From Haloterrigena turkmenica DSM 5511 (lineage in GTDB: Archaea; Halobacteriota; Halobacteria; Halobacteriales; Natrialbaceae): a stretch of DNA of 64,000 bases. The stretch lies in the NCBI RefSeq assembly GCF_000025325.1, contig NC_013744.1, positions 62,001 to 126,000 on the forward strand, read 5' to 3'. The position numbers and the translations under genes were made by a program. Under the pieces are notes generated by a model. That model was not told where the DNA came from. It was given only the letters and a program-made list of their open reading frames with translations, and searched no databases. Below, piece by piece: positions 1 through 64,000 of the stretch; positions within the stretch are counted from its first letter, which is position 1; each line of letters starts with the position of its first letter.

Positions 1-1
1 G

Positions 2-82
2 GCTCAGCTACCGGACCTGCTCGGCGGTGAGGTCGACGCGACTCGCTTCGACGTCGAGTCGTCGTCCGAACTCGAGTTCTAA
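2..82 (+). CDS. 3' end of an unidentified protein (partial)
   Basis: The window opens inside a forward reading frame that stays open for 26 codons and ends in TAA. The residues are acidic, with a Glu/Ser/Leu/Phe-rich tail. This is too short to name a family. The next forward gene is a B12-binding mutase subunit 240 nt downstream, so an acyl-CoA metabolism gene is possible, but nothing in the fragment itself shows that. Confidence 0.5.
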   Translation, partial: AQLPDLLGGEVDATRFDVESSSELEF

Positions 83-325
83 ACGCGAGTAAGCGACGGA
101 GGGCCGGCCCTCCGCACCGCTCCGAAATCCTGCCCGAATGGGCCGATATTTTCGGGGAGTATCGCTCGTCTATCGGTCGATCCGTTCACCGTTCGATAAG
201 TGGTAGCTCGGACCGCGTACCCGGACACACCGGTCGCGGTGGTCACGGAGCGGGGGCCGGATCCAAAGCCGACGGTGACCCGGTCCTCCGATAGAATCAT
301 ACTCCTTCCGATAAACCGTTAGAGC

Positions 326-742
326 GTGAGTACTGAGAGCGATCAACGGACGATTCGGTGTATGGTTGCGAAAGTCGGTCTCGACGGGCACGACCGCGGC
401 GCTCACGTCATCGCACGGGCGTTCCGAGACGCTGGCTTCGAGGTCGTCTACTCCGGACTACACAAAGCACCCGAAGAGATCGTTCAGGCGGCGGTCCAAG
501 AGGACGTCGACGTGCTCGGCATCTCCATCCTCTCGGGTGCGCACAATACCCTCGTCCCGAAGATTACGAACGGTCTCGAGGGGTACGGTGCCGCGGACGA
601 CACGCTCGTGCTCGTCGGCGGCGTGATACCGGACGGGGATCGCGAACAGTTGCGGGCGGAGAGCGTCGACGCGATTTTCGGTCCCGGGACGTCCATCGAG
701 GAGACGATCGAGTTCGTTCGAGAAAACGTTCCCGAACGGTGA
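326..742 (+). CDS. B12-binding subunit of methylmalonyl-CoA mutase type
   Basis: A 138-residue protein consisting only of a cobalamin-binding domain. It binds adenosylcobalamin base-off through the histidine of a DGHDRG motif (DxHxxG, near residues 20-25). The later GGVIP and FGPGTS segments line the nucleotide loop in this family. In archaea the mutase is split, and a stand-alone subunit of this size pairs with a large catalytic subunit to interconvert methylmalonyl-CoA and succinyl-CoA. The large subunit is not in the window. The start is GTG at 326; no upstream ATG fits the domain. Sure of the domain, fairly sure of the enzyme. Confidence 0.88.
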   Translation: MSTESDQRTIRCMVAKVGLDGHDRGAHVIARAFRDAGFEVVYSGLHKAPEEIVQAAVQEDVDVLGISILSGAHNTLVPKITNGLEGYGAADDTLVLVGGVIPDGDREQLRAESVDAIFGPGTSIEETIEFVRENVPER

Positions 743-1028
743 GACGGGCGGAGAGTCGACGAATCTACCGCTACCTCGAAAACGGTTGCCGTCGACGACG
801 GGAACGACTGCCTCGTCAACAAACGCTGAGACCATCTCGGTGACCCGGCGCTGTCCATCAGTGGGACGAAGCCCGTCAGACCTCATTTGTCCGTCGCTAC
901 TGTCGAGTTCGCTCTGACCCCCGCAGGCTCCGAGAGTACCGCGCGTCGCGACGCCTGCCGAAGCCGATCGACCGCGCCGTCCGTAATCGGTGGCTCGAAG
1001 AAGGCGTCAGCGAGCGGATCGCTTCGGA

Positions 1029-2231
1029 TTAGTCGGCCGGAATCTGCGTGGCGAGGAGAACCATGAGACCCGCGAGGCCGGCCAACAGCAGGAACACTTC
1101 GTCGAAGAACCCACGGTCGGCCGCTGCACCGAAGAGGACGGGACTCGCCGCGCCGAGTCCGAAGCTGATCGTCCGGAGCAGCCCGAACCCAGTGCCCGCG
1201 ACGTCGTCGGGAAGCGCGTCAACGAGGTACGACTCCGTCGCCGTCCCGAACGCGAGGAGGGCGCTCAGCGGAACGGTGAGCGCGACCAGTGACCACAGCC
1301 CCTCGACGACGGGCAAGAGCGCGAGGGCGACGACGGAGACCCCGACCAGCAGGAACGTGTACCGAAGCCCCCAGCGGTCGTAAATCGTCCCCGAGATCGG
1401 GTGAACGAACGCCGCCAGTGCGAAGTAGAGGCCGAAGACGCCGCCGGCGGCCGTCGAGGAGAGCCCCTTCACCTCGACCAGATACGTCGGGTAGAAGCCG
1501 GTGAAGGCCTGCCAGATGGAGATTCCGAGGACGAATATCGCCGTTCCGCGGACGATCGACGGTTGGGACAGCTGCGAGCAGAGATACCTGCCGGTCTCGA
1601 GGGAGAGCGCATCGTCGGCGTTCGTCTCGGTCGGGGAACGCTGTGGAACGTAGATCCAGAGCGCACACGCGACGAGGACGAACAGCGGAACCGTAAATCC
1701 GAACCCGTACTGCCAACCGAGCGCGACGGCGAGAAAGCCGGCGACCGGCGGCAACGCCGCCTGTCCGATCTCCGACGCGGAGTTCGTGACGCCGATCGCC
1801 GTACCGAAGTGCTCCGAGTAGACGTTGTCGAGCGCGGTGAACCTGGCGATCGCGTACAGTCCGATCCCGAATCCGTACACGGCCGTCGAGGCGTACAGAA
1901 ACAGCGTCGAACCGGCGGTAACGATCAGTACGATCGCCGCTGCCGAGACGCCCATACTCACGACGAGCGTCGCGACCTCGCCGATGCGGTCGGTGAGCAC
2001 CCCGCTCGGTAGTTGACCGATCGCGTACGCAGCGAACAGGACGGTCAACAGGACGCCAGCGGACGAGAGGCTAAGGCCGTAGGCGCTTCGAAGGTGAGGT
2101 AATAGTACGGGATAGACCATTCGACCGCCGATCGTCAGGCCCCAGCCCGTCGCGACGGTGAGGAGGATCCTCCCGCGGCCGTCCTGCCTGAGGCCTCGCA
2201 GTTTCTCTTTCGCCTGTGGAAGGTAGGACAC
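1029..2231 (-). CDS. MFS transporter
   Basis: A 400-residue integral membrane protein with about twelve hydrophobic helices and the loop signature GVLTDRIGE between helices 2 and 3, as in major facilitator family transporters. A related loop (GTIYDRWGL) starts the second half. The start is GTG at 2231; the next in-frame Met lies inside helix 1. The substrate cannot be read from sequence. It stands alone, divergent from the monooxygenase gene downstream, which is compatible with uptake or export of that enzyme's substrate, but this is only positional. Confidence 0.85.
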   Translation of the reverse strand: MSYLPQAKEKLRGLRQDGRGRILLTVATGWGLTIGGRMVYPVLLPHLRSAYGLSLSSAGVLLTVLFAAYAIGQLPSGVLTDRIGEVATLVVSMGVSAAAIVLIVTAGSTLFLYASTAVYGFGIGLYAIARFTALDNVYSEHFGTAIGVTNSASEIGQAALPPVAGFLAVALGWQYGFGFTVPLFVLVACALWIYVPQRSPTETNADDALSLETGRYLCSQLSQPSIVRGTAIFVLGISIWQAFTGFYPTYLVEVKGLSSTAAGGVFGLYFALAAFVHPISGTIYDRWGLRYTFLLVGVSVVALALLPVVEGLWSLVALTVPLSALLAFGTATESYLVDALPDDVAGTGFGLLRTISFGLGAASPVLFGAAADRGFFDEVFLLLAGLAGLMVLLATQIPAD

Positions 2232-2445
2232 GCTATCTCCTCGACACCGACTGTCGACTCAACTGCCAGCTCCTTCAATATTCTTCAACGGAACGCCGTT
2301 GCCGATAAACGGGGTATCGGACCGCAACACCGGCGTCGCTTTTCGCCTCCCGGGTCGCTACGAGCGTCGGCGAAGCGGTAACGACCGTTTCCGCTCGTTC
2401 GTGCCGTCCAGATAGACCAGCCGATCGTGTCGGAGGCCCGACCCA

Positions 2446-2460
2446 AAAGGATATATGATA
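2446..2460 (+). promoter_or_regulatory. TATA box of the monooxygenase gene
   Basis: AAAGGATATATGATA lies 31-45 nt before the ATG at 2491. An archaeal TATA at this distance gives a short leader; TTGAGG close upstream of the start could serve as a weak ribosome binding site. Confidence 0.5.
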
Positions 2461-2490
2461 CAGTGTGGCATGATATGTTGAGGCAAGACC

Positions 2491-4155
2491 ATGAGCTCAG
2501 ATAAACGAGCCGCTGATGCTGCGCAAACGGGAGACACTGACGTCGACGCGGTCGTCGTCGGCGCAGGTTTCTCGGGACTGTACATGCTCCACCGGCTGCG
2601 CGACGAGTTAGGACTCTCAGTGAAAGTCATCGAGAAGGCCGACGACGTCGGCGGGACCTGGTACTGGAACAAATACCCCGGCGCCCGGTGTGACAGCCGG
2701 AGTTGGTTCTACTGTTTCTCCTTCGACGAGGAGATTCGAGACGAGTGGCAATATAGCGAAAAGTTCCCCGAACAACCCGAGATCCTGGAATACCAGCGGT
2801 TCGTCGCGGATCGCCTGGATCTGCGGCGCGACATCGAATTCAACACGGAGGTCACGTCGGCCGCCTTCGACGAGAACGCGGGCGTCTGGAACGTCGAGAC
2901 CGACGACGGATCGACGATCTCGAGCCAGTTCTTCGTTCCCGCCGTCGGAAACCTCTCGAAGCCGTATCTCCCCGATTTCGACGGGCTGGAGTCCTTCGGT
3001 GGCGAGTGGTACCACACGGCGAAATGGCCCGAAGAAGGCGTCGATCTCAGCGGCAAGCGCGTCGGGCTGGTCGGGACCGGCTCGACCGGGATCCAGATCA
3101 TGCCGCGACTCGCCGAACGGTCCGAGCACCTGACGGTCTTCCAGCGGACGCCGAACTACGGCGTCCCCGCCCGAAACGAGCCGCTCACCGACGAGGAGTG
3201 GGAGGAGATCCGCGAAAACTACGAGGAGATGTGGGAGGAAGCCCACGCGTCCGATGCCGGGTTGGGCTTCGACACCGAGTTCGACTCGATAGACGAGGCC
3301 TCGGAGGAGGAGATCGATCGGGCGCTCGAGGAGGGCTGGGAGAACGGTGCGCAGGGCCTCCTGAACGTCTTCACGGACGTCATGGTAAACGAGGAGTCCA
3401 ACGAGCGAGTCGCCGAGTTCATTCGCTCCAAGATCCGCGAGATCGTCGACGATCCCGAGGTCGCCGAGAAACTCGTTCCCACGGATCATCCGTACGGAGC
3501 CAAACGGCCACCGTTGACCTACGACGGCTACTACGAGAAATACAACCGAGACGACGTCGAACTCGTCGACGTCGGGGAGTCACCGATCGAACGAATCGAG
3601 ACGGACGGGATCCGGACCGGCGACTCCGTTCACGACCTCGACATTATCGTCTTCGCCACCGGCTTCGATGCGGTGACGGGGACCTTCGAACAGCTGAATA
3701 TCCAGGGACGGAACGGGATCGACCTCGAGGAGAAATGGGATGCGGGCCCGCGAACGCACCTCGGGCTCGCCGTACACGGGTTCCCGAATATGTTCATGGT
3801 GACCGGTCCGCAGAGTCCGTCCGTGCTGACGAACATGACGGTCGCTATCGAACAGCACGTCGAGTGGATCTCCGACTGTATCGAATATATGTTGGACAAC
3901 GACTACTCGTTTATCGAGCCGACTGAGGAGGCGGAAAACGAGTGGAACGAACACAACGACGAGGTCGTCGATCAAACGCTCTTCGATCAGGCGAACTCCT
4001 GGTACAGAGGGGACAACATCCCCGGAAAGGAAAGCACTTTCCTGATCTACCCCGGCGGACTCATCGCGTACAACGAAAAGTGCGATGAGGTCGTCGAGAA
4101 TGACTACGAAGGGTTCGAGCTGAAGCGTTCGATCGAATCGGCGATAGCGGATTGA
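2491..4155 (+). CDS. Flavin-dependent Baeyer-Villiger monooxygenase
   Basis: A 554-residue class B flavoprotein monooxygenase, expected to insert oxygen next to a ketone carbonyl using FAD and NADPH. Visible motifs are the FAD dinucleotide fold GAGFSG (24-29), the Baeyer-Villiger fingerprint FGGEWYHTAKWP (169-180), and the NADPH fold GTGSTG (195-200). Length matches cyclohexanone or phenylacetone monooxygenases. The start ATG follows a good TATA box. A 145-residue NTF2-like protein and a zinc alcohol dehydrogenase follow on the same strand, which suggests a pathway from a cyclic or aryl alcohol or ketone; the actual substrate is unknown. Confidence 0.9.
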   Translation: MSSDKRAADAAQTGDTDVDAVVVGAGFSGLYMLHRLRDELGLSVKVIEKADDVGGTWYWNKYPGARCDSRSWFYCFSFDEEIRDEWQYSEKFPEQPEILEYQRFVADRLDLRRDIEFNTEVTSAAFDENAGVWNVETDDGSTISSQFFVPAVGNLSKPYLPDFDGLESFGGEWYHTAKWPEEGVDLSGKRVGLVGTGSTGIQIMPRLAERSEHLTVFQRTPNYGVPARNEPLTDEEWEEIRENYEEMWEEAHASDAGLGFDTEFDSIDEASEEEIDRALEEGWENGAQGLLNVFTDVMVNEESNERVAEFIRSKIREIVDDPEVAEKLVPTDHPYGAKRPPLTYDGYYEKYNRDDVELVDVGESPIERIETDGIRTGDSVHDLDIIVFATGFDAVTGTFEQLNIQGRNGIDLEEKWDAGPRTHLGLAVHGFPNMFMVTGPQSPSVLTNMTVAIEQHVEWISDCIEYMLDNDYSFIEPTEEAENEWNEHNDEVVDQTLFDQANSWYRGDNIPGKESTFLIYPGGLIAYNEKCDEVVENDYEGFELKRSIESAIAD

Positions 4156-4397
4156 GCCGATATCGAGAAGGCGTTGTGAAGACTCGAGTCGCGGCTGCTA
4201 TCGCGGTCTCTATTCAGTCCGCTGCTGTTTGAGATAGAGAGGAACGAAAATATGTCCAGAGCCGATCGTCAACGGGCGGTAATCGGGTCAGTGAGGTCGC
4301 GTCGTGCGGGAGACGGAATCCAGTTGCAGTTCTCGTGAACGTCTCAGCGCAGGATAACCATGCGAAGTTCTTTGAGAATCGGTAGCGTTGCACGAGT

Positions 4398-4835
4398 ATG
4401 GGTCAGCAGGATTCGATCCGAGAGGTACGAGACTATCAGGAGATTCAGGGGCTACGCGCCGGATACAGTCACACCATCGATCGCGCGATCGAGACCGGGG
4501 ACTGGGACGAGTTCGTATCGCTGTACACGGAAGACGCAGTCGTCGACTATCCGCAGGCGACGCTCAACGGCCACGACGAGATCGAGGAGTTCGGTCGCGA
4601 TCTGGAGGAGCTCTACGAGTACAGCATGCACACCGTCCAGATGCCGCGGCTGGAGATCGACGGCGACGAAGCGACCGGCCGGTGGTACATGCTCGTCTTC
4701 TACGTCGCGTCCGACGGGAGCGAAGGCCACGCGCTCGGCTACTACGAGGACGAGTACCGTCGCGTTGACGGCGAGTGGCTGTTCAGCCGCGTGAAGGCCC
4801 GCGTTCAGGAGGATTCCGACGGCTACCACGTGTGA
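4398..4835 (+). CDS. NTF2-like / SnoaL-like fold protein
   Basis: A 145-residue protein with the cone-shaped NTF2-like pattern: an N-terminal helix pair, then YTEDAVVDYP and a long strand segment with a MHTVQMPRLEI pair and a C-terminal RRVDGEWLFSRVKA strand. Such proteins are small dehydratases, isomerases or ligand binders for polyketide-, steroid- or terpene-like molecules. The start ATG at 4398 is the only one that includes the full fold. It lies between the monooxygenase and the alcohol dehydrogenase, so it may act on the same substrate series. Family call firm, function open. Confidence 0.78.
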   Translation: MGQQDSIREVRDYQEIQGLRAGYSHTIDRAIETGDWDEFVSLYTEDAVVDYPQATLNGHDEIEEFGRDLEELYEYSMHTVQMPRLEIDGDEATGRWYMLVFYVASDGSEGHALGYYEDEYRRVDGEWLFSRVKARVQEDSDGYHV

Positions 4836-5007
4836 TCGACGCTGCTCCGGGGGAGCGACGTTCGGGTCAGTGTGAAGACGACGCGATCCGTTGGTCCGTC
4901 GACCGGTCGGTGGAGCGACGCTGTCGTCTCGCACCGTTTGAATGCCACGAGTAGCGCGCAGCCGGTCGCGAACGTACCGCGGAACTCAATTCTTGATAAT
5001 TAACCCC

Positions 5008-5017
5008 TAGATATATA
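5008..5017 (+). promoter_or_regulatory. TATA box before the leader ORF and alcohol dehydrogenase
   Basis: TAGATATATA is centred about 27 nt before the ATG at 5040, the usual archaeal distance from TATA box to transcription start. The transcript should therefore begin at or next to that ATG. Confidence 0.55.
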
Positions 5018-5039
5018 CGCCCATAGGTGCCTGGTAACT

Positions 5040-5108
5040 ATGACCACAGAGGGCGGCGGGGAGTGTGGTCACGAATATCCGATCGAACGGAGTGAGAATA
5101 CGAAATGA
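5040..5108 (+). CDS. Possible 22-residue leader peptide coupled to the dehydrogenase
   Basis: A short open frame starts with ATG at 5040, where a leaderless transcript would begin, and ends in TGA at 5106-5108. The stop overlaps the dehydrogenase start in an ATGA arrangement (ATG at 5105). The predicted peptide is Gly/Glu-rich and has one Cys. Overlap of this kind usually means translational coupling. No homologue is recognised. It may be a translated leader, or simply 5' untranslated sequence with a chance frame. Confidence 0.35.
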   Translation: MTTEGGGECGHEYPIERSENTK

Positions 5109-6262
5109 AAACCGAAGTAGCATACCTCGAGGAGAGCGGTATCGACGACCGGTACGAATCGCACGACAGCATCGAAGTGGGCGAGGTGGAACTCGCTGAG
5201 CCGGGCGTAAACGAGGTCCACGTCGACGTCAAAGCGTGCGGGATCTGTCACAGCGACTGGCACGTCGCGTCGGGCGACAACGAGGTCGAACACTACCCGT
5301 GCGCCCTCGGTCACGAGGGAGCGGGCGTCGTCCAGGAGACCGGCGACGCCGTCGAACACGTCGAACCGGGCGACCACGTCGCACTGGCGTGGATGCCGGC
5401 CTGCGGAAAGTGCGAGTTCTGCGCGAGCGGCCGACAGGAGCTGTGTCACCGCGGCGAAGGGATGCTCCAGGGGCCGCAGATGCACGGCGACTACAACATG
5501 CATATGGACGACGGAACCGAGGTGAGTCAGTACGCGTACCTCGGCTGTTTCGCCGAGGACGTCGTCGTCCACAAGGACTCGGTAGTCCCGGTACCGAAGG
5601 AGGTCGACCTCTCGATCGCGGCGCTGACGGGCTGCGGAGCGGCGACCGGGTTCGGATCGGCACAGAACAGGGCAGACATCGAACCGGGCGATACGGTCGT
5701 TCAGTTCGGGCTCGGCGGCCTCGGCGCGAGCGCGGTGATGTCGGCGGACTATCAAGGCGCCGATCGGATCGTCGTCGTCGATCCCCTCGAGAGCAAGCGG
5801 GAGATGGCTGCGGAGTTCGGCGCGACTCACACGGTGAATCCCGACGAGGAGTCGCCGGCGGAGTTCGTCGAGTCGCTCACCGACGGCCGGATGGCCGACA
5901 GCGCGATCTTTACCGGCAGCGTCGCGCTTCCGGAGGAGATCGGCGAGGCCTACGCGACGGTCCGGAAGGGCGGCGAACTCGTCACCGTCTCGTCCAGCCC
6001 GCTCGACGCCGACCGAATCGATCTGCCGGTCGAGACGGGGGGACTGTTCAACTTCACGATGAGCGAGATGGAGGTGAAAGGCTCGCTGTACGGCGGCTGG
6101 GCGCCGAACTACGCCATTCCGCGGCTCCTCGAGATGTACCAGCAGGAGAACCTCCCGCTGGACAAACTCGTGACCCAGACCTACAGTCTGAACGAGATCA
6201 ACGAGGGGTACAGCGACATGCTCGAGGGGAAGAACATCAGGGGCGTAGTCGAATTCGACTGA
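5105..6262 (+). CDS. Zinc alcohol dehydrogenase, NDMA-dependent/nicotinoprotein type
   Basis: A 385-residue medium-chain dehydrogenase. The catalytic zinc site is Cys45 (CGICHSD) and GHE at 69-71; the structural zinc site is Cys100, 103, 106 and 114. The coenzyme fold is GLGGLG (202-207). The loop after the structural zinc and the GCFAEDVVVHKDSVV region resemble NDMA-dependent alcohol dehydrogenases. In that family NAD(H) stays bound and electrons leave through an external acceptor, which genomically is mycofactocin. A mycofactocin cluster lies 24 kb away in this window. The nicotinoprotein assignment is inference from resemblance; zinc alcohol dehydrogenase is certain. Confidence 0.85.
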   Translation: MKTEVAYLEESGIDDRYESHDSIEVGEVELAEPGVNEVHVDVKACGICHSDWHVASGDNEVEHYPCALGHEGAGVVQETGDAVEHVEPGDHVALAWMPACGKCEFCASGRQELCHRGEGMLQGPQMHGDYNMHMDDGTEVSQYAYLGCFAEDVVVHKDSVVPVPKEVDLSIAALTGCGAATGFGSAQNRADIEPGDTVVQFGLGGLGASAVMSADYQGADRIVVVDPLESKREMAAEFGATHTVNPDEESPAEFVESLTDGRMADSAIFTGSVALPEEIGEAYATVRKGGELVTVSSSPLDADRIDLPVETGGLFNFTMSEMEVKGSLYGGWAPNYAIPRLLEMYQQENLPLDKLVTQTYSLNEINEGYSDMLEGKNIRGVVEFD

Positions 6263-6672
6263 CGCGACGGCTCGAGTATCGACCACTTCTGACCTTCTTC
6301 GAAGCAGATCCGAGTATCATCGACGACGGGAGTAGCCGTTCGTGGTCGCGGCAGGTTCGTTTCGGGAATCGATCTGGGACGCCGACGACGCCGCTGAATT
6401 CCGACGGGGGATCGGGGACGCTCTCAAAGCAAGACGGGCGGAATGAACGGCAGTATCTCGGCTACCGCAGCAAGCGAGACCACCGCCTTGACTGACTACG
6501 GAACGTCGGTAAAGCCACTGAGAAATGCGAGCTACGCTGTCAAACGCGTCCGATCCGATCGGATGCTGGACGTTCGCTACCGACAGCTGGTAGTAACTCT
6601 AGTCCAGAGAAACGACGGTTAGTCCTCTATTTCGAAGGGAGTCGGTCGGAGGGTCTGATCACAGAGTGACCC
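6263..6672. other. Gene-free stretch
   Basis: About 410 bases between two convergent genes. I see no credible reading frame, hairpin or TATA box. Short open frames here have no start context or recognisable motif. Confidence 0.5.
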
Positions 6673-7569
6673 CTACGGACCGAGATGTTCGTCGAACCAT
6701 TCGATGGCAGCGGTACTCGCCTCCTCGAACCCCTCAGTGTAGGCGTCGAAGTGCCCCCCATCGAGGGTGACGATGCTTTTCGGTTCGCGGGCTCGTTCGT
6801 ACGTCTCGAAAGCAGCGTCCTTCACTGCGAGATGGTCCTCCTCGGCGATGACCATCCGGAGCGGCGTGGGACTGATCTCCTCGACGTGGTCTTTAGGCGC
6901 GTACTCGCTCATCAATTCGATCGTTTTGAGGGTCACTTCGTTCTCCCAGTTGGGCGCGCGCTTCTCTTTCGTCTCGGTGAACCACTCGTACGAATCCTGC
7001 GTCGGGAGCGCTGCGTCGCCGAGCAAATCCTCGGAGACGACCGGAAGGTACGACGGATCTTCGCCCCGGAACCGGGCGCGGCGGTCCTCGTTTATCTGTT
7101 CCCGCAAATCGCCGATGATGTCCGCACGGACGAGTCTTCGAAGGTTGTACAGGCCGTCGGTTAGCGGAACTTGTGAGACGACACAGTCGACGCGGGTATC
7201 CCACGCGCCGACGGTCAGCGCGTGACCGCCGCTGTAACTCGTCCCCCAAACGCCGATCCGATCGGCGTCGACTTCCTCGCGCGTTTCCGCGTACGTGATG
7301 GCGTGTCGATAGTCTCGTACCTGTTGGTACGGATCGATCTCGTAGCGGGGTTCGCCGTCGCTCTCACCGAAGTTCCGATTGTCGAAGACGACCGATCCGA
7401 GGCCGGCCTCGGCGAACGCTTCGGCGAACTTGTCAAGGTACATTTCCTTGACCGCTGAGAAGCCGTGTGCCAGCACGATCGTCGGGACCGGTTCCTCCGC
7501 GTCGTCGGGGGTATACAACCAACCGCGTAACGTAGCGCCGTCCGCTTCGAATTCGATGTCTTCGCGCAT
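6673..7569 (-). CDS. Alpha/beta hydrolase
   Basis: A 298-residue serine hydrolase of the dienelactone hydrolase/X-Pro peptidase-like group. The nucleophile is Ser111 in GTSYSG, the oxyanion hole is HGFSAVKEM near residue 35, and the acid/base pair is probably in AEEDHLA and GGHFDAY towards the C-terminus. I place the start at ATG 7569; a TTG four codons upstream is possible. A TATA-like ACTATTATC lies about 30 nt before it, so the transcript is probably leaderless. It is convergent to the alcohol dehydrogenase and might open a lactone or ester made by the monooxygenase, but that is only inferred. Confidence 0.83.
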   Translation of the reverse strand: MREDIEFEADGATLRGWLYTPDDAEEPVPTIVLAHGFSAVKEMYLDKFAEAFAEAGLGSVVFDNRNFGESDGEPRYEIDPYQQVRDYRHAITYAETREEVDADRIGVWGTSYSGGHALTVGAWDTRVDCVVSQVPLTDGLYNLRRLVRADIIGDLREQINEDRRARFRGEDPSYLPVVSEDLLGDAALPTQDSYEWFTETKEKRAPNWENEVTLKTIELMSEYAPKDHVEEISPTPLRMVIAEEDHLAVKDAAFETYERAREPKSIVTLDGGHFDAYTEGFEEASTAAIEWFDEHLGP

Positions 7570-7938
7570 CGGTAGTGTCAAACGTTAGCATACGAGATAA
7601 TAGTTTGGTGGATCTTCGATGAGAGTCACGTCGAGTAACGCGTCTCGTCTACGAGAGACGCTACTGTGGAGATGGAGTCATCAGACACGGACGTGCTTGG
7701 CTGCGATAGCGAACGAAAACGGTGAGAACTCGATCGCTCTTCAAAGCTCACTTCGGGCCGTTTAAATGCCCAACTAGACGTTTCTGTCGCCGATTTCCAC
7801 ACGATAACTCCACCGGCTCCACCAGATCACGGCTCTCGGCCTTCGTCACGCTCCACAATTCCACACGCTACGTTTGATACCCTGGTGGTAACTATACCCA
7901 CAATTTTATACCGAATGTGACCGTAATGGTTATTCGCC
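7570..7938. promoter_or_regulatory. Divergent promoter region
   Basis: About 370 bases between divergent genes. A TATA-like ACTATTATC serves the hydrolase side. ATTTTATA at 7903-7910 serves the UGSC gene, 29 nt before its ATG, again a leaderless arrangement. Nothing else is recognisable in the middle. Confidence 0.5.
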
Positions 7939-8520
7939 ATGTATGATCCAGTAGCTGATTCCGAAAAGGGAGAACAGGAATCTCTCGCCCCTCGGATAAA
8001 GAGTTTAGAAGGAAAGCGAATCGGACTGTTCAATAACGGGAAACTAGCAGCAACGCCGCTATTGGAAGTGGTTCAAGAACGGCTAAAAGACGAATATCCG
8101 GACGCGACGATCGAACACTACGAGGTGGAGCATCTGAATCGGATCAAAAACGAAGATGAGCTATCCAGCATCAGGCAGTGGGCCGATGAAGAGGTTGATG
8201 CCTGTTTCGGGGCCATCGGCGACTGCGGATCGTGTACGAAGTTCCTCGTGTACGGCGTCAACGCCATCGAAGAGGGCGGCACGCCAGCGGTCGGGCTTAT
8301 CGACGAAGGGTTCGAACTGGACTGGAAGACGAACGCCCGTGACTTCGGGCGAAAACTGCGGTTCCACCCGCTGTCGAGGGTCGCGGAAGTCACTGACAAA
8401 GAGCGTCTTCGGGAGCAACTCACCGCCGATGCGCTCGAGGAGATCGTCGCCGAACTGACCCGTCCCCGAACCGACGAAGAGCGGAATGGAGAAGAGATCG
8501 TTGCCAATGGGGAGAAGTAG
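7939..8520 (+). CDS. UGSC-family protein (Cys form, CGSC)
   Basis: A 193-residue protein whose GDCGSCT segment puts a CGSC motif at residues 96-99. This matches the UGSC family, named from marine metagenome selenoproteins in which the first Cys is selenocysteine; here it is an ordinary TGC-type codon. The N-terminal GKRIGLFNNGKLAATPLLE is also typical. The family has a thiol-redox-like motif but no established reaction. It starts at ATG after a TATA box, and is followed within 3 nt by a partner-family gene and then by a thioredoxin-reductase-like gene, which supports thiol chemistry. Confidence 0.8.
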   Translation: MYDPVADSEKGEQESLAPRIKSLEGKRIGLFNNGKLAATPLLEVVQERLKDEYPDATIEHYEVEHLNRIKNEDELSSIRQWADEEVDACFGAIGDCGSCTKFLVYGVNAIEEGGTPAVGLIDEGFELDWKTNARDFGRKLRFHPLSRVAEVTDKERLREQLTADALEEIVAELTRPRTDEERNGEEIVANGEK

Positions 8521-8523
8521 GTC

Positions 8524-9639
8524 ATGAGCCAGTCTGAAGCGTCCTTCGAAGACATCTATAGCTCCTACTACAAGGACGGAAAGACCGACGGTCTCCCGAT
8601 CGTTCCTCCGACCGAAGAGCGCGTCGAACGAATGCTCGACGGAACGGACCTCGATTGGGGAACGAAGCTCGGGACGCTCGGGAGTCGAGAGGGTATCCTC
8701 ACGATCGAAAAGTTGGCGGTAAATGCCGTGATGGCCGGGTGTCTACCGATTCATATGCCCGTTCTCGTCGCCGGAGCAGAGGCTCTCGCGGATCCGAAGT
8801 CGAACGCGATCCAAGCATCAGTGAGTACGGGTTCGTGGGCGTACCTCTTCCTCGTAAACGGGCCGATCCAGGAGGCGCTAGATATTAACTCCGGTACTGG
8901 AGCCTTCGGCCAAGGATTCCGATCAAACCAGACGATCGGGCGCGCACTGGGACTAACGTATAAAAACTGTGCGCAGATTCACCCCGGTGAGAAGGAGATG
9001 TCCACGTTAGGAAATCCGTTCAAGTTTGGCCTTCTCGCTGGCGAGAACGAAACGCGAAGTCCGTGGGAACCTCTCCACGTCGAGCGCGGGTACGACGAAG
9101 GCGAAAGCACGATAACGTTCGCAGCACCCCAAAGTTACCTCCAGTATCTGCCCGATAACATGAGCGCTCAAGGCGTGGTCGAAAGTATGGTCAAATACAC
9201 GACACCCAACATGATCGGAACCAAGACCGAAACTGCCAATGAGCGGTACGAAGGTGCACAGATGGAGGTGTTCTACGCGTTAAGTCCGTACAATGCCCGG
9301 GAACTGGAGGACTTCACAAAGGCGGAAATCAAAGCGTACCTCTTCGAGAATGCACAGCGGCCGACTCACGAGTTCGACTCGAGCATGTCCATATTTTTGG
9401 ATTCCGCCGAGGCGGATGGTGCTCCCGCGGAGCTTTCACCGCTCTGGGGGCACCAGTTCGACGATCCCGATCGCATTAACCTGTTCGTCACGGGTGGCAG
9501 CGGGCGATTTAACGCCGTGATCGGACCCACGCTGGGCGGTCCGACGACAAAACGGATTACGCTGCCTGAGAATTGGGAAGAGCTGCTCGATCGATACGGT
9601 TCCGAACTAGCCCACGACTGGGGCGCACCGAACGAATAA
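8524..9639 (+). CDS. Uncharacterised UGSC-partner family protein
   Basis: A 371-residue protein with the conserved pieces DGLPIVPPTEERVE (residues 23-36), INAVMAGC-like VNAVMAGCLPIHMPV, NSGTGAFG and SPWEPLHVERG. I recognise these from a widespread hypothetical family often found next to, or combined with, UGSC-domain proteins; no activity is established. The conserved Cys in VMAGC is a candidate reactive thiol. The gene begins 3 nt after the UGSC stop and is followed 11 nt later by the flavoprotein, so the three are almost certainly one operon. Confidence 0.75.
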   Translation: MSQSEASFEDIYSSYYKDGKTDGLPIVPPTEERVERMLDGTDLDWGTKLGTLGSREGILTIEKLAVNAVMAGCLPIHMPVLVAGAEALADPKSNAIQASVSTGSWAYLFLVNGPIQEALDINSGTGAFGQGFRSNQTIGRALGLTYKNCAQIHPGEKEMSTLGNPFKFGLLAGENETRSPWEPLHVERGYDEGESTITFAAPQSYLQYLPDNMSAQGVVESMVKYTTPNMIGTKTETANERYEGAQMEVFYALSPYNARELEDFTKAEIKAYLFENAQRPTHEFDSSMSIFLDSAEADGAPAELSPLWGHQFDDPDRINLFVTGGSGRFNAVIGPTLGGPTTKRITLPENWEELLDRYGSELAHDWGAPNE

Positions 9640-9650
9640 CCGACGTAGAG

Positions 9651-10562
9651 ATGGTGTATGATATTCTCGTCGTCGGTTCGGGTTCAGCGGGACTGGCAAC
9701 AGGGCTGGCCGCTGGACGACGCGGGTTAGACGTAATGCTGTTCGAAAAGGAGTCGATCGGCGGAGAACTGGTAAACCGCCATACCATCGAGAATTTTCCC
9801 GGCATTCCCGGGACGACCGGACCTGTTCTCCGCTCCACTATTATCGAGCAACTCGAGGAGGACACCGTACCGATAACGCTTGCAACAGTCGAGGAAATAC
9901 ACGACGAGGAACCGTTCAGACTGGTAACGGATAGCGGCGAGTATCACGGACGGACTGTCGTGATCGCAGGTGGCGGTCGGCCGAGGAAACTGGACGTTCC
10001 CGGAGCAGAAGAGTACGATGGTCGCGGTATCTTCTACTGTGCGAAGTGCGACGGGCCGCTGTATGCCGAGGAAATCGTTGCTGTCTCGGGTAGCGACGAG
10101 TGGGCATTGGCGGACGCTCTTTATCTCACTAAGTACGCGTCGAAGGTCATCGTGATCGAGGAGGGAGACCGATTGATTGCCGGCGGGTCGCTTCGGGAAC
10201 GCGTTGACGCGCACCCGGACATCGGGACGAAAACCGGAACCGAAATTCGAGCCGTGGAGGGTGACGATCTCCTGCAACGACTTACGCTGGTCGACGCCGA
10301 CGGAAACGAGCGGAGCGAACGCGTCGGCGGGTTGTACGTTCAACAAGGTATCGAACCTCGCGGAACGTCGCTTGCCGGGAAGATGGTGACAACGACCGAT
10401 TGTGGTGCAATCGTCGTTGACCAGGCGCTCGAAACGGACAGAGACGGACTCTTCGCAGCGGGTGACATTCGCCAGCATTCCTCTCGAACCATCCCCGCGG
10501 CGATCGGCGACGGTATCACAGCGTGCCAGTCGGCGGTACGACGGTTAGAAGCAAATGAGTAG
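9651..10562 (+). CDS. Thioredoxin-reductase-like FAD oxidoreductase
   Basis: A 303-residue flavoprotein with an N-terminal FAD fold GSGSAG (9-14), a second dinucleotide region, a redox-active CAKC at 130-133 (the position of CATC in thioredoxin reductase) and the C-terminal FAD motif GLFAAGDIRQ. It should pass electrons from NAD(P)H to a disulfide. The second dinucleotide motif (VSGSDEWALADAL) is a non-standard Gly pattern, so coenzyme preference is uncertain. I start it at ATG 9651, 11 nt after the partner gene. Its place in the operon makes the CGSC motif of the UGSC protein a natural candidate substrate. Confidence 0.85.
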   Translation: MVYDILVVGSGSAGLATGLAAGRRGLDVMLFEKESIGGELVNRHTIENFPGIPGTTGPVLRSTIIEQLEEDTVPITLATVEEIHDEEPFRLVTDSGEYHGRTVVIAGGGRPRKLDVPGAEEYDGRGIFYCAKCDGPLYAEEIVAVSGSDEWALADALYLTKYASKVIVIEEGDRLIAGGSLRERVDAHPDIGTKTGTEIRAVEGDDLLQRLTLVDADGNERSERVGGLYVQQGIEPRGTSLAGKMVTTTDCGAIVVDQALETDRDGLFAAGDIRQHSSRTIPAAIGDGITACQSAVRRLEANE

Positions 10563-10638
10563 CCGTCTATCCTCCAGCAGCGCTTATTTCGATGCTCAGA
10601 CGAAGTGTATATCCAGTACCGGTAGTTGATCGCCTAGG

Positions 10639-10650
10639 TTTTTATATATA
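10639..10650 (+). promoter_or_regulatory. TATA box upstream of SDR gene
   Basis: TTTTTATATATA is a strong archaeal TATA sequence. It is about 155 nt before the SDR start at 10803, so this transcript would carry an unusually long leader of roughly 130 nt for a haloarchaeon. Confidence 0.5.
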
Positions 10651-10802
10651 GCCGATGCATGAGTGTGCGAGACGATAACGTGGAACAAAACAAGTCACTG
10701 CCGGTACTTGTTGCTGCGTGGTCGGGGGACCACTGGAGAGAGCGACGATGGATATCGATTCCGCGATTTTCCACGTGCGTCTCAAGAGCCGATCCATAAC
10801 CC

Positions 10803-11621
10803 ATGCCAGAATACGATTTCAGCGGTCAGGTGGCGTTCGTCACCGGGGCCGCACGCGGACAGGGGCGATCACACGCGAAACTATACGCCGAACACGGCGC
10901 TGATGTAGTTATCGTCGACGTCTGTGACAGTATGGATTCGATTCCGTACAATCTCGGCACCCGTGACGAACTCGATTCAGTCGTCGAAGCGGTCGAAGAC
11001 CGCGGTCAAGATGCGCTCGCTCTCGAGTGCGATGTCTCCAACGAAGCAGACGTCGAGGAGGCGGTCGATCAGGCGATCGAGGAGTTCGGCCGAATCGATT
11101 TCCTCGCGAACAACGCCGGCATCTTCACGCTCTCCGAGGCAGTGGAGATGAGCGAAGCGGAGTGGGACAGGGTTCTCGACACGAATCTCAAAGGCGTCTG
11201 GTTGTGTGCGAAACACGTCGGCAAACACATGATCGAGCGCGGCGACGGCGGGAAGATTATCAACACGTCCTCCGGATACGGGCTCGTCGGCGGCCTCCTG
11301 GAGGGACACTACACTGCATCTAAACACGGCGTAAACGGATTGACGAAGACGTTAGCGCTGGAACTCGCCGAATACGATATCAACGTTAACGCCGTCGCAC
11401 CGACCGGCGTCGACACGCCGATGATGGAGGAGTTCGTCGAGGTGTACGGCGACGAGATTCTCGACGAGGTCGTGGAACTCACCGGCCCGTGGAACATCTT
11501 CGGGGGCGGCATGATCGAGTCACGAGATATCAGCGAAGCGTATATGTGGCTCTCGAGCGACGCGTCCCGGTACGTGACTGGGATCACACTGCCGGTCGAC
11601 GCGGGGCTCAGTGCGAAGTAA
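10803..11621 (+). CDS. Mycofactocin-type SDR oxidoreductase (copy 1)
   Basis: A 272-residue short-chain dehydrogenase. TGAARGQGRSHA (14-25) replaces the common TGxxxGIG motif and is the signature of SDRs that co-occur with mycofactocin and hold NAD(H) non-exchangeably. NNAG, the catalytic serine (NTSSGY) and YTASK complete the active site; the C-terminal end is PVDAGLSAK. It should oxidise an alcohol and hand electrons to mycofactocin rather than to free NAD. Four relatives lie at 15.7-19.9 kb on the other strand. SDR certain; cofactor partnership inferred from family and context; substrate unknown. Confidence 0.9.
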   Translation: MPEYDFSGQVAFVTGAARGQGRSHAKLYAEHGADVVIVDVCDSMDSIPYNLGTRDELDSVVEAVEDRGQDALALECDVSNEADVEEAVDQAIEEFGRIDFLANNAGIFTLSEAVEMSEAEWDRVLDTNLKGVWLCAKHVGKHMIERGDGGKIINTSSGYGLVGGLLEGHYTASKHGVNGLTKTLALELAEYDINVNAVAPTGVDTPMMEEFVEVYGDEILDEVVELTGPWNIFGGGMIESRDISEAYMWLSSDASRYVTGITLPVDAGLSAK

Positions 11622-11666
11622 CCGTCCCGCTCGGTCCCTCCGCGGCTTCCGTTTTAGCCGTTCTGA

Positions 11667-11906
11667 GAACGCTTCGGTGAGACGCCGAAACCGATCTGGG
11701 TGCGTGAACACTCCTGTCCGTCGTGTGGCTTTAAAACGGATAGGGACGCGAATGCGGCGATGAACGTCCTACAACGTGGCTTTTCTGAACTAGGGCTGGG
11801 ATGGCCCGAAGAAACGCCTGTGGAGACTGTGACCGCTACGGATACTGCTGACTTTCAGCGTCTGTCTGCAAGTCACGGCATCGAAACAGGAAGCCTAACC
11901 TCGTGA
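11667..11906 (+). pseudogene. 3' fragment of an IS200/IS605-type tnpB
   Basis: An 80-codon open frame without a proper start matches the C-terminal end of TnpB: the zinc ribbon half CPSCG, then DRDANAAMNVLQRG, which holds the third RuvC acidic residue. A stop in this frame at 11664-11666 cuts it from any upstream part, and no N-terminal half is present. It is a dead remnant, retained with its element's right-end hairpin immediately downstream. Confidence 0.8.
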
Positions 11907-11916
11907 GAGCAGGATT

Positions 11917-11938
11917 CCCCGCGCACGGTGGCGCGGGG
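11917..11938 (+). repeat. Right-end hairpin of IS200/IS605-type remnant
   Basis: CCCCGCGC, a six-base loop and GCGCGGGG form a perfect eight-pair stem directly after the tnpB fragment, the position of the subterminal hairpin recognised by TnpA in this IS family. Confidence 0.7.
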
Positions 11939-11965
11939 TAACATTCAAACTCGTCCCCGTGGATA

Positions 11966-12691
11966 ATGGACGGACGAATGAACGCCGCGATCCTCACCGT
12001 GGGCGACGAACTGCTGGCCGGCGACGTCGAGAACACCAACGCCACGTGGCTCGCATCGCGACTCGCCGACCGCGGCGTCGTCGTGGGGGAGATACGCGTC
12101 GTCCCCGACGACGCGGCGCTCATCGCGACCGCAGTACGAGAGTTCACCGACCGGTTCGACGCGACGATCGTCACCGGCGGCCTCGGATCGACCCCCGACG
12201 ACGTGACGCTCGAGGGGGTGGCGAGAGCGTTCGACGTTTCGCTCGAGCGCGACGACGAGGTGCGATCGGCCGTCGAGGCGACTGTCAGCGACATCCGCGA
12301 TGAGTATCCCCAGTTCGAGTTCGATCTCGAGGAAGCGGCGCGGTATCCCTCCGAGGGACGGATCGTGCCGAACGAAGAGGGAATCGCTCCAGGCTGGGTG
12401 ATAGCGAACGTCTACATCGTGCCCGGACTCCCGGCCGAAATGAAGGCCACCTTCGGAGCGATCGTCGACGAGTTCGACGGAGAACGACGGACGGAGACGG
12501 TGTATTCGAGCGAGCCCGAAAGTCACCTGAACGAACTGCTCGAGACGGTTCGGGACCGATTCGACGTGACGGTCGGCTGTTATCCGGGGGCCGATCGGAA
12601 GCGGATTACCCTTTCCAGCGACGACGCCGATCGACTCGAGCAAGCGACCGATTGGATGACCAGTCGATCGGAAATCGATGCGACCGAGTAG
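11966..12691 (+). CDS. CinA-like molybdopterin-binding domain protein
   Basis: A 241-residue protein of the MoaB/Mog fold as found at the N-terminus of CinA. It begins AILTVGDELLAGD, and GGLGSTPDD (near 71-79) is the nucleotide- or pterin-binding loop. It lacks the C-terminal amidase-like domain of bacterial CinA, as archaeal members usually do. Reported activities in the wider family are ADP-ribose or FAD pyrophosphatase; none is proven for this type. ATG 11966 and ATG 11978 are both usable starts. It appears unrelated to its neighbours. Confidence 0.8.
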   Translation: MDGRMNAAILTVGDELLAGDVENTNATWLASRLADRGVVVGEIRVVPDDAALIATAVREFTDRFDATIVTGGLGSTPDDVTLEGVARAFDVSLERDDEVRSAVEATVSDIRDEYPQFEFDLEEAARYPSEGRIVPNEEGIAPGWVIANVYIVPGLPAEMKATFGAIVDEFDGERRTETVYSSEPESHLNELLETVRDRFDVTVGCYPGADRKRITLSSDDADRLEQATDWMTSRSEIDATE

Positions 12692-12807
12692 CCCGACCGA
12701 AGCGGACCATCCGCGCCGTCAGCAGTGGTGCTCTAGCGCTTTCACGGGAGTACCGAATGGCCTCGCCAGTCGGCATTTTCAAGGGACGGCGTGTGATACC
12801 ACCCACC

Positions 12808-14721
12808 ATGGAACTGCACGAATCGGGAAGGATCGGCGACCTCGAGATACCCAACCGCGGCGTTTTCAGGCCGGTGCGAACGCGCTTCGTCGACGACGGC
12901 GCCCCGACGACGGAGCTCGCGGCCCACCTCGGCGCTCGAGCGGCCGGCGGCGCCGGGCTCGTCGCCGGCCCCGCGCAGATGCTCGTCCACCCGTCGGCGA
13001 GCGGGCCGTCCTACATCGACGCCTACGACGAGGACGCGATCGAGGGGCTCGCGGCGGTCGCTGACGCCGTCCACGAGGCCGGGTCCGCGATCGTCGGTCA
13101 GCTTACTCACACCGGCGGCGAGGAGGGCGGAGATTGGGAGATGCAGGCGCAGCTGGCACCGTCGGCGTCCCCGTCGGACGCGGCCTACGAGATGCCTAAG
13201 GCGATGGACCGCGACGAAATCCGGGCCGTTCAGGATGGATTCGCGGCCGCGGCGAGAAACCTCGAGGAGGCGGGATTCGACGGCGTCGAGCTGAACGCGG
13301 GTGCGTTCTCGGTGTTGCGCCAGTTCCTCTCGCCCCGGTACAACGTCCGCGCCGACGAGTACGGCGGCGACTGGGAGAGCCGCGTCCGGTTCGTCAACGA
13401 GGCGATCGCGCGAGTGAGCGACGCGACGAGCGGTCCCGTCGGGCTTCACCTCTCCCTTGCGGAACTGGAGTACGGCGGGTACGAATTCGAGGACGTCCCC
13501 GAGTTCCTGCCCCTGCTCGAGCGGCTCGATTACCTCTCCTGTACGGTCGGGACGCGAGCGACGTACGACCGAACCCACGCAGGGCTGTCCGTTCAGGCCC
13601 CGGACCTGCTCGAGCCGATCCGAACTGCCGCGGACCTCGTTGACGTCCCAGTCATTGGTCGCCAGCCGCGTACGGGAGCCGCAGACGCGGCGTCGCTGTT
13701 CGACGCCGGAGCCGATTTCGTCTCGTTCACCCGGCAGCTGCTCGCCGATGAGCGAACCGTGCAGAAGCTCATCGACGGCGAGCGACACGACCGGTGCATC
13801 GAGTGTAATCAGAAGTGCCTCGAGGGAGTCTACGGGCACGCCCACGGCGGGCACGTTCAGTGCGTCGTGGACCCACGAACAGGACGGGAGACTGATCTGC
13901 CGCCGCTCGACGAGGTCGAACCGGCGGCGCTGAACCAACGCGTGCTGGTCGTCGGTGGCGGCCCCGCGGGGATGCGTTTCGCGGCGATTGCCGCCCGACG
14001 GGGCCACGACGTGACGCTTCGGGAGGCCGACGCAGAGCTGGGCGGTCAACTCCAAACGGCCGCTCAAGGCCCGCTCAATCTGCTGGAACGGGCCGAGGAG
14101 GACCTCGTGGCAGCGGTTCGGGAGGCCGGCGTGACCGTCGAGCGCGAGTCGCGGGTGACCGCCGACGCGCTCGAACCGGAGTGGGACGCCGTCGTCGTCG
14201 CCACCGGCGGGACTCGTCCCGGCCTCGACGAGTACGATTTCGACAGCGAGGTGGTCGACGCGTTCGACGTTCTCGAGGGTGCGAGCGTCGGCGACGACGT
14301 CCTCCTGTTCGACGACAACCGGTGGGTGATCGCGTTCCAGACTGGGCTGAAACTGCTCGAAGACGCGGCGGAGCTCGAGATCGTCGCGACCGATCACTAC
14401 CCCGGGTTTACGACCGAACAGCCGAACCTCCCCGGGTTCGTCTCTGCGTTGCAGGCTCAGGGAGCGACGTTCACCGGCAACCACACCCTCGAGGCGGTCG
14501 GTACCGACGGGACGGCGACTCTGCGGAACACGCTGACGGGCGATCGAACGACCAGAACGCCCGACACCGTCGTCGTCGCTGGTCGCCGACGGGCCGAGGA
14601 AGGGCTCTACCTCGAGTTGAAGGAGCGCCGGGACTCGGTCTACCGCATCGGCGACGCCGTTTCGCCGCGGAAGCTCGATCGCGCGTACTACGACGGCGAA
14701 CGGCTCGCACGGCGGCTGTAA
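12808..14721 (+). CDS. OYE/FadH-family flavin oxidoreductase, mycofactocin type (copy 1)
   Basis: A 637-residue enzyme built like 2,4-dienoyl-CoA reductase. It has an FMN-binding old-yellow-enzyme barrel (about 1-320), an iron-sulfur site with Cys330, 333, 337 and 352, and a C-terminal FAD/NAD(P) domain whose first fold is GGGPAG. This architecture is known in mycofactocin gene neighbourhoods as an FadH/OYE family. It could accept electrons from the reduced cofactor or reduce an enone. I use ATG 12808 because the barrel begins right after it; the frame is open 52 codons further up without domain content. A 646-residue relative sits at 23.6 kb. Confidence 0.85.
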   Translation: MELHESGRIGDLEIPNRGVFRPVRTRFVDDGAPTTELAAHLGARAAGGAGLVAGPAQMLVHPSASGPSYIDAYDEDAIEGLAAVADAVHEAGSAIVGQLTHTGGEEGGDWEMQAQLAPSASPSDAAYEMPKAMDRDEIRAVQDGFAAAARNLEEAGFDGVELNAGAFSVLRQFLSPRYNVRADEYGGDWESRVRFVNEAIARVSDATSGPVGLHLSLAELEYGGYEFEDVPEFLPLLERLDYLSCTVGTRATYDRTHAGLSVQAPDLLEPIRTAADLVDVPVIGRQPRTGAADAASLFDAGADFVSFTRQLLADERTVQKLIDGERHDRCIECNQKCLEGVYGHAHGGHVQCVVDPRTGRETDLPPLDEVEPAALNQRVLVVGGGPAGMRFAAIAARRGHDVTLREADAELGGQLQTAAQGPLNLLERAEEDLVAAVREAGVTVERESRVTADALEPEWDAVVVATGGTRPGLDEYDFDSEVVDAFDVLEGASVGDDVLLFDDNRWVIAFQTGLKLLEDAAELEIVATDHYPGFTTEQPNLPGFVSALQAQGATFTGNHTLEAVGTDGTATLRNTLTGDRTTRTPDTVVVAGRRRAEEGLYLELKERRDSVYRIGDAVSPRKLDRAYYDGERLARRL

Positions 14722-14766
14722 CGTCCGTCTCGCAGCGGTCACGACCTGACGACCGTCCCGCGATGA

Positions 14767-15711
14767 TCAGCCGATTCGGGAGACCAACCGTCGGGTCAAC
14801 CAGTCCGTGAGTCGCGTCGGCAGGTGCCGCGAAAGGAGGACGAGTCGGGCGTCGAGCCCGACGACGTACCGGTGGTCGGGATCGGTCGCCGTCGCAGCGG
14901 TTGCGATGACGTCGGCGACGTCCGCCGGGTCGGTCGCGAACCGACCGGCCCGACGCTGCGCCCGATCGATCGCCGCGTAGGCGCGCTCGTACGCCGCCGT
15001 ACGGTCGATCGATTCGTCGGTCCGCCGGAGGCGGTCGTCGAATCCGGTATCGACGGCTCCCGGCTCGACGAGGACGACGTCGACGCCGAATCCGGCGACC
15101 TCGTTTCTGAGCGCGTCGGTGATCCCCTCGAGCGCGTGTTTCGACCCCGCGTAGACGCCACGCGTCGGGTACGAGACGCGACCCATGATGCTCGAGACGT
15201 TCACGATCGTCCCGGACCGCTGAGCGCGCATGTGCGGGAGGACGGCGCGGACGAGTCGGAGCGGACCGTAGACGTTGACGTCGAACTGAGCGCGGACGCG
15301 CTCGTCGGGGACGTCTTCGACGGCTCCGGCCTGCCCGAACCCGGCGTTGTTGACCAGACAGTCGATCCGTCCGTCCGCGGCGAGCAGGCGGTCGACGACC
15401 GTCCGGATTTGATCGCCGTCGGTCACGTCCAGCGCGGCGGTTCGACAGCCGCGGGCCTCGAGGTCGGCCACGTCGGCCGGATCCCGAGACGTCGCCCAGA
15501 CGCGCCAGCCTCGAGCGCGGAACGCGCGGGCCGTCGCGTGGCCGATGCCGGACAAACTTCCAGTGATCAGCACGACCGAATCGTCGATGGGCGAGGAGCG
15601 CTCGGCGGCCTCACTCGCGGCGTCCGTCAGGTTCGAGTCGCGATCATTCCCGGCGGATGGACGCCCGTCCTCCGTCGCGTCAGAACGCGAGCGGGAATCG
15701 TCGCCTGTCAT
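14767..15711 (-). CDS. Classical SDR family oxidoreductase
   Basis: A 314-residue short-chain dehydrogenase with the ordinary coenzyme motif TGSLSGIGHATA, NNAG, the VSSIMG serine and the YAGSKHA active-site pair. It lacks the GQGRSHA signature, so it probably uses free NAD(P). About 45 hydrophilic, acidic residues precede the fold; they may be a true extension or a mis-set start. It resembles general sorbitol- or estradiol-type SDRs acting on unknown alcohols. It is convergent with the OYE gene, and its ATG is 27 nt from the end of the next SDR gene on the same strand. Confidence 0.85.
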   Translation of the reverse strand: MTGDDSRSRSDATEDGRPSAGNDRDSNLTDAASEAAERSSPIDDSVVLITGSLSGIGHATARAFRARGWRVWATSRDPADVADLEARGCRTAALDVTDGDQIRTVVDRLLAADGRIDCLVNNAGFGQAGAVEDVPDERVRAQFDVNVYGPLRLVRAVLPHMRAQRSGTIVNVSSIMGRVSYPTRGVYAGSKHALEGITDALRNEVAGFGVDVVLVEPGAVDTGFDDRLRRTDESIDRTAAYERAYAAIDRAQRRAGRFATDPADVADVIATAATATDPDHRYVVGLDARLVLLSRHLPTRLTDWLTRRLVSRIG

Positions 15712-15738
15712 GGTCCGACGTAGTGCTCAGTCACCTCG

Positions 15739-16557
15739 TTATTTCGCGGTCATTCCTGCGTCGACCGGTAGGACGGCTCCCGTCACGCACCGGGCGGCGT
15801 CGCTCGAGAGCCACAGGAACGCCTCGCTGACGTCTCGAGGGTCGACAAATTGCTCGTCGAGGACGTTCATCGACCCGCTGGCGTCGGAGACGCGCGACAG
15901 CGCCGCCTCGCCGATCGACTCGAGGATGCCGTCGATCAGCGGCGTGGCGACGCCCGTGGGCGCGACGGCATTGACCGTAACGTCGTACTCCGCGAGTTCG
16001 AGTGCCAGCGACTTCGTCAGTCCGACGAGACCGTGTTTCGCGGCGGCGTAGTGGCCGGACCCCCGCGTGCCGACGAGGGCCGCGGTCGACGCCGTCGAGA
16101 CGATCCGGCCACCGTCGCCGCGGTCGGCGAAGTGGGTGCCGACGTGTTTGGCACAGAGCCACGCGCCCTTCAGGTCGGTCGCGAGGGTCTTCTCCCAGTG
16201 CTCGGCCTCCAGTTCGACGAGGTCGGCCACGTGCCAGATCCCCGCGTTGTTCGCGAGGATGTCGATCTTGCCGTACTCGGTGAGGGCCTCGTCGACGGCC
16301 GCCTCGACGTCGCGCTCGTCGCGGACATCCATCCGAACCGGGAGGGCGCGCTGACCGGTCGCCTCGACGCGGCTGACAGTCTCCGCGAGATCAGCCTCGG
16401 TCGCGAGCGGGTACTGGGCCGCGCCCGATTGCCCGGCCAGATCCGCGACGACGACGTCCGCGCCGTGCTCGGCGTACGCGACCGCGTGCGAGCGGCCCTG
16501 TCCGCGAGCGGCCCCGGTGACGAACGCCACCTCGCCGTCGAAGTCGTAGGTCGGCAC
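15739..16557 (-). CDS. Mycofactocin-type SDR oxidoreductase (copy 2)
   Basis: A 272-residue SDR with TGAARGQGRSHA near residue 14, NNAG, and the YAAAK active-site pair. It starts with GTG at 16557, giving the same length and N-terminal pattern (xPTYDFDG) as its relatives; a longer frame upstream is non-homologous. It is the most divergent of the five GQGRSHA copies, with an Arg-Cys in the late AARCVTG segment where the others have Arg-Tyr. It is expected to be a nicotinoprotein alcohol dehydrogenase using mycofactocin as the electron acceptor. Confidence 0.88.
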   Translation of the reverse strand: MPTYDFDGEVAFVTGAARGQGRSHAVAYAEHGADVVVADLAGQSGAAQYPLATEADLAETVSRVEATGQRALPVRMDVRDERDVEAAVDEALTEYGKIDILANNAGIWHVADLVELEAEHWEKTLATDLKGAWLCAKHVGTHFADRGDGGRIVSTASTAALVGTRGSGHYAAAKHGLVGLTKSLALELAEYDVTVNAVAPTGVATPLIDGILESIGEAALSRVSDASGSMNVLDEQFVDPRDVSEAFLWLSSDAARCVTGAVLPVDAGMTAK

Positions 16558-16648
16558 AGTTAGGGACCAACGCGCTCGATAGTGAATATTGGGGATCGTA
16601 TCAACACCCCACAGTGAATTCTTGACCGGGTCCGTGCAAGAAGATGGT

Positions 16649-16955
16649 ATGGCAACGCTCGCGGAGTTCGCCGTGTACGCCCTCATCGGACTGTTCGCCA
16701 CGAACGCGATCCCGCACGTCGTCCGCGGGATCACCGGACGGCGTCACATGACGCCGTTCGGATCGGACTCGAGCGCCGCGCTCAACGTGCTCTGGGGGAG
16801 CGCGAACGCGGCCGTCGCCGGCACGCTCGCCTGGACGTTCCGGGACGCGGCCGAGGAAGTCTACCTTGGCCGTCGCGTTCGTCGCCGGCGTGGCGCTAGC
16901 CACCGGACTGGCGTCGTACTGGAGCGCTGAGGATCCGCGTCTGCCCTGGGAGTGA
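16649..16955 (+). pseudogene. Small membrane protein gene with a one-base frameshift
   Basis: The frame from ATG 16649 encodes a hydrophobic protein (two helices visible, about 73 residues) and then turns into an Arg-rich, non-protein-like tail. Skipping one G at about 16868 restores a frame that runs as a third hydrophobic helix (VAFVAGVALATG) and ends naturally in acidic residues at TGA 16953-16955. The intact product would be about 102 residues. This is either a true frameshift mutation or a sequencing error. Function unknown; it is divergent from the SDR gene. Confidence 0.65.
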
Positions 16956-17016
16956 GAGCGAAATCCTCGTTCTCGACCCAAATTACTTCGTACACGGAGG
17001 AGTATACTCGTGCGGA

Positions 17017-17322
17017 ATGATCGTACTCCACGCGAGCTTTCCGGTCGACCCCGCCAAGCGGGACGAGGCGCTCGAGTTAGTTGAAACGCTCGTCGAGCAG
17101 TCGAATCAGGAGGACGGAATGATCGACTACCGCGCGGCGGTCGACGTCAAAGACGAGAACACGATTCGATTCTTCGAGCGATACGAAGACGAAGAGGCAC
17201 TCGCGGCGCACAACCAGACGGAACACTTCCGGGAACTGGAAGAGAAACTTCCCGAGTTGCTGGCCGGCGAGCCCGAAGTCATGCAGTTCGAAGTCAGCGA
17301 CGCGACGGAACTCGAACTGTAA
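17017..17322 (+). CDS. Antibiotic-biosynthesis-monooxygenase-fold protein
   Basis: A 101-residue ferredoxin-like-fold protein of the ABM family. It begins IVLHASFPVDPAKRDEALE, has the ERYEDEEALAAHNQTEHF strand-helix typical of this fold, and is dimeric in known members. Family activities range from quinol oxidation to haem degradation. A purine-rich GGAGGA lies about 12 nt before the ATG. It is transcribed alone, convergent with the triple SDR operon. Fold assignment is firm, reaction unknown. Confidence 0.8.
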   Translation: MIVLHASFPVDPAKRDEALELVETLVEQSNQEDGMIDYRAAVDVKDENTIRFFERYEDEEALAAHNQTEHFRELEEKLPELLAGEPEVMQFEVSDATELEL

Positions 17323-17431
17323 GTTCGGGACGGACTCGAGGACGCGAACGACGCACGGCTACGGCGTCCGCTGCGTCTGCGGATGGCATCGACGCGCCGT
17401 GACTTCAGTCCCCCGTCCTGACTCGGCGTAA

Positions 17432-17438
17432 CAAAAAA
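17432..17438 (-). terminator. T-run terminator of the triple SDR operon
   Basis: A run of seven A on the plus strand, which is T7 on the coding strand, lies about 14 nt after the last SDR stop. Oligo-T tracts act as archaeal terminators. Confidence 0.5.
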
Positions 17439-17451
17439 AGCGTGCGGGCCG

Positions 17452-18276
17452 CTATTTCGACGTCATTCCCGCGTCGACGGGGAGCGCGATGCCCGTCACG
17501 TAGCGAGCGGCGTCGCTCGAGAGCCACATGTACGCTTCCGAGATGTCCCGCGATTCGATCGCCGGATCCTCGTCCTCGAACACGTTGAACTGGCCGGCCA
17601 GCTCTCCAATTTCCTCGAGCACTTCCTCGCCGTAGGCCTCGGTCATGCCGGTGATCATCGGCGTGCCGACGACGGTCGGACAGACGGCGTTGACGTTGAC
17701 GTCGTACTCCGCAAGTTCGAGCACCAGCGTCTTCGTCAGTCCGATCACGCCGTGTTTGGCCGCGGAATAGTGTCCGGCGCCGGGATTGCCGACGAGACCG
17801 GCCGTCGAGGACGTCGAGACGATCTTCCCGCCGTCGCCGCGATCGACGAAGTGTTTGCCGACGTGTTTCGCGCAGAGCCAGACGCCCTTGAGGTTGGTGT
17901 CGATCATCTCGTCCCACAGCAGCTCGTCCATCTCGACCATGTCCGATATCGTCACGATCCCCGCGTTGTTCGCGAGAACGTCGATGTGACCGAAGTGATC
18001 GACCGCCTCCTCCACGGCCGACTGGACGTCGTCCTCGTCGCGGACGTCTACCCCAAGTGCCAGCGCCTCTTGGCCCTCATCTTCGACGAGACCGGCCGTC
18101 TCGTCGAGTTCGTCCTCCGTGCCGAGGTCGTAGGGGACCGAATCCATTCCGCCGGCGATATCGGTGACGACGACGTCGGCGCCGTGTTTCGCGTAATACT
18201 GTGCGTGCGATCGTCCCTGTCCGTGCGCGGCGCCGGTGACGAACGCCACCGTGTCGCTGAAGTCGTATTCTGGCAT
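17452..18276 (-). CDS. Mycofactocin-type SDR oxidoreductase (copy 3)
   Basis: A 274-residue SDR carrying TGAAHGQGRSHA, NNAG and YSAAKHG, so it belongs to the same nicotinoprotein-like group as its neighbours. It is the last gene of a three-gene head-to-tail array on the minus strand: its ATG at 18276 lies 2 nt after the stop of copy 4, so they are co-translated or at least co-transcribed. The three copies are clearly paralogous over their full length and most variable in the segment before the late ESRDISEAYMWLSSD block, where substrate specificity usually resides. Confidence 0.9.
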   Translation of the reverse strand: MPEYDFSDTVAFVTGAAHGQGRSHAQYYAKHGADVVVTDIAGGMDSVPYDLGTEDELDETAGLVEDEGQEALALGVDVRDEDDVQSAVEEAVDHFGHIDVLANNAGIVTISDMVEMDELLWDEMIDTNLKGVWLCAKHVGKHFVDRGDGGKIVSTSSTAGLVGNPGAGHYSAAKHGVIGLTKTLVLELAEYDVNVNAVCPTVVGTPMITGMTEAYGEEVLEEIGELAGQFNVFEDEDPAIESRDISEAYMWLSSDAARYVTGIALPVDAGMTSK

Positions 18277-18278
18277 GG

Positions 18279-19097
18279 TTACTTTGCGAGCATTCCCGCG
18301 TCGACCGGCAGCGCGATGCCGGTGACGTAGCGGGCCGCGTCGCTCGAGAGCCACATATAGGCCTCGCTGATGTCCCGTGACTCGATCATTCCCTCCTCGA
18401 AGAGGTTCCACGGGCCAGTGACACTGATCACGTCGTCGAGGACGTCTTCGCCGTAGGCCTCGAGCACGCCGCTGATCATCGGCGTGTCGACGCCGGTCGG
18501 ACAGACGGCGTTGACGTTGACGTCGTACTCCGCGAGTTCGAGCGCTAACGTCTTCGTCAGCCCGAGGACGCCGTGCTTAGCGGCGATGTAGTGGCCGGAT
18601 CCGGGACCGGCTACCTTCCCGTAGATCGACGATGTCGAGACGATTTTGCCGCCGTCGCCGCGGTCGACGAAGTGTTTTCCGACGTGCTTCGAGCACAACC
18701 AGACGCCTTTGAGGTTGGTATCGATCATCTCGTCCCACATCGTCTCGTCCATCTCGACCAGATCGCCGAAGGTTCCGATCCCCGCGTTGTTCGCGAGGAC
18801 GTCGATCTTCCCGAACTCGTCGAGGGCCTCGTCGACCGCCGCTTCGACTTCGTCTTCGTCGCGAACGTCCATTTCGACCGCGAGCGCGTCCTGGCCTTCG
18901 TCCTCGACGAGACTCGCCGTCTCCTCGAGTTCGTCCTCCGTGCCGAGCTCGTACGGCACCGAGTCCATCCCGTCGTCGATGTCGGTAACGACCACGTCCG
19001 CACCGTGTTTGGCGTAGTGTTGGGCGTGCGATCGACCCTGCCCGTGTGCAGCGCCGGTGACGAATGCGACCTGATCGTCGAAATCGTACTGAACCAT
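18279..19097 (-). CDS. Mycofactocin-type SDR oxidoreductase (copy 4)
   Basis: A 272-residue SDR, middle gene of the array, with TGAAHGQGRSHA and the YIAAKHG active-site pair. The start at ATG 19097 gives an N-terminus (VQYDFDDQ) matching its relatives; 28 nt separate it from the gene before. It shares the block MIESRDISEAYMW with copy 1. It is expected to oxidise an alcohol with tightly bound NAD and pass electrons to mycofactocin. Substrate unknown. Confidence 0.9.
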   Translation of the reverse strand: MVQYDFDDQVAFVTGAAHGQGRSHAQHYAKHGADVVVTDIDDGMDSVPYELGTEDELEETASLVEDEGQDALAVEMDVRDEDEVEAAVDEALDEFGKIDVLANNAGIGTFGDLVEMDETMWDEMIDTNLKGVWLCSKHVGKHFVDRGDGGKIVSTSSIYGKVAGPGSGHYIAAKHGVLGLTKTLALELAEYDVNVNAVCPTGVDTPMISGVLEAYGEDVLDDVISVTGPWNLFEEGMIESRDISEAYMWLSSDAARYVTGIALPVDAGMLAK

Positions 19098-19125
19098 TGT
19101 GTTCTCCTGATCGCCCGTGTGAGCG

Positions 19126-19947
19126 TTATTTCGCCGTGTACCCGGCATCTACGGGGAGCGCAACGCCGGTGACGTACCGGGCCGCATCGCTGGACAGCCA
19201 CAGGTACGCCTCGCTTATTTCTTGGGACTCGATCATGCCGCCGTCGCCGAAGAGGTTGAACGGACCGGTCATCTCCCCCATCTCCTCGAGCATCTCTTCG
19301 CCGTAAGCCTCCGTGTACCCCGAGATCATCCGCGTGTCGACGCCGGTCGGACAGACGGCGTTGACGTTAACGTCGTACTCCGCGAGTTCCAGCGCCAGCG
19401 TCTTGGTCAGCCCGATGACGCCGTGTTTGGTCGCCGCGTAGTGACCCGAGGACAGCGCGCCCGTCAGCCCGGCCGTCGAGGACGTCGAGACGATCTTGCC
19501 GCCGTCGCCGCGGTCGACGAAGTGTTTCCCGACGTGTTTCGAGCACAACCAGACGCCCTTGAGATTGGTGTCGATCATGTCGTCCCACATCGCCTCGTCC
19601 ATCTCCACTAGGTCCGAGGCGTTGAAAATCCCCGCGTTGTTCGCGAGGACGTCGATCTTCCCGAACTCGTCGAGCGCCTCGTCGACGGCCGACTCGACCT
19701 CGTCTTCCTCGCGGACGTCCATCTCGAGGACGAGTGCGTTCCCGCCCTCGTCTTCGATCCGACTCGCCGTGTCCTCGAGTTCGTCCCGCGTTCCGAGCTC
19801 GTACGGGTTCGTATCGATGTTTTCGCAGATGTCCGTGATGACGACATCTGCGCCGTGTTTGGCGTAGTTTACTGCGTGCGATTCTCCCTGACCGCGGGCG
19901 GCGCCGGTGACGAACGCCACCGTGTCATCGAAGTCGTACGTTGGCAT
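19126..19947 (-). CDS. Mycofactocin-type SDR oxidoreductase (copy 5)
   Basis: A 273-residue SDR and first gene of the array, with TGAARGQGESHA (Arg to Glu change within the usual GQGRSHA), NNAG and YAATKHG. The ATG at 19947 matches the family start; the longer frame upstream is not homologous. Upstream sequence is AT-rich, with a GTTTATATCAC element on this strand near 20,094-20,104 that probably drives all three genes. The Glu in place of Arg sits near the adenine ribose side of the cofactor and could affect how NAD is held. Confidence 0.88.
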   Translation of the reverse strand: MPTYDFDDTVAFVTGAARGQGESHAVNYAKHGADVVITDICENIDTNPYELGTRDELEDTASRIEDEGGNALVLEMDVREEDEVESAVDEALDEFGKIDVLANNAGIFNASDLVEMDEAMWDDMIDTNLKGVWLCSKHVGKHFVDRGDGGKIVSTSSTAGLTGALSSGHYAATKHGVIGLTKTLALELAEYDVNVNAVCPTGVDTRMISGYTEAYGEEMLEEMGEMTGPFNLFGDGGMIESQEISEAYLWLSSDAARYVTGVALPVDAGYTAK

Positions 19948-20270
19948 TGAGTTCCTCCGTGGAACGAATGACAGGGGTAGAGTGTCGCCGATAGCCTCCC
20001 GCTCGACGGTCGATCGTCCACGAGTCGCCGAGCGTTGGATACCCACTCACGTACCATGTCATTTGTTCCCACAATACACCGACATTACCGAGTGATATAA
20101 ACATGATGTTGATATTAGAACGACATATTTCAAGATCAAATAATACCCGAAACGACCGTCGTCCACTCCGGAGCGAACGGAGGTGCAATTCGGAGTCAGT
20201 ACCGACCCCACGACGGCAACCGAGCGTCGGAAAACGTCGAATCGGTCCTCGAGCGAATCAGTAACGACAA

Positions 20271-21368
20271 TCAGTCCTCGAGTCCCAGTTCCGCACGAAC
20301 GTCGTGAAAGGCCGCCATCGCGTCCGTTTCCTCCTCTTCGAACGGGAGCCGCTTGAGTCGGTGGTCGAGCGCCGTTCGCGTGACTCGCCTGACGAGGCGG
20401 GGAGTGACCGTCGACTCGCCCTCCAGCGCCGCGAGCGTCCGCGCCGCCCGGCGGAGCGTGATATCGCCGCGGTGGCCGTCGATGTCCAGTTCCACGTTCA
20501 CGCCGGCGATGAGTCTGGCGACGTCCTCGGGCACCTCGACGGTGTCGAGTCGGTCACGAGCGGCCGCAATGCGCTCCCGGAGGTCGCGTTGCTCGTCGGC
20601 GAACCGCTCGCGGAAGCCCTCGGGGTCGGCCTCGAAGGCCGCGCGTCGCTGGCTGATCTCGACGCGGTCGTCTGCCTCGCTGACTCCCTCGATATCGACG
20701 ACGAGACCGAATCGATCGAGCAGCTGGGGTCGAAGGTCGCCCTCCTCGGGGTTCATCGTCCCCACGAGGATGAACTCCGCCGGATGACGGTACGACACGC
20801 CTTCGCGCTCGACGACGTTTTCGCCCATGGCGGCCGCGTCGAGTAACACGTCGACGAGGTGGTCGTCGAGCAGGTTCACCTCGTCGACGTACAGTACGTT
20901 TCTGTTAGCCTCGGCCAGAATGCCGGGCTCGAACTCGCGCTCGCCGGCCTGGACCGCCCGCTCGAGGTCGATCGAACCGACGACGCGGTCCTCGGAGGCG
21001 TTCAGCGGGAGGTCCACCACCTGCATCGACCGCGTCTCGACAGGGAGTTCCGCGCCGGCGTCGGCGCGTTCGCGACACGAGCCGCACATCTCTGCCGGAA
21101 CGTCGGGCGGACAGCCGTACGGACAGTCCGCGACGACCTCGAGGTCCGGCAGTACCTCGGCGAGCGCGCGGACGGCGGTCGACTTCGCCGTCCCGCGCTC
21201 CCCCCGGAGGAGAACGCCGCCGATGGCAGGGTTGATCGCGTTGAGTACGAGCGCCCGCTTCATCTCCTCCTGGTCGACGATGGCGGTAAACGGGAACGTT
21301 CGCGATGCGCTCGCGTCGCGGGCGGTCGTCGGTGCGGTCGAGACGTCGGCGTGGTCGTGATCGGTCAT
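20271..21368 (-). CDS. Mg-chelatase subunit I-like AAA+ ATPase
   Basis: A 365-residue AAA+ protein of the BchI/ChlI group. Walker A is GERGTAKST (56-64), Walker B is the [11 protein letters not shown] region, and sensor 1 is VGTMNPEEG. An insertion with Cys82, 86, 95 and 98 (CPYGC...CGSC) looks like a zinc-type knuckle. BchI proteins work as hexamers with a VWA-containing D subunit; the fused AAA+/VWA gene is 79 nt upstream on the same strand. No chelatase H subunit or CobN is present, so the target is unknown. It could load a metal or remodel a redox protein encoded nearby. Confidence 0.85.
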
Positions 21369-21447
21369 GGAGTTACTGGGTCACTGCTGGCGCTTCGGTG
21401 TTCGGTCGTTCGGTGCGACTCTCGATACCGCGGCGTCTCGAGGGGGG

Positions 21448-23445
21448 TCACGCCGACGGCACCTCGACGTCGTCCGGTAACACGGTGTCACGCGGGAGGT
21501 CGACCAGCGGAAGGTAGTCCGCATCCATGGCCGCCGCGTAGTCGAGGTTCCGCTCGACGCGCTTTCGCTTGATGCGCTCGGCCTTGCGCTCGGTCCAGAT
21601 CTCGTCCGGCGTGGTGTCGATCTGGTAGCCGGTATCGACGAAGACCGACGGAACGTCCGCGTCCGCGAACATGGCCGCGGCCTCGAACGCGTCGCGCTTC
21701 GCGTCGCCGTCCTCCCGGAATTCGACGTTCGTCTGGCCGTCCGAAAACAGCACGACTAGCGGATACAGGTCCTCGTCCCGGCGGCGTTCGCGCTCGACGA
21801 GTTCGTACGCCTCGACGAGGCCGTGCGCCAGCGGCGTGTTGCCGCCGACAGTCAACTTCGAGACCGCCCGTCGCGCCGCCGAGAGGTTCCGGGTGGGTTC
21901 GACGAGCGTGAACGCGCCCTCCTCGCGGAAGACGACGACCGCGACGCGATCGCGGGCGCGGTAGGCGTCCTCGACGAGCGAGAGGATCCCCCGCTTCGTC
22001 TCGAACATCTGCCGCCCGCTCATCACGCTGCCGCTGGCGTCGACGACGAACACGACGAGGGCCTCGGCCCGGCGCTCGCGGATCTTCTGGCGCAGATCCT
22101 TGGGTTCGATGGCGATTCCCGAAGACGAGTCGTCGGTCTCCCGGCGGGCGGGCTGGTGCGGGGCGGCGGCCCGGAGCGTCGCGTCGATCGCCACGTCGTC
22201 GACGGACTCGCTGTCCCGAGCGCGGACGTATCGCCCGCTCCGAACGTCGACCTTCGACGGCGTCCGCCGCGCGAGTGCCTCGCGCATGGTACGATCCCGC
22301 GGCGGCTGGATCGCCGTCCGATCGACCGGATACGATGCTTCGTCGCCGCGGATCGGGATCCCACCGGCCGCGGCGGCGGCGTCCCGATCCTCGTCCGACT
22401 CTCGGTCGGTCTCATTATCGCTGCCCTCCGCCTCGTCGTCGCCCTGCTCGCCGAGGACGCCCTCGCCGAAGTTCATCTCCGGGACGCCCTCGACCCGGTG
22501 GGGGAACGCGAAGTACTGGGCCTCGGTCACGTGCGCCTCGGTCACAGCCTCGTCGCCCTCGAGCGCGGCGATGGCGCGGGCGGTGCGGTTGACCGCCACG
22601 TCGGCCCGAAGACCGTGTGCGCGCCGTCGGACCGCCTCGTAGGCGGCGCTCGAGAGCACCTCGTCGTCGATAGTCATGGCTGGGAGTCGGTCTCGAGCGG
22701 CCGCGATGCGCTCGCGAAGGTCGCACTGCTCGTCGGCGAACCGCTCGCGGAAGCCCTCGGGGTCGGCCTCGAAGGCCTCGCGCCGCCGGGCGATTTCGAC
22801 GCGGTCGTCCGGGTCGTCGCTCGCGGTCACGGCGACGACGAGATCGAACCGGTCGAGGAGTTGTGGCCGGAGATCGCCCTCCTCGGGATTCATCGTCCCC
22901 ACGAGGATGAACTCCGCCGGGTGTCGGTGAGAGACGCCGTCGCGTTCGACGACGTTTTCTCCCATGGCGGCCGCGTCGAGCAACACGTCGACGATGTGGT
23001 CGTCGAGCAGGTTCACCTCGTCGACGTACAGCACGTTCCGATTCGCTTCGGCCAGAATGCCCGGTTCGAACTCGCGCTCGCCGGCCTGAACCGCTCGCTC
23101 GAGATCGATCGAGCCGACGACGCGGTCCTCGGAGGCGTTCAGCGGGAGATCCACCACCCGCATCGGCCGCGTCTCCGTCGGGAGATTCTCGCCGGCGTCG
23201 ACGCGCTCGCGACACGAGTCGCACAGCCCTGCCGGCGCGCCGGACGGACAGCCGTACGGGCAGTCCGCGACGACGGCTCGCTCGGGGAGGAGATCGGCGA
23301 GCGCGCGGACGGCGGTCGATTTCGCCGTCCCGCGCTCGCCCCGAAGGAGAACACCGCGGATCTCCGGACTCACGGCGGCGAGAGCGAGCGCTCGCTTCAT
23401 CGGTCGCTGATCGACGAGCGCGGCGAACGGATACGATCCGGCCAT
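21448..23445 (-). CDS. Mg-chelatase subunit D-like AAA+/VWA protein
   Basis: A 665-residue fusion. The N-terminal AAA+ domain (Walker [10 protein letters not shown] at 36-44, the same CPYGC...CDSC knuckle as the I-type partner) is followed by an acidic, low-complexity linker and a C-terminal von Willebrand A domain with the MIDAS motif DASGS at about residue 468. I start it at ATG 23445; a frame extension of nine codons lacks homology. D-type proteins bridge the ATPase ring to its client through the metal-binding VWA domain. It is divergent from the OYE/Fix operon. Whether it serves cobalt/magnesium chelation or maturation of the nearby redox enzymes is not shown. Confidence 0.85.
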   Translation of the reverse strand: MAGSYPFAALVDQRPMKRALALAAVSPEIRGVLLRGERGTAKSTAVRALADLLPERAVVADCPYGCPSGAPAGLCDSCRERVDAGENLPTETRPMRVVDLPLNASEDRVVGSIDLERAVQAGEREFEPGILAEANRNVLYVDEVNLLDDHIVDVLLDAAAMGENVVERDGVSHRHPAEFILVGTMNPEEGDLRPQLLDRFDLVVAVTASDDPDDRVEIARRREAFEADPEGFRERFADEQCDLRERIAAARDRLPAMTIDDEVLSSAAYEAVRRRAHGLRADVAVNRTARAIAALEGDEAVTEAHVTEAQYFAFPHRVEGVPEMNFGEGVLGEQGDDEAEGSDNETDRESDEDRDAAAAAGGIPIRGDEASYPVDRTAIQPPRDRTMREALARRTPSKVDVRSGRYVRARDSESVDDVAIDATLRAAAPHQPARRETDDSSSGIAIEPKDLRQKIRERRAEALVVFVVDASGSVMSGRQMFETKRGILSLVEDAYRARDRVAVVVFREEGAFTLVEPTRNLSAARRAVSKLTVGGNTPLAHGLVEAYELVERERRRDEDLYPLVVLFSDGQTNVEFREDGDAKRDAFEAAAMFADADVPSVFVDTGYQIDTTPDEIWTERKAERIKRKRVERNLDYAAAMDADYLPLVDLPRDTVLPDDVEVPSA

Positions 23446-23565
23446 GATAGTATCTGTCGCACTTCGGCGCATAAATCGCTGTCGCCGAATTGCGGGCGGG
23501 GAGAGCGAATCCGGCGTTAGAACTTTATCCGTGCTGCTATTCAGTGGCGGTAGTTAACGGCCACC

Positions 23566-25506
23566 ATGAGTGAACTGCTCTTCACACCGAAGTCGATCGG
23601 CCCCGTAACCGTCCCGAATCGGACGGTCTTTCTCGCCCACGAGACGGGGTTCGCCGAGGACGGGCTCCCGACGGAGCGCGACGCGGCGTACTATGAGGCC
23701 CGGGCTCGAGGGGGCGTCGGGCTCATCGTCGGCCCCTCGAGCATGCTCGTCCACCCAAGCTCCTCGAACCCGATGTACGCGACAGGGTACGATCCCGAGG
23801 TTATCCCGCGCCTCGAGATGATCGCCGACGCCTGTCACGAACACGGAACGAAGGTGTTCGCTCAGCTCCAGCACACGGGCGGCGAGGACTCGGGCGAGTA
23901 CGCGATGCGCGAGACGTGGGCGCCCTCGGCGGTGCCCACCCAGTACGGCTACGAGATGCCGAAACGGATGGAGATCGAGGACATCGAGGAGATCAAACTC
24001 GGGTTCGCGAAGACCGCCGAGCACGTGAAACGCGGCGGGCTCGACGGCGTCGAACTGAAGGCCGGGCACGACGGCATCCTCCGGCAGTTCATCTCGCCGA
24101 AGTACAACCGCCGCGAGGACAAGTACGGCGGCTCGGTCGAGAATCGGGTCCGCCTCGTCAACGAGGTCGTCGAGGCCATCCGCGACCGCGTCGGCGACGA
24201 GTTCCCGATCGGCGTCCGGCTTACGCTCGACGAGATGGAAGACGGCGGCTACGACTACGAGTACGCGGTCGAGGTCATGCGTCATCTCAACCCGGACATC
24301 GACTTCGTCGACTCCGACATCGCCACCATCTCGAAGCTCTACATCACCGACGCCCCGATGCACGCGCCCCTGGGATACACTCAGGAGTACTACGGCGGAG
24401 CCCGGGAGATACTCGACGTCCCGATCATCGCCTCGGGCCGGATCAACGACCTGACGAAGGGAAACGACATCCTCGAGGAGGGGCGGGCCGATTTCGTCGG
24501 GATGTGTCGCCAGCTCATCTGCGACGCCGACACCGTCCGCAAGGTTCGTCGGGGTGCCGACGACGAAGTGACCCACTGCATCGCCTGCAACCAGAACTGC
24601 CTCGGGGGGATCCACACGAATGGCCACGTCGGCTGCATCCAGACGCCGCGCTCCGGACGGGAGACGAACATTCCGCACATCGAGGACGTCGACGAAGCGC
24701 CGTCGGAGCGGCGGATCCTCGTCGTCGGCGGCGGGCCGGCCGGCCTCTCGTTCGCGGTGACCGCCGCGGACCTCGGCCATCGGGTGACCCTCCGGGAGAA
24801 AGAGGACACCCTCGGCGGGCAGTCGAACATCGCCACGGAGATCGACTCCCGCCGCGAGTTCGGCGACGCCGTCCGCAACCTGCTGAACCAGCTCGAGAAC
24901 CGCGACGTCACCGTCGAGCGGGGCGTCGAAGTCTCCCCCAGCGACGTCGACGACGAGCGGTGGGACGATGTCGTCGTCGCGACCGGCGCTCGCGAGCAGT
25001 CGCCGCAGTTCGAGGGGCGAAACGTCCACCGATCGTGGGACGTGCTTCGGGGCGAGACCGTCGGCGAGTCGGTCATCGTCTTCGACACCAACAAGCACGC
25101 CGCCGGCGTCGGCCTCGCCGAACAGTTGGCGGTCGACGGCCACGACGTGACGCTGGTGACGACCTCCTACCACCCCGGCGATCGCCTCGAGGGGACGAAC
25201 GTGCCACCGTTCCTCGAGACGCTGTACGAGCACGACGCGGAGCTGATCGAGCACACGACCATCATCGGCTTCCAGGACGGAGAGGCCCAGCTGTTGAACG
25301 TCTATTCGGAGGAGATGACGACGATGACGGCCGACTCGCTGGTCGTCGCGGCGCGCCGGGAGGCCCGGACCGGGCTCGCAGACGCGTTGCGCGAACGGGT
25401 CGACGATCCCGACTCGGTTCACCGGATCGGCGACTGCGTCGCGCCGCGGCTCATCGACAAGGCGATCTTCGACGGCGAGATGCTCGCACGGAGGGTGGGC
25501 GAATGA
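23566..25506 (+). CDS. OYE/FadH-family flavin oxidoreductase, mycofactocin type (copy 2)
   Basis: A 646-residue relative of copy 1: old-yellow-enzyme barrel (about 1-330), iron-sulfur Cys338, 341, 345 and 357, and FAD/NAD(P) domains with the fold GGGPAG. Its stop overlaps the next gene's ATG by four bases (ATGA), making it the first gene of a tightly packed operon with the Fix-type electron transfer flavoprotein genes. A TATA-like ACTTTATCC lies about 40 nt before the start. In context it is a strong candidate for taking electrons from reduced mycofactocin or for coupling it to the flavoprotein pool. Architecture firm; partner inferred. Confidence 0.87.
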   Translation: MSELLFTPKSIGPVTVPNRTVFLAHETGFAEDGLPTERDAAYYEARARGGVGLIVGPSSMLVHPSSSNPMYATGYDPEVIPRLEMIADACHEHGTKVFAQLQHTGGEDSGEYAMRETWAPSAVPTQYGYEMPKRMEIEDIEEIKLGFAKTAEHVKRGGLDGVELKAGHDGILRQFISPKYNRREDKYGGSVENRVRLVNEVVEAIRDRVGDEFPIGVRLTLDEMEDGGYDYEYAVEVMRHLNPDIDFVDSDIATISKLYITDAPMHAPLGYTQEYYGGAREILDVPIIASGRINDLTKGNDILEEGRADFVGMCRQLICDADTVRKVRRGADDEVTHCIACNQNCLGGIHTNGHVGCIQTPRSGRETNIPHIEDVDEAPSERRILVVGGGPAGLSFAVTAADLGHRVTLREKEDTLGGQSNIATEIDSRREFGDAVRNLLNQLENRDVTVERGVEVSPSDVDDERWDDVVVATGAREQSPQFEGRNVHRSWDVLRGETVGESVIVFDTNKHAAGVGLAEQLAVDGHDVTLVTTSYHPGDRLEGTNVPPFLETLYEHDAELIEHTTIIGFQDGEAQLLNVYSEEMTTMTADSLVVAARREARTGLADALRERVDDPDSVHRIGDCVAPRLIDKAIFDGEMLARRVGE

Positions 25507-26597
25507 CGGGGCCGATCTGGGCAGTCCCGGGATCGAGCGACGACCCGACGGTCGCCGAGGCGAACCGGCTTGCCGATCGCCTCGAGGCGGAGGGGGCGAC
25601 CGAGGAGCGCCCGCGCGTGGTCGGCATCGCCTTCGACGGACTCGTCGAGACGGACGCGCCGGCGATCGGTCGGGCCGACGAAGTGGTTCGCCTCGTCCGC
25701 GAGGGGGGCGCGTTCCGGTCGGGATCGGCGGGCGTCGATGCGCGAGCGGACGCGCTCCGGTCGCTCTCCCGTGCCGCGGGGAATGGAGACGGTGACGCGT
25801 CTGGCGACGGAGAGCAAAGCGACGTCTCTACCGGCGGGCGAGAACGACCGACGGCCGTCCTGTTCCCGAGCACGCCCGACGGCGACGAACTCGCGGCCGT
25901 GACGGCGCGCAGGCTCCGCGGCGGCTGCGTCACCGACTGCCTGCTCCGCGTTCGGGAGGGCGAGCTCCGCGCCGGACGGACCGCCTACGAGGGGCGGGCC
26001 TACGCGGAAATATCGTTCGAGCGGGGGCCGCCGGTCGTCTCGCTGAACGCGGACGTCCTCGAGTCGCCGCCCGACTCCGGCCCCGACGAGGCGCCGCCGG
26101 AACGGACCCACCGGGTCGACCTCGAGGGTGACGAGGCGATCAGGCGCGTCGACACGCTCGAGGTGCCCGAACGGGATCTCACTCGCGCGCCGCGGATCGT
26201 CGCGGGCGGCTACGGTCTCGGCGGTCCCGAGGGGTTCGACGCGATCGAGAAGTTGGCGGACTCGCTCGGCGCGTCCGTCGGCGCCTCCCGGCCGCCGGCC
26301 GACGAGGGGTGGGTCCCCTACGACCGCCAGATCGGCGTGACGGGGAAAGAGATCGACGTCGATCTCTACGTCCCGTGTGCGATCTCTGGGGACTCCTACC
26401 ACATGCGCTCGGTCAACGCCGACCACCTCGTACCGATCAACGTCGATCCGGACGCCCCCATCTTCAACGTCGCCGACCTCGGCATCGTCGGCGACGTCTT
26501 CGAGTACGGACCGGTCATCGCCGAAGCGATCAGGGCGGCGAGCGACGACGCGGGAACCGACACCGACGTCGCCGGTCCCGAGGAGGTGACGCGATGA
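25503..26597 (+). CDS. Electron transfer flavoprotein alpha-type subunit (FixB-like)
   Basis: A 364-residue protein. The C-terminal third is the conserved ETF-alpha FAD-binding domain: RIVAGGYGLGG, then VGASRPPADEGWVPYDRQIGVTG, and the late VPINVDPDAPIFNVADLGIVGD. The N-terminal half is a diverged ETF fold with a Gly/Asp-rich insertion near residues 98-118. With the beta subunit it carries electrons between dehydrogenases and a quinone reductase. It overlaps the upstream OYE gene and the downstream FixC gene by ATGA, so stoichiometric co-expression is likely. Confidence 0.88.
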   Translation: MTGPIWAVPGSSDDPTVAEANRLADRLEAEGATEERPRVVGIAFDGLVETDAPAIGRADEVVRLVREGGAFRSGSAGVDARADALRSLSRAAGNGDGDASGDGEQSDVSTGGRERPTAVLFPSTPDGDELAAVTARRLRGGCVTDCLLRVREGELRAGRTAYEGRAYAEISFERGPPVVSLNADVLESPPDSGPDEAPPERTHRVDLEGDEAIRRVDTLEVPERDLTRAPRIVAGGYGLGGPEGFDAIEKLADSLGASVGASRPPADEGWVPYDRQIGVTGKEIDVDLYVPCAISGDSYHMRSVNADHLVPINVDPDAPIFNVADLGIVGDVFEYGPVIAEAIRAASDDAGTDTDVAGPEEVTR

Positions 26598-27910
26598 GTG
26601 CCGATATCGCGTTCGACGTCGTCGTCGTCGGCTCCGGGCGCGCCGGGACGGCCGCGGCGTACAAGCTCGCCAAGGAAGGCGTCGACGTCGCGCTCGTCGA
26701 GCGAGCGAAGCAACCGGGAATGAAGAACGTGACCGGCGGCGTCCTCTACGGGGAGATCATGGACGACCTCGTCCCAGAGTATCCCGAGGAGGCACCGCTC
26801 GAGCGCCATGTCGTCGAGCACAACATCAAGCTGCTCCACGGGGACGCCGAGGTCGGGATCAGCTATCGGGATCAGGAGCTCCGCGAGGAGCCGAACTACA
26901 CCCTTATGCTCGGCAAGTTCGATCGCTGGTTCGTCGAGAAAGCCGAGGAGCGAGGGGCCGTCTTCGTCCCCGAGACGACGGTCATCGACGTCACGCAGAC
27001 GGACGACGGGGCCGTCGTCCACACGGACCGCGAGGGCGGCGACATCGCGTGTCAGGCGGTGATTGGCGCCGACGGCGTCAACACCACCGTCGGTCGGAAG
27101 ACGGGCATCCAGCGCACGATGCACAACCGGGACATGGCCCTGTCGGTTAAGAAGGTGATCCAGCTCGACCGCGAGACGATCAACGAGCGGTTCAGCTTGG
27201 ACGGCGACGAGGGCGCCGCCTACGTTTACACCGGCTTCCCGGAAGGCGCGCCGACCATCGGCTACTTCATCTACACGTTCGAGGACCGGATCTCCGTCGG
27301 CGCGGTCGGCAGCCTCGAGGTGCTGCGGCACCTCGGCGATGAAGGGTACGGCAAGACCGGGACGCCGTTGTACTCACTGCTCGAGCAGTTCATGGAACTG
27401 GACGCAGTCCGTCCCTACGTGGCGGGCGACGTCCTCGACGAGTACCAGGGCATTCTCGTCCCCGAATTCTCGTACGATACGCTCCCTGACCGATACGATC
27501 GGCGGGTCGCCCTCGTCGGGGACGCCGCCGGCCTCGTCCTCAACAAAGGGTACACCTTCCGCGGGCTCGACTACGGCATTACCAGCGGGCTCGCGGCGGC
27601 GGCGTCGGCGCTGGAGTGTCGCGGCGACGGCGACTGGACCGCCTTCGGCGAGCGCTACGATCGCCGCCTCGAGAACTCCTACGTCCTCAGGGACATGAAA
27701 CAGCACCGCCACCTCCCGGAGTTCCTCGAGAACGAGCGCATGTACGGCGCGTACCCCGGCATGGCCGCCGAAACGCTCCGGGGGATGTACTCCTCGAGCA
27801 CCGACGCCGAGGGACTGACGTGGCGACAGGCCTGGAACGCGTTCCGCCGGAGCGACGCCACCGTTCGCGGGCTCCTATACGACGGCTACCGGGCGTTCCG
27901 GTCGCTGTGA
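26594..27910 (+). CDS. ETF-quinone oxidoreductase-like flavoprotein (FixC-like)
   Basis: A 438-residue FAD protein with the dinucleotide fold GSGRAG near the N-terminus, the ATG-type GDAAGLVLNKG motif near two thirds of its length, and the FixC/ETF-QO pattern MKNVTGGVLYG. These enzymes take electrons from ETF and reduce menaquinone in the membrane. It overlaps FixB by ATGA. Together with the ferredoxin-like FixX gene that follows it could feed electrons from alcohol oxidation into the haloarchaeal respiratory chain. Confidence 0.9.
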   Translation: MSADIAFDVVVVGSGRAGTAAAYKLAKEGVDVALVERAKQPGMKNVTGGVLYGEIMDDLVPEYPEEAPLERHVVEHNIKLLHGDAEVGISYRDQELREEPNYTLMLGKFDRWFVEKAEERGAVFVPETTVIDVTQTDDGAVVHTDREGGDIACQAVIGADGVNTTVGRKTGIQRTMHNRDMALSVKKVIQLDRETINERFSLDGDEGAAYVYTGFPEGAPTIGYFIYTFEDRISVGAVGSLEVLRHLGDEGYGKTGTPLYSLLEQFMELDAVRPYVAGDVLDEYQGILVPEFSYDTLPDRYDRRVALVGDAAGLVLNKGYTFRGLDYGITSGLAAAASALECRGDGDWTAFGERYDRRLENSYVLRDMKQHRHLPEFLENERMYGAYPGMAAETLRGMYSSSTDAEGLTWRQAWNAFRRSDATVRGLLYDGYRAFRSL

Positions 27911-28042
27911 GGCCGACTCGAGAGCGGGACGGCGACTTCGGCGACCGCAAAACGGATTACGCTGGGCGTGGAGCGTCGAGACGCGAGTGGATTGGTTTCA
28001 CATGACACAACTAATTGCCGAACGGACGTCGATCGATCGCTC

Positions 28043-28333
28043 ATGAGTGTCCAAGACAGCCTCGAGACGGTGAACTGGGACGTCAGCGACGAGGCCCACA
28101 TCACCGTCGACAACGACGAGTGCGTAACGTGCGACGACAAGCCCTGCCTCCACCTCTGTCCCGCGCAGTGTTTCGATTACCAAGAGGAACGGAAGGGCGG
28201 CATTTACTTCGCCTACGAGCCCTGCATCGAGTGCGGCGCGTGCATGGTCTTCTGTGCCAACGACTCCGAAAAAGGGGCGGTCTCGTGGTCGAAGGCCGAG
28301 GGCGGAAAGGGCGTCGAGTTCGACTTCGGGTGA
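28043..28333 (+). CDS. Ferredoxin-like protein FixX
   Basis: A 96-residue iron-sulfur protein with Cys27, 30, 35, 39 and then Cys61, 64, 67, 71 (CIECGACMVFC). The spacing resembles FixX, the small subunit working with FixC. ATG 28043 is chosen because the longer frame upstream lacks homology. It sits 132 nt after the FixC gene and 73 nt before the FixA gene, on the same strand. It should relay electrons between the FixC flavin and quinone. Confidence 0.88.
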   Translation: MSVQDSLETVNWDVSDEAHITVDNDECVTCDDKPCLHLCPAQCFDYQEERKGGIYFAYEPCIECGACMVFCANDSEKGAVSWSKAEGGKGVEFDFG

Positions 28334-28406
28334 TTCCCGTGTCGCTCGAGAACGGCGTCACGGTCGCCGAACCGACGATACCGGTCGGCGGGAGGGAGAC
28401 GAGACG

Positions 28407-29264
28407 ATGAAGGCAGTCGTCGGAGTGCGACCGTCGCCACACCGGCTGATCGACGAGGGCGGGACGGCGCGGCCGTACCGCTGGCACGCGAGCATCGTCG
28501 ACCGCGTCGCGCTCGAGGCCGCCCTCCGGACTGCAGAAACCGTCGTGGCGGTCGGGATCGGCGGGAAGCCGGCGAAGGAGTGCGTCAGGACCGCGCTCAC
28601 GACGGGCGCGGATCGAGGGATCCACGTCTCCTTCGACCCGATCGAGGAGACCGTCGCCGAGAAGTACGCCGCAGTGCTCGCCCGCGTGGCCGCCCGCGAG
28701 GACCCCGACGTGCTGTACGTCGGCGAATTTTCGCCGCTGATGGACGTCGAAGTGGCCGGCCTCGCGGCGGAGACTCTCGACTGGCCGAGCACGACCCGAA
28801 TCACCGCCATCGGCGCCGACGAGGTGCTGGCCGACGATGAGTTCGGGGCCAACGAGGTCGCCGTCCAGCGCAAACTCGACGTCGGTCGACAGGAGGTCCT
28901 CGGCGTCGAATTGCCCGCCGTGCTGGGCATCGATAGCGGGTTCGCGAACCCCCGCCGAGCCTCCCTTGAGACGGCCGTCTCCGGCCGTCGGGCCGAGATA
29001 GAGACGATCCCGCTCGAGGACGTCGTGCCCGGCGAGAGCCGGTTCTCGATGAGCGTCGGGGCGGCGACGATCGAACGCGTCGTCCCCAACGAGCGGTGGG
29101 GCCGCGGGGAGCCGCCCCGGGGCGGAACGGTCGAGGAGCGCATCTACCGGATGCTCGGGCGCGGCACCGCCGAGGGACAGACGACCGGCGAAGTGGTCGA
29201 CGCCCCGCCGGAAGAGGCGGCTGAACGCGTCGTCGAATACCTTCGAGAGAACAACTTACTTTGA
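28407..29264 (+). CDS. Electron transfer flavoprotein beta-type subunit (FixA-like)
   Basis: A 285-residue ETF-beta fold protein. The AMP/flavin-binding region is diverged, but the AVGIGGKPAKECVRTAL and GADEVLADDEFGANEVAVQRKLDVG blocks and the LPAVLGIDSGFANPRRAS segment, equivalent to the family's signature loop, are clear. A ribosome binding site GGAGGGAG lies at 28391-28398, 8 nt before the ATG. In most genomes fixA precedes fixB; here the order is B-C-X-A, with the alpha subunit first. It completes the heterodimer and ends the operon. Confidence 0.87.
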   Translation: MKAVVGVRPSPHRLIDEGGTARPYRWHASIVDRVALEAALRTAETVVAVGIGGKPAKECVRTALTTGADRGIHVSFDPIEETVAEKYAAVLARVAAREDPDVLYVGEFSPLMDVEVAGLAAETLDWPSTTRITAIGADEVLADDEFGANEVAVQRKLDVGRQEVLGVELPAVLGIDSGFANPRRASLETAVSGRRAEIETIPLEDVVPGESRFSMSVGAATIERVVPNERWGRGEPPRGGTVEERIYRMLGRGTAEGQTTGEVVDAPPEEAAERVVEYLRENNLL

Positions 29265-29336
29265 GCGCGGCCGCGCCGGCTAGCTGGCACCCGTCCAGGC
29301 CGAAGGCGTCCAGTTGCAGAGTCGGTACCCGTCAGC

Positions 29337-31715
29337 TCAGTTCGGTTCGCCGTCGTCGGACCGGCGGATCGCCCGGACGAGGTACCGGTCATCCCATTCC
29401 TGTACTCGCTCGAGGGCGAAGCCCCGCTCGCGAAGGAATCCCTCGACGTCGTCCGCGGTCGCATCGAACGCGCCGATCGCAGCCGGGTGTATCTCGCAGT
29501 AGACGAGTCGGCAGTCCGACGCGGAGAGCGTCTCGTCGAGTCCGCGGAGCACCTCGATTTCGGCCCCTTCGACGTCGATCTTCACGACCGTCGGCGACGG
29601 GACATCGGTGCGCTCGAGCAGGGAGTCCCCCGCCGCGACGTCGACCGGAACGCGATCAGCGTCGGTCGACTGCGCGCTCGAATCCGCGCTGTCCGCGGCG
29701 AGGACGCTCGTTCCCGCTCCGACTCGATCCGCCGGAACGTCGAGTCGCCCGCTCCCGTCCGTCGCCCCGAGCGCCGCCCGCGTGACGCTCGCGTCGACGC
29801 CGTTCAGTCCGAGGTTCTCCGCGAGGCGATCAGCGTTCCCGGGATGGGGTTCGACGGCGACGACGCGTCCGTCCGAGAGGATCCGCCCGGCGAAACACGC
29901 GTAGAGGCCGACGTTAGCGCCGACGTCGAGCACGGCGTCGTCGGGACCGAGCCGCTTGAGGAGGTCCGCGAGTACCGGCCGCTCCCCCCGAAGCGTCTCG
30001 TCCTCGAGCCACCAGGATTCAGTCGACGTGTCGAGGCGGAATCGAGCCGCGACGCCGTCGATACTGACCGTTCGAACGCTCGCCTCCCCGTTCGTCCGAG
30101 CGCGAATCGGTGCGGCGACCGCGTCTGCCGCCGTCGTCAACACTCCGGCGCCGGGACCGGCAAGCCGAAACCGCCTCGCGGGCGAGAGGTGGGCGAGCGT
30201 CCGGTGTGCGACGGCGCCGCGGTAGACCCCGCGCTGGTAGCCGAAGTGATCCGCGGCGTAGAAGCGCGCGTACGCCGTCGGGGAGAGCGGCGGCCGTTCG
30301 ACGGCGTACTCAACCGCTGCGGGGAAGGCGACCGCGAGAGCGACGCCCGCGGCGATCGTCACCGCGAGGGTCGACCGACCGACCAGTAGCGCCGCGAAGG
30401 CGACCGTTCCCAGCGGAAGGGCGTAATACCGCGTCACCTCCGTCGCGACCGCGTAGGTCCCCGAGAGGAGTCCGCGAGCGCGACTCCGGAGCACGGTTCC
30501 GGGGTCGACGATGCGCCGGAGACGGCGGTAGCGTCGGAGCGGGCCGACCGCGACGCCGACCGCCAGCAGCGCGCCGATCGCCCTGAGCGCGAGCGGAGCG
30601 GTCGGGAGCGTCACCAACCCGACCGCGAGCGCGAGGAGGACGATCCCGACGACGAGCGGGCCGATCCCGATCGGGACGCTGTCGCCGCGGCGGTACGTCC
30701 GGGCCAGCAACGCCTCCGAGGCGCCGTAGTCGCTCCGCCGCGCGGCGAACGAGCGCAGGTCCGCGCGGTAGTCGTGTTCGACGACGCCGTCCGGCGAGTA
30801 GACGACGTCGTAGCCGCGGTCGACGGCGCGCCAGCAGACGTCGACGTCCTCGGCGACGCTTCGCTCGGGAAACGGAACCCGCTCGAGCACTTCCCGGCGG
30901 GCGAGGAGGTTCGCCGTCGGAAGGTACGGCGTCGCGCCGTCGGGATCGACGCGGGCCGCGTACGCGCCCATGTCGAGAGATGAGTTCTGCCCCTCGTAGG
31001 CGTCGACGGGGCCGTCGCCGCGGGGGCGAACGCGCCCGCCGACGACGTCGTGGGCCGCGAGCGCGGGGACGAGGGCGGACAGCCAGTCGGGCCGCGGACG
31101 GCAGTCCGCGTCGGTGAACGCGATGATATCGTGGCTCGCTGCGTCGACCCCACGATTGCGCGACGCGCCGATACCGAGGGGGTTCGCGGCCGATCCGACG
31201 GGGACGACCCGGAGCCGCCCCCGGTCGGCGAGTTCGTGTGCACGGGCCTCCTCGACGGTCCCGTCCGTTGAGCCGTCGTCGACGACGACGACCTCGTACT
31301 CGGGATATTCGAGGGCTTCGAGTGCGTCGAGGCAGCCGACCAGGTGGTCGCGAGCGTCCCTGACCGTGACGACGACCGAGACCGGCGGCGCGTACGACTC
31401 GTCTCGGGACGGCGCCCACTCGAGGAAGCCGCGGCGGTGCAACCGCTCGAACAGCCGGGCGACCGCGTCGGGGTCGGTGTCAATTTCGGCGGCGACGGCG
31501 GCCGGCGACCGAAACGCGTCGATGTCGAGGGCGGCGACGGCGGTAGCGCCGGTATCGTTGAGTCGCGTCACCGTGAGGGGACGCCTCGAGAACAGCACCG
31601 ACCCCCGACAAGAGACACCGTCCCACAGCCGATATCGGCCGGTCGCGTCGTTCGAATCGTCGAGTGACGAGTCTATCGTGACCTGCATGAAATTCACATC
31701 CGTATCCGGGAGCAT
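29337..31715 (-). CDS. mftF: Mycofactocin glycosyltransferase fused to FkbM methyltransferase
   Basis: A 792-residue fusion. Residues 1-100 look like a PqqD-type peptide-binding domain. Residues 111-340 are a family 2 glycosyltransferase (DDGSTDG at 146-152, TDAD at 201-204, late ED/RxxRRG region). Two hydrophobic segments lie near 352-392 and 430-470. Residues 547-792 are an FkbM-type SAM methyltransferase with LDVGANVGLYA (596-606) and VKIDVEGAE (711-719). MftF adds the glucose chain of mycofactocin; a fused methyltransferase would cap or modify that chain. ATG 31715 gives the full PqqD-like part; ATG 31688 is the alternative. It follows mftC in the mftABC operon. Confidence 0.88.
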   Translation of the reverse strand: MLPDTDVNFMQVTIDSSLDDSNDATGRYRLWDGVSCRGSVLFSRRPLTVTRLNDTGATAVAALDIDAFRSPAAVAAEIDTDPDAVARLFERLHRRGFLEWAPSRDESYAPPVSVVVTVRDARDHLVGCLDALEALEYPEYEVVVVDDGSTDGTVEEARAHELADRGRLRVVPVGSAANPLGIGASRNRGVDAASHDIIAFTDADCRPRPDWLSALVPALAAHDVVGGRVRPRGDGPVDAYEGQNSSLDMGAYAARVDPDGATPYLPTANLLARREVLERVPFPERSVAEDVDVCWRAVDRGYDVVYSPDGVVEHDYRADLRSFAARRSDYGASEALLARTYRRGDSVPIGIGPLVVGIVLLALAVGLVTLPTAPLALRAIGALLAVGVAVGPLRRYRRLRRIVDPGTVLRSRARGLLSGTYAVATEVTRYYALPLGTVAFAALLVGRSTLAVTIAAGVALAVAFPAAVEYAVERPPLSPTAYARFYAADHFGYQRGVYRGAVAHRTLAHLSPARRFRLAGPGAGVLTTAADAVAAPIRARTNGEASVRTVSIDGVAARFRLDTSTESWWLEDETLRGERPVLADLLKRLGPDDAVLDVGANVGLYACFAGRILSDGRVVAVEPHPGNADRLAENLGLNGVDASVTRAALGATDGSGRLDVPADRVGAGTSVLAADSADSSAQSTDADRVPVDVAAGDSLLERTDVPSPTVVKIDVEGAEIEVLRGLDETLSASDCRLVYCEIHPAAIGAFDATADDVEGFLRERGFALERVQEWDDRYLVRAIRRSDDGEPN

Positions 31716-31804
31716 CGTGGTGTCTTGACTGTAAACCGTCCTGTCCCCGCCGGGAGTCGCGACCCGCGCGGTGAATCGGCGTCGTCGGACATGCGCGGGT
31801 GCGA

Positions 31805-32764
31805 TCAGTCGCCGGAGAGGATGGCTCGCAGTTGCGGATCCTCGCCGTTCGGATCGTCGCTGCCCATCGCGACCGCGGGACACCCCTCGTTGTCGTCGAT
31901 CCGATTGCGGAGCGAGGCGATGTCGTCCCACGCCGCCTGGAATCCGTCCTCGGTGACGTTGCCGGACGCGAGGCCGTCCCACTGCGTGAACGCGCAGGGA
32001 TAGACGTCGCCGACGGGATCGACGAGACACGTCATCGAGCCGGCGCCGCACTCCTTCAGCGTATTGTTCCGGACCTCACCGAGGGCGTTGAGGTAGAAGA
32101 AGGAGTCGCCCGTGCGGACGTCGGGGCGCTCCTCGAGCCAGCCGTGGAGGTACTCGATCTGTTCCTGCTCGAGGCGGAATCGGTCCCACGTGTCCTCGCC
32201 GCGACCGCTCGGACGGAACCGATTGAGCCGCAGCCCCGCCCCGTGGTCCTCCGCGAGGTCGTAGACGTCGGGCAGGTCGTAGACGTTCTGACGTGTCACG
32301 ACCGTGTTCACGGTCGTTCCGATGTCCCGGGACTCGAGGCGCTCGAGCGTCTCGACGATCTGGTCGTAGACGCCCTCTCCGCGGATCGCGTCGTTCGCCT
32401 CCCGGAGGCCGTCCATGCTCACCTGCAGGAAGAGCGGATCCATCGCTTCGATCCGATCGAGAGTCTCCTCGTCCAGTTGAGTGCCGTTCGTGCTCACGCA
32501 CGTCGAAATATCCCGGTCCGTCAGCTCCTCGAGCAGCTCGAGCATATCGGGCCGAATAAACGGCTCTCCGCCGCCGATGTTGACCTGAAAGACGTCCATC
32601 TCGTCGAGTTCGTCGATGAACGCCATCGCTTCCTCGGTCGAGAGTTCGTCCGGCTGCTGGTGGCCCGGACCGCTACCGGAGAGGCAGTGGTCGCAGTGGA
32701 GATTGCACCCGAGCGTCACTTCCCACGTGATCGTTACGGGAGCCGAGAGTGGTCCACTCGGCAT
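31805..32764 (-). CDS. mftC: Mycofactocin radical SAM maturase
   Basis: A 319-residue radical SAM enzyme. The [4Fe-4S]-SAM site is Cys20, 24, 27 (CNLHCDHC) and the GGGEP motif is at 64-68. MftC decarboxylates and cross-links the C-terminal Val-Tyr of MftA. The C-terminal SPASM part is short: Cys239, 246, 257 and 295 only, without the CxxCxxxxxC stretch of actinobacterial MftC. ATG 32764 is 2 nt after the mftB stop, so mftB and mftC are one operon; the longer frame upstream is not homologous and runs over mftB. Order mftA-mftB-mftC makes the assignment firm despite the short C-terminus. Confidence 0.9.
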   Translation of the reverse strand: MPSGPLSAPVTITWEVTLGCNLHCDHCLSGSGPGHQQPDELSTEEAMAFIDELDEMDVFQVNIGGGEPFIRPDMLELLEELTDRDISTCVSTNGTQLDEETLDRIEAMDPLFLQVSMDGLREANDAIRGEGVYDQIVETLERLESRDIGTTVNTVVTRQNVYDLPDVYDLAEDHGAGLRLNRFRPSGRGEDTWDRFRLEQEQIEYLHGWLEERPDVRTGDSFFYLNALGEVRNNTLKECGAGSMTCLVDPVGDVYPCAFTQWDGLASGNVTEDGFQAAWDDIASLRNRIDDNEGCPAVAMGSDDPNGEDPQLRAILSGD

Positions 32765-32766
32765 GA

Positions 32767-33006
32767 TCACTGCGTCTCCAGGAAGTTTCGGTCGACGAGT
32801 CGCTCGACGAGAGAGGGGGAGTACTCCCGTTCGATCTCGTCGCGCCGTCGCCCGTCGCCGACGAACTCGAGGACGTCGACGACCGTCTCGGAGACCTCGT
32901 AGAGCGACGCGTCCTCGTAGCCGTAGTTCTCGTGATCGTACACCAGTCCGGACTCCGCCTCGCGGCGATACTTGACGTGGTCGGGGATGCGGATCGTGGC
33001 GCTCAT
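32767..33006 (-). CDS. mftB: Mycofactocin precursor peptide chaperone
   Basis: A 79-residue PqqD-like RiPP recognition protein lying between mftA (stop 3 nt upstream) and mftC. The sequence has the DxSLYEVSETVVDVLEFVGDGR winged-helix pattern with a C-terminal LVERLVDRNFLE helix. MftB binds MftA and presents it to MftC. Small and diverged, but its place in the operon and its fold pattern make the call secure. Confidence 0.87.
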   Translation of the reverse strand: MSATIRIPDHVKYRREAESGLVYDHENYGYEDASLYEVSETVVDVLEFVGDGRRRDEIEREYSPSLVERLVDRNFLETQ

Positions 33007-33008
33007 GA

Positions 33009-33176
33009 TCAGTAGACGCCGCAGATCCCGTCGATCCGGAGCTCTTCCGAGACGAGATCCTCCTCGATCTCGGGAGTCTCCTCGGCGTTCCCGTCGTTCT
33101 CGGCGTCGTGTTCGTCCGAGTCATTCCGGGACCGATCCGACGGAGTCCGAGACTCGTCTGACGCAGTCTGTGACAT
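33009..33176 (-). CDS. mftA: Mycofactocin precursor peptide
   Basis: A 55-residue peptide whose last eight residues are IDGICGVY, the hallmark of MftA. The final Val-Tyr pair is the part converted into the redox-active cofactor. The first 35 residues are Asp/Glu/Ser-rich low complexity, longer than in actinobacteria and typical of a halophilic protein. The next part (EDLVSEELR) fits the recognition helix bound by MftB. ATG 33176 follows a TATA box by about 25 nt, so the mRNA should be leaderless. The gene is short enough to be missed by gene callers. Confidence 0.92.
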   Translation of the reverse strand: MSQTASDESRTPSDRSRNDSDEHDAENDGNAEETPEIEEDLVSEELRIDGICGVY

Positions 33177-33200
33177 ACACTCGCACAGATGACGGCCCCG

Positions 33201-33210
33201 TATATATAAT
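33201..33210 (-). promoter_or_regulatory. TATA box of the mftABC-F operon
   Basis: ATTATATATA on the minus strand, centred about 29 nt upstream of the mftA ATG. This places the transcription start at or just before the start codon. The mftE start is 150 nt away on the other strand. Confidence 0.65.
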
Positions 33211-33359
33211 GTGGGGCGGATGCGCGTCCCGTGCAACGATTAGCGGGTTCGCGACGTGAGTGAGTCGGGTATCGGCGGATTCCGTGCACGTCGACGGCGG
33301 ATTGACTGCCCGCGAAGCGTGCGAAAACCTACTTGGCGACGGCGGCGAAACGAGTGCGT

Positions 33360-34142
33360 ATGACTCATCTGGAAGTCGAGGCGCTAACCGAGTGTACGTG
33401 GCGCGACGTCGAGACGGCTATCGACGATGGGCGCACGACGGTCATCGTCCCGATCGGAGCGACGGAACAACACGGTCCCCACCTCCCGTTGCGGACCGAC
33501 ACGACGATCGGCGACGCCATCGCGGAGCGACTCGCGAACCGGCTGGGCGACGCGCTCGTCGGCCCGGCGATCCCGTTCGGCCCCTCCCGCGAGCACGAGG
33601 CGTTCCCGGGGACCGTCTCGATCTCGCCCCGAACGCTCCGGACGCTGCTCGGCGACTACGTCGCCTCCCTCGAGCGAAGCGGCTTCGAACGGGTCGTCCT
33701 CCTGCCGAGCCACGGCGGAAGCTTCGCGAGCGTCGCCGCGGCTCACCCGGAACTCGCCTGCTCGCACGACGTCGACGTCGTCGCCATCGACGACCTCGGG
33801 AGGTACCTCGAGCTGCTCAACGAGGGGCTCGATCGAGCCGGAATCGACCACCGAGAGCCGGTCGTCCACGCCGGAGCCGTCGAGACGGCCGTGATGCTCG
33901 CCGTCGATCCCGACGCCGTTCGCGCTGACCGCGCACCCGACGGATACGACGGTCCCGTGTCGGCGGCGAAACTGTACCGGGACGGCATCGACGCCTACTC
34001 GCCGAACGGTGTTCTAGGCGACGCGCGTCCCGCGACCGCCGACGTCGGAGAAACGATCCTCGAGCACGTCGTCGATGCGTACGCCGCGGAGGTGCGCGAC
34101 GAGTTCGAGGCGCTTCGCCGAGACTCGAGGGAGGTCGAATGA
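33360..34142 (+). CDS. mftE: Creatininase-family peptidase MftE
   Basis: A 260-residue creatininase-fold metallohydrolase, divergent from mftA. The metal ligands are in GATEQHGPHLPLRTDT, with a second site in LPSHGGS and late in HAGAVETAV. MftE cuts the modified MftA to release the C-terminal Val-Tyr-derived product. I take ATG 33360; an ATG 27 nt upstream only adds residues without homology. In most mft clusters this gene sits near mftC; here it is oriented away from mftA with a shared 183-nt intergenic region, so both sides could be co-regulated. Confidence 0.9.
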   Translation: MTHLEVEALTECTWRDVETAIDDGRTTVIVPIGATEQHGPHLPLRTDTTIGDAIAERLANRLGDALVGPAIPFGPSREHEAFPGTVSISPRTLRTLLGDYVASLERSGFERVVLLPSHGGSFASVAAAHPELACSHDVDVVAIDDLGRYLELLNEGLDRAGIDHREPVVHAGAVETAVMLAVDPDAVRADRAPDGYDGPVSAAKLYRDGIDAYSPNGVLGDARPATADVGETILEHVVDAYAAEVRDEFEALRRDSREVE

Positions 34143-35100
34143 GGACGGTCAGTTCGGCTCAGTTTTGCGGGAATACGAAATATAGTGAAAATTTATTTAT
34201 ATAGATGTGGCTTTGCGTATTCAGCTCTCGCTTTCGAATACTGTTCGATATTTCGAGAGATGTGGTACGCAGTGTGCATAACCGACCACACAGAATGGAG
34301 TCATCGGCTCGACCGACGATTCGCCACTAACCAGGTCCGGATCGGAGCGCAACTGGCGAGTCTGCGACCCGGTCGAGGAACAGCGGTGGTAGGCCACCAT
34401 CGGTGATCCGGACGAATTTCGACAGCCGAAAGCCGAATCGAGCGGCAAACGGGTGTGTATCGAGTGCGTTTATTCGGCCCCTCCAAAGAACGTTCGACAG
34501 CGCTACTACCGTAGTTTTCAGTAGCGAGCCGTGACTCATCACTGTCGCTAACCGCCCTCGTTCTCGGAGCCGGAGCAAGACGAAAAAGGGAGAGACAAAT
34601 GTGGCGGATTACCGTTATTTAGGGGGAGCAGTATCGACTTCAACTATCGGTACACTACTCGAGTAACAATGTTTACTCAGTTGTCAGTATTGAATGCCGA
34701 ACAGAGAGGAGCTATCGGTGTGAGAGGTTCACCGGCGGGACCGTTCTCCGTGAAAGAGTTGTCTCATACTCTTATCTAAGAATATGAGCTGTGGATCATA
34801 GATTTTGATCTTAGAAAAGATTGGTGGGGTATCGGCGTCGTCGCAATGAGCAGGTATCGGCTTCTTGGCGCCCTGCATCGACGGTTAGCGGGGCTTCCGC
34901 CGTCGTAGACGCGAAGTGCGTTCGTGAAAGTACATCGACGTGAACTGTCAAGCGTAGTCTGACAACGTCGTCGAAATGAGAACCGTCCCCTCAACGAACG
35001 AGCGCGAGCGAGTCGAGGTGATATCGACGTGAGCGGGCCCCGTAGTGCCCGAATCCCGTTTTCAAGCGAGCGGCGTCGACGGTTACGGTGACTGCATGAC
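34143..35100. other. AT-richer gap with unrecognised fragments
   Basis: About 960 bases with no credible complete gene. The base composition is lower in GC than the flanks, with a TATA-like TTTATTTATATAG near 34,190-34,205. A 71-codon minus-strand frame (34,327-34,539) reads like the N-terminus of a real protein (HPFAARFGFRLSKFVRITDGG) but stops early. A 43-codon plus-strand frame ending at 34,908 looks like a C-terminus. I do not recognise either. The whole stretch could be a decayed insertion between the mycofactocin and polysaccharide regions. Confidence 0.45.
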
Positions 35101-36987
35101 TTACTCTCTGCTCTCGGGTTCGATCCGTAGCTGTAGCGACGTCGCGCGGCTACTGACGGTCCGTTCGATGCGAGCGCGCCAGACGTCGCGCGTCCCGTCG
35201 GCCGTCTCGATCGCGTCCGTAAGCCGTTCGACGCTGCGTTCGGCGTCCGAATCGTCCGGCGTCACCCGCGTACGACCGCGTTCGCCGTCGACGACGAGTC
35301 CTCGCTCGTCGCTTCGAATCGGGAACGCGGAGACGAGCGTGGACTCGAACGTATTGTCCGCGTTCGCGAACACCGCGTCGTCGCCGACCGTGACGACGCC
35401 GTCGGTTCGGTCGAGCGTTACGGTCCGGCGGAGCGACTCGAGACCGGCGTCCTCGGGGTAGCAGTCGGCGAGTTCCATCTCGAACGCGTCGACCGTCGGC
35501 GAGGAGCGTCGGTCGAGTACCGACGCGGCGAACGCCTCCCCGGCGGTCTGCTCGACGCCGTTCACGTACGGAACGGAGTGGCCGAGCGAGCGCGCGGTGA
35601 TGTACTCGTAGCGGGCCGGACCGAAGTAGTCCCGGTCGTACTCGGGACGCCCCGGATCGGTGAGGAGCGACTCGCCGTTCGCGTGAACGACGAACGAGCC
35701 GCAGTCGTTGTGGTTGTGCGACTCGCCGTTGTGGCCGGCTTTCGCGGCGACGACGAGACCGTCCGGATCGGCCGGGCTCGCCCGCGTAATCCACCACTCA
35801 CAGCCCCCGAAGTATCGACGGGTCGGCGGGGTGGAACGCGTCCACGACGCGGGTACCGTCCGCGTCCAGTGGAGGTCGCGGACGATCTCGGGCAGCGACG
35901 CGACGTTCGGGCCGGCGAACGCGTCCGTGCGGCGCGCCATCTCCCACCGGCCGCGAGCCGCCAGTCCCGGCTTCTCTAGGCGGCGTCCGAGCCACGCGGC
36001 CGCGCGCGGCGCGACGACGCTCTCCTCGTCCGAGTCCGAGAACGGAACGAAGCGTCCGGGGCTGAGTTCGACGGCGAGTGGGTACGCGGCGAGACGCTCG
36101 AGTTTCGGGGGCGAGCACAGCGAGTGCGAGCCGTCGGTCGCGCTCTCGAGGGCGTCCGCGAGCGCGACGTAGTTGCCCACGCCGTAATTCCAGTAGCCGA
36201 CTCCTTCCGTCGTCCCGCCGTCGGCGCCGAAGCCGTCGAGGTAGTGGCCGAGACCGTCGGCGACGCGTTCGACGATGCGCGCCTGCCGGCCGGCGTCGTC
36301 GAGGAGGTGTAGCGCGGCGAGCGCGACGCCCGCGCTACAGACCGCGTTCCAGTTGTTCGTTGCCGTCGTCCACCAAATGTCGTCGCGGTCCTCGTAAGGA
36401 GTGAAAACGCGACAATCGACTTCGGCGCGGATGCGCTCACGGAGCGCGGGATGGAGACGGTCGCCGAGAATCGCGTCGACCTCCGCGAGGAGGAGCGCCG
36501 CGCCGACGGTGAAGAGCGCGACCGTCCGCTCTTCGCTCGGGACGGCGCCCGGGAGCCCCTCCCGAGATTCGTCTCCGAGGTGTGCGGGCCACGTCCACGT
36601 CGCCTGCTCGCAGAGCGCCCACGCGTGGTCCAAAATCGGATCGAAGTCGTCGTCGCGTTCGACGCACGCGGCGACGACGAGCGCGGAGAGACGACGCCGG
36701 CGTTCGCGTGCGGCGGCTTCGTAGCGCGACCGATCTCCCGTGCGCTCGTAGTCGAGGTACTGACTGGCCGTGAGCGACGGGATCTCGCCGTCGCGAGCCG
36801 ATTCGGCGTCGTCGAGCAGCGCCTCGACCGGCTCGCAGGTCAGTTCGTCCGTGCGGAGGGCCGTCCACGCCGCTTCGTCGTCGTACGTCGGGAGCGTGAA
36901 CGCCTCCCCGGGGCCGTCGAGGGCGTCTCGGAGGCCGCCGACCGTCCATTCGCGCGGCGGATAGTCGTGGTCGTGCGCCGTCGGCAT
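35101..36987 (-). CDS. Heparinase II/III-family polysaccharide lyase
   Basis: A 628-residue protein. The N-terminal half is an alpha-helical toroid, and the C-terminal beta-sandwich has the family signature HNHNDCGSFVVHANGE (near residues 421-436) followed by TDPGRPEYDRDYF and an SLGHSVPYVNG block. These enzymes cleave uronic-acid-containing polymers by beta-elimination. ATG 36987 fits the domain start; the frame continues 255 codons upstream only as an artefact opposite another gene. No signal peptide is seen, so it is probably cytoplasmic and acts on imported oligosaccharides. Substrate unknown; pectin-derived uronides fit the neighbourhood. Confidence 0.8.
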   Translation of the reverse strand: MPTAHDHDYPPREWTVGGLRDALDGPGEAFTLPTYDDEAAWTALRTDELTCEPVEALLDDAESARDGEIPSLTASQYLDYERTGDRSRYEAAARERRRRLSALVVAACVERDDDFDPILDHAWALCEQATWTWPAHLGDESREGLPGAVPSEERTVALFTVGAALLLAEVDAILGDRLHPALRERIRAEVDCRVFTPYEDRDDIWWTTATNNWNAVCSAGVALAALHLLDDAGRQARIVERVADGLGHYLDGFGADGGTTEGVGYWNYGVGNYVALADALESATDGSHSLCSPPKLERLAAYPLAVELSPGRFVPFSDSDEESVVAPRAAAWLGRRLEKPGLAARGRWEMARRTDAFAGPNVASLPEIVRDLHWTRTVPASWTRSTPPTRRYFGGCEWWITRASPADPDGLVVAAKAGHNGESHNHNDCGSFVVHANGESLLTDPGRPEYDRDYFGPARYEYITARSLGHSVPYVNGVEQTAGEAFAASVLDRRSSPTVDAFEMELADCYPEDAGLESLRRTVTLDRTDGVVTVGDDAVFANADNTFESTLVSAFPIRSDERGLVVDGERGRTRVTPDDSDAERSVERLTDAIETADGTRDVWRARIERTVSSRATSLQLRIEPESRE

Positions 36988-37125
36988 ACGCGATAGGAAC
37001 GACGGTGTGCCAATAAACCTCGTGGTGATAGCTGCTCCTTCGCGCACGAACCGTTGGGAGCCACCGAACGTGTGAGCCCGTACCGTTTCACAAAAGTCTA
37101 GTGCGATCGGCAAGTTGTGTCGGCC

Positions 37126-37950
37126 ATGCAACTCGCACTGTCGACGCTCGGCTGCCCCGACTGGGACCTCGAGCGAATACTGTCCGTCGGCCGGGAGGCC
37201 GGCTACGACGGCGTGGACTTCCGAGGGTACCGGGACGAGATCGACGTCACGCGCCATCCCCTGTTTACCGATCGAGCCGACGAAACGCGGTCGAGACTCG
37301 AGGCCGCCGGGCTGAGCGTCAGCGCCCTCAGCTCGAGCATCAGCCTCTGTGAACCCGGCGACCGATCGGCCCGCGTGGCGGAGGCGCGCAGGCTGATCGA
37401 GGTCGCCGACGCGTTCGACGTCGACCGAATCCGCGTGTTCGGCGGCGGCGACCTCGACGCCCACTCGAGAGCCGACCTCGCGCGTTTCGGGGGCGAAACC
37501 ATGCGGGAGATCCTCGCGATCGACGGCGCGGAGAACGTCCGGTGGATCCTCGAGACGCACGACGCCTGGACCGCCTCGGACGACTGTCAGCGACTCCTCG
37601 ACGAGCTTCCCGCGGACGACGTCGGCGTCCTGTGGGACGCCGCGCACACCGTCCGTCTCGCCGGCGAATCCCCGCGCGAGACCCTCGACGCGCTCGGCGA
37701 CCGGATCGAGTACGTGCACGTGAAAGACGCCGTCTACGACCCGGATCATCACGACGCGACCGACGACGGTTACGTGTACGCGGTCCCCGGCGAGGGCGAC
37801 CTACCGATGGCCGACGTCGTCGAGGCGCTCCGCGAGCGGGGCTACGACGGCTGGCTCGTCTTCGAACACGAGAAGCGATGGCACCCCTCGCTCGCCGATC
37901 CCGACGTCGCCCTTCCGGCGTTCGTGGAGTGGTTCCGCGACCAGCGGTGA
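37126..37950 (+). CDS. Sugar phosphate isomerase/epimerase-like TIM barrel
   Basis: A 274-residue protein of the xylose-isomerase-like TIM barrel group: it starts LALSTLGCPDWDLERIL and has the metal ligands of the family in ETHD, GVLWDAAH, YVHVKD and FEHEKRW. These include hydroxypyruvate isomerases, inosose dehydratases and tagatose epimerases. ATG 37126 is preferred over GTG 37117 because a TATA-like TTTCACAAAAG lies about 35 nt upstream. A 2-hydroxyacid dehydrogenase follows 46 nt downstream, suggesting a shared sugar or sugar-acid route. Confidence 0.8.
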   Translation: MQLALSTLGCPDWDLERILSVGREAGYDGVDFRGYRDEIDVTRHPLFTDRADETRSRLEAAGLSVSALSSSISLCEPGDRSARVAEARRLIEVADAFDVDRIRVFGGGDLDAHSRADLARFGGETMREILAIDGAENVRWILETHDAWTASDDCQRLLDELPADDVGVLWDAAHTVRLAGESPRETLDALGDRIEYVHVKDAVYDPDHHDATDDGYVYAVPGEGDLPMADVVEALRERGYDGWLVFEHEKRWHPSLADPDVALPAFVEWFRDQR

Positions 37951-37996
37951 GCGGACGAATCCCTGCGTTTATAGTATCGAAGGAGTTACGAGAGAT

Positions 37997-38986
37997 ATGA
38001 AAATTTTCGTCACGCTACCGGACGGGGAACTTCGGGACGACTTCTTCCCGAACGAGGTCCGCCACCGACTCGAGTCGCTTGGTTCGGTCGCCTGGAATCC
38101 GTCGACCGACGACCTCTCCGAGGACGCCCTCCGTGACCGCATCGACGGCGTCGACGTACTGGTCACGGGGTGGGGCAGTCCGCGGGTCACCGCCGACGTC
38201 CTCGAGGCGGCCGACGATCTGCGACTGATCGCCCACACCGGCGGGAGCGTCGGGACGCTGGTCTCCGAAGCGGTCTACGACGCGGGGATTCCCGTCGTGA
38301 GTGCCAACGACGTGATGGCCGACCACACGGCGGAACACACGCTCGGCTCGATCCTCGCGAAACTGCGCGCCGTTCCGGAACTCGAGGCGTCGATGAAAGC
38401 GGGCGAGTTCGGTGCCGACGACGTCGATATTCGGACCCTCCACGGGAAGGACGTCGGACTCGTCGGGCTGGGGACCATCGGTCGGAAACTGCTCGACCAC
38501 CTGGCCCCCTTCGACGTGTCCGCCAGTATCTACGATCCCTACGTGAACGCGGAAGCGCTGGCGGAGTATCCGTTCGCGACGCTGACGGATCTCGAGACGG
38601 CGCTGGACTCAGCGGTCGTTTCCGTCCACGCGGCGCGGACCGACGAGACGATCGGCATGCTGGACGCGGATCGACTGGCGCAGATCCCCGACGGGGCGCT
38701 GTTCGTCAACACCGCGCGCGCCGAGATCGTCGAGGAAGCGGCGCTCGTGGAGGAACTGCGGTCGGGTCGGCTCTCCGGCGTCTTCGACGTCTACCATCAG
38801 GAGCCGCTCCCCGCCGATCACGAGTTCCGAGAGTTCGACAACGTCTTGCTCACCCCCCACGTCGGCGGATCCCAGATCCACAGCCCGCTAACCGAGACCG
38901 TCATCGACGACATCGAGCGGTTTCAACGAGACCAACCGCTCGAACACGAGATCCCGAGACGACAGTGGCAGACGATGACTCGGTAA
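37997..38986 (+). CDS. NAD-dependent 2-hydroxyacid dehydrogenase
   Basis: A 329-residue D-isomer-specific dehydrogenase (phosphoglycerate dehydrogenase-like). The coenzyme fold is GLGTIG (near residues 156-161), the catalytic Arg is in VNTARAE, the Glu is in YHQEPLP, and the histidine is in PHVGGSQ. It lacks any C-terminal ACT domain, so it probably acts on a small hydroxyacid such as glyoxylate or hydroxypyruvate. It is probably in one unit with the upstream isomerase. The right-end hairpin of an IS200/IS605 relic begins 5 nt after its TAA. Confidence 0.84.
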   Translation: MKIFVTLPDGELRDDFFPNEVRHRLESLGSVAWNPSTDDLSEDALRDRIDGVDVLVTGWGSPRVTADVLEAADDLRLIAHTGGSVGTLVSEAVYDAGIPVVSANDVMADHTAEHTLGSILAKLRAVPELEASMKAGEFGADDVDIRTLHGKDVGLVGLGTIGRKLLDHLAPFDVSASIYDPYVNAEALAEYPFATLTDLETALDSAVVSVHAARTDETIGMLDADRLAQIPDGALFVNTARAEIVEEAALVEELRSGRLSGVFDVYHQEPLPADHEFREFDNVLLTPHVGGSQIHSPLTETVIDDIERFQRDQPLEHEIPRRQWQTMTR

Positions 38987-38990
38987 GTAA

Positions 38991-39010
38991 CCCACGACTG
39001 AAGTCGTGGG
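38991..39010. repeat. Hairpin at right end of the tnpB element
   Basis: A perfect eight-base stem CCCACGAC/GTCGTGGG with loop TGAA, just downstream of the tnpB 3' end. Its sequence is nearly the same as the hairpin at the other end. Confidence 0.75.
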
Positions 39011-39038
39011 CTTTTCAGCGTGGACTCCCGATTCAGCC

Positions 39039-40238
39039 TCAACCGAGGCGGGCGATGTACTCGCCACTCTCGTTCAACATCCCGCTGTTTAGGCGCACAC
39101 CTACGGGTGCGCCTCCATCGGAGCCGGTTTGGTTCCGACGGAGATACCGCAGACCGATGTTCTTCGCCACATTGTAATCCGCGTGAGTCTCGTAGCCGCA
39201 CTTCTGGCACGCAAAGTCTTCGCCATCGCGGTTGTCCGGGTGCGTAAACCCATACGTCGAACATCGTTTCGACGTGTTCTCGGGTTCGACCATCTCCACG
39301 TCGATATCGTAGCGGGCGGCCTTGTACTCGACAAAGTCATACAGGCGGTTGTATGCCCATTTGTGCCCCCACGACGCGTTGAGGCGGTCGCGGATGCCCG
39401 TGAGCTGCTCGAACGCGATCACCGTACAACCGTGCTCGACGGCCTCGTCGATGATCTCGTTGGAAATTTCGTGGAGCATCTGTTTGAATCGTCCGGTCTC
39501 GCCGACCGATTGGATGTTCTCGTGTGCCCAGCGCGTGCCACACTGTGCAAGGCTGGCGCGGCGCTTCTCGTATTCGCGCCGCCAGTGATCGAACTCGCCG
39601 CCGTCCCAGAAGCGTCCCGTCGAGGCGACGGCGAACTTGTTCACGCCGAGGTCGACGCCGAGGACCGTTGGGTGCTCGGTCGTCGCCTTGACCGACGTGT
39701 CGGGCTCCACCTCCGCTTTCGTATGGACGTGAAGCATCCACTCGCCGTGTTTGTAATGCAGTTCCGCCCCGGTGGTCTCGAACGCATCGGAGAAGAGGTA
39801 CTTCAAGTGGGGCGTGTTGCGGGAGTCGTCCGGGAGGACGTAGTCGAGTTCGATGCGGCCATCGACCGTCGAGAGCGAGACCTAATCGTCGTGGAACGTG
39901 GCCGAGCGCTTGTCAGAGACGAGATGCGGGCTGGTGAAGTGGGGTTTGCCCGCGGTCTCGCCCTGTTTCCAGCGTGCGACGACGCCCTTGACGGCTTCGG
40001 CGGCTTTGTTCCGCGCCGCCTGTACCATGTTCGCCGTCAGATCCGTCTCGTCGCGAACATCGCTGTATGTCTCGTCGTGGAGTGTCGTCTTGCTCGTCGT
40101 TTTGTACTCGCCCTGCCACGCGTGATCAACCACGTAGTTGGCGGCAAACAGGAACTCATCGACGGTCTCTTTGAGAGATGTAGCGGCGTCGCTATCCACG
40201 TCGAGTTTGACGAGGACGGTCCGCTGCACTTCTCCCAT
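39039..40238 (-). pseudogene. tnpB: TnpB RNA-guided nuclease, inactivated
   Basis: The intact product would be about 399 residues, starting at ATG 40238. The frame is broken by a single in-frame TAG at 39,882-39,884, about 118 codons in; the same frame then continues to the natural end. RuvC residues are still visible ([23 protein letters not shown]). The zinc ribbon has lost a ligand: CSTYGF replaces the usual CSTCGF, although the second pair CQKCG remains. Two independent lesions suggest a dead gene, not a recoded one. Confidence 0.85.
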
Positions 40239-40326
40239 ATTTCATATGTATGGGTGGAGATTTAAAGGCGTTGGGGAGTCAATTTGGTATATGCATGTGG
40301 ATAGACTCACAAGTGACGCGCTTCCT

Positions 40327-40900
<574 letters not shown>

Positions 40901-41206
40901 TCAGATCATTCGATACACTTCGTCCATCCACTGATCGGAGTCGTCGTCGACGAGGATTCCGTCCATCTCCTCGGCCCAGCGAGCCTGTTCGTCGCTCGTC
41001 TCCATCACGTCGCGAATCGCGTCCGGGTCGTCGAGTTCCATGAACCCGAAGACGTGCCCGTCCGACTCGAAGACGCTGTAGGTCTCGAGTCCGGCGTCGG
41101 ACTCGAGATACGCCTCCTCGAGCCACGCGGGAACGTCCTCGTGGGCCTCGCGGTACGCCTCGCGCTGTCCGTCGGCGATTTTCAGGTGGAAGGCAATGCG
41201 TGCCAT
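40901..41206 (-). CDS. L-rhamnose mutarotase-family protein
   Basis: A 101-residue protein with the RhaM fold: it begins ARIAFHLKIADGQREAYREAHEDV, with the His at the start of the second strand group, and ends DQWMDEVYRMI with the family's Trp-Met pattern. The enzyme interconverts alpha and beta anomers of L-rhamnose or related 6-deoxyhexoses. ATG 41206 gives the standard length; the longer frame has no homology. It lies just downstream of, and co-directional with, the rhamnonate dehydratase operon, after a T-run. Confidence 0.84.
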   Translation of the reverse strand: MARIAFHLKIADGQREAYREAHEDVPAWLEEAYLESDAGLETYSVFESDGHVFGFMELDDPDAIRDVMETSDEQARWAEEMDGILVDDDSDQWMDEVYRMI

Positions 41207-41338
41207 ACGGGAAACGAATCGAACGGGAGCGCCATAGCGATTTCCCCGTCTTTCGACCGATCGAGGATACTCGAGTCGGCACCGGCCGACCGGCATCGTC
41301 GGACGCGTCCGAGATGTGAGTACGTCGATCCGAAGGAG

Positions 41339-41344
41339 AAAAAA
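41339..41344 (-). terminator. T-run after the dehydratase-LLM operon
   Basis: Six A on the plus strand, T6 on the coding strand, about 60 nt after the stop of the LLM-type gene. Probable archaeal terminator. Confidence 0.4.
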
Positions 41345-41402
41345 GGCGAGAAACTGAAGCGAAAGCGAAACCGTGATCGCCGACCGGCGGCGGAACCCGT
41401 CG

Positions 41403-42434
41403 CTACCGAAACTGCGGTATCACTTCGTCGGCGAACAGTTCCATGCCGCCGGTATCGGGGAAGTCGACGAACCAGCACTGGAACTTCGTGACGCCGACGT
41501 CGATTCGCCGCTCGATCGCCTCGGCGCACTCCTCGGGCGTCCCCATGATGAAGTAGTCCCTGGCGATCTCCTCGGTCGTGATGTCGGCCTGATCGACGTA
41601 CTCCTCCTCGAACTGGATCGGAATCATCAGGTCGAGCAGGCGCTCGTACTTCTCGGGATCGCGCGTACAGATGACGTGCCCGTCCCAGGAGTACTCGATC
41701 TCGTCGGGATCGCGGCCGACCGTCTCGCAGTGGTCCTCGATGACGCCGATCTTGTGTTCCAAGGTCTCCGGCGTCCCTTTGAACACGTCCGTGTTCCAGA
41801 CGTCGGCGTGTTTCGCGACGAGTTTCAACGTCACCTCCTCGCCCTGGCCGCCGACGAGGATCGGTGGATGCGGGTCCTGTACCGGACCGGGCTCACAGTA
41901 GGCGCCGTCGATCTCGTAGTGATCACCCGCGAAGGAGGCGCCGTCGCCCGACTCGTCGGTCCACATCTCCTTCATCAGGCGGATGCTCTCGTCTAAGCGC
42001 ATCAGTCGCTCGAAGCCGTCGCGGTACTCCCAGCCGTAGGCTTCGTACTCGGGTTCGTGCCAGCCGGCGCCGAGCCCGAGCTCGAGGCGACCGCCGGAGA
42101 CGATATCGAGCGTCGCGGCCATCTTCGCGACGAGCGCGGGGTTGCGGTAGTCGTTACAGAGGACGAGCGAGCCGAGGTTGATGTCGTCGGTGAGCCCCGC
42201 CAGCGCGGACAGCAGCGTCCAGCACTCGTACTCGGCGTTGTCGCGACCCAGCATGAGGTGGTCGGGCGCCCAGGCGGCGTCGAAGCCGAGCTCCTCGGCT
42301 TTCAGGACGCCCTGCTTCGTGGTCTCCCAGTCGAGTTCCTCGTAGCACGGCGTGTCGCGGTGGGAGGGATCCGTTCCCGACTCCGGCGCGCCCGCGAACA
42401 CCGGCACGTTATACTCGAAGGTGACGTCGCTCAT
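41403..42434 (-). CDS. LLM-class (luciferase-like) oxidoreductase
   Basis: A 343-residue TIM barrel of the bacterial-luciferase superfamily, probably F420-dependent as haloarchaea make F420. Visible are AAWAPDHLM near the N-terminus, GGRLELGLGAGWHEPEYEAYG and PPILVGGQGEEVTLKLVAKHADVWN, all characteristic. It starts 3 nt after the stop of the rhamnonate dehydratase gene, so it is co-transcribed with it. That position points to a dehydrogenation step of the deoxysugar or sugar-acid pathway; F420-dependent sugar dehydrogenases exist in this superfamily. The specific reaction is not shown. Confidence 0.83.
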   Translation of the reverse strand: MSDVTFEYNVPVFAGAPESGTDPSHRDTPCYEELDWETTKQGVLKAEELGFDAAWAPDHLMLGRDNAEYECWTLLSALAGLTDDINLGSLVLCNDYRNPALVAKMAATLDIVSGGRLELGLGAGWHEPEYEAYGWEYRDGFERLMRLDESIRLMKEMWTDESGDGASFAGDHYEIDGAYCEPGPVQDPHPPILVGGQGEEVTLKLVAKHADVWNTDVFKGTPETLEHKIGVIEDHCETVGRDPDEIEYSWDGHVICTRDPEKYERLLDLMIPIQFEEEYVDQADITTEEIARDYFIMGTPEECAEAIERRIDVGVTKFQCWFVDFPDTGGMELFADEVIPQFR

Positions 42435-42437
42435 GGA

Positions 42438-43643
42438 TCACTCCACGCTGTAGTGCTCGAGGGCCTCGGGGTTGGTCGCCGAGCTCAGTCCGACGGTCTC
42501 GGGCAGCGGAATGGTGCCACCTTCGGCCTGGGGCGGATTCGCATAGATGGCGTCGGCGTAGGTCGACTCCTGCTCGCCCTGGCGCTCCTTGTACCACTCC
42601 GGGATCGGGAAGTACTCCGCCATCGGCGCGTTGGTCGAGGCGGCGATGAAGTGCAGCGTCGGGTTCGTTCCGGAGTGAGGGATCACCGGCACGTCGCGGG
42701 CGCTGGCCATCGAGTCGATCTTCAACAACTCGGTCAGCCCGCCACAGCGGTGGATGTCGGGCTGGAGGATGTCGACGGCCTCGCGCTCGAGCAGCTCCTT
42801 GTGGCCCCAGCGGGTGAACTCGTGTTCGCCGCCGGAGATGGGGACGTTCGAGGCCTCTCTGACCTCGGCGTAGCCGTCGATGTCGTCCGGGATGACCGGC
42901 TCTTCGACCCACTCCATGTCGTAGCGCTCGAGGCGCTTGAGCATCTTCTTGGCGTAGCGGACGTCCCAGCCCATGTAGGCGTCGCCGGCGATCGCGATCT
43001 CGTCGCCGACGGCGTCCCGGACCGTCTCGACGATCTTCTCGTTCTCCTTCATACCCTTGCGGCCCGCTTCCGGTCCGTACCGGAACCGCAGTTTCATCGC
43101 GTCGAAGCCCTGCTCGGCGTAGTTCTGGGCTTCCCGGGCGAGTTTCTCGTGGTCGACCGGGTGGAGGTTGCTGGCGTAACAGGGAATCTCGTCGGTGACC
43201 GGGCCGCCCAGCAGTTCGTATACCGGCTTCTCCGCTTCCTTGCCGGCGATATCCCAGAGCGCGAGGTCGACCGCGCTGATGGCCTCGATGGCCGCCCCCT
43301 TCCGACCGAAGGGGATCGTCGCTCGGTACATCATGTCCCACAGGCGTTCGCGCTCGCGGGGATCCTCGCCGACGACGAGCTTCGAGAGCGTCTCGTCGAC
43401 GATCGTCTCGATCGAGCCCGTCGCCCAGTTGCCGACGCCGACGCCGGTGATGCCCGCGTCCGTCTCGACCTCCACGACGACGTCGCCGACCGGCCCCATC
43501 CACTTCCGGCGGGCCTGCGGGTTGTCGCCGTCGGCGTTGTTGTACTCCTCGAACTTGCTCATGACGGTGACGAGCGGGAACTCGACGAACTCGCCCCAGG
43601 AATCGGTACTGACCTTCGTGACGGTGATGTTCGTTATCTCCAT
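42438..43643 (-). CDS. L-rhamnonate dehydratase-type enolase-superfamily enzyme
   Basis: A 401-residue mandelate racemase/muconate lactonising enzyme. The metal-binding residues are in GDAYMGWD, WVEEPVIPDD and GGEHEFTRWG, and the catalytic His region is VPVIPHSGTNP. The FRYGPEAGRKGMKEN block and the GEHEFTRWG segment match L-rhamnonate dehydratases. It would convert L-rhamnonate to 2-keto-3-deoxy-L-rhamnonate. ATG 43643 is chosen over two upstream Met codons because the family begins here. A palindrome (CCACA-N8-TGTGG) lies about 50 nt upstream. The sugar acid could also be L-fuconate or D-galactonate, but the neighbours favour rhamnonate. Confidence 0.85.
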   Translation of the reverse strand: MEITNITVTKVSTDSWGEFVEFPLVTVMSKFEEYNNADGDNPQARRKWMGPVGDVVVEVETDAGITGVGVGNWATGSIETIVDETLSKLVVGEDPRERERLWDMMYRATIPFGRKGAAIEAISAVDLALWDIAGKEAEKPVYELLGGPVTDEIPCYASNLHPVDHEKLAREAQNYAEQGFDAMKLRFRYGPEAGRKGMKENEKIVETVRDAVGDEIAIAGDAYMGWDVRYAKKMLKRLERYDMEWVEEPVIPDDIDGYAEVREASNVPISGGEHEFTRWGHKELLEREAVDILQPDIHRCGGLTELLKIDSMASARDVPVIPHSGTNPTLHFIAASTNAPMAEYFPIPEWYKERQGEQESTYADAIYANPPQAEGGTIPLPETVGLSSATNPEALEHYSVE

Positions 43644-43691
43644 GAATTGACGTTCACTTCCGGAGGACTCACCCTGACGTGTGTTGATTAG

Positions 43692-43709
43692 CCACATAAG
43701 TGTTTGTGG
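43692..43709. promoter_or_regulatory. Palindromic operator candidate
   Basis: CCACA-N8-TGTGG, an 18-base dyad in the divergent region between the dehydratase and the zinc dehydrogenase. It overlaps the likely promoter of the dehydratase gene (ACTTATG). Size and position suit an IclR- or TrmB-type regulator site; the IclR gene is at 51.9 kb. Confidence 0.35.
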
Positions 43710-43876
43710 TGTCACGCCGCCCTCCCTGCGATACGCCCACCTCGTCCCCCTTTCGACGGGCTGATCTGAACACGGCGGTCACCGATACCAGGTGCGAAGA
43801 CGGCGACCGCCGGCCGACCTCGAGTGTCTCGCCGGCGAGACAGGCCGTCGCCCCGAGCGGAAGTGTTTCTACCTAA

Positions 43877-43889
43877 AGTTATATATGTG
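43877..43889 (+). promoter_or_regulatory. TATA box of the zinc dehydrogenase gene
   Basis: AAGTTATATATGT lies about 50-60 nt before the ATG at 43,937, implying a leader of about 25-30 nt. Confidence 0.5.
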
Positions 43890-43936
43890 AGAGTCCCCCA
43901 CGTATTGATAGCTCGACCAGAGCGAGGTAACCCTAG

Positions 43937-44971
43937 ATGAAGGCCATAGTACATACCGGTCCCAGAGCCATCGAGATTCGCGAGCGCGAGAAGGCAGTGC
44001 CCGACGACGACGAAGTCCTCGTTCGCGTTCACTCGGCGGGTCTCTGTGGCAGCGACGCGCACGCGTACAAGTACGAAGACGGCTACGAGTGGATTCCGAT
44101 TCCCCGAACCATGGGCCACGAGTACTCCGGCGAGGTCGTCGAGGTCGGCGACGACGTCACCGACTTCGCGGTCGGCGACCACGTCGTCGAGGAGCCCATC
44201 CACGACTGCGGCTCGTGTTTCCAGTGCAAGAACGGGCAGCCGAACGTCTGCCAGAACTTCGAGATCACGGGCATGCACAACGACGGCGCGTACACCGAGT
44301 ACACGACGGTCCGACCGCGCGATCTGCACCTGATCCCCGACGGCGTCCCGCTCGGCCACGCGAGCATCACCGAGCCGCTCAGCATCGCGACGCGGGCGGT
44401 GTTCGATCAGTCCGCCGTGACGCCGGGAGATACCGTTCTCGTCGAAGGCCCTGGCCCGATCGGCGTGCTCGTCGCGGCCGTCGCGGATTCGATGGGCGCC
44501 AACGTCTTCGTCTCGGGCCTGGGCAAGGACACGGCGTATCGACTGCCGCTGGTCGAAGAGCTCGGAATCGAGACGATCGATATCGAGACGAACGACCTCT
44601 CCAAGGTCGTCGACGAGCGCACCGACGGCGTCGGCTTCGACGCGGTCTTCGATACGACCGGCCACTCGAGCGGTATCGAGATGGCCATCGATCACGTCCG
44701 AAAGGGCGGGCAGGTCGTCGTCGTCGGCCTCCCCGGCTCCCCCAGTGAAGTGTTCATGACGCCGGTCGTCCGCGGCGAGGTCGACGTGAACACGTCCTAC
44801 GGATCGACCTGGCGGAACTTCGAACAGGCCATTCGACTGCTCTCGGCCGGCGCGATCGACGCCGACGCGATCATCGACCGCTCGTTCAGCGTCGACGAGC
44901 CGACCGCCGCGTTCGAGGCGTTCCTCGAGTCCGAAACCTGCAAGCCGGTCTTCTCGTTTGCGGACAGCTGA
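43937..44971 (+). CDS. Zinc-dependent alcohol/sugar dehydrogenase
   Basis: A 344-residue medium-chain dehydrogenase of the threonine/sorbitol dehydrogenase group. The catalytic Cys is in LCGSD with GHE at about 61-63. The structural zinc cysteines are in CGSCFQCKNGQPNVC, and the coenzyme fold is GPGPIG. It is divergent from the rhamnonate dehydratase across a shared regulatory region. It is a candidate for oxidising 2-keto-3-deoxy-rhamnonate to the 2,4-diketo acid, the step before the FAH-type hydrolase, or for oxidising L-rhamnose itself. Family certain, substrate inferred. Confidence 0.84.
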   Translation: MKAIVHTGPRAIEIREREKAVPDDDEVLVRVHSAGLCGSDAHAYKYEDGYEWIPIPRTMGHEYSGEVVEVGDDVTDFAVGDHVVEEPIHDCGSCFQCKNGQPNVCQNFEITGMHNDGAYTEYTTVRPRDLHLIPDGVPLGHASITEPLSIATRAVFDQSAVTPGDTVLVEGPGPIGVLVAAVADSMGANVFVSGLGKDTAYRLPLVEELGIETIDIETNDLSKVVDERTDGVGFDAVFDTTGHSSGIEMAIDHVRKGGQVVVVGLPGSPSEVFMTPVVRGEVDVNTSYGSTWRNFEQAIRLLSAGAIDADAIIDRSFSVDEPTAAFEAFLESETCKPVFSFADS

Positions 44972-45113
44972 GCGATCGCCTCTCCTTCAAGTGCGCCCGC
45001 TCATCGGTCGCATCAACCGTCATCGACGGCGTCCGACCGGCGCAACAGCACCGTCTCCCCGTTGACGGACTACAAGTCGAATCTTTGATACGGGTGACTC
45101 GCGGACGGTGCGT

Positions 45114-46829
45114 ATGGTTCAGCTCACGGATCCCGACGGTACCATCACGATCGACGTGGACCCGAACGGGACGTTGCGCGTCGACCGATCCGGAGAGACG
45201 GTTTTCGAACCGTCGCCCTACGGGCTTCCGACGCCGTACGGCTCGTTCCCCGAGGAATTCGAACTCGACGACGTGCGAACCCGAAGGATCGACGAATCGT
45301 ACGAACTCGTTCACGGGAAACGGTCGAGCCCGCGCCACCGAGCGGTCGAGAAGACGCTCTCGTTCGAGGGCGACGGCGGCTCGGTGGACCTCCAGGTCCG
45401 CGCCGCAGACGACGGCATCGCGTACCGATACCGGTTGCGAGGCGAGCGAGACGAGTATCTCCACCCGGGCGACGAGTCCGGCTTTCGGTTCCCGCCGGGC
45501 GCCGTCGCGTGGCTCTCCGACTATCAGGCCAACCACGAGGGACACAGCCGGCAGGTCCCGGTAACAGCCGTCGACGGAGAGTACAATCTCCCCGGCCTCT
45601 TTCACGTTGACGACACCTGGGCGCTCGTCTGCGAGGCCGGCGTCGACGGCGACTGGATGGCCGGCCGACTCGTCGGGACGCGCGACGACGCGCCGGGCGT
45701 CGACATCGGATTTCCCGAGTCCCACCCGACGTCGCACGTGTGGGCCGACGATCCCGCGACGACACCGTGGCGCGTCGCGATCGTCGGCGACCTCGCGACC
45801 GTGGTCGAGTCGACGCTCCCGACCGACCTCGTCGACGGGCCGCGGATCGACGGCGACTGGGTCGAACCCGGTCGCGTCGCGTGGTCGTGGTGGGCGAGCG
45901 GCTCGAGCGTCCGGTCGCTCGAGGAGGAGCGCGAGTACGTCGACTACGCCGCGGAGCGAGGGTGGGAGTACGTGTTGGTCGACGCCGGCTGGGACGACGA
46001 GTGGCTCCCCGACCTCGTCGCGTACGCGAACGACGCCGGCGTCGACGTCGAGCTCTGGTCCCACTTCATCGACCTGAACACGGAGTCCAAGCGCGAAGAG
46101 CGCCTCTCGAGGTGGGCCGAGTGGGGCGTCGCCGGCATCAAGGTCGACTTCATGGACAGCGACGATCAGGGACGGATGCAGTTCTACGACGACCTCGCTC
46201 GCGCCGCCGCCGAACACGAACTGACCGTGAACTACCACGGGTCGGCCGTCCCGACGGGGCTCCGTCGGCGCTGGCCCCACGTCATGACGTACGAAGGCGT
46301 TCGCGGCGCCGAGTACTACAAGTGGACGACGAACACGCCCGAGCACAACGCGACGCTCCCCTTCACCCGCAACGTCGTCGGCCCGATGGACTACACGCCC
46401 GTGACGTTCTCCGCCGAGCGACGCGCGACGTCGGCGGGTCACGAACTCGCGCTGTCGGTCGTCTACGAGTCCGGACTGCAGCACTACGCCGACGGGATCG
46501 AGAGCTACGAGACGTATCCGATCGCAGAGCGCGTCCTCGAGTCCGTTCCGGCGGCCTGGGACGAGACGAGGTTCCTCCGCGGACGACCCGGGTCGGAGGC
46601 CACGTTCGCGCGACGGAAAGGCGACGGCTGGTTCGTCGGCTCGATCACCGCCGGTCCGGCGGAATCGATCGAGGTTCCGCTCTCGTTTCTCGACGGGGAG
46701 ACGACGGCCGTCGTCGCGACCGACGCCGACGAGGGAGACGGTCTCGAGGAGTACGAACGCGCGGTATCGCCGGACGAATCGCTTCGCGTGTCGGTCGCGG
46801 AGAACGGCGGCTTCGTCGTCCGGCTCTGA
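45114..46829 (+). CDS. Glycoside hydrolase family 97
   Basis: A 571-residue GH97 enzyme: N-terminal beta-sandwich, central TIM barrel, C-terminal beta domain. GIKVDFMDSDDQ puts an Asp (about 345) where retaining GH97 enzymes have their nucleophile, and TYEGVRGAEYYKW supplies the acid/base Glu (about 394). This favours a retaining alpha-galactosidase-type over the inverting SusB-type alpha-glucosidase. ATG 45114 is preferred over GTG 45108 because a TATA-like AATCTTTGATAC lies about 25-35 nt upstream. No signal peptide is seen, so it probably acts inside the cell on imported oligosaccharides. Confidence 0.86.
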   Translation: MVQLTDPDGTITIDVDPNGTLRVDRSGETVFEPSPYGLPTPYGSFPEEFELDDVRTRRIDESYELVHGKRSSPRHRAVEKTLSFEGDGGSVDLQVRAADDGIAYRYRLRGERDEYLHPGDESGFRFPPGAVAWLSDYQANHEGHSRQVPVTAVDGEYNLPGLFHVDDTWALVCEAGVDGDWMAGRLVGTRDDAPGVDIGFPESHPTSHVWADDPATTPWRVAIVGDLATVVESTLPTDLVDGPRIDGDWVEPGRVAWSWWASGSSVRSLEEEREYVDYAAERGWEYVLVDAGWDDEWLPDLVAYANDAGVDVELWSHFIDLNTESKREERLSRWAEWGVAGIKVDFMDSDDQGRMQFYDDLARAAAEHELTVNYHGSAVPTGLRRRWPHVMTYEGVRGAEYYKWTTNTPEHNATLPFTRNVVGPMDYTPVTFSAERRATSAGHELALSVVYESGLQHYADGIESYETYPIAERVLESVPAAWDETRFLRGRPGSEATFARRKGDGWFVGSITAGPAESIEVPLSFLDGETTAVVATDADEGDGLEEYERAVSPDESLRVSVAENGGFVVRL

Positions 46830-46871
46830 GGCCGACCGTCGGGTACCGCTCTCCTCGTCGCGATGCGACTG

Positions 46872-46877
46872 TTTTTT
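46872..46877 (+). terminator. T-run after the GH97 gene
   Basis: T6 about 42 nt after the GH97 stop, followed closely by an AAACTTTA element that may serve the next gene. Confidence 0.4.
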
Positions 46878-46921
46878 CTCATAAACTTTAGTAGCGTTGG
46901 AGACGGTATCGTTTGTAAACG

Positions 46922-47791
46922 ATGGTACTTGACACGCATACCCACGCCTGGGCGCGACCGAATCGGGACCACCCCTGGGTCAACGGCCCGCTCGTCGAGA
47001 CCGTCGACGAGTTCGACGTCGACGCGGTCTACACCGCGGAGAAACTCCTCGCGGACATGGACGCCGTCGGGATCGACGAGGCGGTGGTCGTCGGCTACCC
47101 GATCTGCGAGTGGACCGACAACTGGTACACCGTCCAGTGCGTCGAGGAGCACGACGACCTCACCGGAATCGTGATGCTCGACCCGTTCGCCGACGACGCG
47201 GCCGACCGGCTGCGCGAGGCGATGGCCGTCGACAGCGTGCTCGGCGTCCGCCTCGGAGCGATCTGCCCGTACGATCGCATGTGGGAGACGTTCGATCCGA
47301 CGGTGAGCTGGCTGCGCGACGCGATCGACGAGACCGCGTTCTGGGAGGCCGCCCGCGAGACCGACGCGCTGATCCAGATTCTGGCCCACGTCGACCAGCT
47401 CGAACAGGTAGTCGACCTCGTCGAGAGCTACCCCGATCTCTCCTACGCGCTCGATCACTTCTGTCACGCCGGCCCCGAGGTCCCGCCCGAAGCGGCGCTC
47501 GGCGCGCTCGAACCCCTCGCCGGCGACGAGTACGACGTCGCCACGAAGATCTCCGAGGTCGTCCACCGCTCCGAGGAGGGATTCCCCTACGCCGACATGC
47601 ACGACCACGTCCGCTGGCTGCTCGAGACCTTCGGCCGCGAGCGGGTCGTCTGGGGCTCGGACTTTCCGAACGTCAGCGACGAGGCGAGCTACGAGGAGAG
47701 CCTGCGGTGGCTCGAGCACGTCGACTGTCTCTCGAAGAACGACCGAGGGTGGCTCACCGATCGGGCGATGCGGGAGTTGTGCGGGATCTGA
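46922..47791 (+). CDS. Amidohydrolase-2 family lactonase-like protein
   Basis: A 289-residue metal-dependent hydrolase TIM barrel. The HxH metal site is DTHTHAW at residues 4-10, a later His is in LDHFCHAG, and the Asp is in WGSDFPN near 240. Members hydrolyse sugar lactones (L-rhamnono-1,4-lactone, L-fuconolactone, 2-pyrone-4,6-dicarboxylate). In this setting it most likely opens rhamnonolactone to L-rhamnonate. It is convergent with the FAH hydrolase gene, with only 3 nt between their stops. Enzyme class firm, substrate inferred. Confidence 0.82.
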   Translation: MVLDTHTHAWARPNRDHPWVNGPLVETVDEFDVDAVYTAEKLLADMDAVGIDEAVVVGYPICEWTDNWYTVQCVEEHDDLTGIVMLDPFADDAADRLREAMAVDSVLGVRLGAICPYDRMWETFDPTVSWLRDAIDETAFWEAARETDALIQILAHVDQLEQVVDLVESYPDLSYALDHFCHAGPEVPPEAALGALEPLAGDEYDVATKISEVVHRSEEGFPYADMHDHVRWLLETFGRERVVWGSDFPNVSDEASYEESLRWLEHVDCLSKNDRGWLTDRAMRELCGI

Positions 47792-47794
47792 GCG

Positions 47795-48631
47795 CTACTC
47801 TTCGACGACGTGGTTCTCGAGCGTGCCGATCCCCTCGACCTCGGCTTCGACCGTGTCTCCGGGCGAGAGCAGTTCCGGCGGATCGCGGAAGATGCCGACG
47901 CCGCCCGGAGTGCCGGTCGAGATGACGGTACCCGGCTGCAGCGTCATTCGGTGGCTGAGGAACTCGATGGTGTCGCCGACGTCGAAGATGAACTCCGCCG
48001 TCGAGGACTCCTGTTTCACCTCGCCGTTGACCCGGAGTTCGACGTCGACGTCGTTGGCGTCGATCGCGTCGGGCGCGGTCAGGGCCGGCCCCATCGGCGC
48101 GAACGTGTCGTAGCTCTTGCCCCGGAAGAACTGGCCGTCCTCGAACTGGGCGTCGCGCGCGCTGACGTCGTTGACGACCGTGTAGCCGGCGACGTACTCC
48201 TCGGCCTCGTCGGCCGAGACGTCGCAGGCGGTCCGACCGATGACGACGCCGAGTTCGACCTCGTAGTCGACCTGCTCGACGTCCGCGGGGTGGACGATCG
48301 GCGCGTCGGGCCCGGTGACGCTCGAGGGCGATTTCGCGAACAGCATCGGGGTGTCGGGGATCTCCTCGTCTTGCTCTTCGGCGTGGTCGTAGTAGTTCAG
48401 GCCGACGCAGACGATCTGCTCGACGGACGGAATCGGTACCAGATACGTCTCCGGCTCGTCGATTTCCGGGAGTTCCCCGGTCTCGACGGCGCGACGGACG
48501 CGGCGACGGTAGCCGGGCGTCGCAAGGTCCTCGAGTGACGGTGCTCCGAAGCGGTCCAGCGCGTACGTCCGGTCATCGACGGAAACGCCCCAGCGGACGC
48601 CGCCGTCGGTCGCGAATCGAACGAATTGCAT
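47795..48631 (-). CDS. FAH-family diketo acid hydrolase
   Basis: A 278-residue fumarylacetoacetate hydrolase-family protein. The divalent-metal site is in the YEVELGVVIGR and NDVSARDAQFEDGQFFRGKSYD segments, and TGTPGGVG closes the active site. The N-terminal domain (about 1-65) is the small cap. In the archaeal L-rhamnose route this family cleaves 2,4-diketo-3-deoxy-L-rhamnonate to pyruvate and L-lactate. The flanking LUD lactate-oxidation genes on the same strand support that. The TGGATCTTG motif (CAAGATCCA on the coding strand) lies 20-28 nt before the ATG. Confidence 0.86.
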   Translation of the reverse strand: MQFVRFATDGGVRWGVSVDDRTYALDRFGAPSLEDLATPGYRRRVRRAVETGELPEIDEPETYLVPIPSVEQIVCVGLNYYDHAEEQDEEIPDTPMLFAKSPSSVTGPDAPIVHPADVEQVDYEVELGVVIGRTACDVSADEAEEYVAGYTVVNDVSARDAQFEDGQFFRGKSYDTFAPMGPALTAPDAIDANDVDVELRVNGEVKQESSTAEFIFDVGDTIEFLSHRMTLQPGTVISTGTPGGVGIFRDPPELLSPGDTVEAEVEGIGTLENHVVEE

Positions 48632-48650
48632 CGTCTCGAAATTTCGGTCC

Positions 48651-48659
48651 TGGATCTTG
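48651..48659 (-). promoter_or_regulatory. Shared motif CAAGATCCA upstream of the FAH hydrolase
   Basis: CAAGATCCA on the coding strand, 20-28 nt before the ATG. The same nine bases precede the lutC gene at 51,531-51,539. It may be a TATA-region variant or a common regulatory site. Confidence 0.35.
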
Positions 48660-48760
48660 AATCTTTCTCTCGACGGAGCGCGAGCGAAACCATCCGCCCG
48701 ATCGCGCGGACTCGCCGAGCGGACGCGGTCTCGTCAAACGGAAGCGGAACCGTCCGGAGA

Positions 48761-50986
48761 TCACTCGGACCCGTCCGGTTCGACGAGCGAGATCGGATGC
48801 CGCGGCTGCCGAGCGAGGAGGCCGTCCAACTGCTCGAGACACGACGTCCCGCTCGCCACGACCGTTCGATCGGCGGTGTCGGGCGCCTCGAACTGTTCGC
48901 CCAGTCGCTCGCCGACATCCACGCTCAGGTCGTAGTACTCGCGCTTGTAGCCGAAACTCCCCGCCATGCCACAACACTCGACGTCGCTCTCGAGGACGTC
49001 GTACCCCAGTCGTTCGAGGACGTTCGTCGTGTACGCCTCGAGTTCGAGCGTCCGCTGCTGGCAGTGGGAGTGGTACGCGAGGGCGGAGCCAGCGCCGTCC
49101 CCGTCGCTGGCGTGTCCCAACGGCGCGGGATCGACCCCGTTCTCGAGCAGGCCGTAAATATACTCGAAGACCTCGTAGCTGCGCTCGGCGAGGGCCCGGT
49201 AGCGCCGCTCGTCGAGGAGGCGCTCGTACTCGCCGCGGAACATCGCGAGGTCGCTGGGCTCGACGGCGACGACGTCGTACCCCGCCTCGAGGTAGGGCTC
49301 GAGATCCGCGGAAACCTCGCGAGCGTGGTCTTCCGCGGTGGCGATCATCCCCTGCGAGAGCGGCGCGCGGCCGGAGGAGGCGACGTCGGGGACGTCGACC
49401 GCGACGCCCAGCGCCTCGAGCGTTCGCACCGTCGCCTTCCCGCGGTCGGTCCGGATGTAGTTCGTGTAGAGGTCGGGATAGACGACGGCGTGGTAGTCGG
49501 CGTCGACGGGCCGTGGAACGTCGCGGTTCCGGAACCACTCGACGAACGTCTCGCGATCGAACTCGGGCAGGTCGCGGCGGCGATCGATCCCGAGGACGCG
49601 TTCCATCGCCAGCCGCGAAGGAAGCGTGTCCGCGACCCAGTTCGACACGGGCGCGGTCGCGGAGCCGAGTTTCGATAGCGTCGCGAAGTTGCCGAAGAAG
49701 CGCTTTTGCAGGTCCATTCCGGCCGGCTCTTCGTCCGGCGTGAGCCCCTCGACCAGGAAGTCGAGTCGACCGTCCTCGGCCCCGCGATTGCGCCGATCGC
49801 GGACGACCGTGTTGATCCACGGGATGTCGATCTTCACCGGACACTGGTTGACACACCGCGAGCAGCCGGTACAGAGGTCGTTGAACTCGTCGGCCGACTC
49901 CTGACCGTGGACGCCGGCCTCCCAGCCCGTCGCGATGCCCCCGGAGTAGGTCTCGCCGCCGAAGGCGTGGCCGCCGACCGACTGGAAGTTCGCACACGAG
50001 TTCGAGCAGGCACCGCAGCGGATGCAGTACAGGGTCTCCCGGAGCTGGTCGTCCTCGCGCATGTCCATTCGGCCGTTGTCCAGCAAGACGAGGTGGAACT
50101 CCCGGTCGGCCGAGTCGTCGGCGATCGGCCCGTCGTCGTCGAAGTCGACCGGCGGCGTCGAGACCGGCGGCGAGAACAGCGAGACGTAGGACGTGATGTC
50201 CTGTCCCGTCCCCGAGCGCGCGATCAGTTCGACGAACGGCTGGAGGTCCTCGAACGTCGGAATGATCTTCTCGACGCCCGCCACGGCGACGTGGGTGTCG
50301 GGCACGGCGACGGTCTTGCGGGCGTTGCCCTCGCTGGTGACCAGCGCCATCGTCCCCGTGTCCGCGGTTACGAAGTTCGCACCGGTGACACCGATGTCCG
50401 CGTCCTCGATCCGCTCGCCGAGGTACTCCCGCGCGAACGCGGTCAGCTCCTCGGCCGTCTCGAGTTCCGTATCCGGGTCGAAGTACTCGTTGAACAGGGC
50501 GGCGATCTCCGCCCGGGACTGGTGGATCGCCGGCGCGACGAGATGGCTGGGTGCCTCGTCGGCCACCTGCAGAACGAACTCGCCGAGGTCGGTTTCCCAG
50601 ACGTCACAACCCTCGGCCGCGAGGGCCTCGTTCAAATCGATCTCCTCGGTCGTCATCGACTTGGACTTGACGACGGTCTCGGCCGCCCGTTCACGGGCGA
50701 GTTCGCGGACGTACCGGTTCGCGTCGGCGGCGTCCTCGGCGACGTAGACGGTCCCGCCGTTTTCCTCGACCGTCTCGCGCACCCGCTCGATCAGTTCGGG
50801 GAGGCGCTCGATCGCGTCCGCCTTGATCGCCCGCGCCCGGTCCTTGTACGCGTCGTAGTCCTCGAGTCGGGCGACGGACTCGTATCGGCCCTCGTTGAAC
50901 CCGCGGGCGTTGCGTTCGACGCTGTCGCCCTCCGTTGCCATGATCTGACGAATCCGCTCGGCCTTTCGGGATCGCTCGCTCGACAT
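48761..50986 (-). CDS. LUD iron-sulfur protein fused to CCG-domain subunit (LutB-LutA type)
   Basis: A 741-residue protein. The N-terminal LUD domain (about 1-300) includes the GVTGANFVTADTGT segment. Two ferredoxin-type clusters follow: CIRCGACSNSC near 319 and CTGCSRCVNQCP near 370. The C-terminal part carries a CCG domain (HCQQRTL and CCGMAGSFG near 670). In bacteria LutB and LutA are separate; here they are one chain. The complex oxidises L-lactate to pyruvate. It overlaps the lutC stop by one base and lies beside the lactate-producing hydrolase gene, fitting disposal of rhamnose-derived L-lactate. Confidence 0.86.
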   Translation of the reverse strand: MSSERSRKAERIRQIMATEGDSVERNARGFNEGRYESVARLEDYDAYKDRARAIKADAIERLPELIERVRETVEENGGTVYVAEDAADANRYVRELARERAAETVVKSKSMTTEEIDLNEALAAEGCDVWETDLGEFVLQVADEAPSHLVAPAIHQSRAEIAALFNEYFDPDTELETAEELTAFAREYLGERIEDADIGVTGANFVTADTGTMALVTSEGNARKTVAVPDTHVAVAGVEKIIPTFEDLQPFVELIARSGTGQDITSYVSLFSPPVSTPPVDFDDDGPIADDSADREFHLVLLDNGRMDMREDDQLRETLYCIRCGACSNSCANFQSVGGHAFGGETYSGGIATGWEAGVHGQESADEFNDLCTGCSRCVNQCPVKIDIPWINTVVRDRRNRGAEDGRLDFLVEGLTPDEEPAGMDLQKRFFGNFATLSKLGSATAPVSNWVADTLPSRLAMERVLGIDRRRDLPEFDRETFVEWFRNRDVPRPVDADYHAVVYPDLYTNYIRTDRGKATVRTLEALGVAVDVPDVASSGRAPLSQGMIATAEDHAREVSADLEPYLEAGYDVVAVEPSDLAMFRGEYERLLDERRYRALAERSYEVFEYIYGLLENGVDPAPLGHASDGDGAGSALAYHSHCQQRTLELEAYTTNVLERLGYDVLESDVECCGMAGSFGYKREYYDLSVDVGERLGEQFEAPDTADRTVVASGTSCLEQLDGLLARQPRHPISLVEPDGSE

Positions 50987-51498
50987 TATTCCGCGTCGTC
51001 CTCCACGATGACCGCGTGGGTCTCTCGCGGGCCGTGCACGCCGTAGACGAGTTCGCCCATGTCGGCGGTCGCGCTCGGACCGGTCGCGAGCACGGCGTCG
51101 CCGTCACCGGTGCGGAACCGCTCGCCCAGGCGTTCGAACGCCGCGGCCATGTCGTCGACGAGGTCCCGCTCGCGGACGACGATCACGTGCCGGTCGGGGA
51201 AGAGCCCGGCGAGTTCGGTGCCGTCCGGCGTCGACTCGAGGACGACCGTCCCGTAGTCGGCGACGCCGAGCGCCGCGGCCGTGACACCGCATGCTGCCTC
51301 GCGGAGCTGGTCGGGCGTCGGCTCGAGGACGATATCCAGCCCCTCGAGCGAGACCTCCTCGAAGGGGAGCGGCGCACCGATCGCGGGCTCGTCGACGACG
51401 TCGGCGAGCGTCTCCTGAAACGCCGCCGGCGAGGTCCGAGTGACGGCGGTCCGGACGCTCCCGAGGTTCGTTTCGAACATCTCTAGCTGTGTCTGCAT
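50986..51498 (-). CDS. LUD-domain lactate utilisation protein C
   Basis: A 170-residue LUD-domain protein. The LUD fold is recognised by GVTAAALGVADYGTVVLES and the late DGDAVLATGPSATADMGELVYGVHGPRETHAVIV block. It starts at ATG 51498; the longer frame upstream has no homology. Its TAA overlaps the LutB-LutA ATG by one base, so the two are translationally linked. It is a subunit of the LutABC L-lactate dehydrogenase complex. Confidence 0.87.
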   Translation of the reverse strand: MQTQLEMFETNLGSVRTAVTRTSPAAFQETLADVVDEPAIGAPLPFEEVSLEGLDIVLEPTPDQLREAACGVTAAALGVADYGTVVLESTPDGTELAGLFPDRHVIVVRERDLVDDMAAAFERLGERFRTGDGDAVLATGPSATADMGELVYGVHGPRETHAVIVEDDAE

Positions 51499-51870
51499 TG
51501 CGTAGTCGTGAGTAACCGAGGCCAGGGATTTGGATCTTGTCATCGACCACCACATCGCGCGGCGAGCGCGTTCCCTCGCTGGTATCTGCCGACACGCGTC
51601 CGATCCGTCGGTCCCGAGTCGAGTTCGATCGCACTCGAACCCGGTGTACGGGTTCGTCCGGTGACATCGGAGAGTTTCCACGTACCGACCCGACAGCTGC
51701 TTCGATAGCGTCGCTACCAGAGACGGTCTCGCCATCGTTCTCGAAGGGAAGAGTGGTTTCACGGCCGGGTCGGCGTAGCGGCCGCCGCTACTCGAGACCG
51801 AGGCGACTGTTGCGGATACGTCCGGCGTGGCCGGATAACTATTAAATATATCCTAGTTGTATGCGAGTGT
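51499..51870. promoter_or_regulatory. Divergent promoter region between lutC and the IclR gene
   Basis: About 370 bases without a gene. It holds the CAAGATCCA motif for the lutC side (51,531-51,539) and, for the regulator, a TATA box TTAAATATA at 51,842-51,850 about 25 nt before its ATG, so that mRNA is leaderless. The rest shows nothing recognisable. Confidence 0.5.
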
Positions 51871-52635
51871 ATGTCGAGCAAACCACGCCGACCGGTCCAG
51901 GCCGCCGCGACGACGTTTCGGGTCATCGAGACCCTCCACGAACTCAACGGCGCCGGCGTCTCCGAACTCGCGGACGAACTCGAGATGCCCAAGAGCACGG
52001 TCCACGACCACCTCCAGACGCTGAGCGAAGCCGAATACCTCGTCAAGCGTGACGGGAAGTACCACGTCGGCGCGCGTTTCCTCGAGCTCGGTGGGTTCGC
52101 TCGCAGTCAGATGAAACTGTACCAGATCGCCTCCCCCGAAATCGAGAAGTTAGCGGAGGAGACCGGAGAGCACGCGAACCTCATGATCGAAGAGCACGGG
52201 AAGGGGATCTTCCTCAACAAGGCGAAAGGCCGGGACGCCGTGAACCTCGATACGCACATCGGCAAGCGGGTTCACCTCCACACCACCGCCATGGGGAAGG
52301 CGATCCTCTCGAAGCGCTCCGAAGCGGCCGTCGACGAGATCATCGACCGCCACGGCCTCCCTCGCGTGACCGAGAAGACGATCACGGACGCCGACGAACT
52401 GAAGGATGAACTGGCGGAAATCCGCGATCGGGGGTACGCGATCGACGACGAGGAGCGGGTCGCCGGAATGCGGTGTGTCGCGGCGCCGATCTGTGACGGC
52501 GACGAGACTCCCCTCGGCGCGATCAGCGTCTCGGGGCCGACGAACCGATTCAACGACGAGACGTTCACGAACGAGATTCCGAAGACCGTGCTGAGCACTG
52601 CGAACGTCATCGAAGTGAACATGACCTACTCCTGA
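51871..52635 (+). CDS. IclR-family transcriptional regulator
   Basis: A 254-residue regulator. An N-terminal winged helix-turn-helix (ATTFRVIETLHELNGAGVSELADELEMPKSTVHDHLQTL) is followed by the IclR effector domain with GKRVHLHTTAMGKAIL and a late MRCVAAPICDGD. In Haloferax an IclR-type protein controls rhamnose catabolism, so this is the likely switch for the rhamnose/lactate genes on either side. Candidate sites are the CCACA-N8-TGTGG palindrome and the CAAGATCCA motif. The effector is probably a sugar acid; not proven. Confidence 0.88.
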   Translation: MSSKPRRPVQAAATTFRVIETLHELNGAGVSELADELEMPKSTVHDHLQTLSEAEYLVKRDGKYHVGARFLELGGFARSQMKLYQIASPEIEKLAEETGEHANLMIEEHGKGIFLNKAKGRDAVNLDTHIGKRVHLHTTAMGKAILSKRSEAAVDEIIDRHGLPRVTEKTITDADELKDELAEIRDRGYAIDDEERVAGMRCVAAPICDGDETPLGAISVSGPTNRFNDETFTNEIPKTVLSTANVIEVNMTYS

Positions 52636-52709
52636 TCCGGCCGTCGCCACCGAGGTGACCGATACTCGTTCGACTCGGTAAACACCGCGGGAGCAGAGAA
52701 CGGCGGACG

Positions 52710-52964
52710 CTACGACCCGTAGTGATACCAGATCCGGTATGCGACGGAGCCGACGACGGTGGCGGCGAGGAGCGAGAGGCCCCACAGACCGAGCACGCCT
52801 GCCATCGGTCCGTCGAAGAAGAGTATCCCCGCGAGCATCAGGCCGATCGCGATCACGACCGAAACTTGGGACGCTCGACTGCCGGGAAGGCTCACGGATC
52901 GACTCCGTCTGGAGGGTGACTTGCTGGACGGTTCCATCGTGGTGTTGTCGGTCGTATCTGACAT
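52710..52964 (-). CDS. Small two-helix membrane protein
   Basis: An 84-residue protein: a 35-residue Ser/Arg-rich, hydrophilic N-terminus, then two hydrophobic segments (VSVVIAIGLMLAGILFF and GVLGLWGLSLLAATVVGSVAY) and a short cytoplasmic tail. ATG 52964 is the sensible start. It is the last gene after the ABC transporter operon, 23 nt downstream of the DppF-like stop. Unknown function; it may be an accessory subunit of the importer. Confidence 0.65.
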   Translation of the reverse strand: MSDTTDNTTMEPSSKSPSRRSRSVSLPGSRASQVSVVIAIGLMLAGILFFDGPMAGVLGLWGLSLLAATVVGSVAYRIWYHYGS

Positions 52965-52987
52965 TGCTGTGTTGTCGAGAGGGGGTC

Positions 52988-54076
52988 TCACTGGGGGTCG
53001 ACCGGCGGCTCGTCGGCTATCTCGGGGCTGTTCCAGTACTCGTGGTGCTCGTCCGCCCGGAAGCACCGGGCGTAGTTCTCCTCGTCGCCGCCCGCGTGGA
53101 TTCGTCCCGGATGCTGGCGTTTGCACACCTCTCGAGCGTTCGGACAGCGCGGGTGGAAGCTGCAGCCGGAGGGAAGGTTCGTCGGATCGGGGACGTCGAT
53201 CTTCCGCAGGGGGAACTCCTCGTCGTCCTCGTCCTCATAGAGGTTCGCCGTCGCCCACTGCAGCGCCTTCGTGTAAGGGTGTTGTGGGTTCTCGACGATC
53301 TCATCGACGGTACCGATCTCGACGATCTCGCCGAGATACATCACGGCGATCCGCCCGCCGGACTTCTCGGCGATGTAGCGGGCGTTCGAGAGGTCGTGGG
53401 AGATGAACAGGTACGACGTCTGGAACAGGTCCTGCAGCTCGAGCATGAGATCCATCATCTCGACGCGCAGGGAGACGTCCAGCGCCGAGATGGCCTCGTC
53501 GGCCAGGATCAGATCGGGGTTCAACAACAGCGCGCGAACGAGCACCGCGCGCTGGGTTTCCCCGCCCGAGAGCTGGTGTGGGTACCGGTTCAGGTAATCG
53601 CTCGGCGGCGACATCCCGACGCGTTCGAACAGCGTGTGGATGCGCTCCTCTCGCTCCTCGCGGCCCAGATCGGGGTACCACTTCTTCAACGGGAGCATCA
53701 GTGAGGTGAGGATCCGCTGGTTCGGATTGAGCGCGCTCCCGGGATCCTGGTGGATGATCTGGAGCGAGTGACGAATCTCGTCGAACGGGATCTCGGCGTT
53801 GGCGGAGTCGTTTCGCGCCTCCCAGATGTCCTGGCCGCGATAGCTAACCGTTCCGCTGGTCGGCTTCTGGGCGCCGATCGCCGTCTTCCCGAGCGTCGAT
53901 TTCCCGCAGCCGCTCTCGCCGATCAGCGTGAGCGTCTCCTGTTCGCCGAGCTCGAGGGAGACGTCGTTGACCGCGCGGACCGTCTCCGAGTCGCCGAAGA
54001 CGTTGAGCAGACCCCCGTCATCGGTGAATTCGACGGAGACGTTGTCCATCGAGAGCATCGGCTCGGACGGCGCCAT
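52988..54076 (-). CDS. ABC transporter ATP-binding protein, DppF/OppF type
   Basis: A 362-residue ATPase with Walker A GESGCGKST, the ABC signature LSGGE and Walker B LILADE. The C-terminal extension carries the family's CSFHPRCPNAREVC cluster typical of oligopeptide/dipeptide-type importers. Its ATG overlaps the stop of the DppD-like gene by one base. It forms the ATPase heterodimer of the importer. In haloarchaea and thermophiles this transporter class also imports oligosaccharides, which fits the lyase and glycosidase genes here. Confidence 0.9.
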   Translation of the reverse strand: MAPSEPMLSMDNVSVEFTDDGGLLNVFGDSETVRAVNDVSLELGEQETLTLIGESGCGKSTLGKTAIGAQKPTSGTVSYRGQDIWEARNDSANAEIPFDEIRHSLQIIHQDPGSALNPNQRILTSLMLPLKKWYPDLGREEREERIHTLFERVGMSPPSDYLNRYPHQLSGGETQRAVLVRALLLNPDLILADEAISALDVSLRVEMMDLMLELQDLFQTSYLFISHDLSNARYIAEKSGGRIAVMYLGEIVEIGTVDEIVENPQHPYTKALQWATANLYEDEDDEEFPLRKIDVPDPTNLPSGCSFHPRCPNAREVCKRQHPGRIHAGGDEENYARCFRADEHHEYWNSPEIADEPPVDPQ

Positions 54077-55140
54077 CAGTTCTCACCTCCGTCGGTCGCG
54101 GCGCTTTGGCTGGTCGTCGGAGGGGTATCGGGCGCGGCGCTGATCGGCACCGCGTCGTCGGCCTCGTCGTAGTAGAAACATGCGGACTCGTGGGAGTCGC
54201 TCACTGTCATCATCGGCGGGTCGTCGGACCGACACTGCGCGTCGGCCATCGGACACCGGGGATGGTACGAACAGCCCGGAATGTGATCGACCGGGTCCGG
54301 CTTGCTCCCCTCGATGATGTTCATCTCGTCGACCGGCACGTTCAGGTCTGGCGTCGTGTCGAGGAGCGCGCGCGTGTACGGGTGCGACGCGTTGTAGAGC
54401 AGATCGTCCGTCGTCCCGATCTCGACGATGTTGAACGCGTACATCACGGCGATGCGGTCGGCGAGCTTGGTCAACAGCGGGAGGTCGTGCGTGATGAACA
54501 CGAGCGTCAGATCGTACTCCGCCTGGAGCTCGCGCAGGAGCGTGACGATCGAGCGCTGCATCAGCAGGTCCAGCGCGGCCGTCGGCTCGTCGAGGACGAG
54601 GAGATCCGGCTCGAGGACCAGGGAGAGCGCGATGAGCGCGCGCTGTTTCATGCCCCCCGAGAGTTCGTGGGCGTACGAGTCGAGGATCCGATCCGGATCG
54701 AGGTAGACGCTCTCCAAGAGTTCGCGCGCGCGGTCCATGCCGGCGGGAATGTCGCGGTTGTGGTCCTGCAGGGTCTCCCGGAAGTGCGTTCGAATCGTCG
54801 TGACGGGGTTGAACGAACTCATCGCCCCCTGGAACACCATGGCGACTTCCTCCCAGCGGAACCGGTTCAGTTCGGACTCCGAGAGTTCCAGCACGGAGAC
54901 CGGCTCGCCGTCTTCGGGGTGGTAGGTGACCTCGCCGGTCGAAACGCCGGGTTCGACGACGGCGTTGAGAAACGACGAGGCGAGCATGGACTTCCCGCTC
55001 CCGCTCTCGCCGATGATGCCGAGCGTCTCGTTGCGAGCGACGTCGAGGTCGGCGTCGCGGACGACCCGCGACTGCCCGCGATTCATCTGGAACGTGACGT
55101 TGAGGTCGCGGACCTCCACGATCGTGTCTGTGTTACTCAT
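54076..55140 (-). CDS. ABC transporter ATP-binding protein, DppD/OppD type
   Basis: A 354-residue ATPase with Walker A GESGSGKS, the signature LSGGMKQR and Walker B LLVLDEP. The C-terminal tail has CSYHPRCPMADAQC. It is the second gene from the end of the operon. Upstream of its ATG, at 55,171-55,185, are the inverted repeats GTAGTA and TACTAC around a three-base spacer, which may mark an internal promoter or operator, since the gap to the permease gene is 69 nt. Confidence 0.9.
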   Translation of the reverse strand: MSNTDTIVEVRDLNVTFQMNRGQSRVVRDADLDVARNETLGIIGESGSGKSMLASSFLNAVVEPGVSTGEVTYHPEDGEPVSVLELSESELNRFRWEEVAMVFQGAMSSFNPVTTIRTHFRETLQDHNRDIPAGMDRARELLESVYLDPDRILDSYAHELSGGMKQRALIALSLVLEPDLLVLDEPTAALDLLMQRSIVTLLRELQAEYDLTLVFITHDLPLLTKLADRIAVMYAFNIVEIGTTDDLLYNASHPYTRALLDTTPDLNVPVDEMNIIEGSKPDPVDHIPGCSYHPRCPMADAQCRSDDPPMMTVSDSHESACFYYDEADDAVPISAAPDTPPTTSQSAATDGGEN

Positions 55141-55170
55141 GCGTTGTCTTATCGGAGTGAATTGCGGACA

Positions 55171-55185
55171 GTAGTATAGTACTAC
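55171..55185. promoter_or_regulatory. Small inverted repeat upstream of the ATPase gene
   Basis: GTAGTA-TAG-TACTAC, 31 nt before the DppD-like ATG, embedded in a short AT-rich stretch with TTATA. Possible internal promoter or regulator site. Confidence 0.3.
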
Positions 55186-55209
55186 CGTTATATCCAGTCG
55201 TTGACCGAT

Positions 55210-56205
55210 TCATGGTTCGGGACCTCCGTCGTCGTCGATCGTCGACGAGTGACGCGCCCTGAGTCGGACGTTGAACACGCTGTCCATCCCCTGGGAGAAC
55301 AACACGAGTCCGAACGACATCAGGAAGATCGTCAGTAACGGGAACGCGAGGAAGTGGTACATGTCCGGCCGACTCAGCGCTTGCCCCTCGTAGGCGATGT
55401 TCATCATGACGCCCCAGTTGAACGTCGTGAACGGGAGGATCCCGAGGAAGTACAGCCCGACGGACTCAAAGATGATGCGTCGAGAGGCCAGCGCCGAGTT
55501 CACCGTGATGTACGGCATCAGCTGGGCGAGGACGTCCCGGCGGAGGATCGTCCCCGTCGAGACGCCCATGATCTGCGAGGCCTCCACGTACGACTCCTCC
55601 CGGATGCTGAGCACCTGTGAGCGTACGGTCCTCGCCAGCCCGGGCCAGTTGTCGAGCCCGAGCAAGACGCCGATGACGTACGGGTCTCTGGGCTGGAAGA
55701 TCGCGATGAGGACGATGACCAGCGGGAGTCCGGGGATGGTGATGATGATGTCGGTGATCGACATCAGTATCGTGTCGATCTTCGAGCCACGGAGGAACCC
55801 CGAAAGGATGCCGACCAGCGCCGCGAACCCGACGCTCACGACCGCTCCGGCGAACACCATTCGGAACATGTCCGGCGTCGCGTGGATGAGTTGCGCCCCG
55901 ATCGGCTGCCCGAAGGTGTCCGTCCCGAGAATGTAGTTGGGGTTCTGGAACGGCGGTTCGAGAACGGGCGCATCCCCGCTCGTCGGTCTGTCGACGAGCC
56001 AGACGCCGACAGTTCCCATCAGGAAGAATATCGTGATGATCGCCGTCCCGACGACGGCTCGCCAGTCGGTCATCGCCACCCGGGCGGGGGCGACGACGTA
56101 CAGGTCGAACTGTCGCTTGAGCCGCTGGGACCGCGGCGTCGGCTCTCGGTCGATGTCCGCGTCGAACAGCGTCTCGAGTTCGTCGTCGGGTCGTTCGTTA
56201 CTCAT
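55210..56205 (-). CDS. ABC transporter permease, DppC/OppC type
   Basis: A 331-residue membrane protein with about six hydrophobic helices and the inner-membrane permease signature (EAA-like segment EASQIMGVSTGTILRRDVLAQLMP). The hydrophilic N-terminus is long and acidic. It overlaps the upstream permease by eight bases (56,198-56,205). It pairs with the DppB-like subunit to form the channel. Confidence 0.88.
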   Translation of the reverse strand: MSNERPDDELETLFDADIDREPTPRSQRLKRQFDLYVVAPARVAMTDWRAVVGTAIITIFFLMGTVGVWLVDRPTSGDAPVLEPPFQNPNYILGTDTFGQPIGAQLIHATPDMFRMVFAGAVVSVGFAALVGILSGFLRGSKIDTILMSITDIIITIPGLPLVIVLIAIFQPRDPYVIGVLLGLDNWPGLARTVRSQVLSIREESYVEASQIMGVSTGTILRRDVLAQLMPYITVNSALASRRIIFESVGLYFLGILPFTTFNWGVMMNIAYEGQALSRPDMYHFLAFPLLTIFLMSFGLVLFSQGMDSVFNVRLRARHSSTIDDDGGPEP

Positions 56206-57217
56206 TGTTGCCTCCGGCCGAGATTCGGGGGTCGATGAAGCCGTACGTCAGATCCGCGATCAGGATCGCGACGATCGTCACGAGCGTGAAGACGATGAGC
56301 GATCCCATGAGCACGGGATAGTTTCTCACCTGGATGGCGTCGTACACTAGCAGTCCCACGCCCGGGTAGGAGAAGATCTCCTCGACGATGACGGAGCTGC
56401 TGAGCACGCCGGCGATGCCGATCATGAACTGCGTGTACATCGGCAGGATGGCGTTCCGTCCCACGTACTGGGTCGCGATGCGGGAGTTACGCAGCCCGCG
56501 CAGCTCCGCGACGCGGAGGTAGTCCTCCCCGAGGACGCGGACGGAGTTGCCCCGCATCGTCAGCGCCGTGCCGAGCCCGAGCACGCTCATCGACAGTATC
56601 GGTAGCGCGGCGTGGAGCGCGATACTCTGCATGAACGCCAGGTTGAACCCCTCTTCGATACCGAGTCCGACTCGTCCGCCCGTCGGGAAGAACTGGTACC
56701 GAATGCTGAAGAAGAAGATGAACAGAATCCCCGCGACGTAGTACGGCGTGGAGTTGAGCCCGATAACGACGACGGACGACACCGAGTCGAACCTGGATTT
56801 CTCCTTGAAGGCCATCACCGCGCCGAGCACGATGCTCACGGTGTAGCCGATGACCATCGCGTAGACGCTGATGAGCATCGACCACGGGAGTCGCTCGGCG
56901 AGGAGCGACGTGACGGTGGCATCCTCGTAGAGCGACTCGCCGAGATCGAACTCGAGGAAGACGCTGCTCATGTACTGGAAATACTGTACGTAAATCGGTG
57001 CGTCGCTCTCGAGATTCGTATAGTTCTCGACTAGCTGTTCGATCTGCTCCGGACTGATCGTGTTCGACGAGCCCATCTGCTGGGCGAGGATCTGGTTTCG
57101 AAGCGCCTGAGCAGGGCCACCTGGCATCATCTGGTACAGAACGAACGTTAGCGTCACTGTCGCGAAAAACGTCAGCAGCGCCTGTCCAACGCGCTTCGCG
57201 AAATAATTCCCTTGCAT
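56198..57217 (-). CDS. ABC transporter permease, DppB/OppB type
   Basis: A 339-residue membrane protein with six hydrophobic helices; it begins YFAKRVGQALLTFFATVTLTF, the usual DppB opening. The EAA-like loop is near residue 225 (VAELRGLRNSRIATQYVGRNAILP). It is the first permease of the operon, 42 nt after the stop of the nearer binding protein. Confidence 0.88.
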   Translation of the reverse strand: MQGNYFAKRVGQALLTFFATVTLTFVLYQMMPGGPAQALRNQILAQQMGSSNTISPEQIEQLVENYTNLESDAPIYVQYFQYMSSVFLEFDLGESLYEDATVTSLLAERLPWSMLISVYAMVIGYTVSIVLGAVMAFKEKSRFDSVSSVVVIGLNSTPYYVAGILFIFFFSIRYQFFPTGGRVGLGIEEGFNLAFMQSIALHAALPILSMSVLGLGTALTMRGNSVRVLGEDYLRVAELRGLRNSRIATQYVGRNAILPMYTQFMIGIAGVLSSSVIVEEIFSYPGVGLLVYDAIQVRNYPVLMGSLIVFTLVTIVAILIADLTYGFIDPRISAGGNNE

Positions 57218-57259
57218 GTCCTATATCCTGTTATTAGGGGTGTTGTGGTCGAGACGAGT

Positions 57260-59035
57260 CTAATTCGTCGAAATACGTCCTCGCAGCAGCGCGAACGGTC
57301 CCGGGTTCGGACGGTCCATTCGGAACTCGTCCTCGCTCGGGAAGTCGAAATTCTCGACGTCGCCGGCGAAGCCGCGGCTCTCCTGTAAGTGGATGATCGC
57401 GGGTAGGTCGAAGTTGACCCACTGGACGAGCGTTCGGGTCAGTTCCTTCGTCTCCTCCTCGGACGATGCGCCCTCGAGGTCGACCATGAGCTGGGCCGGG
57501 TTGATCTCGACGCCGTTACCCTCGACTTCCGTCGCGCCGACCTCCTCGGGGATCTCGAGCGAGAACGGCACGCCGGTCGGTCCCGTGTCGCTATCACTGT
57601 TGACGTCGCCGGCGAGGAGGCCGTAGAAGTTGTTCGAGAAGTACGCCATGGGATGCCAGTACGGCAGTGCGACGTGCCACATCCAGGCGATGTCGAACTC
57701 CCACTCCTGGACCCGCGAGTAGTAGTCCTGACCGATGGCCTCCATCTCCGCGTTCAGCCCGAACTCGTTGAGGTGGTCGGTGAAGACTTTCGTCGGCTGG
57801 GACTGCGAAACGGCGGACTGCGTGATGATGGTGAAGTCAGTCGCGTTGCCGTCGGGACTGATCCACTCGTCGCCCTCCCGCGAGTAGCCGGCCTCCTCCA
57901 TGTAGGCGATCGCCGTCTCCTCGTCGGCCTCGACGGGGTAGTCGATGAGCTGGTCGACGAAGTCCTCACCGAGGTATTCCTCTTCGATGGTCTCTCGGAT
58001 TCCCGTCTGGACCTGCGTCGGGCTCGCGAGCATTCCCGTCTGCGTCGCGGCGTCGATGATCGCGGGAATGTCGATCGCGGAGATGATCGCGCGGCGAACC
58101 GGCCGCCGCGCGAGGTGCTCGTTGTTCCAGTTCAGCATGAACTTCTGGCAGTTGTAGTGGCTCAACTCGTAGATATTCTCGATGTTGTCGGGGTAGTCCG
58201 GGCGCTGGCTCTCGGTGATGTACTGAGTCATGTCGAGCTTGTCACTCTTCTCGAGCTGCTCGACCTGCGTCCCCGATTCGACGTTCGGAAGGACCCGAAT
58301 TTGCTCGATATCCGTTTCGTCGGCCCACGGATGGTCCTCCCACTTGGTCGCCAGCGTCTCGGAGGAGTTGAAGTCCTCGATCTTGAACAGCGAGCTTCCG
58401 TATCCCTCCTCGACGAACTCCTCGGTATCGATCGTCATCTGAAGGAGATCCTCGGTAACCGCCTGGCGGCCGCTTTCTCCGCCCGCGTCCTCGTAGCGCT
58501 CGTAGTACTCTCGGAAGACCGATTTCGGGGCGCTCGTCCCGAGACCCGCGTTCGATTTCGCGATAACCGGCGAGACCTCGTTCTTGTAGATTCGTTTGAC
58601 GGTGTAGTCGTCGACCAGTTCGTGGCCTTCGAGGGGGGAAGCCTCCGGGTCCTGGTAGCGCCAGAGCTCCGCCTCGATGAAGTAGTCTTCGGCGGTGATG
58701 TCGTTGCCGTTCCAGAAGTTCCATTTGTCTGAGAACTTGATCGTGACCTCGCGGCCGTCGACACTGATGTCCTCGAAGAAATCGGTCGAGACGGTCCCGT
58801 CAGAATGCGTCGCGAGCGTTTCCTGTGTCCAGTAGATACTGTACGTCTGTGCGTGGTCCGAGGCGTTCCACGGATTGAAGTGGACCTCCGTCGGCGGACG
58901 ACCCCCTTCGAACGCCGTGACGAACTCCGTACTGTTGTCGCCGCCACCGACACACCCAGCGAGCGTCGCAGCGAGCGTTCCGGCGCTGGCCCCGACAAAT
59001 TTACGTCTACTCAAATGACTGTGGTCCTTGATCAT
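57260..59035 (-). CDS. Tat-exported lipoprotein binding protein of the ABC importer (copy 2)
   Basis: A 591-residue extracytoplasmic solute-binding protein, family 5. SRRKFVGASAG is a twin-arginine signal, followed by the lipobox LAGC, so it is exported folded and anchored by lipid. It shows the family's TAEDYFIEAELW and hinge patterns. I start it at ATG 59035; a longer frame exists 10 codons upstream. It is about 85% alike, by eye, to the copy at 59,275-61,044. It immediately precedes the permease genes. Confidence 0.88.
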   Translation of the reverse strand: MIKDHSHLSRRKFVGASAGTLAATLAGCVGGGDNSTEFVTAFEGGRPPTEVHFNPWNASDHAQTYSIYWTQETLATHSDGTVSTDFFEDISVDGREVTIKFSDKWNFWNGNDITAEDYFIEAELWRYQDPEASPLEGHELVDDYTVKRIYKNEVSPVIAKSNAGLGTSAPKSVFREYYERYEDAGGESGRQAVTEDLLQMTIDTEEFVEEGYGSSLFKIEDFNSSETLATKWEDHPWADETDIEQIRVLPNVESGTQVEQLEKSDKLDMTQYITESQRPDYPDNIENIYELSHYNCQKFMLNWNNEHLARRPVRRAIISAIDIPAIIDAATQTGMLASPTQVQTGIRETIEEEYLGEDFVDQLIDYPVEADEETAIAYMEEAGYSREGDEWISPDGNATDFTIITQSAVSQSQPTKVFTDHLNEFGLNAEMEAIGQDYYSRVQEWEFDIAWMWHVALPYWHPMAYFSNNFYGLLAGDVNSDSDTGPTGVPFSLEIPEEVGATEVEGNGVEINPAQLMVDLEGASSEEETKELTRTLVQWVNFDLPAIIHLQESRGFAGDVENFDFPSEDEFRMDRPNPGPFALLRGRISTN

Positions 59036-59085
59036 CTTTCCCACGGGGTATCCGTTACGACCCATCCTTATGTAGATTTTGGTAA

Positions 59086-59103
59086 GATATCATAGATATC
59101 ATA
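59086..59103. repeat. Tandem GATATCATA repeat
   Basis: GATATCATA occurs twice in direct tandem, with GATATC itself palindromic, about 50 nt before the start of the nearer binding-protein gene on the minus strand. Likely part of its promoter region or a regulator site. Confidence 0.4.
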
Positions 59104-59274
59104 GTACATAATATGAGACTATTCAGCAGATGACCGTCTCGGTTACGAGTAGTGACGGTGGTCTCAGGCAGAATATTCACAGTTGGCGTCCTTCTCGGCC
59201 TTCAGACGGGGAATTCTGCGCGGTAAAGCGTTCGGGTTTGCGGATCCACCGAATCTCGAGGCGGTGAGAGTCGG

Positions 59275-61044
59275 TTAGTTAGTCGTAATGTGGCCGTTCA
59301 GCAGCGCGTTCGGTCCCGGATTGGAGCGATCCATGCGAAAGTCGTCCTCGCTCGGGAAGTCGAAGTTCTCGACGTCGCCGGCGAAGCCGCGGTTCTCCTG
59401 TAAGTGGACGATCACGGGCAGATCGTAGTTGACCCACTGAGCGAGCGTTCGCGTGAGCTCGATCGTTTCCTCCTCGGACGATGCGCCCTCGAGGTCGACC
59501 ATGAGCTGGGCCGGGTTGATCTCGACGCCGTTGCCCCCGACTTCCGTCGCGCCGACTTCCTCTGGGATCTCGAGCGAGAACGGCACGCCGGTCGGACCCG
59601 TGTCGCTGTCGCTGGTGACGTCGCCGGCGAGGAGACCGTAGAAGTCGTTCGAGAAGTACGCCACGGGATGCCAGTACGGCAGTGCGACGTGCCACATCCA
59701 GGCGATATCGAACTCCCACTCCTGAACCCGCGAGTAGTAGTCCTGGCCGACGGCCTCCATCTCCACGTTGAAGCCGAACTCGTTGAGGTGGTCGGTGAAG
59801 ACCTTCATCGGCTGGGACTTCCTGACCCCCGCCTGCGTGATAGCGGTGAAGTCAGTCGCGTTGCCGTCGGGACCGATCCACTCGCCGCCCTCACGTGAGT
59901 AGCCGGCCTCCTCCATGTACTCGACGGCCGTCTCTTCGTCGGCCTCGACGGGGTAGTCGATGAGACTGTCGACGAAGTCCTCGCCGAGGTACTTCTCTTC
60001 GATGGATGCACGAATCCCCGTCTGGACCTGCGTTGGCGTCGCCATCAACCCGGTCTGGTTCGCGGCGTCGACGATCGAGGGGATGTCGATCGCGGAGATG
60101 ATCGCCCGCCGGACCGGCCGCCGCGCGAGGTGCTCGTTGTTCCAGTTCAGGATGTACTTCCGGCAGCTGTAGTGGTCAAGTTCGTAGATGTTCTCGATGT
60201 TGTCGGGGTAGTCCGACCGCTGGTCCTCGGTGATGTACTGGGTCATGTCGAGCTCGTCGCTCTTCTCGAGTTGCTCGACCTGCGTCCCCTCGGTTGGCTT
60301 TACGCGGATCTGTTCGATGTCCGTTCGGTCCGCCCACGGGTGATCGTCCCACTTCGTCGCCAGCGTCTCGGAGGAGTTGAAGTCCTCGATCTTGAACAGC
60401 GAGCTCCCGTACCCCTCCTCGACGAACTCCTCGGTGTCGATCGTCAGCTGGAGGAGGTCGTCGGTCACGGCCTCCCGCTCGCTCTCCGTGGTGGCGTCCT
60501 CGTAACGCTCGTAGTACTCGCGGAAGACCGACTTCGGCGCGGAGGTGCCGGCGCCCGCGTTCGATTTCGCGATCGTCGGCGAGATATCGTCCTTGTAGAT
60601 CCGCTTGACGGTGTACTCGTCGACCAGTTCGTGGCCTTCGATCGGCGAGGCCTCCGGATCCTGGTAGCGCCAGATCTCCTGTTCGATGAGGTAGTCCTCG
60701 GCGGTGATGTCGTTGCCGTTCCAGTAGCTCCACTCGTCCGAGAACTCGAGCGTGACCTCCCGACCGTCGACGCTGAGGTCCTCGAAGAAATCGGTCGAGA
60801 CGGTCCCGTCGGCGTGTGTCACGACCGTTCCCTGAAGCCAGTAGATGCTGTATGTCTGTGCGTAGTCCGACGCGTTCCACGGGTTGAAGTGAACCTGTGT
60901 CGGCTGACGGCCGCCCGCAAACGCCGTGACGAACTCCGTCGAGTCGCTGTCGCTGCCGAGACAGCCCGCGAACGTGGCGGCGACCGTGCCGGCGCTCGCG
61001 CCGATAAACTGCCGTCTATTTACGCGGGTGTGATTGTGTCTCAT
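59275..61044 (-). CDS. Tat-exported lipoprotein binding protein of the ABC importer (copy 1)
   Basis: A 589-residue solute-binding protein, near-duplicate of copy 2. NRRQFIGASAG is the twin-arginine signal with lipobox FAGC. It lies directly upstream of copy 2 on the same strand and is separated from it by about 240 nt. Copies of a binding protein sharing one permease usually widen the substrate range. Differences are spread along the chain rather than concentrated in one loop. Confidence 0.88.
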   Translation of the reverse strand: MRHNHTRVNRRQFIGASAGTVAATFAGCLGSDSDSTEFVTAFAGGRQPTQVHFNPWNASDYAQTYSIYWLQGTVVTHADGTVSTDFFEDLSVDGREVTLEFSDEWSYWNGNDITAEDYLIEQEIWRYQDPEASPIEGHELVDEYTVKRIYKDDISPTIAKSNAGAGTSAPKSVFREYYERYEDATTESEREAVTDDLLQLTIDTEEFVEEGYGSSLFKIEDFNSSETLATKWDDHPWADRTDIEQIRVKPTEGTQVEQLEKSDELDMTQYITEDQRSDYPDNIENIYELDHYSCRKYILNWNNEHLARRPVRRAIISAIDIPSIVDAANQTGLMATPTQVQTGIRASIEEKYLGEDFVDSLIDYPVEADEETAVEYMEEAGYSREGGEWIGPDGNATDFTAITQAGVRKSQPMKVFTDHLNEFGFNVEMEAVGQDYYSRVQEWEFDIAWMWHVALPYWHPVAYFSNDFYGLLAGDVTSDSDTGPTGVPFSLEIPEEVGATEVGGNGVEINPAQLMVDLEGASSEEETIELTRTLAQWVNYDLPVIVHLQENRGFAGDVENFDFPSEDDFRMDRSNPGPNALLNGHITTN

Positions 61045-61095
61045 ATGACTACGGTCCCACCATTACTACCTAACTATATGTATTTTTTGACGGAA

Positions 61096-61320
61096 TCAGT
61101 CGGCGCGTCGCGCACAGACCACCATCATTCCGAACGAGAGGGTGCCGATCACAGCAAACGTTACGAGTTGGACGATCGTGATGACGTACGTTCCGGTCCC
61201 CCGCTCGATGGCCCCCAGCGCGGCGCCGAGGACGATCAGCGACAGCAGCGAGACCATGAACAGCAGCCGGAAGTGATGACGGAACCGACAGAACGCGTCG
61301 ACGAGGGTTTCCTCTGCCAT
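61096..61320 (-). CDS. Small two-helix membrane protein
   Basis: A 74-residue protein with two long hydrophobic segments (LLFMVSLLSLIVLGAALGAI and YVITIVQLVTFAVIGTLSFGMMVV) and a short basic C-terminus. I take ATG 61320; an ATG at 61371 adds 17 residues without hydrophobicity. It lies 51 nt upstream of, and co-directional with, the first binding-protein gene, so it may head that operon. Function unknown. Confidence 0.62.
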   Translation of the reverse strand: MAEETLVDAFCRFRHHFRLLFMVSLLSLIVLGAALGAIERGTGTYVITIVQLVTFAVIGTLSFGMMVVCARRAD

Positions 61321-61594
61321 GTCGGTCCCTGTTTTCGCTCGGCCGACACAAGTGTTACTGTGTAATTTCATCGCACGGTTGTCGCGTTCGATCAACCAAC
61401 GAGTCCGTCGGGCGGCGCCCTCGAACCGATTAGCGTCCCGCGGGTGTGCGTAATCGAACGGCGATGCGTCCCCGTCCGGCCGCACGTTCGAGCGTTCAGA
61501 GACGCCTCGAGCACAGTGCGACTTTCAGACAGCGGTTTTCGCCGTAAACTTCTAATAATAGATGGTAAATTGAGAAATCGGAGTGTAAGCGATA

Positions 61595-63616
61595 ATGACT
61601 GATTCAGACGCGAATACGGCACGGTATCGACGGTACCGACGCGAGTTGCTGAGCGGAATAGCAGCCGGAACGACGGCGATCACGGCCAGCGGTGTCGGCG
61701 GAGCGACCGCCAGTGGTCGGACGCGCCGGTCTGCTGTCGGAAGCGGTACCGATACGAGCGAGCATACACGTCAGATGGAGGCACTCGACCGGGGCCTCGT
61801 GGCCGTTCCGGTTGAAGACGGTGTACTCGTCCGCTGGCGACTGCTCGGAACCGATCCCGCCGACCGGGGGTTCCACGTGTTCCGCGACGGTGAGCGAGTG
61901 AACGATAAGCCGATCACCGAGAGCACAAACTTCCTCGATCCCGAGGGGACGAGAGAGTCGACCTACGCGGTTCGACCGGTCGGCGTCGGTCAAGCTGGCG
62001 GAGGGAACCACGACGGAAACGGTAGTGATCGCAAACCGGGACTGTCGAAGTCCGTCGAGGTGTGGGACGAGCAGTACACGGAAATCCCGCTGAACAAGCC
62101 CGAGCCGATCGAGGGCGAGGACGGCGAGACGGTCACCTACCACGCGAACGACGCGAGCGTGGGCGACCTCACGGGTGATGGAACGCTCGATATCGTCCTC
62201 AAATGGACCCCATCGGACGCGAAGAACAACGCCTTCGAGGGTCACACGAGCGACGTCCTGATCGACGGCTACACGATGGAGGGCGAACACCTCTGGCGAC
62301 TCAACCTCGGGCAGAACATCCGCGCCGGCGCGGCCTACACGTCGTTCGCAGTCTACGACTTCGACGGCGACGGGACGGCGGAAGTAGCGATGCGGACGTC
62401 CGACGGCGCCACGGACGGAATCGGGACGGTCATCGGTGATCCGGACGCCGATCACGCGAACGACGAGGGGCGTATCCTCGAGGGACCGGAGTACCTCACC
62501 GTCTTCGACGGCGAGACGGGGGAAGCGCTCGCGACTGAAGACTTCGAGCCCGCACGTGGAGACGCTTGCGACTGGGGCGACTGTTACGGCCATCGCGTCG
62601 ATCATTTCCTCCCCGCGCCCGCCTACCTCGACGGGGAGCGACCGAGCCTCGTTATGGGTCGGGGCTACTACGAAAAGACGATGCTGGCCGCGTGGGACTT
62701 CCGTGACGGCGAACTCGAGACCCGCTGGATCTTCGACAGCACCGACGGCAACGAGGAGTACGAGAGCCAGGGCAACCACCAACTCTCCATCGCCGACGTC
62801 GACGGCGACGGGAAAGACGAGATCGTTTACGGCGCGATGGTCGTCGACCACGACGGCACCGGACTGTACTCGACCGGCTGGGGCCACGGCGACGCCCTTC
62901 ACGTGAGCGATTTCGTCCCGAATCGGGAGGGACTCGAGGTCTTTCAGCCCCACGAGTACGGGTCGTACGGAGCGACGCTCCGCGACGCCGGCACGGGCGA
63001 GTTACTGTGGAGCGAGGGCGAAGGGGACGCGGACATCGGCCGGGCCATGATCGCGGACATCGATCCCGACTACGAGGGCGCGGAGCTCTGGGCGGTGAAG
63101 CCCCTGACCACCGGCGGCCTCGGTACGTGGACCGCGCACGGTGAGCAGATACGCGAGAACGCCATCGAGTCGGTCAACTCCGCGCTCTGGTGGACGGGCG
63201 ATCTGCACCGGGAACTGCTCGATCACGACTGGGACTCGGAAGAGAACTACGGCGTCGGCAGACTCACGAAGTGGAACCCCGAGACGCAGGAACTCGAGCT
63301 GTTGAAGTCGTTCGAGGGAACTCGCTCGAACAACTGGACGAAGGGCAACCCGTGTTTCTCCGGGGACATCCTCGGCGACTGGCGCGAGGAGGTGATCTGG
63401 CGGACCGAAGACAGCGAGGCGCTGCGACTGTACGCGACGCCTCACGAGACCGACCACCGGCTGTACACGCTATTGCACGACCCGCAGTACCGGGTTGCAC
63501 TCTCTTGGCAGAACGTGATCTACAACCAGCCGCCGTGGCCGAGTTACTTCCTCGGACACGGGATGGACGACCCGCCGAAACCCGATATCGAACTCGTCTC
63601 CGCCGACGATGGCTGA
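61595..63616 (+). CDS. Rhamnogalacturonan lyase, PL11 family
   Basis: A 673-residue secreted polysaccharide lyase. The N-terminus has RRYRRELLSGIAAGT, a twin-arginine-like export signal. The body is an eight-bladed propeller, seen as repeated Asp-Gly-Asp-Gly calcium loops (DLTGDGTLDIVL, DFDGDGTAEVAM, DVDGDGKDEIVY) and late FSGDILGDWREEVIWR. PL11 enzymes cut the rhamnose-galacturonate backbone of pectin by beta-elimination. The released rhamnose matches the catabolic genes upstream. The start of a second copy follows at 63,902. Confidence 0.9.
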   Translation: MTDSDANTARYRRYRRELLSGIAAGTTAITASGVGGATASGRTRRSAVGSGTDTSEHTRQMEALDRGLVAVPVEDGVLVRWRLLGTDPADRGFHVFRDGERVNDKPITESTNFLDPEGTRESTYAVRPVGVGQAGGGNHDGNGSDRKPGLSKSVEVWDEQYTEIPLNKPEPIEGEDGETVTYHANDASVGDLTGDGTLDIVLKWTPSDAKNNAFEGHTSDVLIDGYTMEGEHLWRLNLGQNIRAGAAYTSFAVYDFDGDGTAEVAMRTSDGATDGIGTVIGDPDADHANDEGRILEGPEYLTVFDGETGEALATEDFEPARGDACDWGDCYGHRVDHFLPAPAYLDGERPSLVMGRGYYEKTMLAAWDFRDGELETRWIFDSTDGNEEYESQGNHQLSIADVDGDGKDEIVYGAMVVDHDGTGLYSTGWGHGDALHVSDFVPNREGLEVFQPHEYGSYGATLRDAGTGELLWSEGEGDADIGRAMIADIDPDYEGAELWAVKPLTTGGLGTWTAHGEQIRENAIESVNSALWWTGDLHRELLDHDWDSEENYGVGRLTKWNPETQELELLKSFEGTRSNNWTKGNPCFSGDILGDWREEVIWRTEDSEALRLYATPHETDHRLYTLLHDPQYRVALSWQNVIYNQPPWPSYFLGHGMDDPPKPDIELVSADDG

Positions 63617-63849
63617 ACGGGACGCGTACCGTAGCGTCGCGATCCACAGTCATCCGATGCCACGCGTCTGAGTGGCCAGTACGGTACACGAAGGGTGGGC
63701 CGCCAGCTCGGCCCCATTCAGCTATCGACGATTCGAGTCCGCGATCCCGACTCGCTCGAGTGTAGCGCGGGAGATCCCGACGTTGGCTACCAACAAAATC
63801 GGTGTTAGTACCGGTTTTGAAAGTTTCTACAGCAATTATATTCAACTTC

Positions 63850-63865
63850 AAAAATATTTATATAG
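63850..63865 (+). promoter_or_regulatory. TATA region before the second PL11 gene
   Basis: AAATATTTATATAGTA lies about 40-50 nt before the ATG at 63,902, within a markedly AT-rich stretch. Confidence 0.5.
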
Positions 63866-63901
63866 TACGATATGGACGAAGAAAGTGCGGTGTGAAAGAC
63901 A

Positions 63902-64000
63902 ATGACTAATCCAGACACGAATGAGACGCGACTGCGACGGTACCGACGCGAGATTCTGAGCGGAGTGGCGGCCGGGACGGCAGCGTTCGCGGCTAGCGGT
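63902..64000 (+). CDS. 5' end of a second PL11-type lyase (partial)
   Basis: Thirty-three codons to the window edge. The encoded N-terminus (RRYRREILSGVAAGTAAFAASG) is almost the same as that of the PL11 lyase just upstream, so this is probably a tandem paralogue with the same twin-arginine-like export signal. The rest of the gene lies outside the window. Confidence 0.75.
   Translation, partial: MTNPDTNETRLRRYRREILSGVAAGTAAFAASG

Follow-up and report, generated by a model that had tools for sequence, protein, structure and literature searches.

The window analyzed here, a stretch of 64,000 nucleotides from Haloterrigena turkmenica DSM 5511 (NC_013744.1, positions 62,001 to 126,000), contained the genes mftA, mftB, mftC and mftF on the minus strand and a divergent mftE on the plus strand (Table 1). 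The identities of the genes were assigned by NCBIfam profile scores against curated cut-offs. The original prediction had proposed these five genes as a biosynthesis cluster for mycofactocin, a peptide-derived redox cofactor, and all five proteins scored above the cut-offs when the mycofactocin models were run on them; synteny, the conserved MftA core and the phylogenetic profile supported the same assignment. Residues 37-512 of MftF matched TIGR03965 with 305.9 bits (cut-off 280), and MftE also matched PF02633 with 229 bits. The MftA precursor had a leader rich in Ser, Asp and Glu and a core (RIDGICGVY) whose C-terminal end, IDGICGVY, was identical in 15 of 15 haloarchaeal loci and closed with the Val-Tyr pair. 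In the 14 loci displayed, a TATA-like element precedes the mftA ATG by a comparable distance, and this arrangement suggests a leaderless mftA mRNA that begins close to the ATG at 33176.

Table 1. Mycofactocin-related features in the window (TIGR, NF and PRK numbers are profile models; scores in bits).
Feature	Coordinates	Strand	Evidence
Zn alcohol dehydrogenase, NDMA-dependent kind	5105..6262	+	TIGR03989 422.5, just under cut-off 440
Mycofactocin-coupled SDR	10818..11615	+	TIGR03971 330, cut-off 300
OYE_B, second FadH/OYE flavoenzyme	12829..14721	+	~42% identical to OYE_A
Mycofactocin-coupled SDR	15742..16542	-	TIGR03971 319.7
Mycofactocin-coupled SDR	17458..18258	-	TIGR03971 317.8
Mycofactocin-coupled SDR	18282..19082	-	TIGR03971 326
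Mycofactocin-coupled SDR	19129..19932	-	TIGR03971 324.2
OYE_A, FadH/OYE Fe-S flavoenzyme, mycofactocin OYE_2 kind	23566..25506	+	TIGR03997 625, under cut-off 793
etfA, electron transfer flavoprotein alpha	25503..26597	+	best match NF038209 mft_etfA 118.8, under cut-off 240
fixC-like FAD oxidoreductase, ETF:quinone oxidoreductase type	26594..27910	+	PRK10015 285.8, FixC 264.8, both under cut-off
fixX-like ferredoxin, 96 aa	28043..28333	+	FixX model 31
etfB, electron transfer flavoprotein beta	28407..29264	+	best match TIGR04503 mft_etfB 93.8, under cut-off 200
mftF, glycosyltransferase with C-terminal FkbM methyltransferase, 792 aa	29337..31715	-	start codon inferred
mftC, radical SAM maturase, 319 aa	31805..32764	-	TIGR03962 306.8, cut-off 265
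mftB (MftB2), PqqD-like peptide chaperone, 79 aa	32767..33006	-	NF043018 130.6, cut-off 62
mftA, precursor peptide, 55 aa	33009..33176	-	TIGR03969 41.4, cut-off 25
TATA-like element upstream of mftA	33196..33215	-	read from sequence
mftE, creatininase-family peptidase, 260 aa	33360..34142	+	TIGR03964 176.7, cut-off 172

Five SDRs in the window scored above the TIGR03971 cut-off, and SDRs of this family occurred in 13 of 13 mft-positive haloarchaeal genomes versus 6 of 378 mft-negative ones. The Zn alcohol dehydrogenase is likely another user of mycofactocin.

MftC is the “M” of SPASM and helped to name that domain. The window MftC covered positions 8-289 of the 339 positions of TIGR03962, and positions 290-339 were unmatched. 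The radical-SAM cysteines (C20, C24 and C27) and the four Aux I cysteines (C239, C246, C257 and C295) were kept, as in the other haloarchaeal MftCs, whereas all four ligands of Aux II were missing in the 15 haloarchaeal MftCs inspected. The cysteine table showed that the CX2CX5C segment and the last cysteine were absent from all 14 haloarchaeal rows and present in all nine bacterial MftCs compared, which came only from Actinomycetota and Thermomicrobium. The seven-cysteine SPASM motif CX9-15GX4C-gap-CX2CX5CX3C-gap-C, which binds Aux I and Aux II (PMC6231123), was not found in haloarchaeal MftC; the domain was shortened to the Twitch form, with three to four cysteines for one auxiliary cluster, and the four Aux I cysteines were invariant. 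By its sequence, haloarchaeal MftC is a one-cluster “Twitch” enzyme, in which we infer an intact Aux I cluster. Structure prediction with ten close relatives gave a mean pLDDT of 49, and prediction with five distant homologues gave 72, with residues 290-319 (including C295) below 50. The predicted model resembled the Twitch enzyme SkfB (Z 24.5), SuiB and PqqE, and no solved MftC was among the structure-comparison matches listed.

The short form of MftC was found in 15 independent loci, all ending alike and 74-86% identical to the window copy, and the last 34 codons were under strong purifying selection (pN/pS 0.10). A frameshift or an assembly fault was ruled out by the common ends and the selection on the tail. 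The same results, together with the conserved partner genes and promoter-like elements, argued against a decaying or silent plasmid cluster in which the short MftC would be a sign of lost function; such decay, although in keeping with the patchy spread (13 of 391 genomes), the plasmid location and the missing mftD and mftG, appeared highly improbable. Bacterial MftC is reported to need both auxiliary clusters, and Aux II is stated, on the basis of other work cited in PMC10452713, to be required for the final product; the archaeal enzyme might for this reason fail to finish the conversion. A review terms the function of Aux II in enzymes of this sort unclear (PMC9012708). An MftC without Aux II could stop early or make another bond, which would lead to a mycofactocin-like but chemically different cofactor, such as one whose Val-tyramine core is decarboxylated but uncyclised. 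Altered chemistry would also be consistent with some 40 diagnostic differences that separate haloarchaeal from bacterial MftCs, including C89 in all 14 haloarchaeal sequences where all nine bacterial ones had Lys, and two extra residues that follow the CX3CX2C motif. However, the MftA core and the SDR partners, like MftE and MftF, were of the standard kind, and Streptomyces clusters that retain Aux II in their MftC have the same OYE/ETF block (described below), so that a different product was considered unlikely.

The original prediction had called the gene set almost complete, which held for the core genes, but neither mftD nor mftG was found in the genome. The best MftD score (TIGR03966) in H. 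turkmenica was 147 bits against a cut-off of 471, and neither MftD nor MftG (TIGR04542) was over cut-off in any of the 13 mft-positive haloarchaeal genomes. A distant mftD elsewhere in the genome was ruled out for all 13. MftD is not universal among accepted mycofactocin systems (PMC3023750 and PMC11162802), and MftG is missing from ~25% of the genomes with mftC, in a study that posed the reoxidation of mycofactocinol without MftG as an open question (PMC11778925).

The OYE-etfA-fixC-fixX-etfB block was present at every haloarchaeal locus whose sequence extended that far, as a separate and usually convergent operon. The fixC-like gene was syntenic across these loci, the fixX-like ferredoxins were 70-91% identical, and each of the mft-positive genomes had two OYE genes, with OYE_B invariably the second. 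MftC, OYE_A and OYE_B were found in the same 13 of 391 haloarchaeal genomes and in no others (Fisher p ~1.5e-24). In six Streptomyces plasmid clusters, OYE1-OYE2-etfA-fixC-fixX-etfB directly followed mftC with no mftD nearby, whereas four other bacterial clusters had mftD and no OYE/ETF genes (p 0.005). Counted against a role in the pathway, the two OYE proteins scored 625 and 428 bits, below the TIGR03997 cut-off of 793, and EtfA and EtfB were below the cut-offs of their mycofactocin families (NF038209 and TIGR04503), although these families were still the best matches and the gene context was the same. Also counted against it, the best PDB match of OYE_A was a 2,4-dienoyl-CoA reductase and not an amine dehydrogenase, and the OYE tree, which was flagged for long branches and sequence composition, grouped the OYE pairs by host. 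In favor of such a role, OYE_A also matched the OYE-fold amine dehydrogenases histamine dehydrogenase and trimethylamine dehydrogenase. A one-to-one pairing of OYE_A and OYE_B with Streptomyces OYE2 and OYE1 was not given by the tree with its long branches.

NCBI annotates the OYE and ETF proteins as mycofactocin-associated without a known step, and the OYE, ETF and FixCX proteins could be only users of mycofactocin, as substrate reductases or electron sinks of a standard pathway. AHDP would then be deaminated by another, unrecognised enzyme, such as a chromosomal FMN-dependent hydroxyacid oxidase; one full-length FMN_dh-family protein was indeed encoded on the H. turkmenica chromosome. This oxidase cannot be a general solution because 8 of the 13 mft-positive haloarchaeal genomes had no TIGR03966 match at E 1e-30. 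Moreover, both OYEs occurred in all 13 of these genomes and stood at the position of mftD in Streptomyces, and a role as users alone was judged quite unlikely.

The C-terminal part of the window MftF (residues 595-743) matched the FkbM methyltransferase model TIGR01444 with 107 bits (cut-off 37.7) as well as PF05050, and contained the SAM-binding motif DVGANVG. The fusion was found in 6 of 14 haloarchaeal loci; the Halolamina MftF, which had no FkbM domain, scored 267.9 bits with TIGR03965, under the cut-off.

Taken together, we favor a working mycofactocin pathway of an mftD-less OYE/ETF type with a maturase that lacks Aux II, at a probability of roughly 0.6. MftB would carry MftA to MftC, which would modify the C-terminal Val-Tyr with Aux I as its single auxiliary cluster; the core would be released by MftE and glycosylated by MftF, and the glycan is probably methylated by the fused FkbM domain in H. 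turkmenica. The oxidative deamination of AHDP, assigned elsewhere to MftD, and the reoxidation of mycofactocinol, assigned elsewhere to MftG, may be taken over by the pair of FadH/OYE flavoenzymes together with EtfAB and FixCX, which would pass the electrons to the quinone pool, and the SDRs and the alcohol dehydrogenase would use the cofactor. The sequences themselves establish the gene identities, the lack of the Aux II ligands, the lack of mftD and mftG, the co-occurrence pattern and the fusion; the identity of the product, the OYE/ETF roles and the glycan methylation are predictions. The fuller proposal, in which the single-cluster MftC performs both core-formation steps and OYE/EtfAB-FixCX replace MftD and MftG, is tentative and somewhat doubtful as a whole.

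If correct, this proposal would make Aux II dispensable to the core chemistry in an otherwise adapted enzyme and would wire archaeal mycofactocin biosynthesis and reoxidation straight to the quinone pool. A conserved natural MftC without the Aux II site makes the Aux II question directly testable, since the enzyme then exists both with and without this site. In haloarchaea mftC is strictly paired with two OYEs and ETF/FixCX, and this pairing, mirrored in the Streptomyces plasmids, offers candidates for two open steps, namely premycofactocin formation without MftD and mycofactocinol reoxidation without MftG (the latter from PMC11778925).

The original prediction implied that archaeal mycofactocin was new, but all components had been placed by Haft in 2011 on the large H. 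turkmenica plasmid pHTUR01, with the core components and the partner SDR and alcohol dehydrogenase families listed (PMC3023750, accessible text); that cluster is the locus described here. The accessible text of that report mentions neither the loss of Aux II nor the FkbM fusion, nor that mftD and mftG are missing. The annotation of a Halolamina plasmid by PGAP already names mftA, mftB2 and mftC. Archaeal occurrence is thus known, and in the literature available to us no report was found of the Aux II loss, of the absence of mftD and mftG together with the OYE/ETF set, or of the FkbM fusion. These features and the OYE/ETF block were missed by the original prediction, whose boundaries left out the conserved partner block (23566-29264) and the second OYE gene from 12829.

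The mftABCDEF(G) clusters of mycobacteria, Tsukamurella, Streptomyces NBC_00080 and Thermomicrobium have in common with the haloarchaeal loci the MftA core, MftB, MftC, MftE, MftF and the SDR and alcohol dehydrogenase partners, but differ in having MftD (often also MftG), both auxiliary sites in MftC and no OYE/ETF block nearby. In Streptomyces plasmids and in Saccharopolyspora, the clusters of the OYE/ETF type likewise lack mftD (PMC11162802) and carry two FadH/OYE proteins, EtfA, FixC-like and FixX-like proteins and EtfB beside mftABC, mftF and mftE. The Saccharopolyspora clusters contain TIGR03997 proteins, and S. erythraea makes methylated mycofactocin (PMC11162802). Unlike the haloarchaea, the Streptomyces clusters of this type keep Aux II in MftC, form one operon and have an MftF unfused to FkbM. 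The fused FkbM domain resembles the mycofactocin glycan methyltransferase MftM in its presumed methylation of the glycan, but MftM stands alone as a protein and belongs to a different Pfam family (PF08241 rather than PF05050). Like haloarchaeal MftC, SkfB and other Twitch radical SAM enzymes have a shortened SPASM domain with the ligands of one auxiliary cluster, and the MftC model matched the structure of SkfB best; SkfB, however, makes thioether links and has a CX33CXC auxiliary site and its own RRE domain. Natural loss of one of the two auxiliary sites is also found in AhbD of non-methanogenic archaea, where, in contrast to haloarchaeal MftC, it was Aux I that disappeared and Aux II that was retained.

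The five genes named in the original prediction were all located where it placed them, and MftA, MftB2, MftC, MftF and MftE each scored above the curated NCBI cut-off of their own mycofactocin family. The order on the minus strand was mftA-mftB-mftC-mftF, with mftE divergent. A TATA-like element lay 5' of the mftA ATG in each of the 14 haloarchaeal loci compared, and its position would fit a leaderless mftA transcript starting near 33176. The set had been described as almost complete; the five core genes were present, but mftD (AHDP deamination) and mftG (mycofactocinol reoxidation) were absent from the genome. The H. turkmenica genome (5,440,782 bp) consists of a chromosome and six plasmids, the largest of 698.5 kb (PMC3035258), and the window was carried on pHTUR01 (698,495 bp). 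Archaeal mycofactocin, implied to be new, had already been published: Haft 2011 (PMC3023750) lists all components on a large H. turkmenica plasmid. NCBI also has a model for MftB2 and already names mft genes in a Halolamina plasmid. What appears new is how the archaeal version varies: its conserved MftC has no Aux II site, and the cluster is of an OYE/ETF type. The literature that could be searched, which left out most subscription papers, yielded no description of either the Aux II loss or an MftF-FkbM fusion, so the novelty is provisional.

Features of the plasmid around the mycofactocin genes, in window coordinates
Feature	Coordinates	Strand	Remark
OYE_B	12829-14721	+	FadH/OYE flavoenzyme
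ChlI/ChlD-like AAA + VWA pair	20271-21368, 21448-23472	-	cobaltochelatase-like models, below cut-off; adjoins OYE_A
OYE_A	23566-25506	+	FadH/OYE flavoenzyme
MftC Cys89 codon	32497-32499	-	in ISTCVSTNG
F420-dependent LLM-class oxidoreductase	41403-42434	-	TIGR03560, 230.9 bits vs cut-off 231.4

Of the 339 positions of TIGR03962, the window MftC matched none beyond 289. MftCs from 14 haloarchaeal loci were aligned with 9 from bacteria, and columns were assigned to the auxiliary Fe-S sites by the SPASM motif (PMC6231123) and comparison with AhbD (PMC10452713). Every sequence kept all three cysteines of the radical-SAM motif as well as the Aux I set of four (239, 246, 257 and 295). The four Aux II cysteines (CX2CX5C and the last Cys) were present in all nine bacterial sequences but in none of the 14 haloarchaeal ones, nor in a fifteenth beyond the alignment. 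Decay or an assembly error could have produced such a short protein; both were ruled out because the last 34 codons of haloarchaeal MftC were under purifying selection (pN/pS 0.10). Judged by its cysteines, the haloarchaeal domain is by definition Twitch, not SPASM. A structure model (pLDDT 72), too weak beyond residue 290 for cluster geometry, best matched the Twitch enzyme SkfB (Z 24.5), followed by SuiB and PqqE. The lack of Aux II conflicts with a report, cited in PMC10452713, that the bacterial enzyme needs this cluster to form its product. An extra cysteine, Cys89, was found in every haloarchaeal MftC at a position occupied by Lys in all nine bacterial sequences, and could be relevant to the altered enzyme. 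MftC was also strikingly better conserved than its neighbours, with 83-86% identity across distant haloarchaeal genera against ~53-57% for MftF and 50-60% for EtfA. Two Halorubrum radical SAM proteins (L044, L045), ~33% identical to MftC, were its mirror image, keeping Aux II-type cysteines and missing those of Aux I, the pattern described for AhbD of non-methanogenic archaea.

MftC occurred in 13 of 391 surveyed genomes of the class (7 of 86 genera) and in one of six from the window's own genus. The distribution was patchy, and some of the clusters, if not all, sit on plasmids (pHTUR01; pCBA1230-01). All 13 mft+ genomes had mycofactocin-coupled SDRs (TIGR03971) above the cut-off, versus 6/378 others. 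Those six (G093, G209, G247, G275, G313 and G403) carried one copy each, which may be a relic or may work with a different electron carrier. In six of 14 loci, including the window, MftF continued in a single open frame into a C-terminal FkbM methyltransferase domain, which may methylate the archaeal mycofactocin glycan. The mycobacterial glycan is 2-O-methylated by MftM, which belongs to a different Pfam family.

Neither MftD nor MftG was found in any of the 13 mft+ haloarchaeal genomes. Deletion of mftD abolished premycofactocin in M. smegmatis (PMC7491314); therefore, another enzyme must perform this step if mycofactocin is made here. The neighbouring FadH/OYE protein as query (E 1e-120) returned exactly the same 13 genomes, with two copies each, and the OYE_A-etfA-fixC-fixX-etfB block adjoined mft in every haloarchaeal locus long enough. 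Deamination of AHDP by an OYE, either copy being a candidate, with ETF as electron acceptor would be a reasonable proposal, because OYE-fold amine dehydrogenases were among the solved relatives of OYE_A and trimethylamine dehydrogenase passes its electrons to an electron transfer flavoprotein. In Haloarculaceae archaeon H-GB1-1 (L041/L093), two Fe-S cysteines of OYE_B were Ser (SIQSNQKC), unlike all other copies. Beyond OYE_A, ChlD/ChlI-like matches were seen in several haloarchaeal mft loci, and a VWA/AAA pair on the Halolamina plasmid.

The same module was found in some bacteria. Six Streptomyces plasmid clusters, two nearly identical, carried OYE1-OYE2-etfA-fixC-fixX-etfB directly 3' of mftC, and no mftD was found near mft; four other bacterial clusters had mftD and lacked OYE/ETF. 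OYE2 of the Streptomyces sp. SAT1 plasmid (L085, 16251-18202) was unannotated and split across two frames, which is a frameshift or sequencing error. Saccharopolyspora clusters likewise lack mftD and contain TIGR03997, and the OYE/ETF type is productive in bacteria, since S. erythraea produces methylated mycofactocin (PMC11162802).
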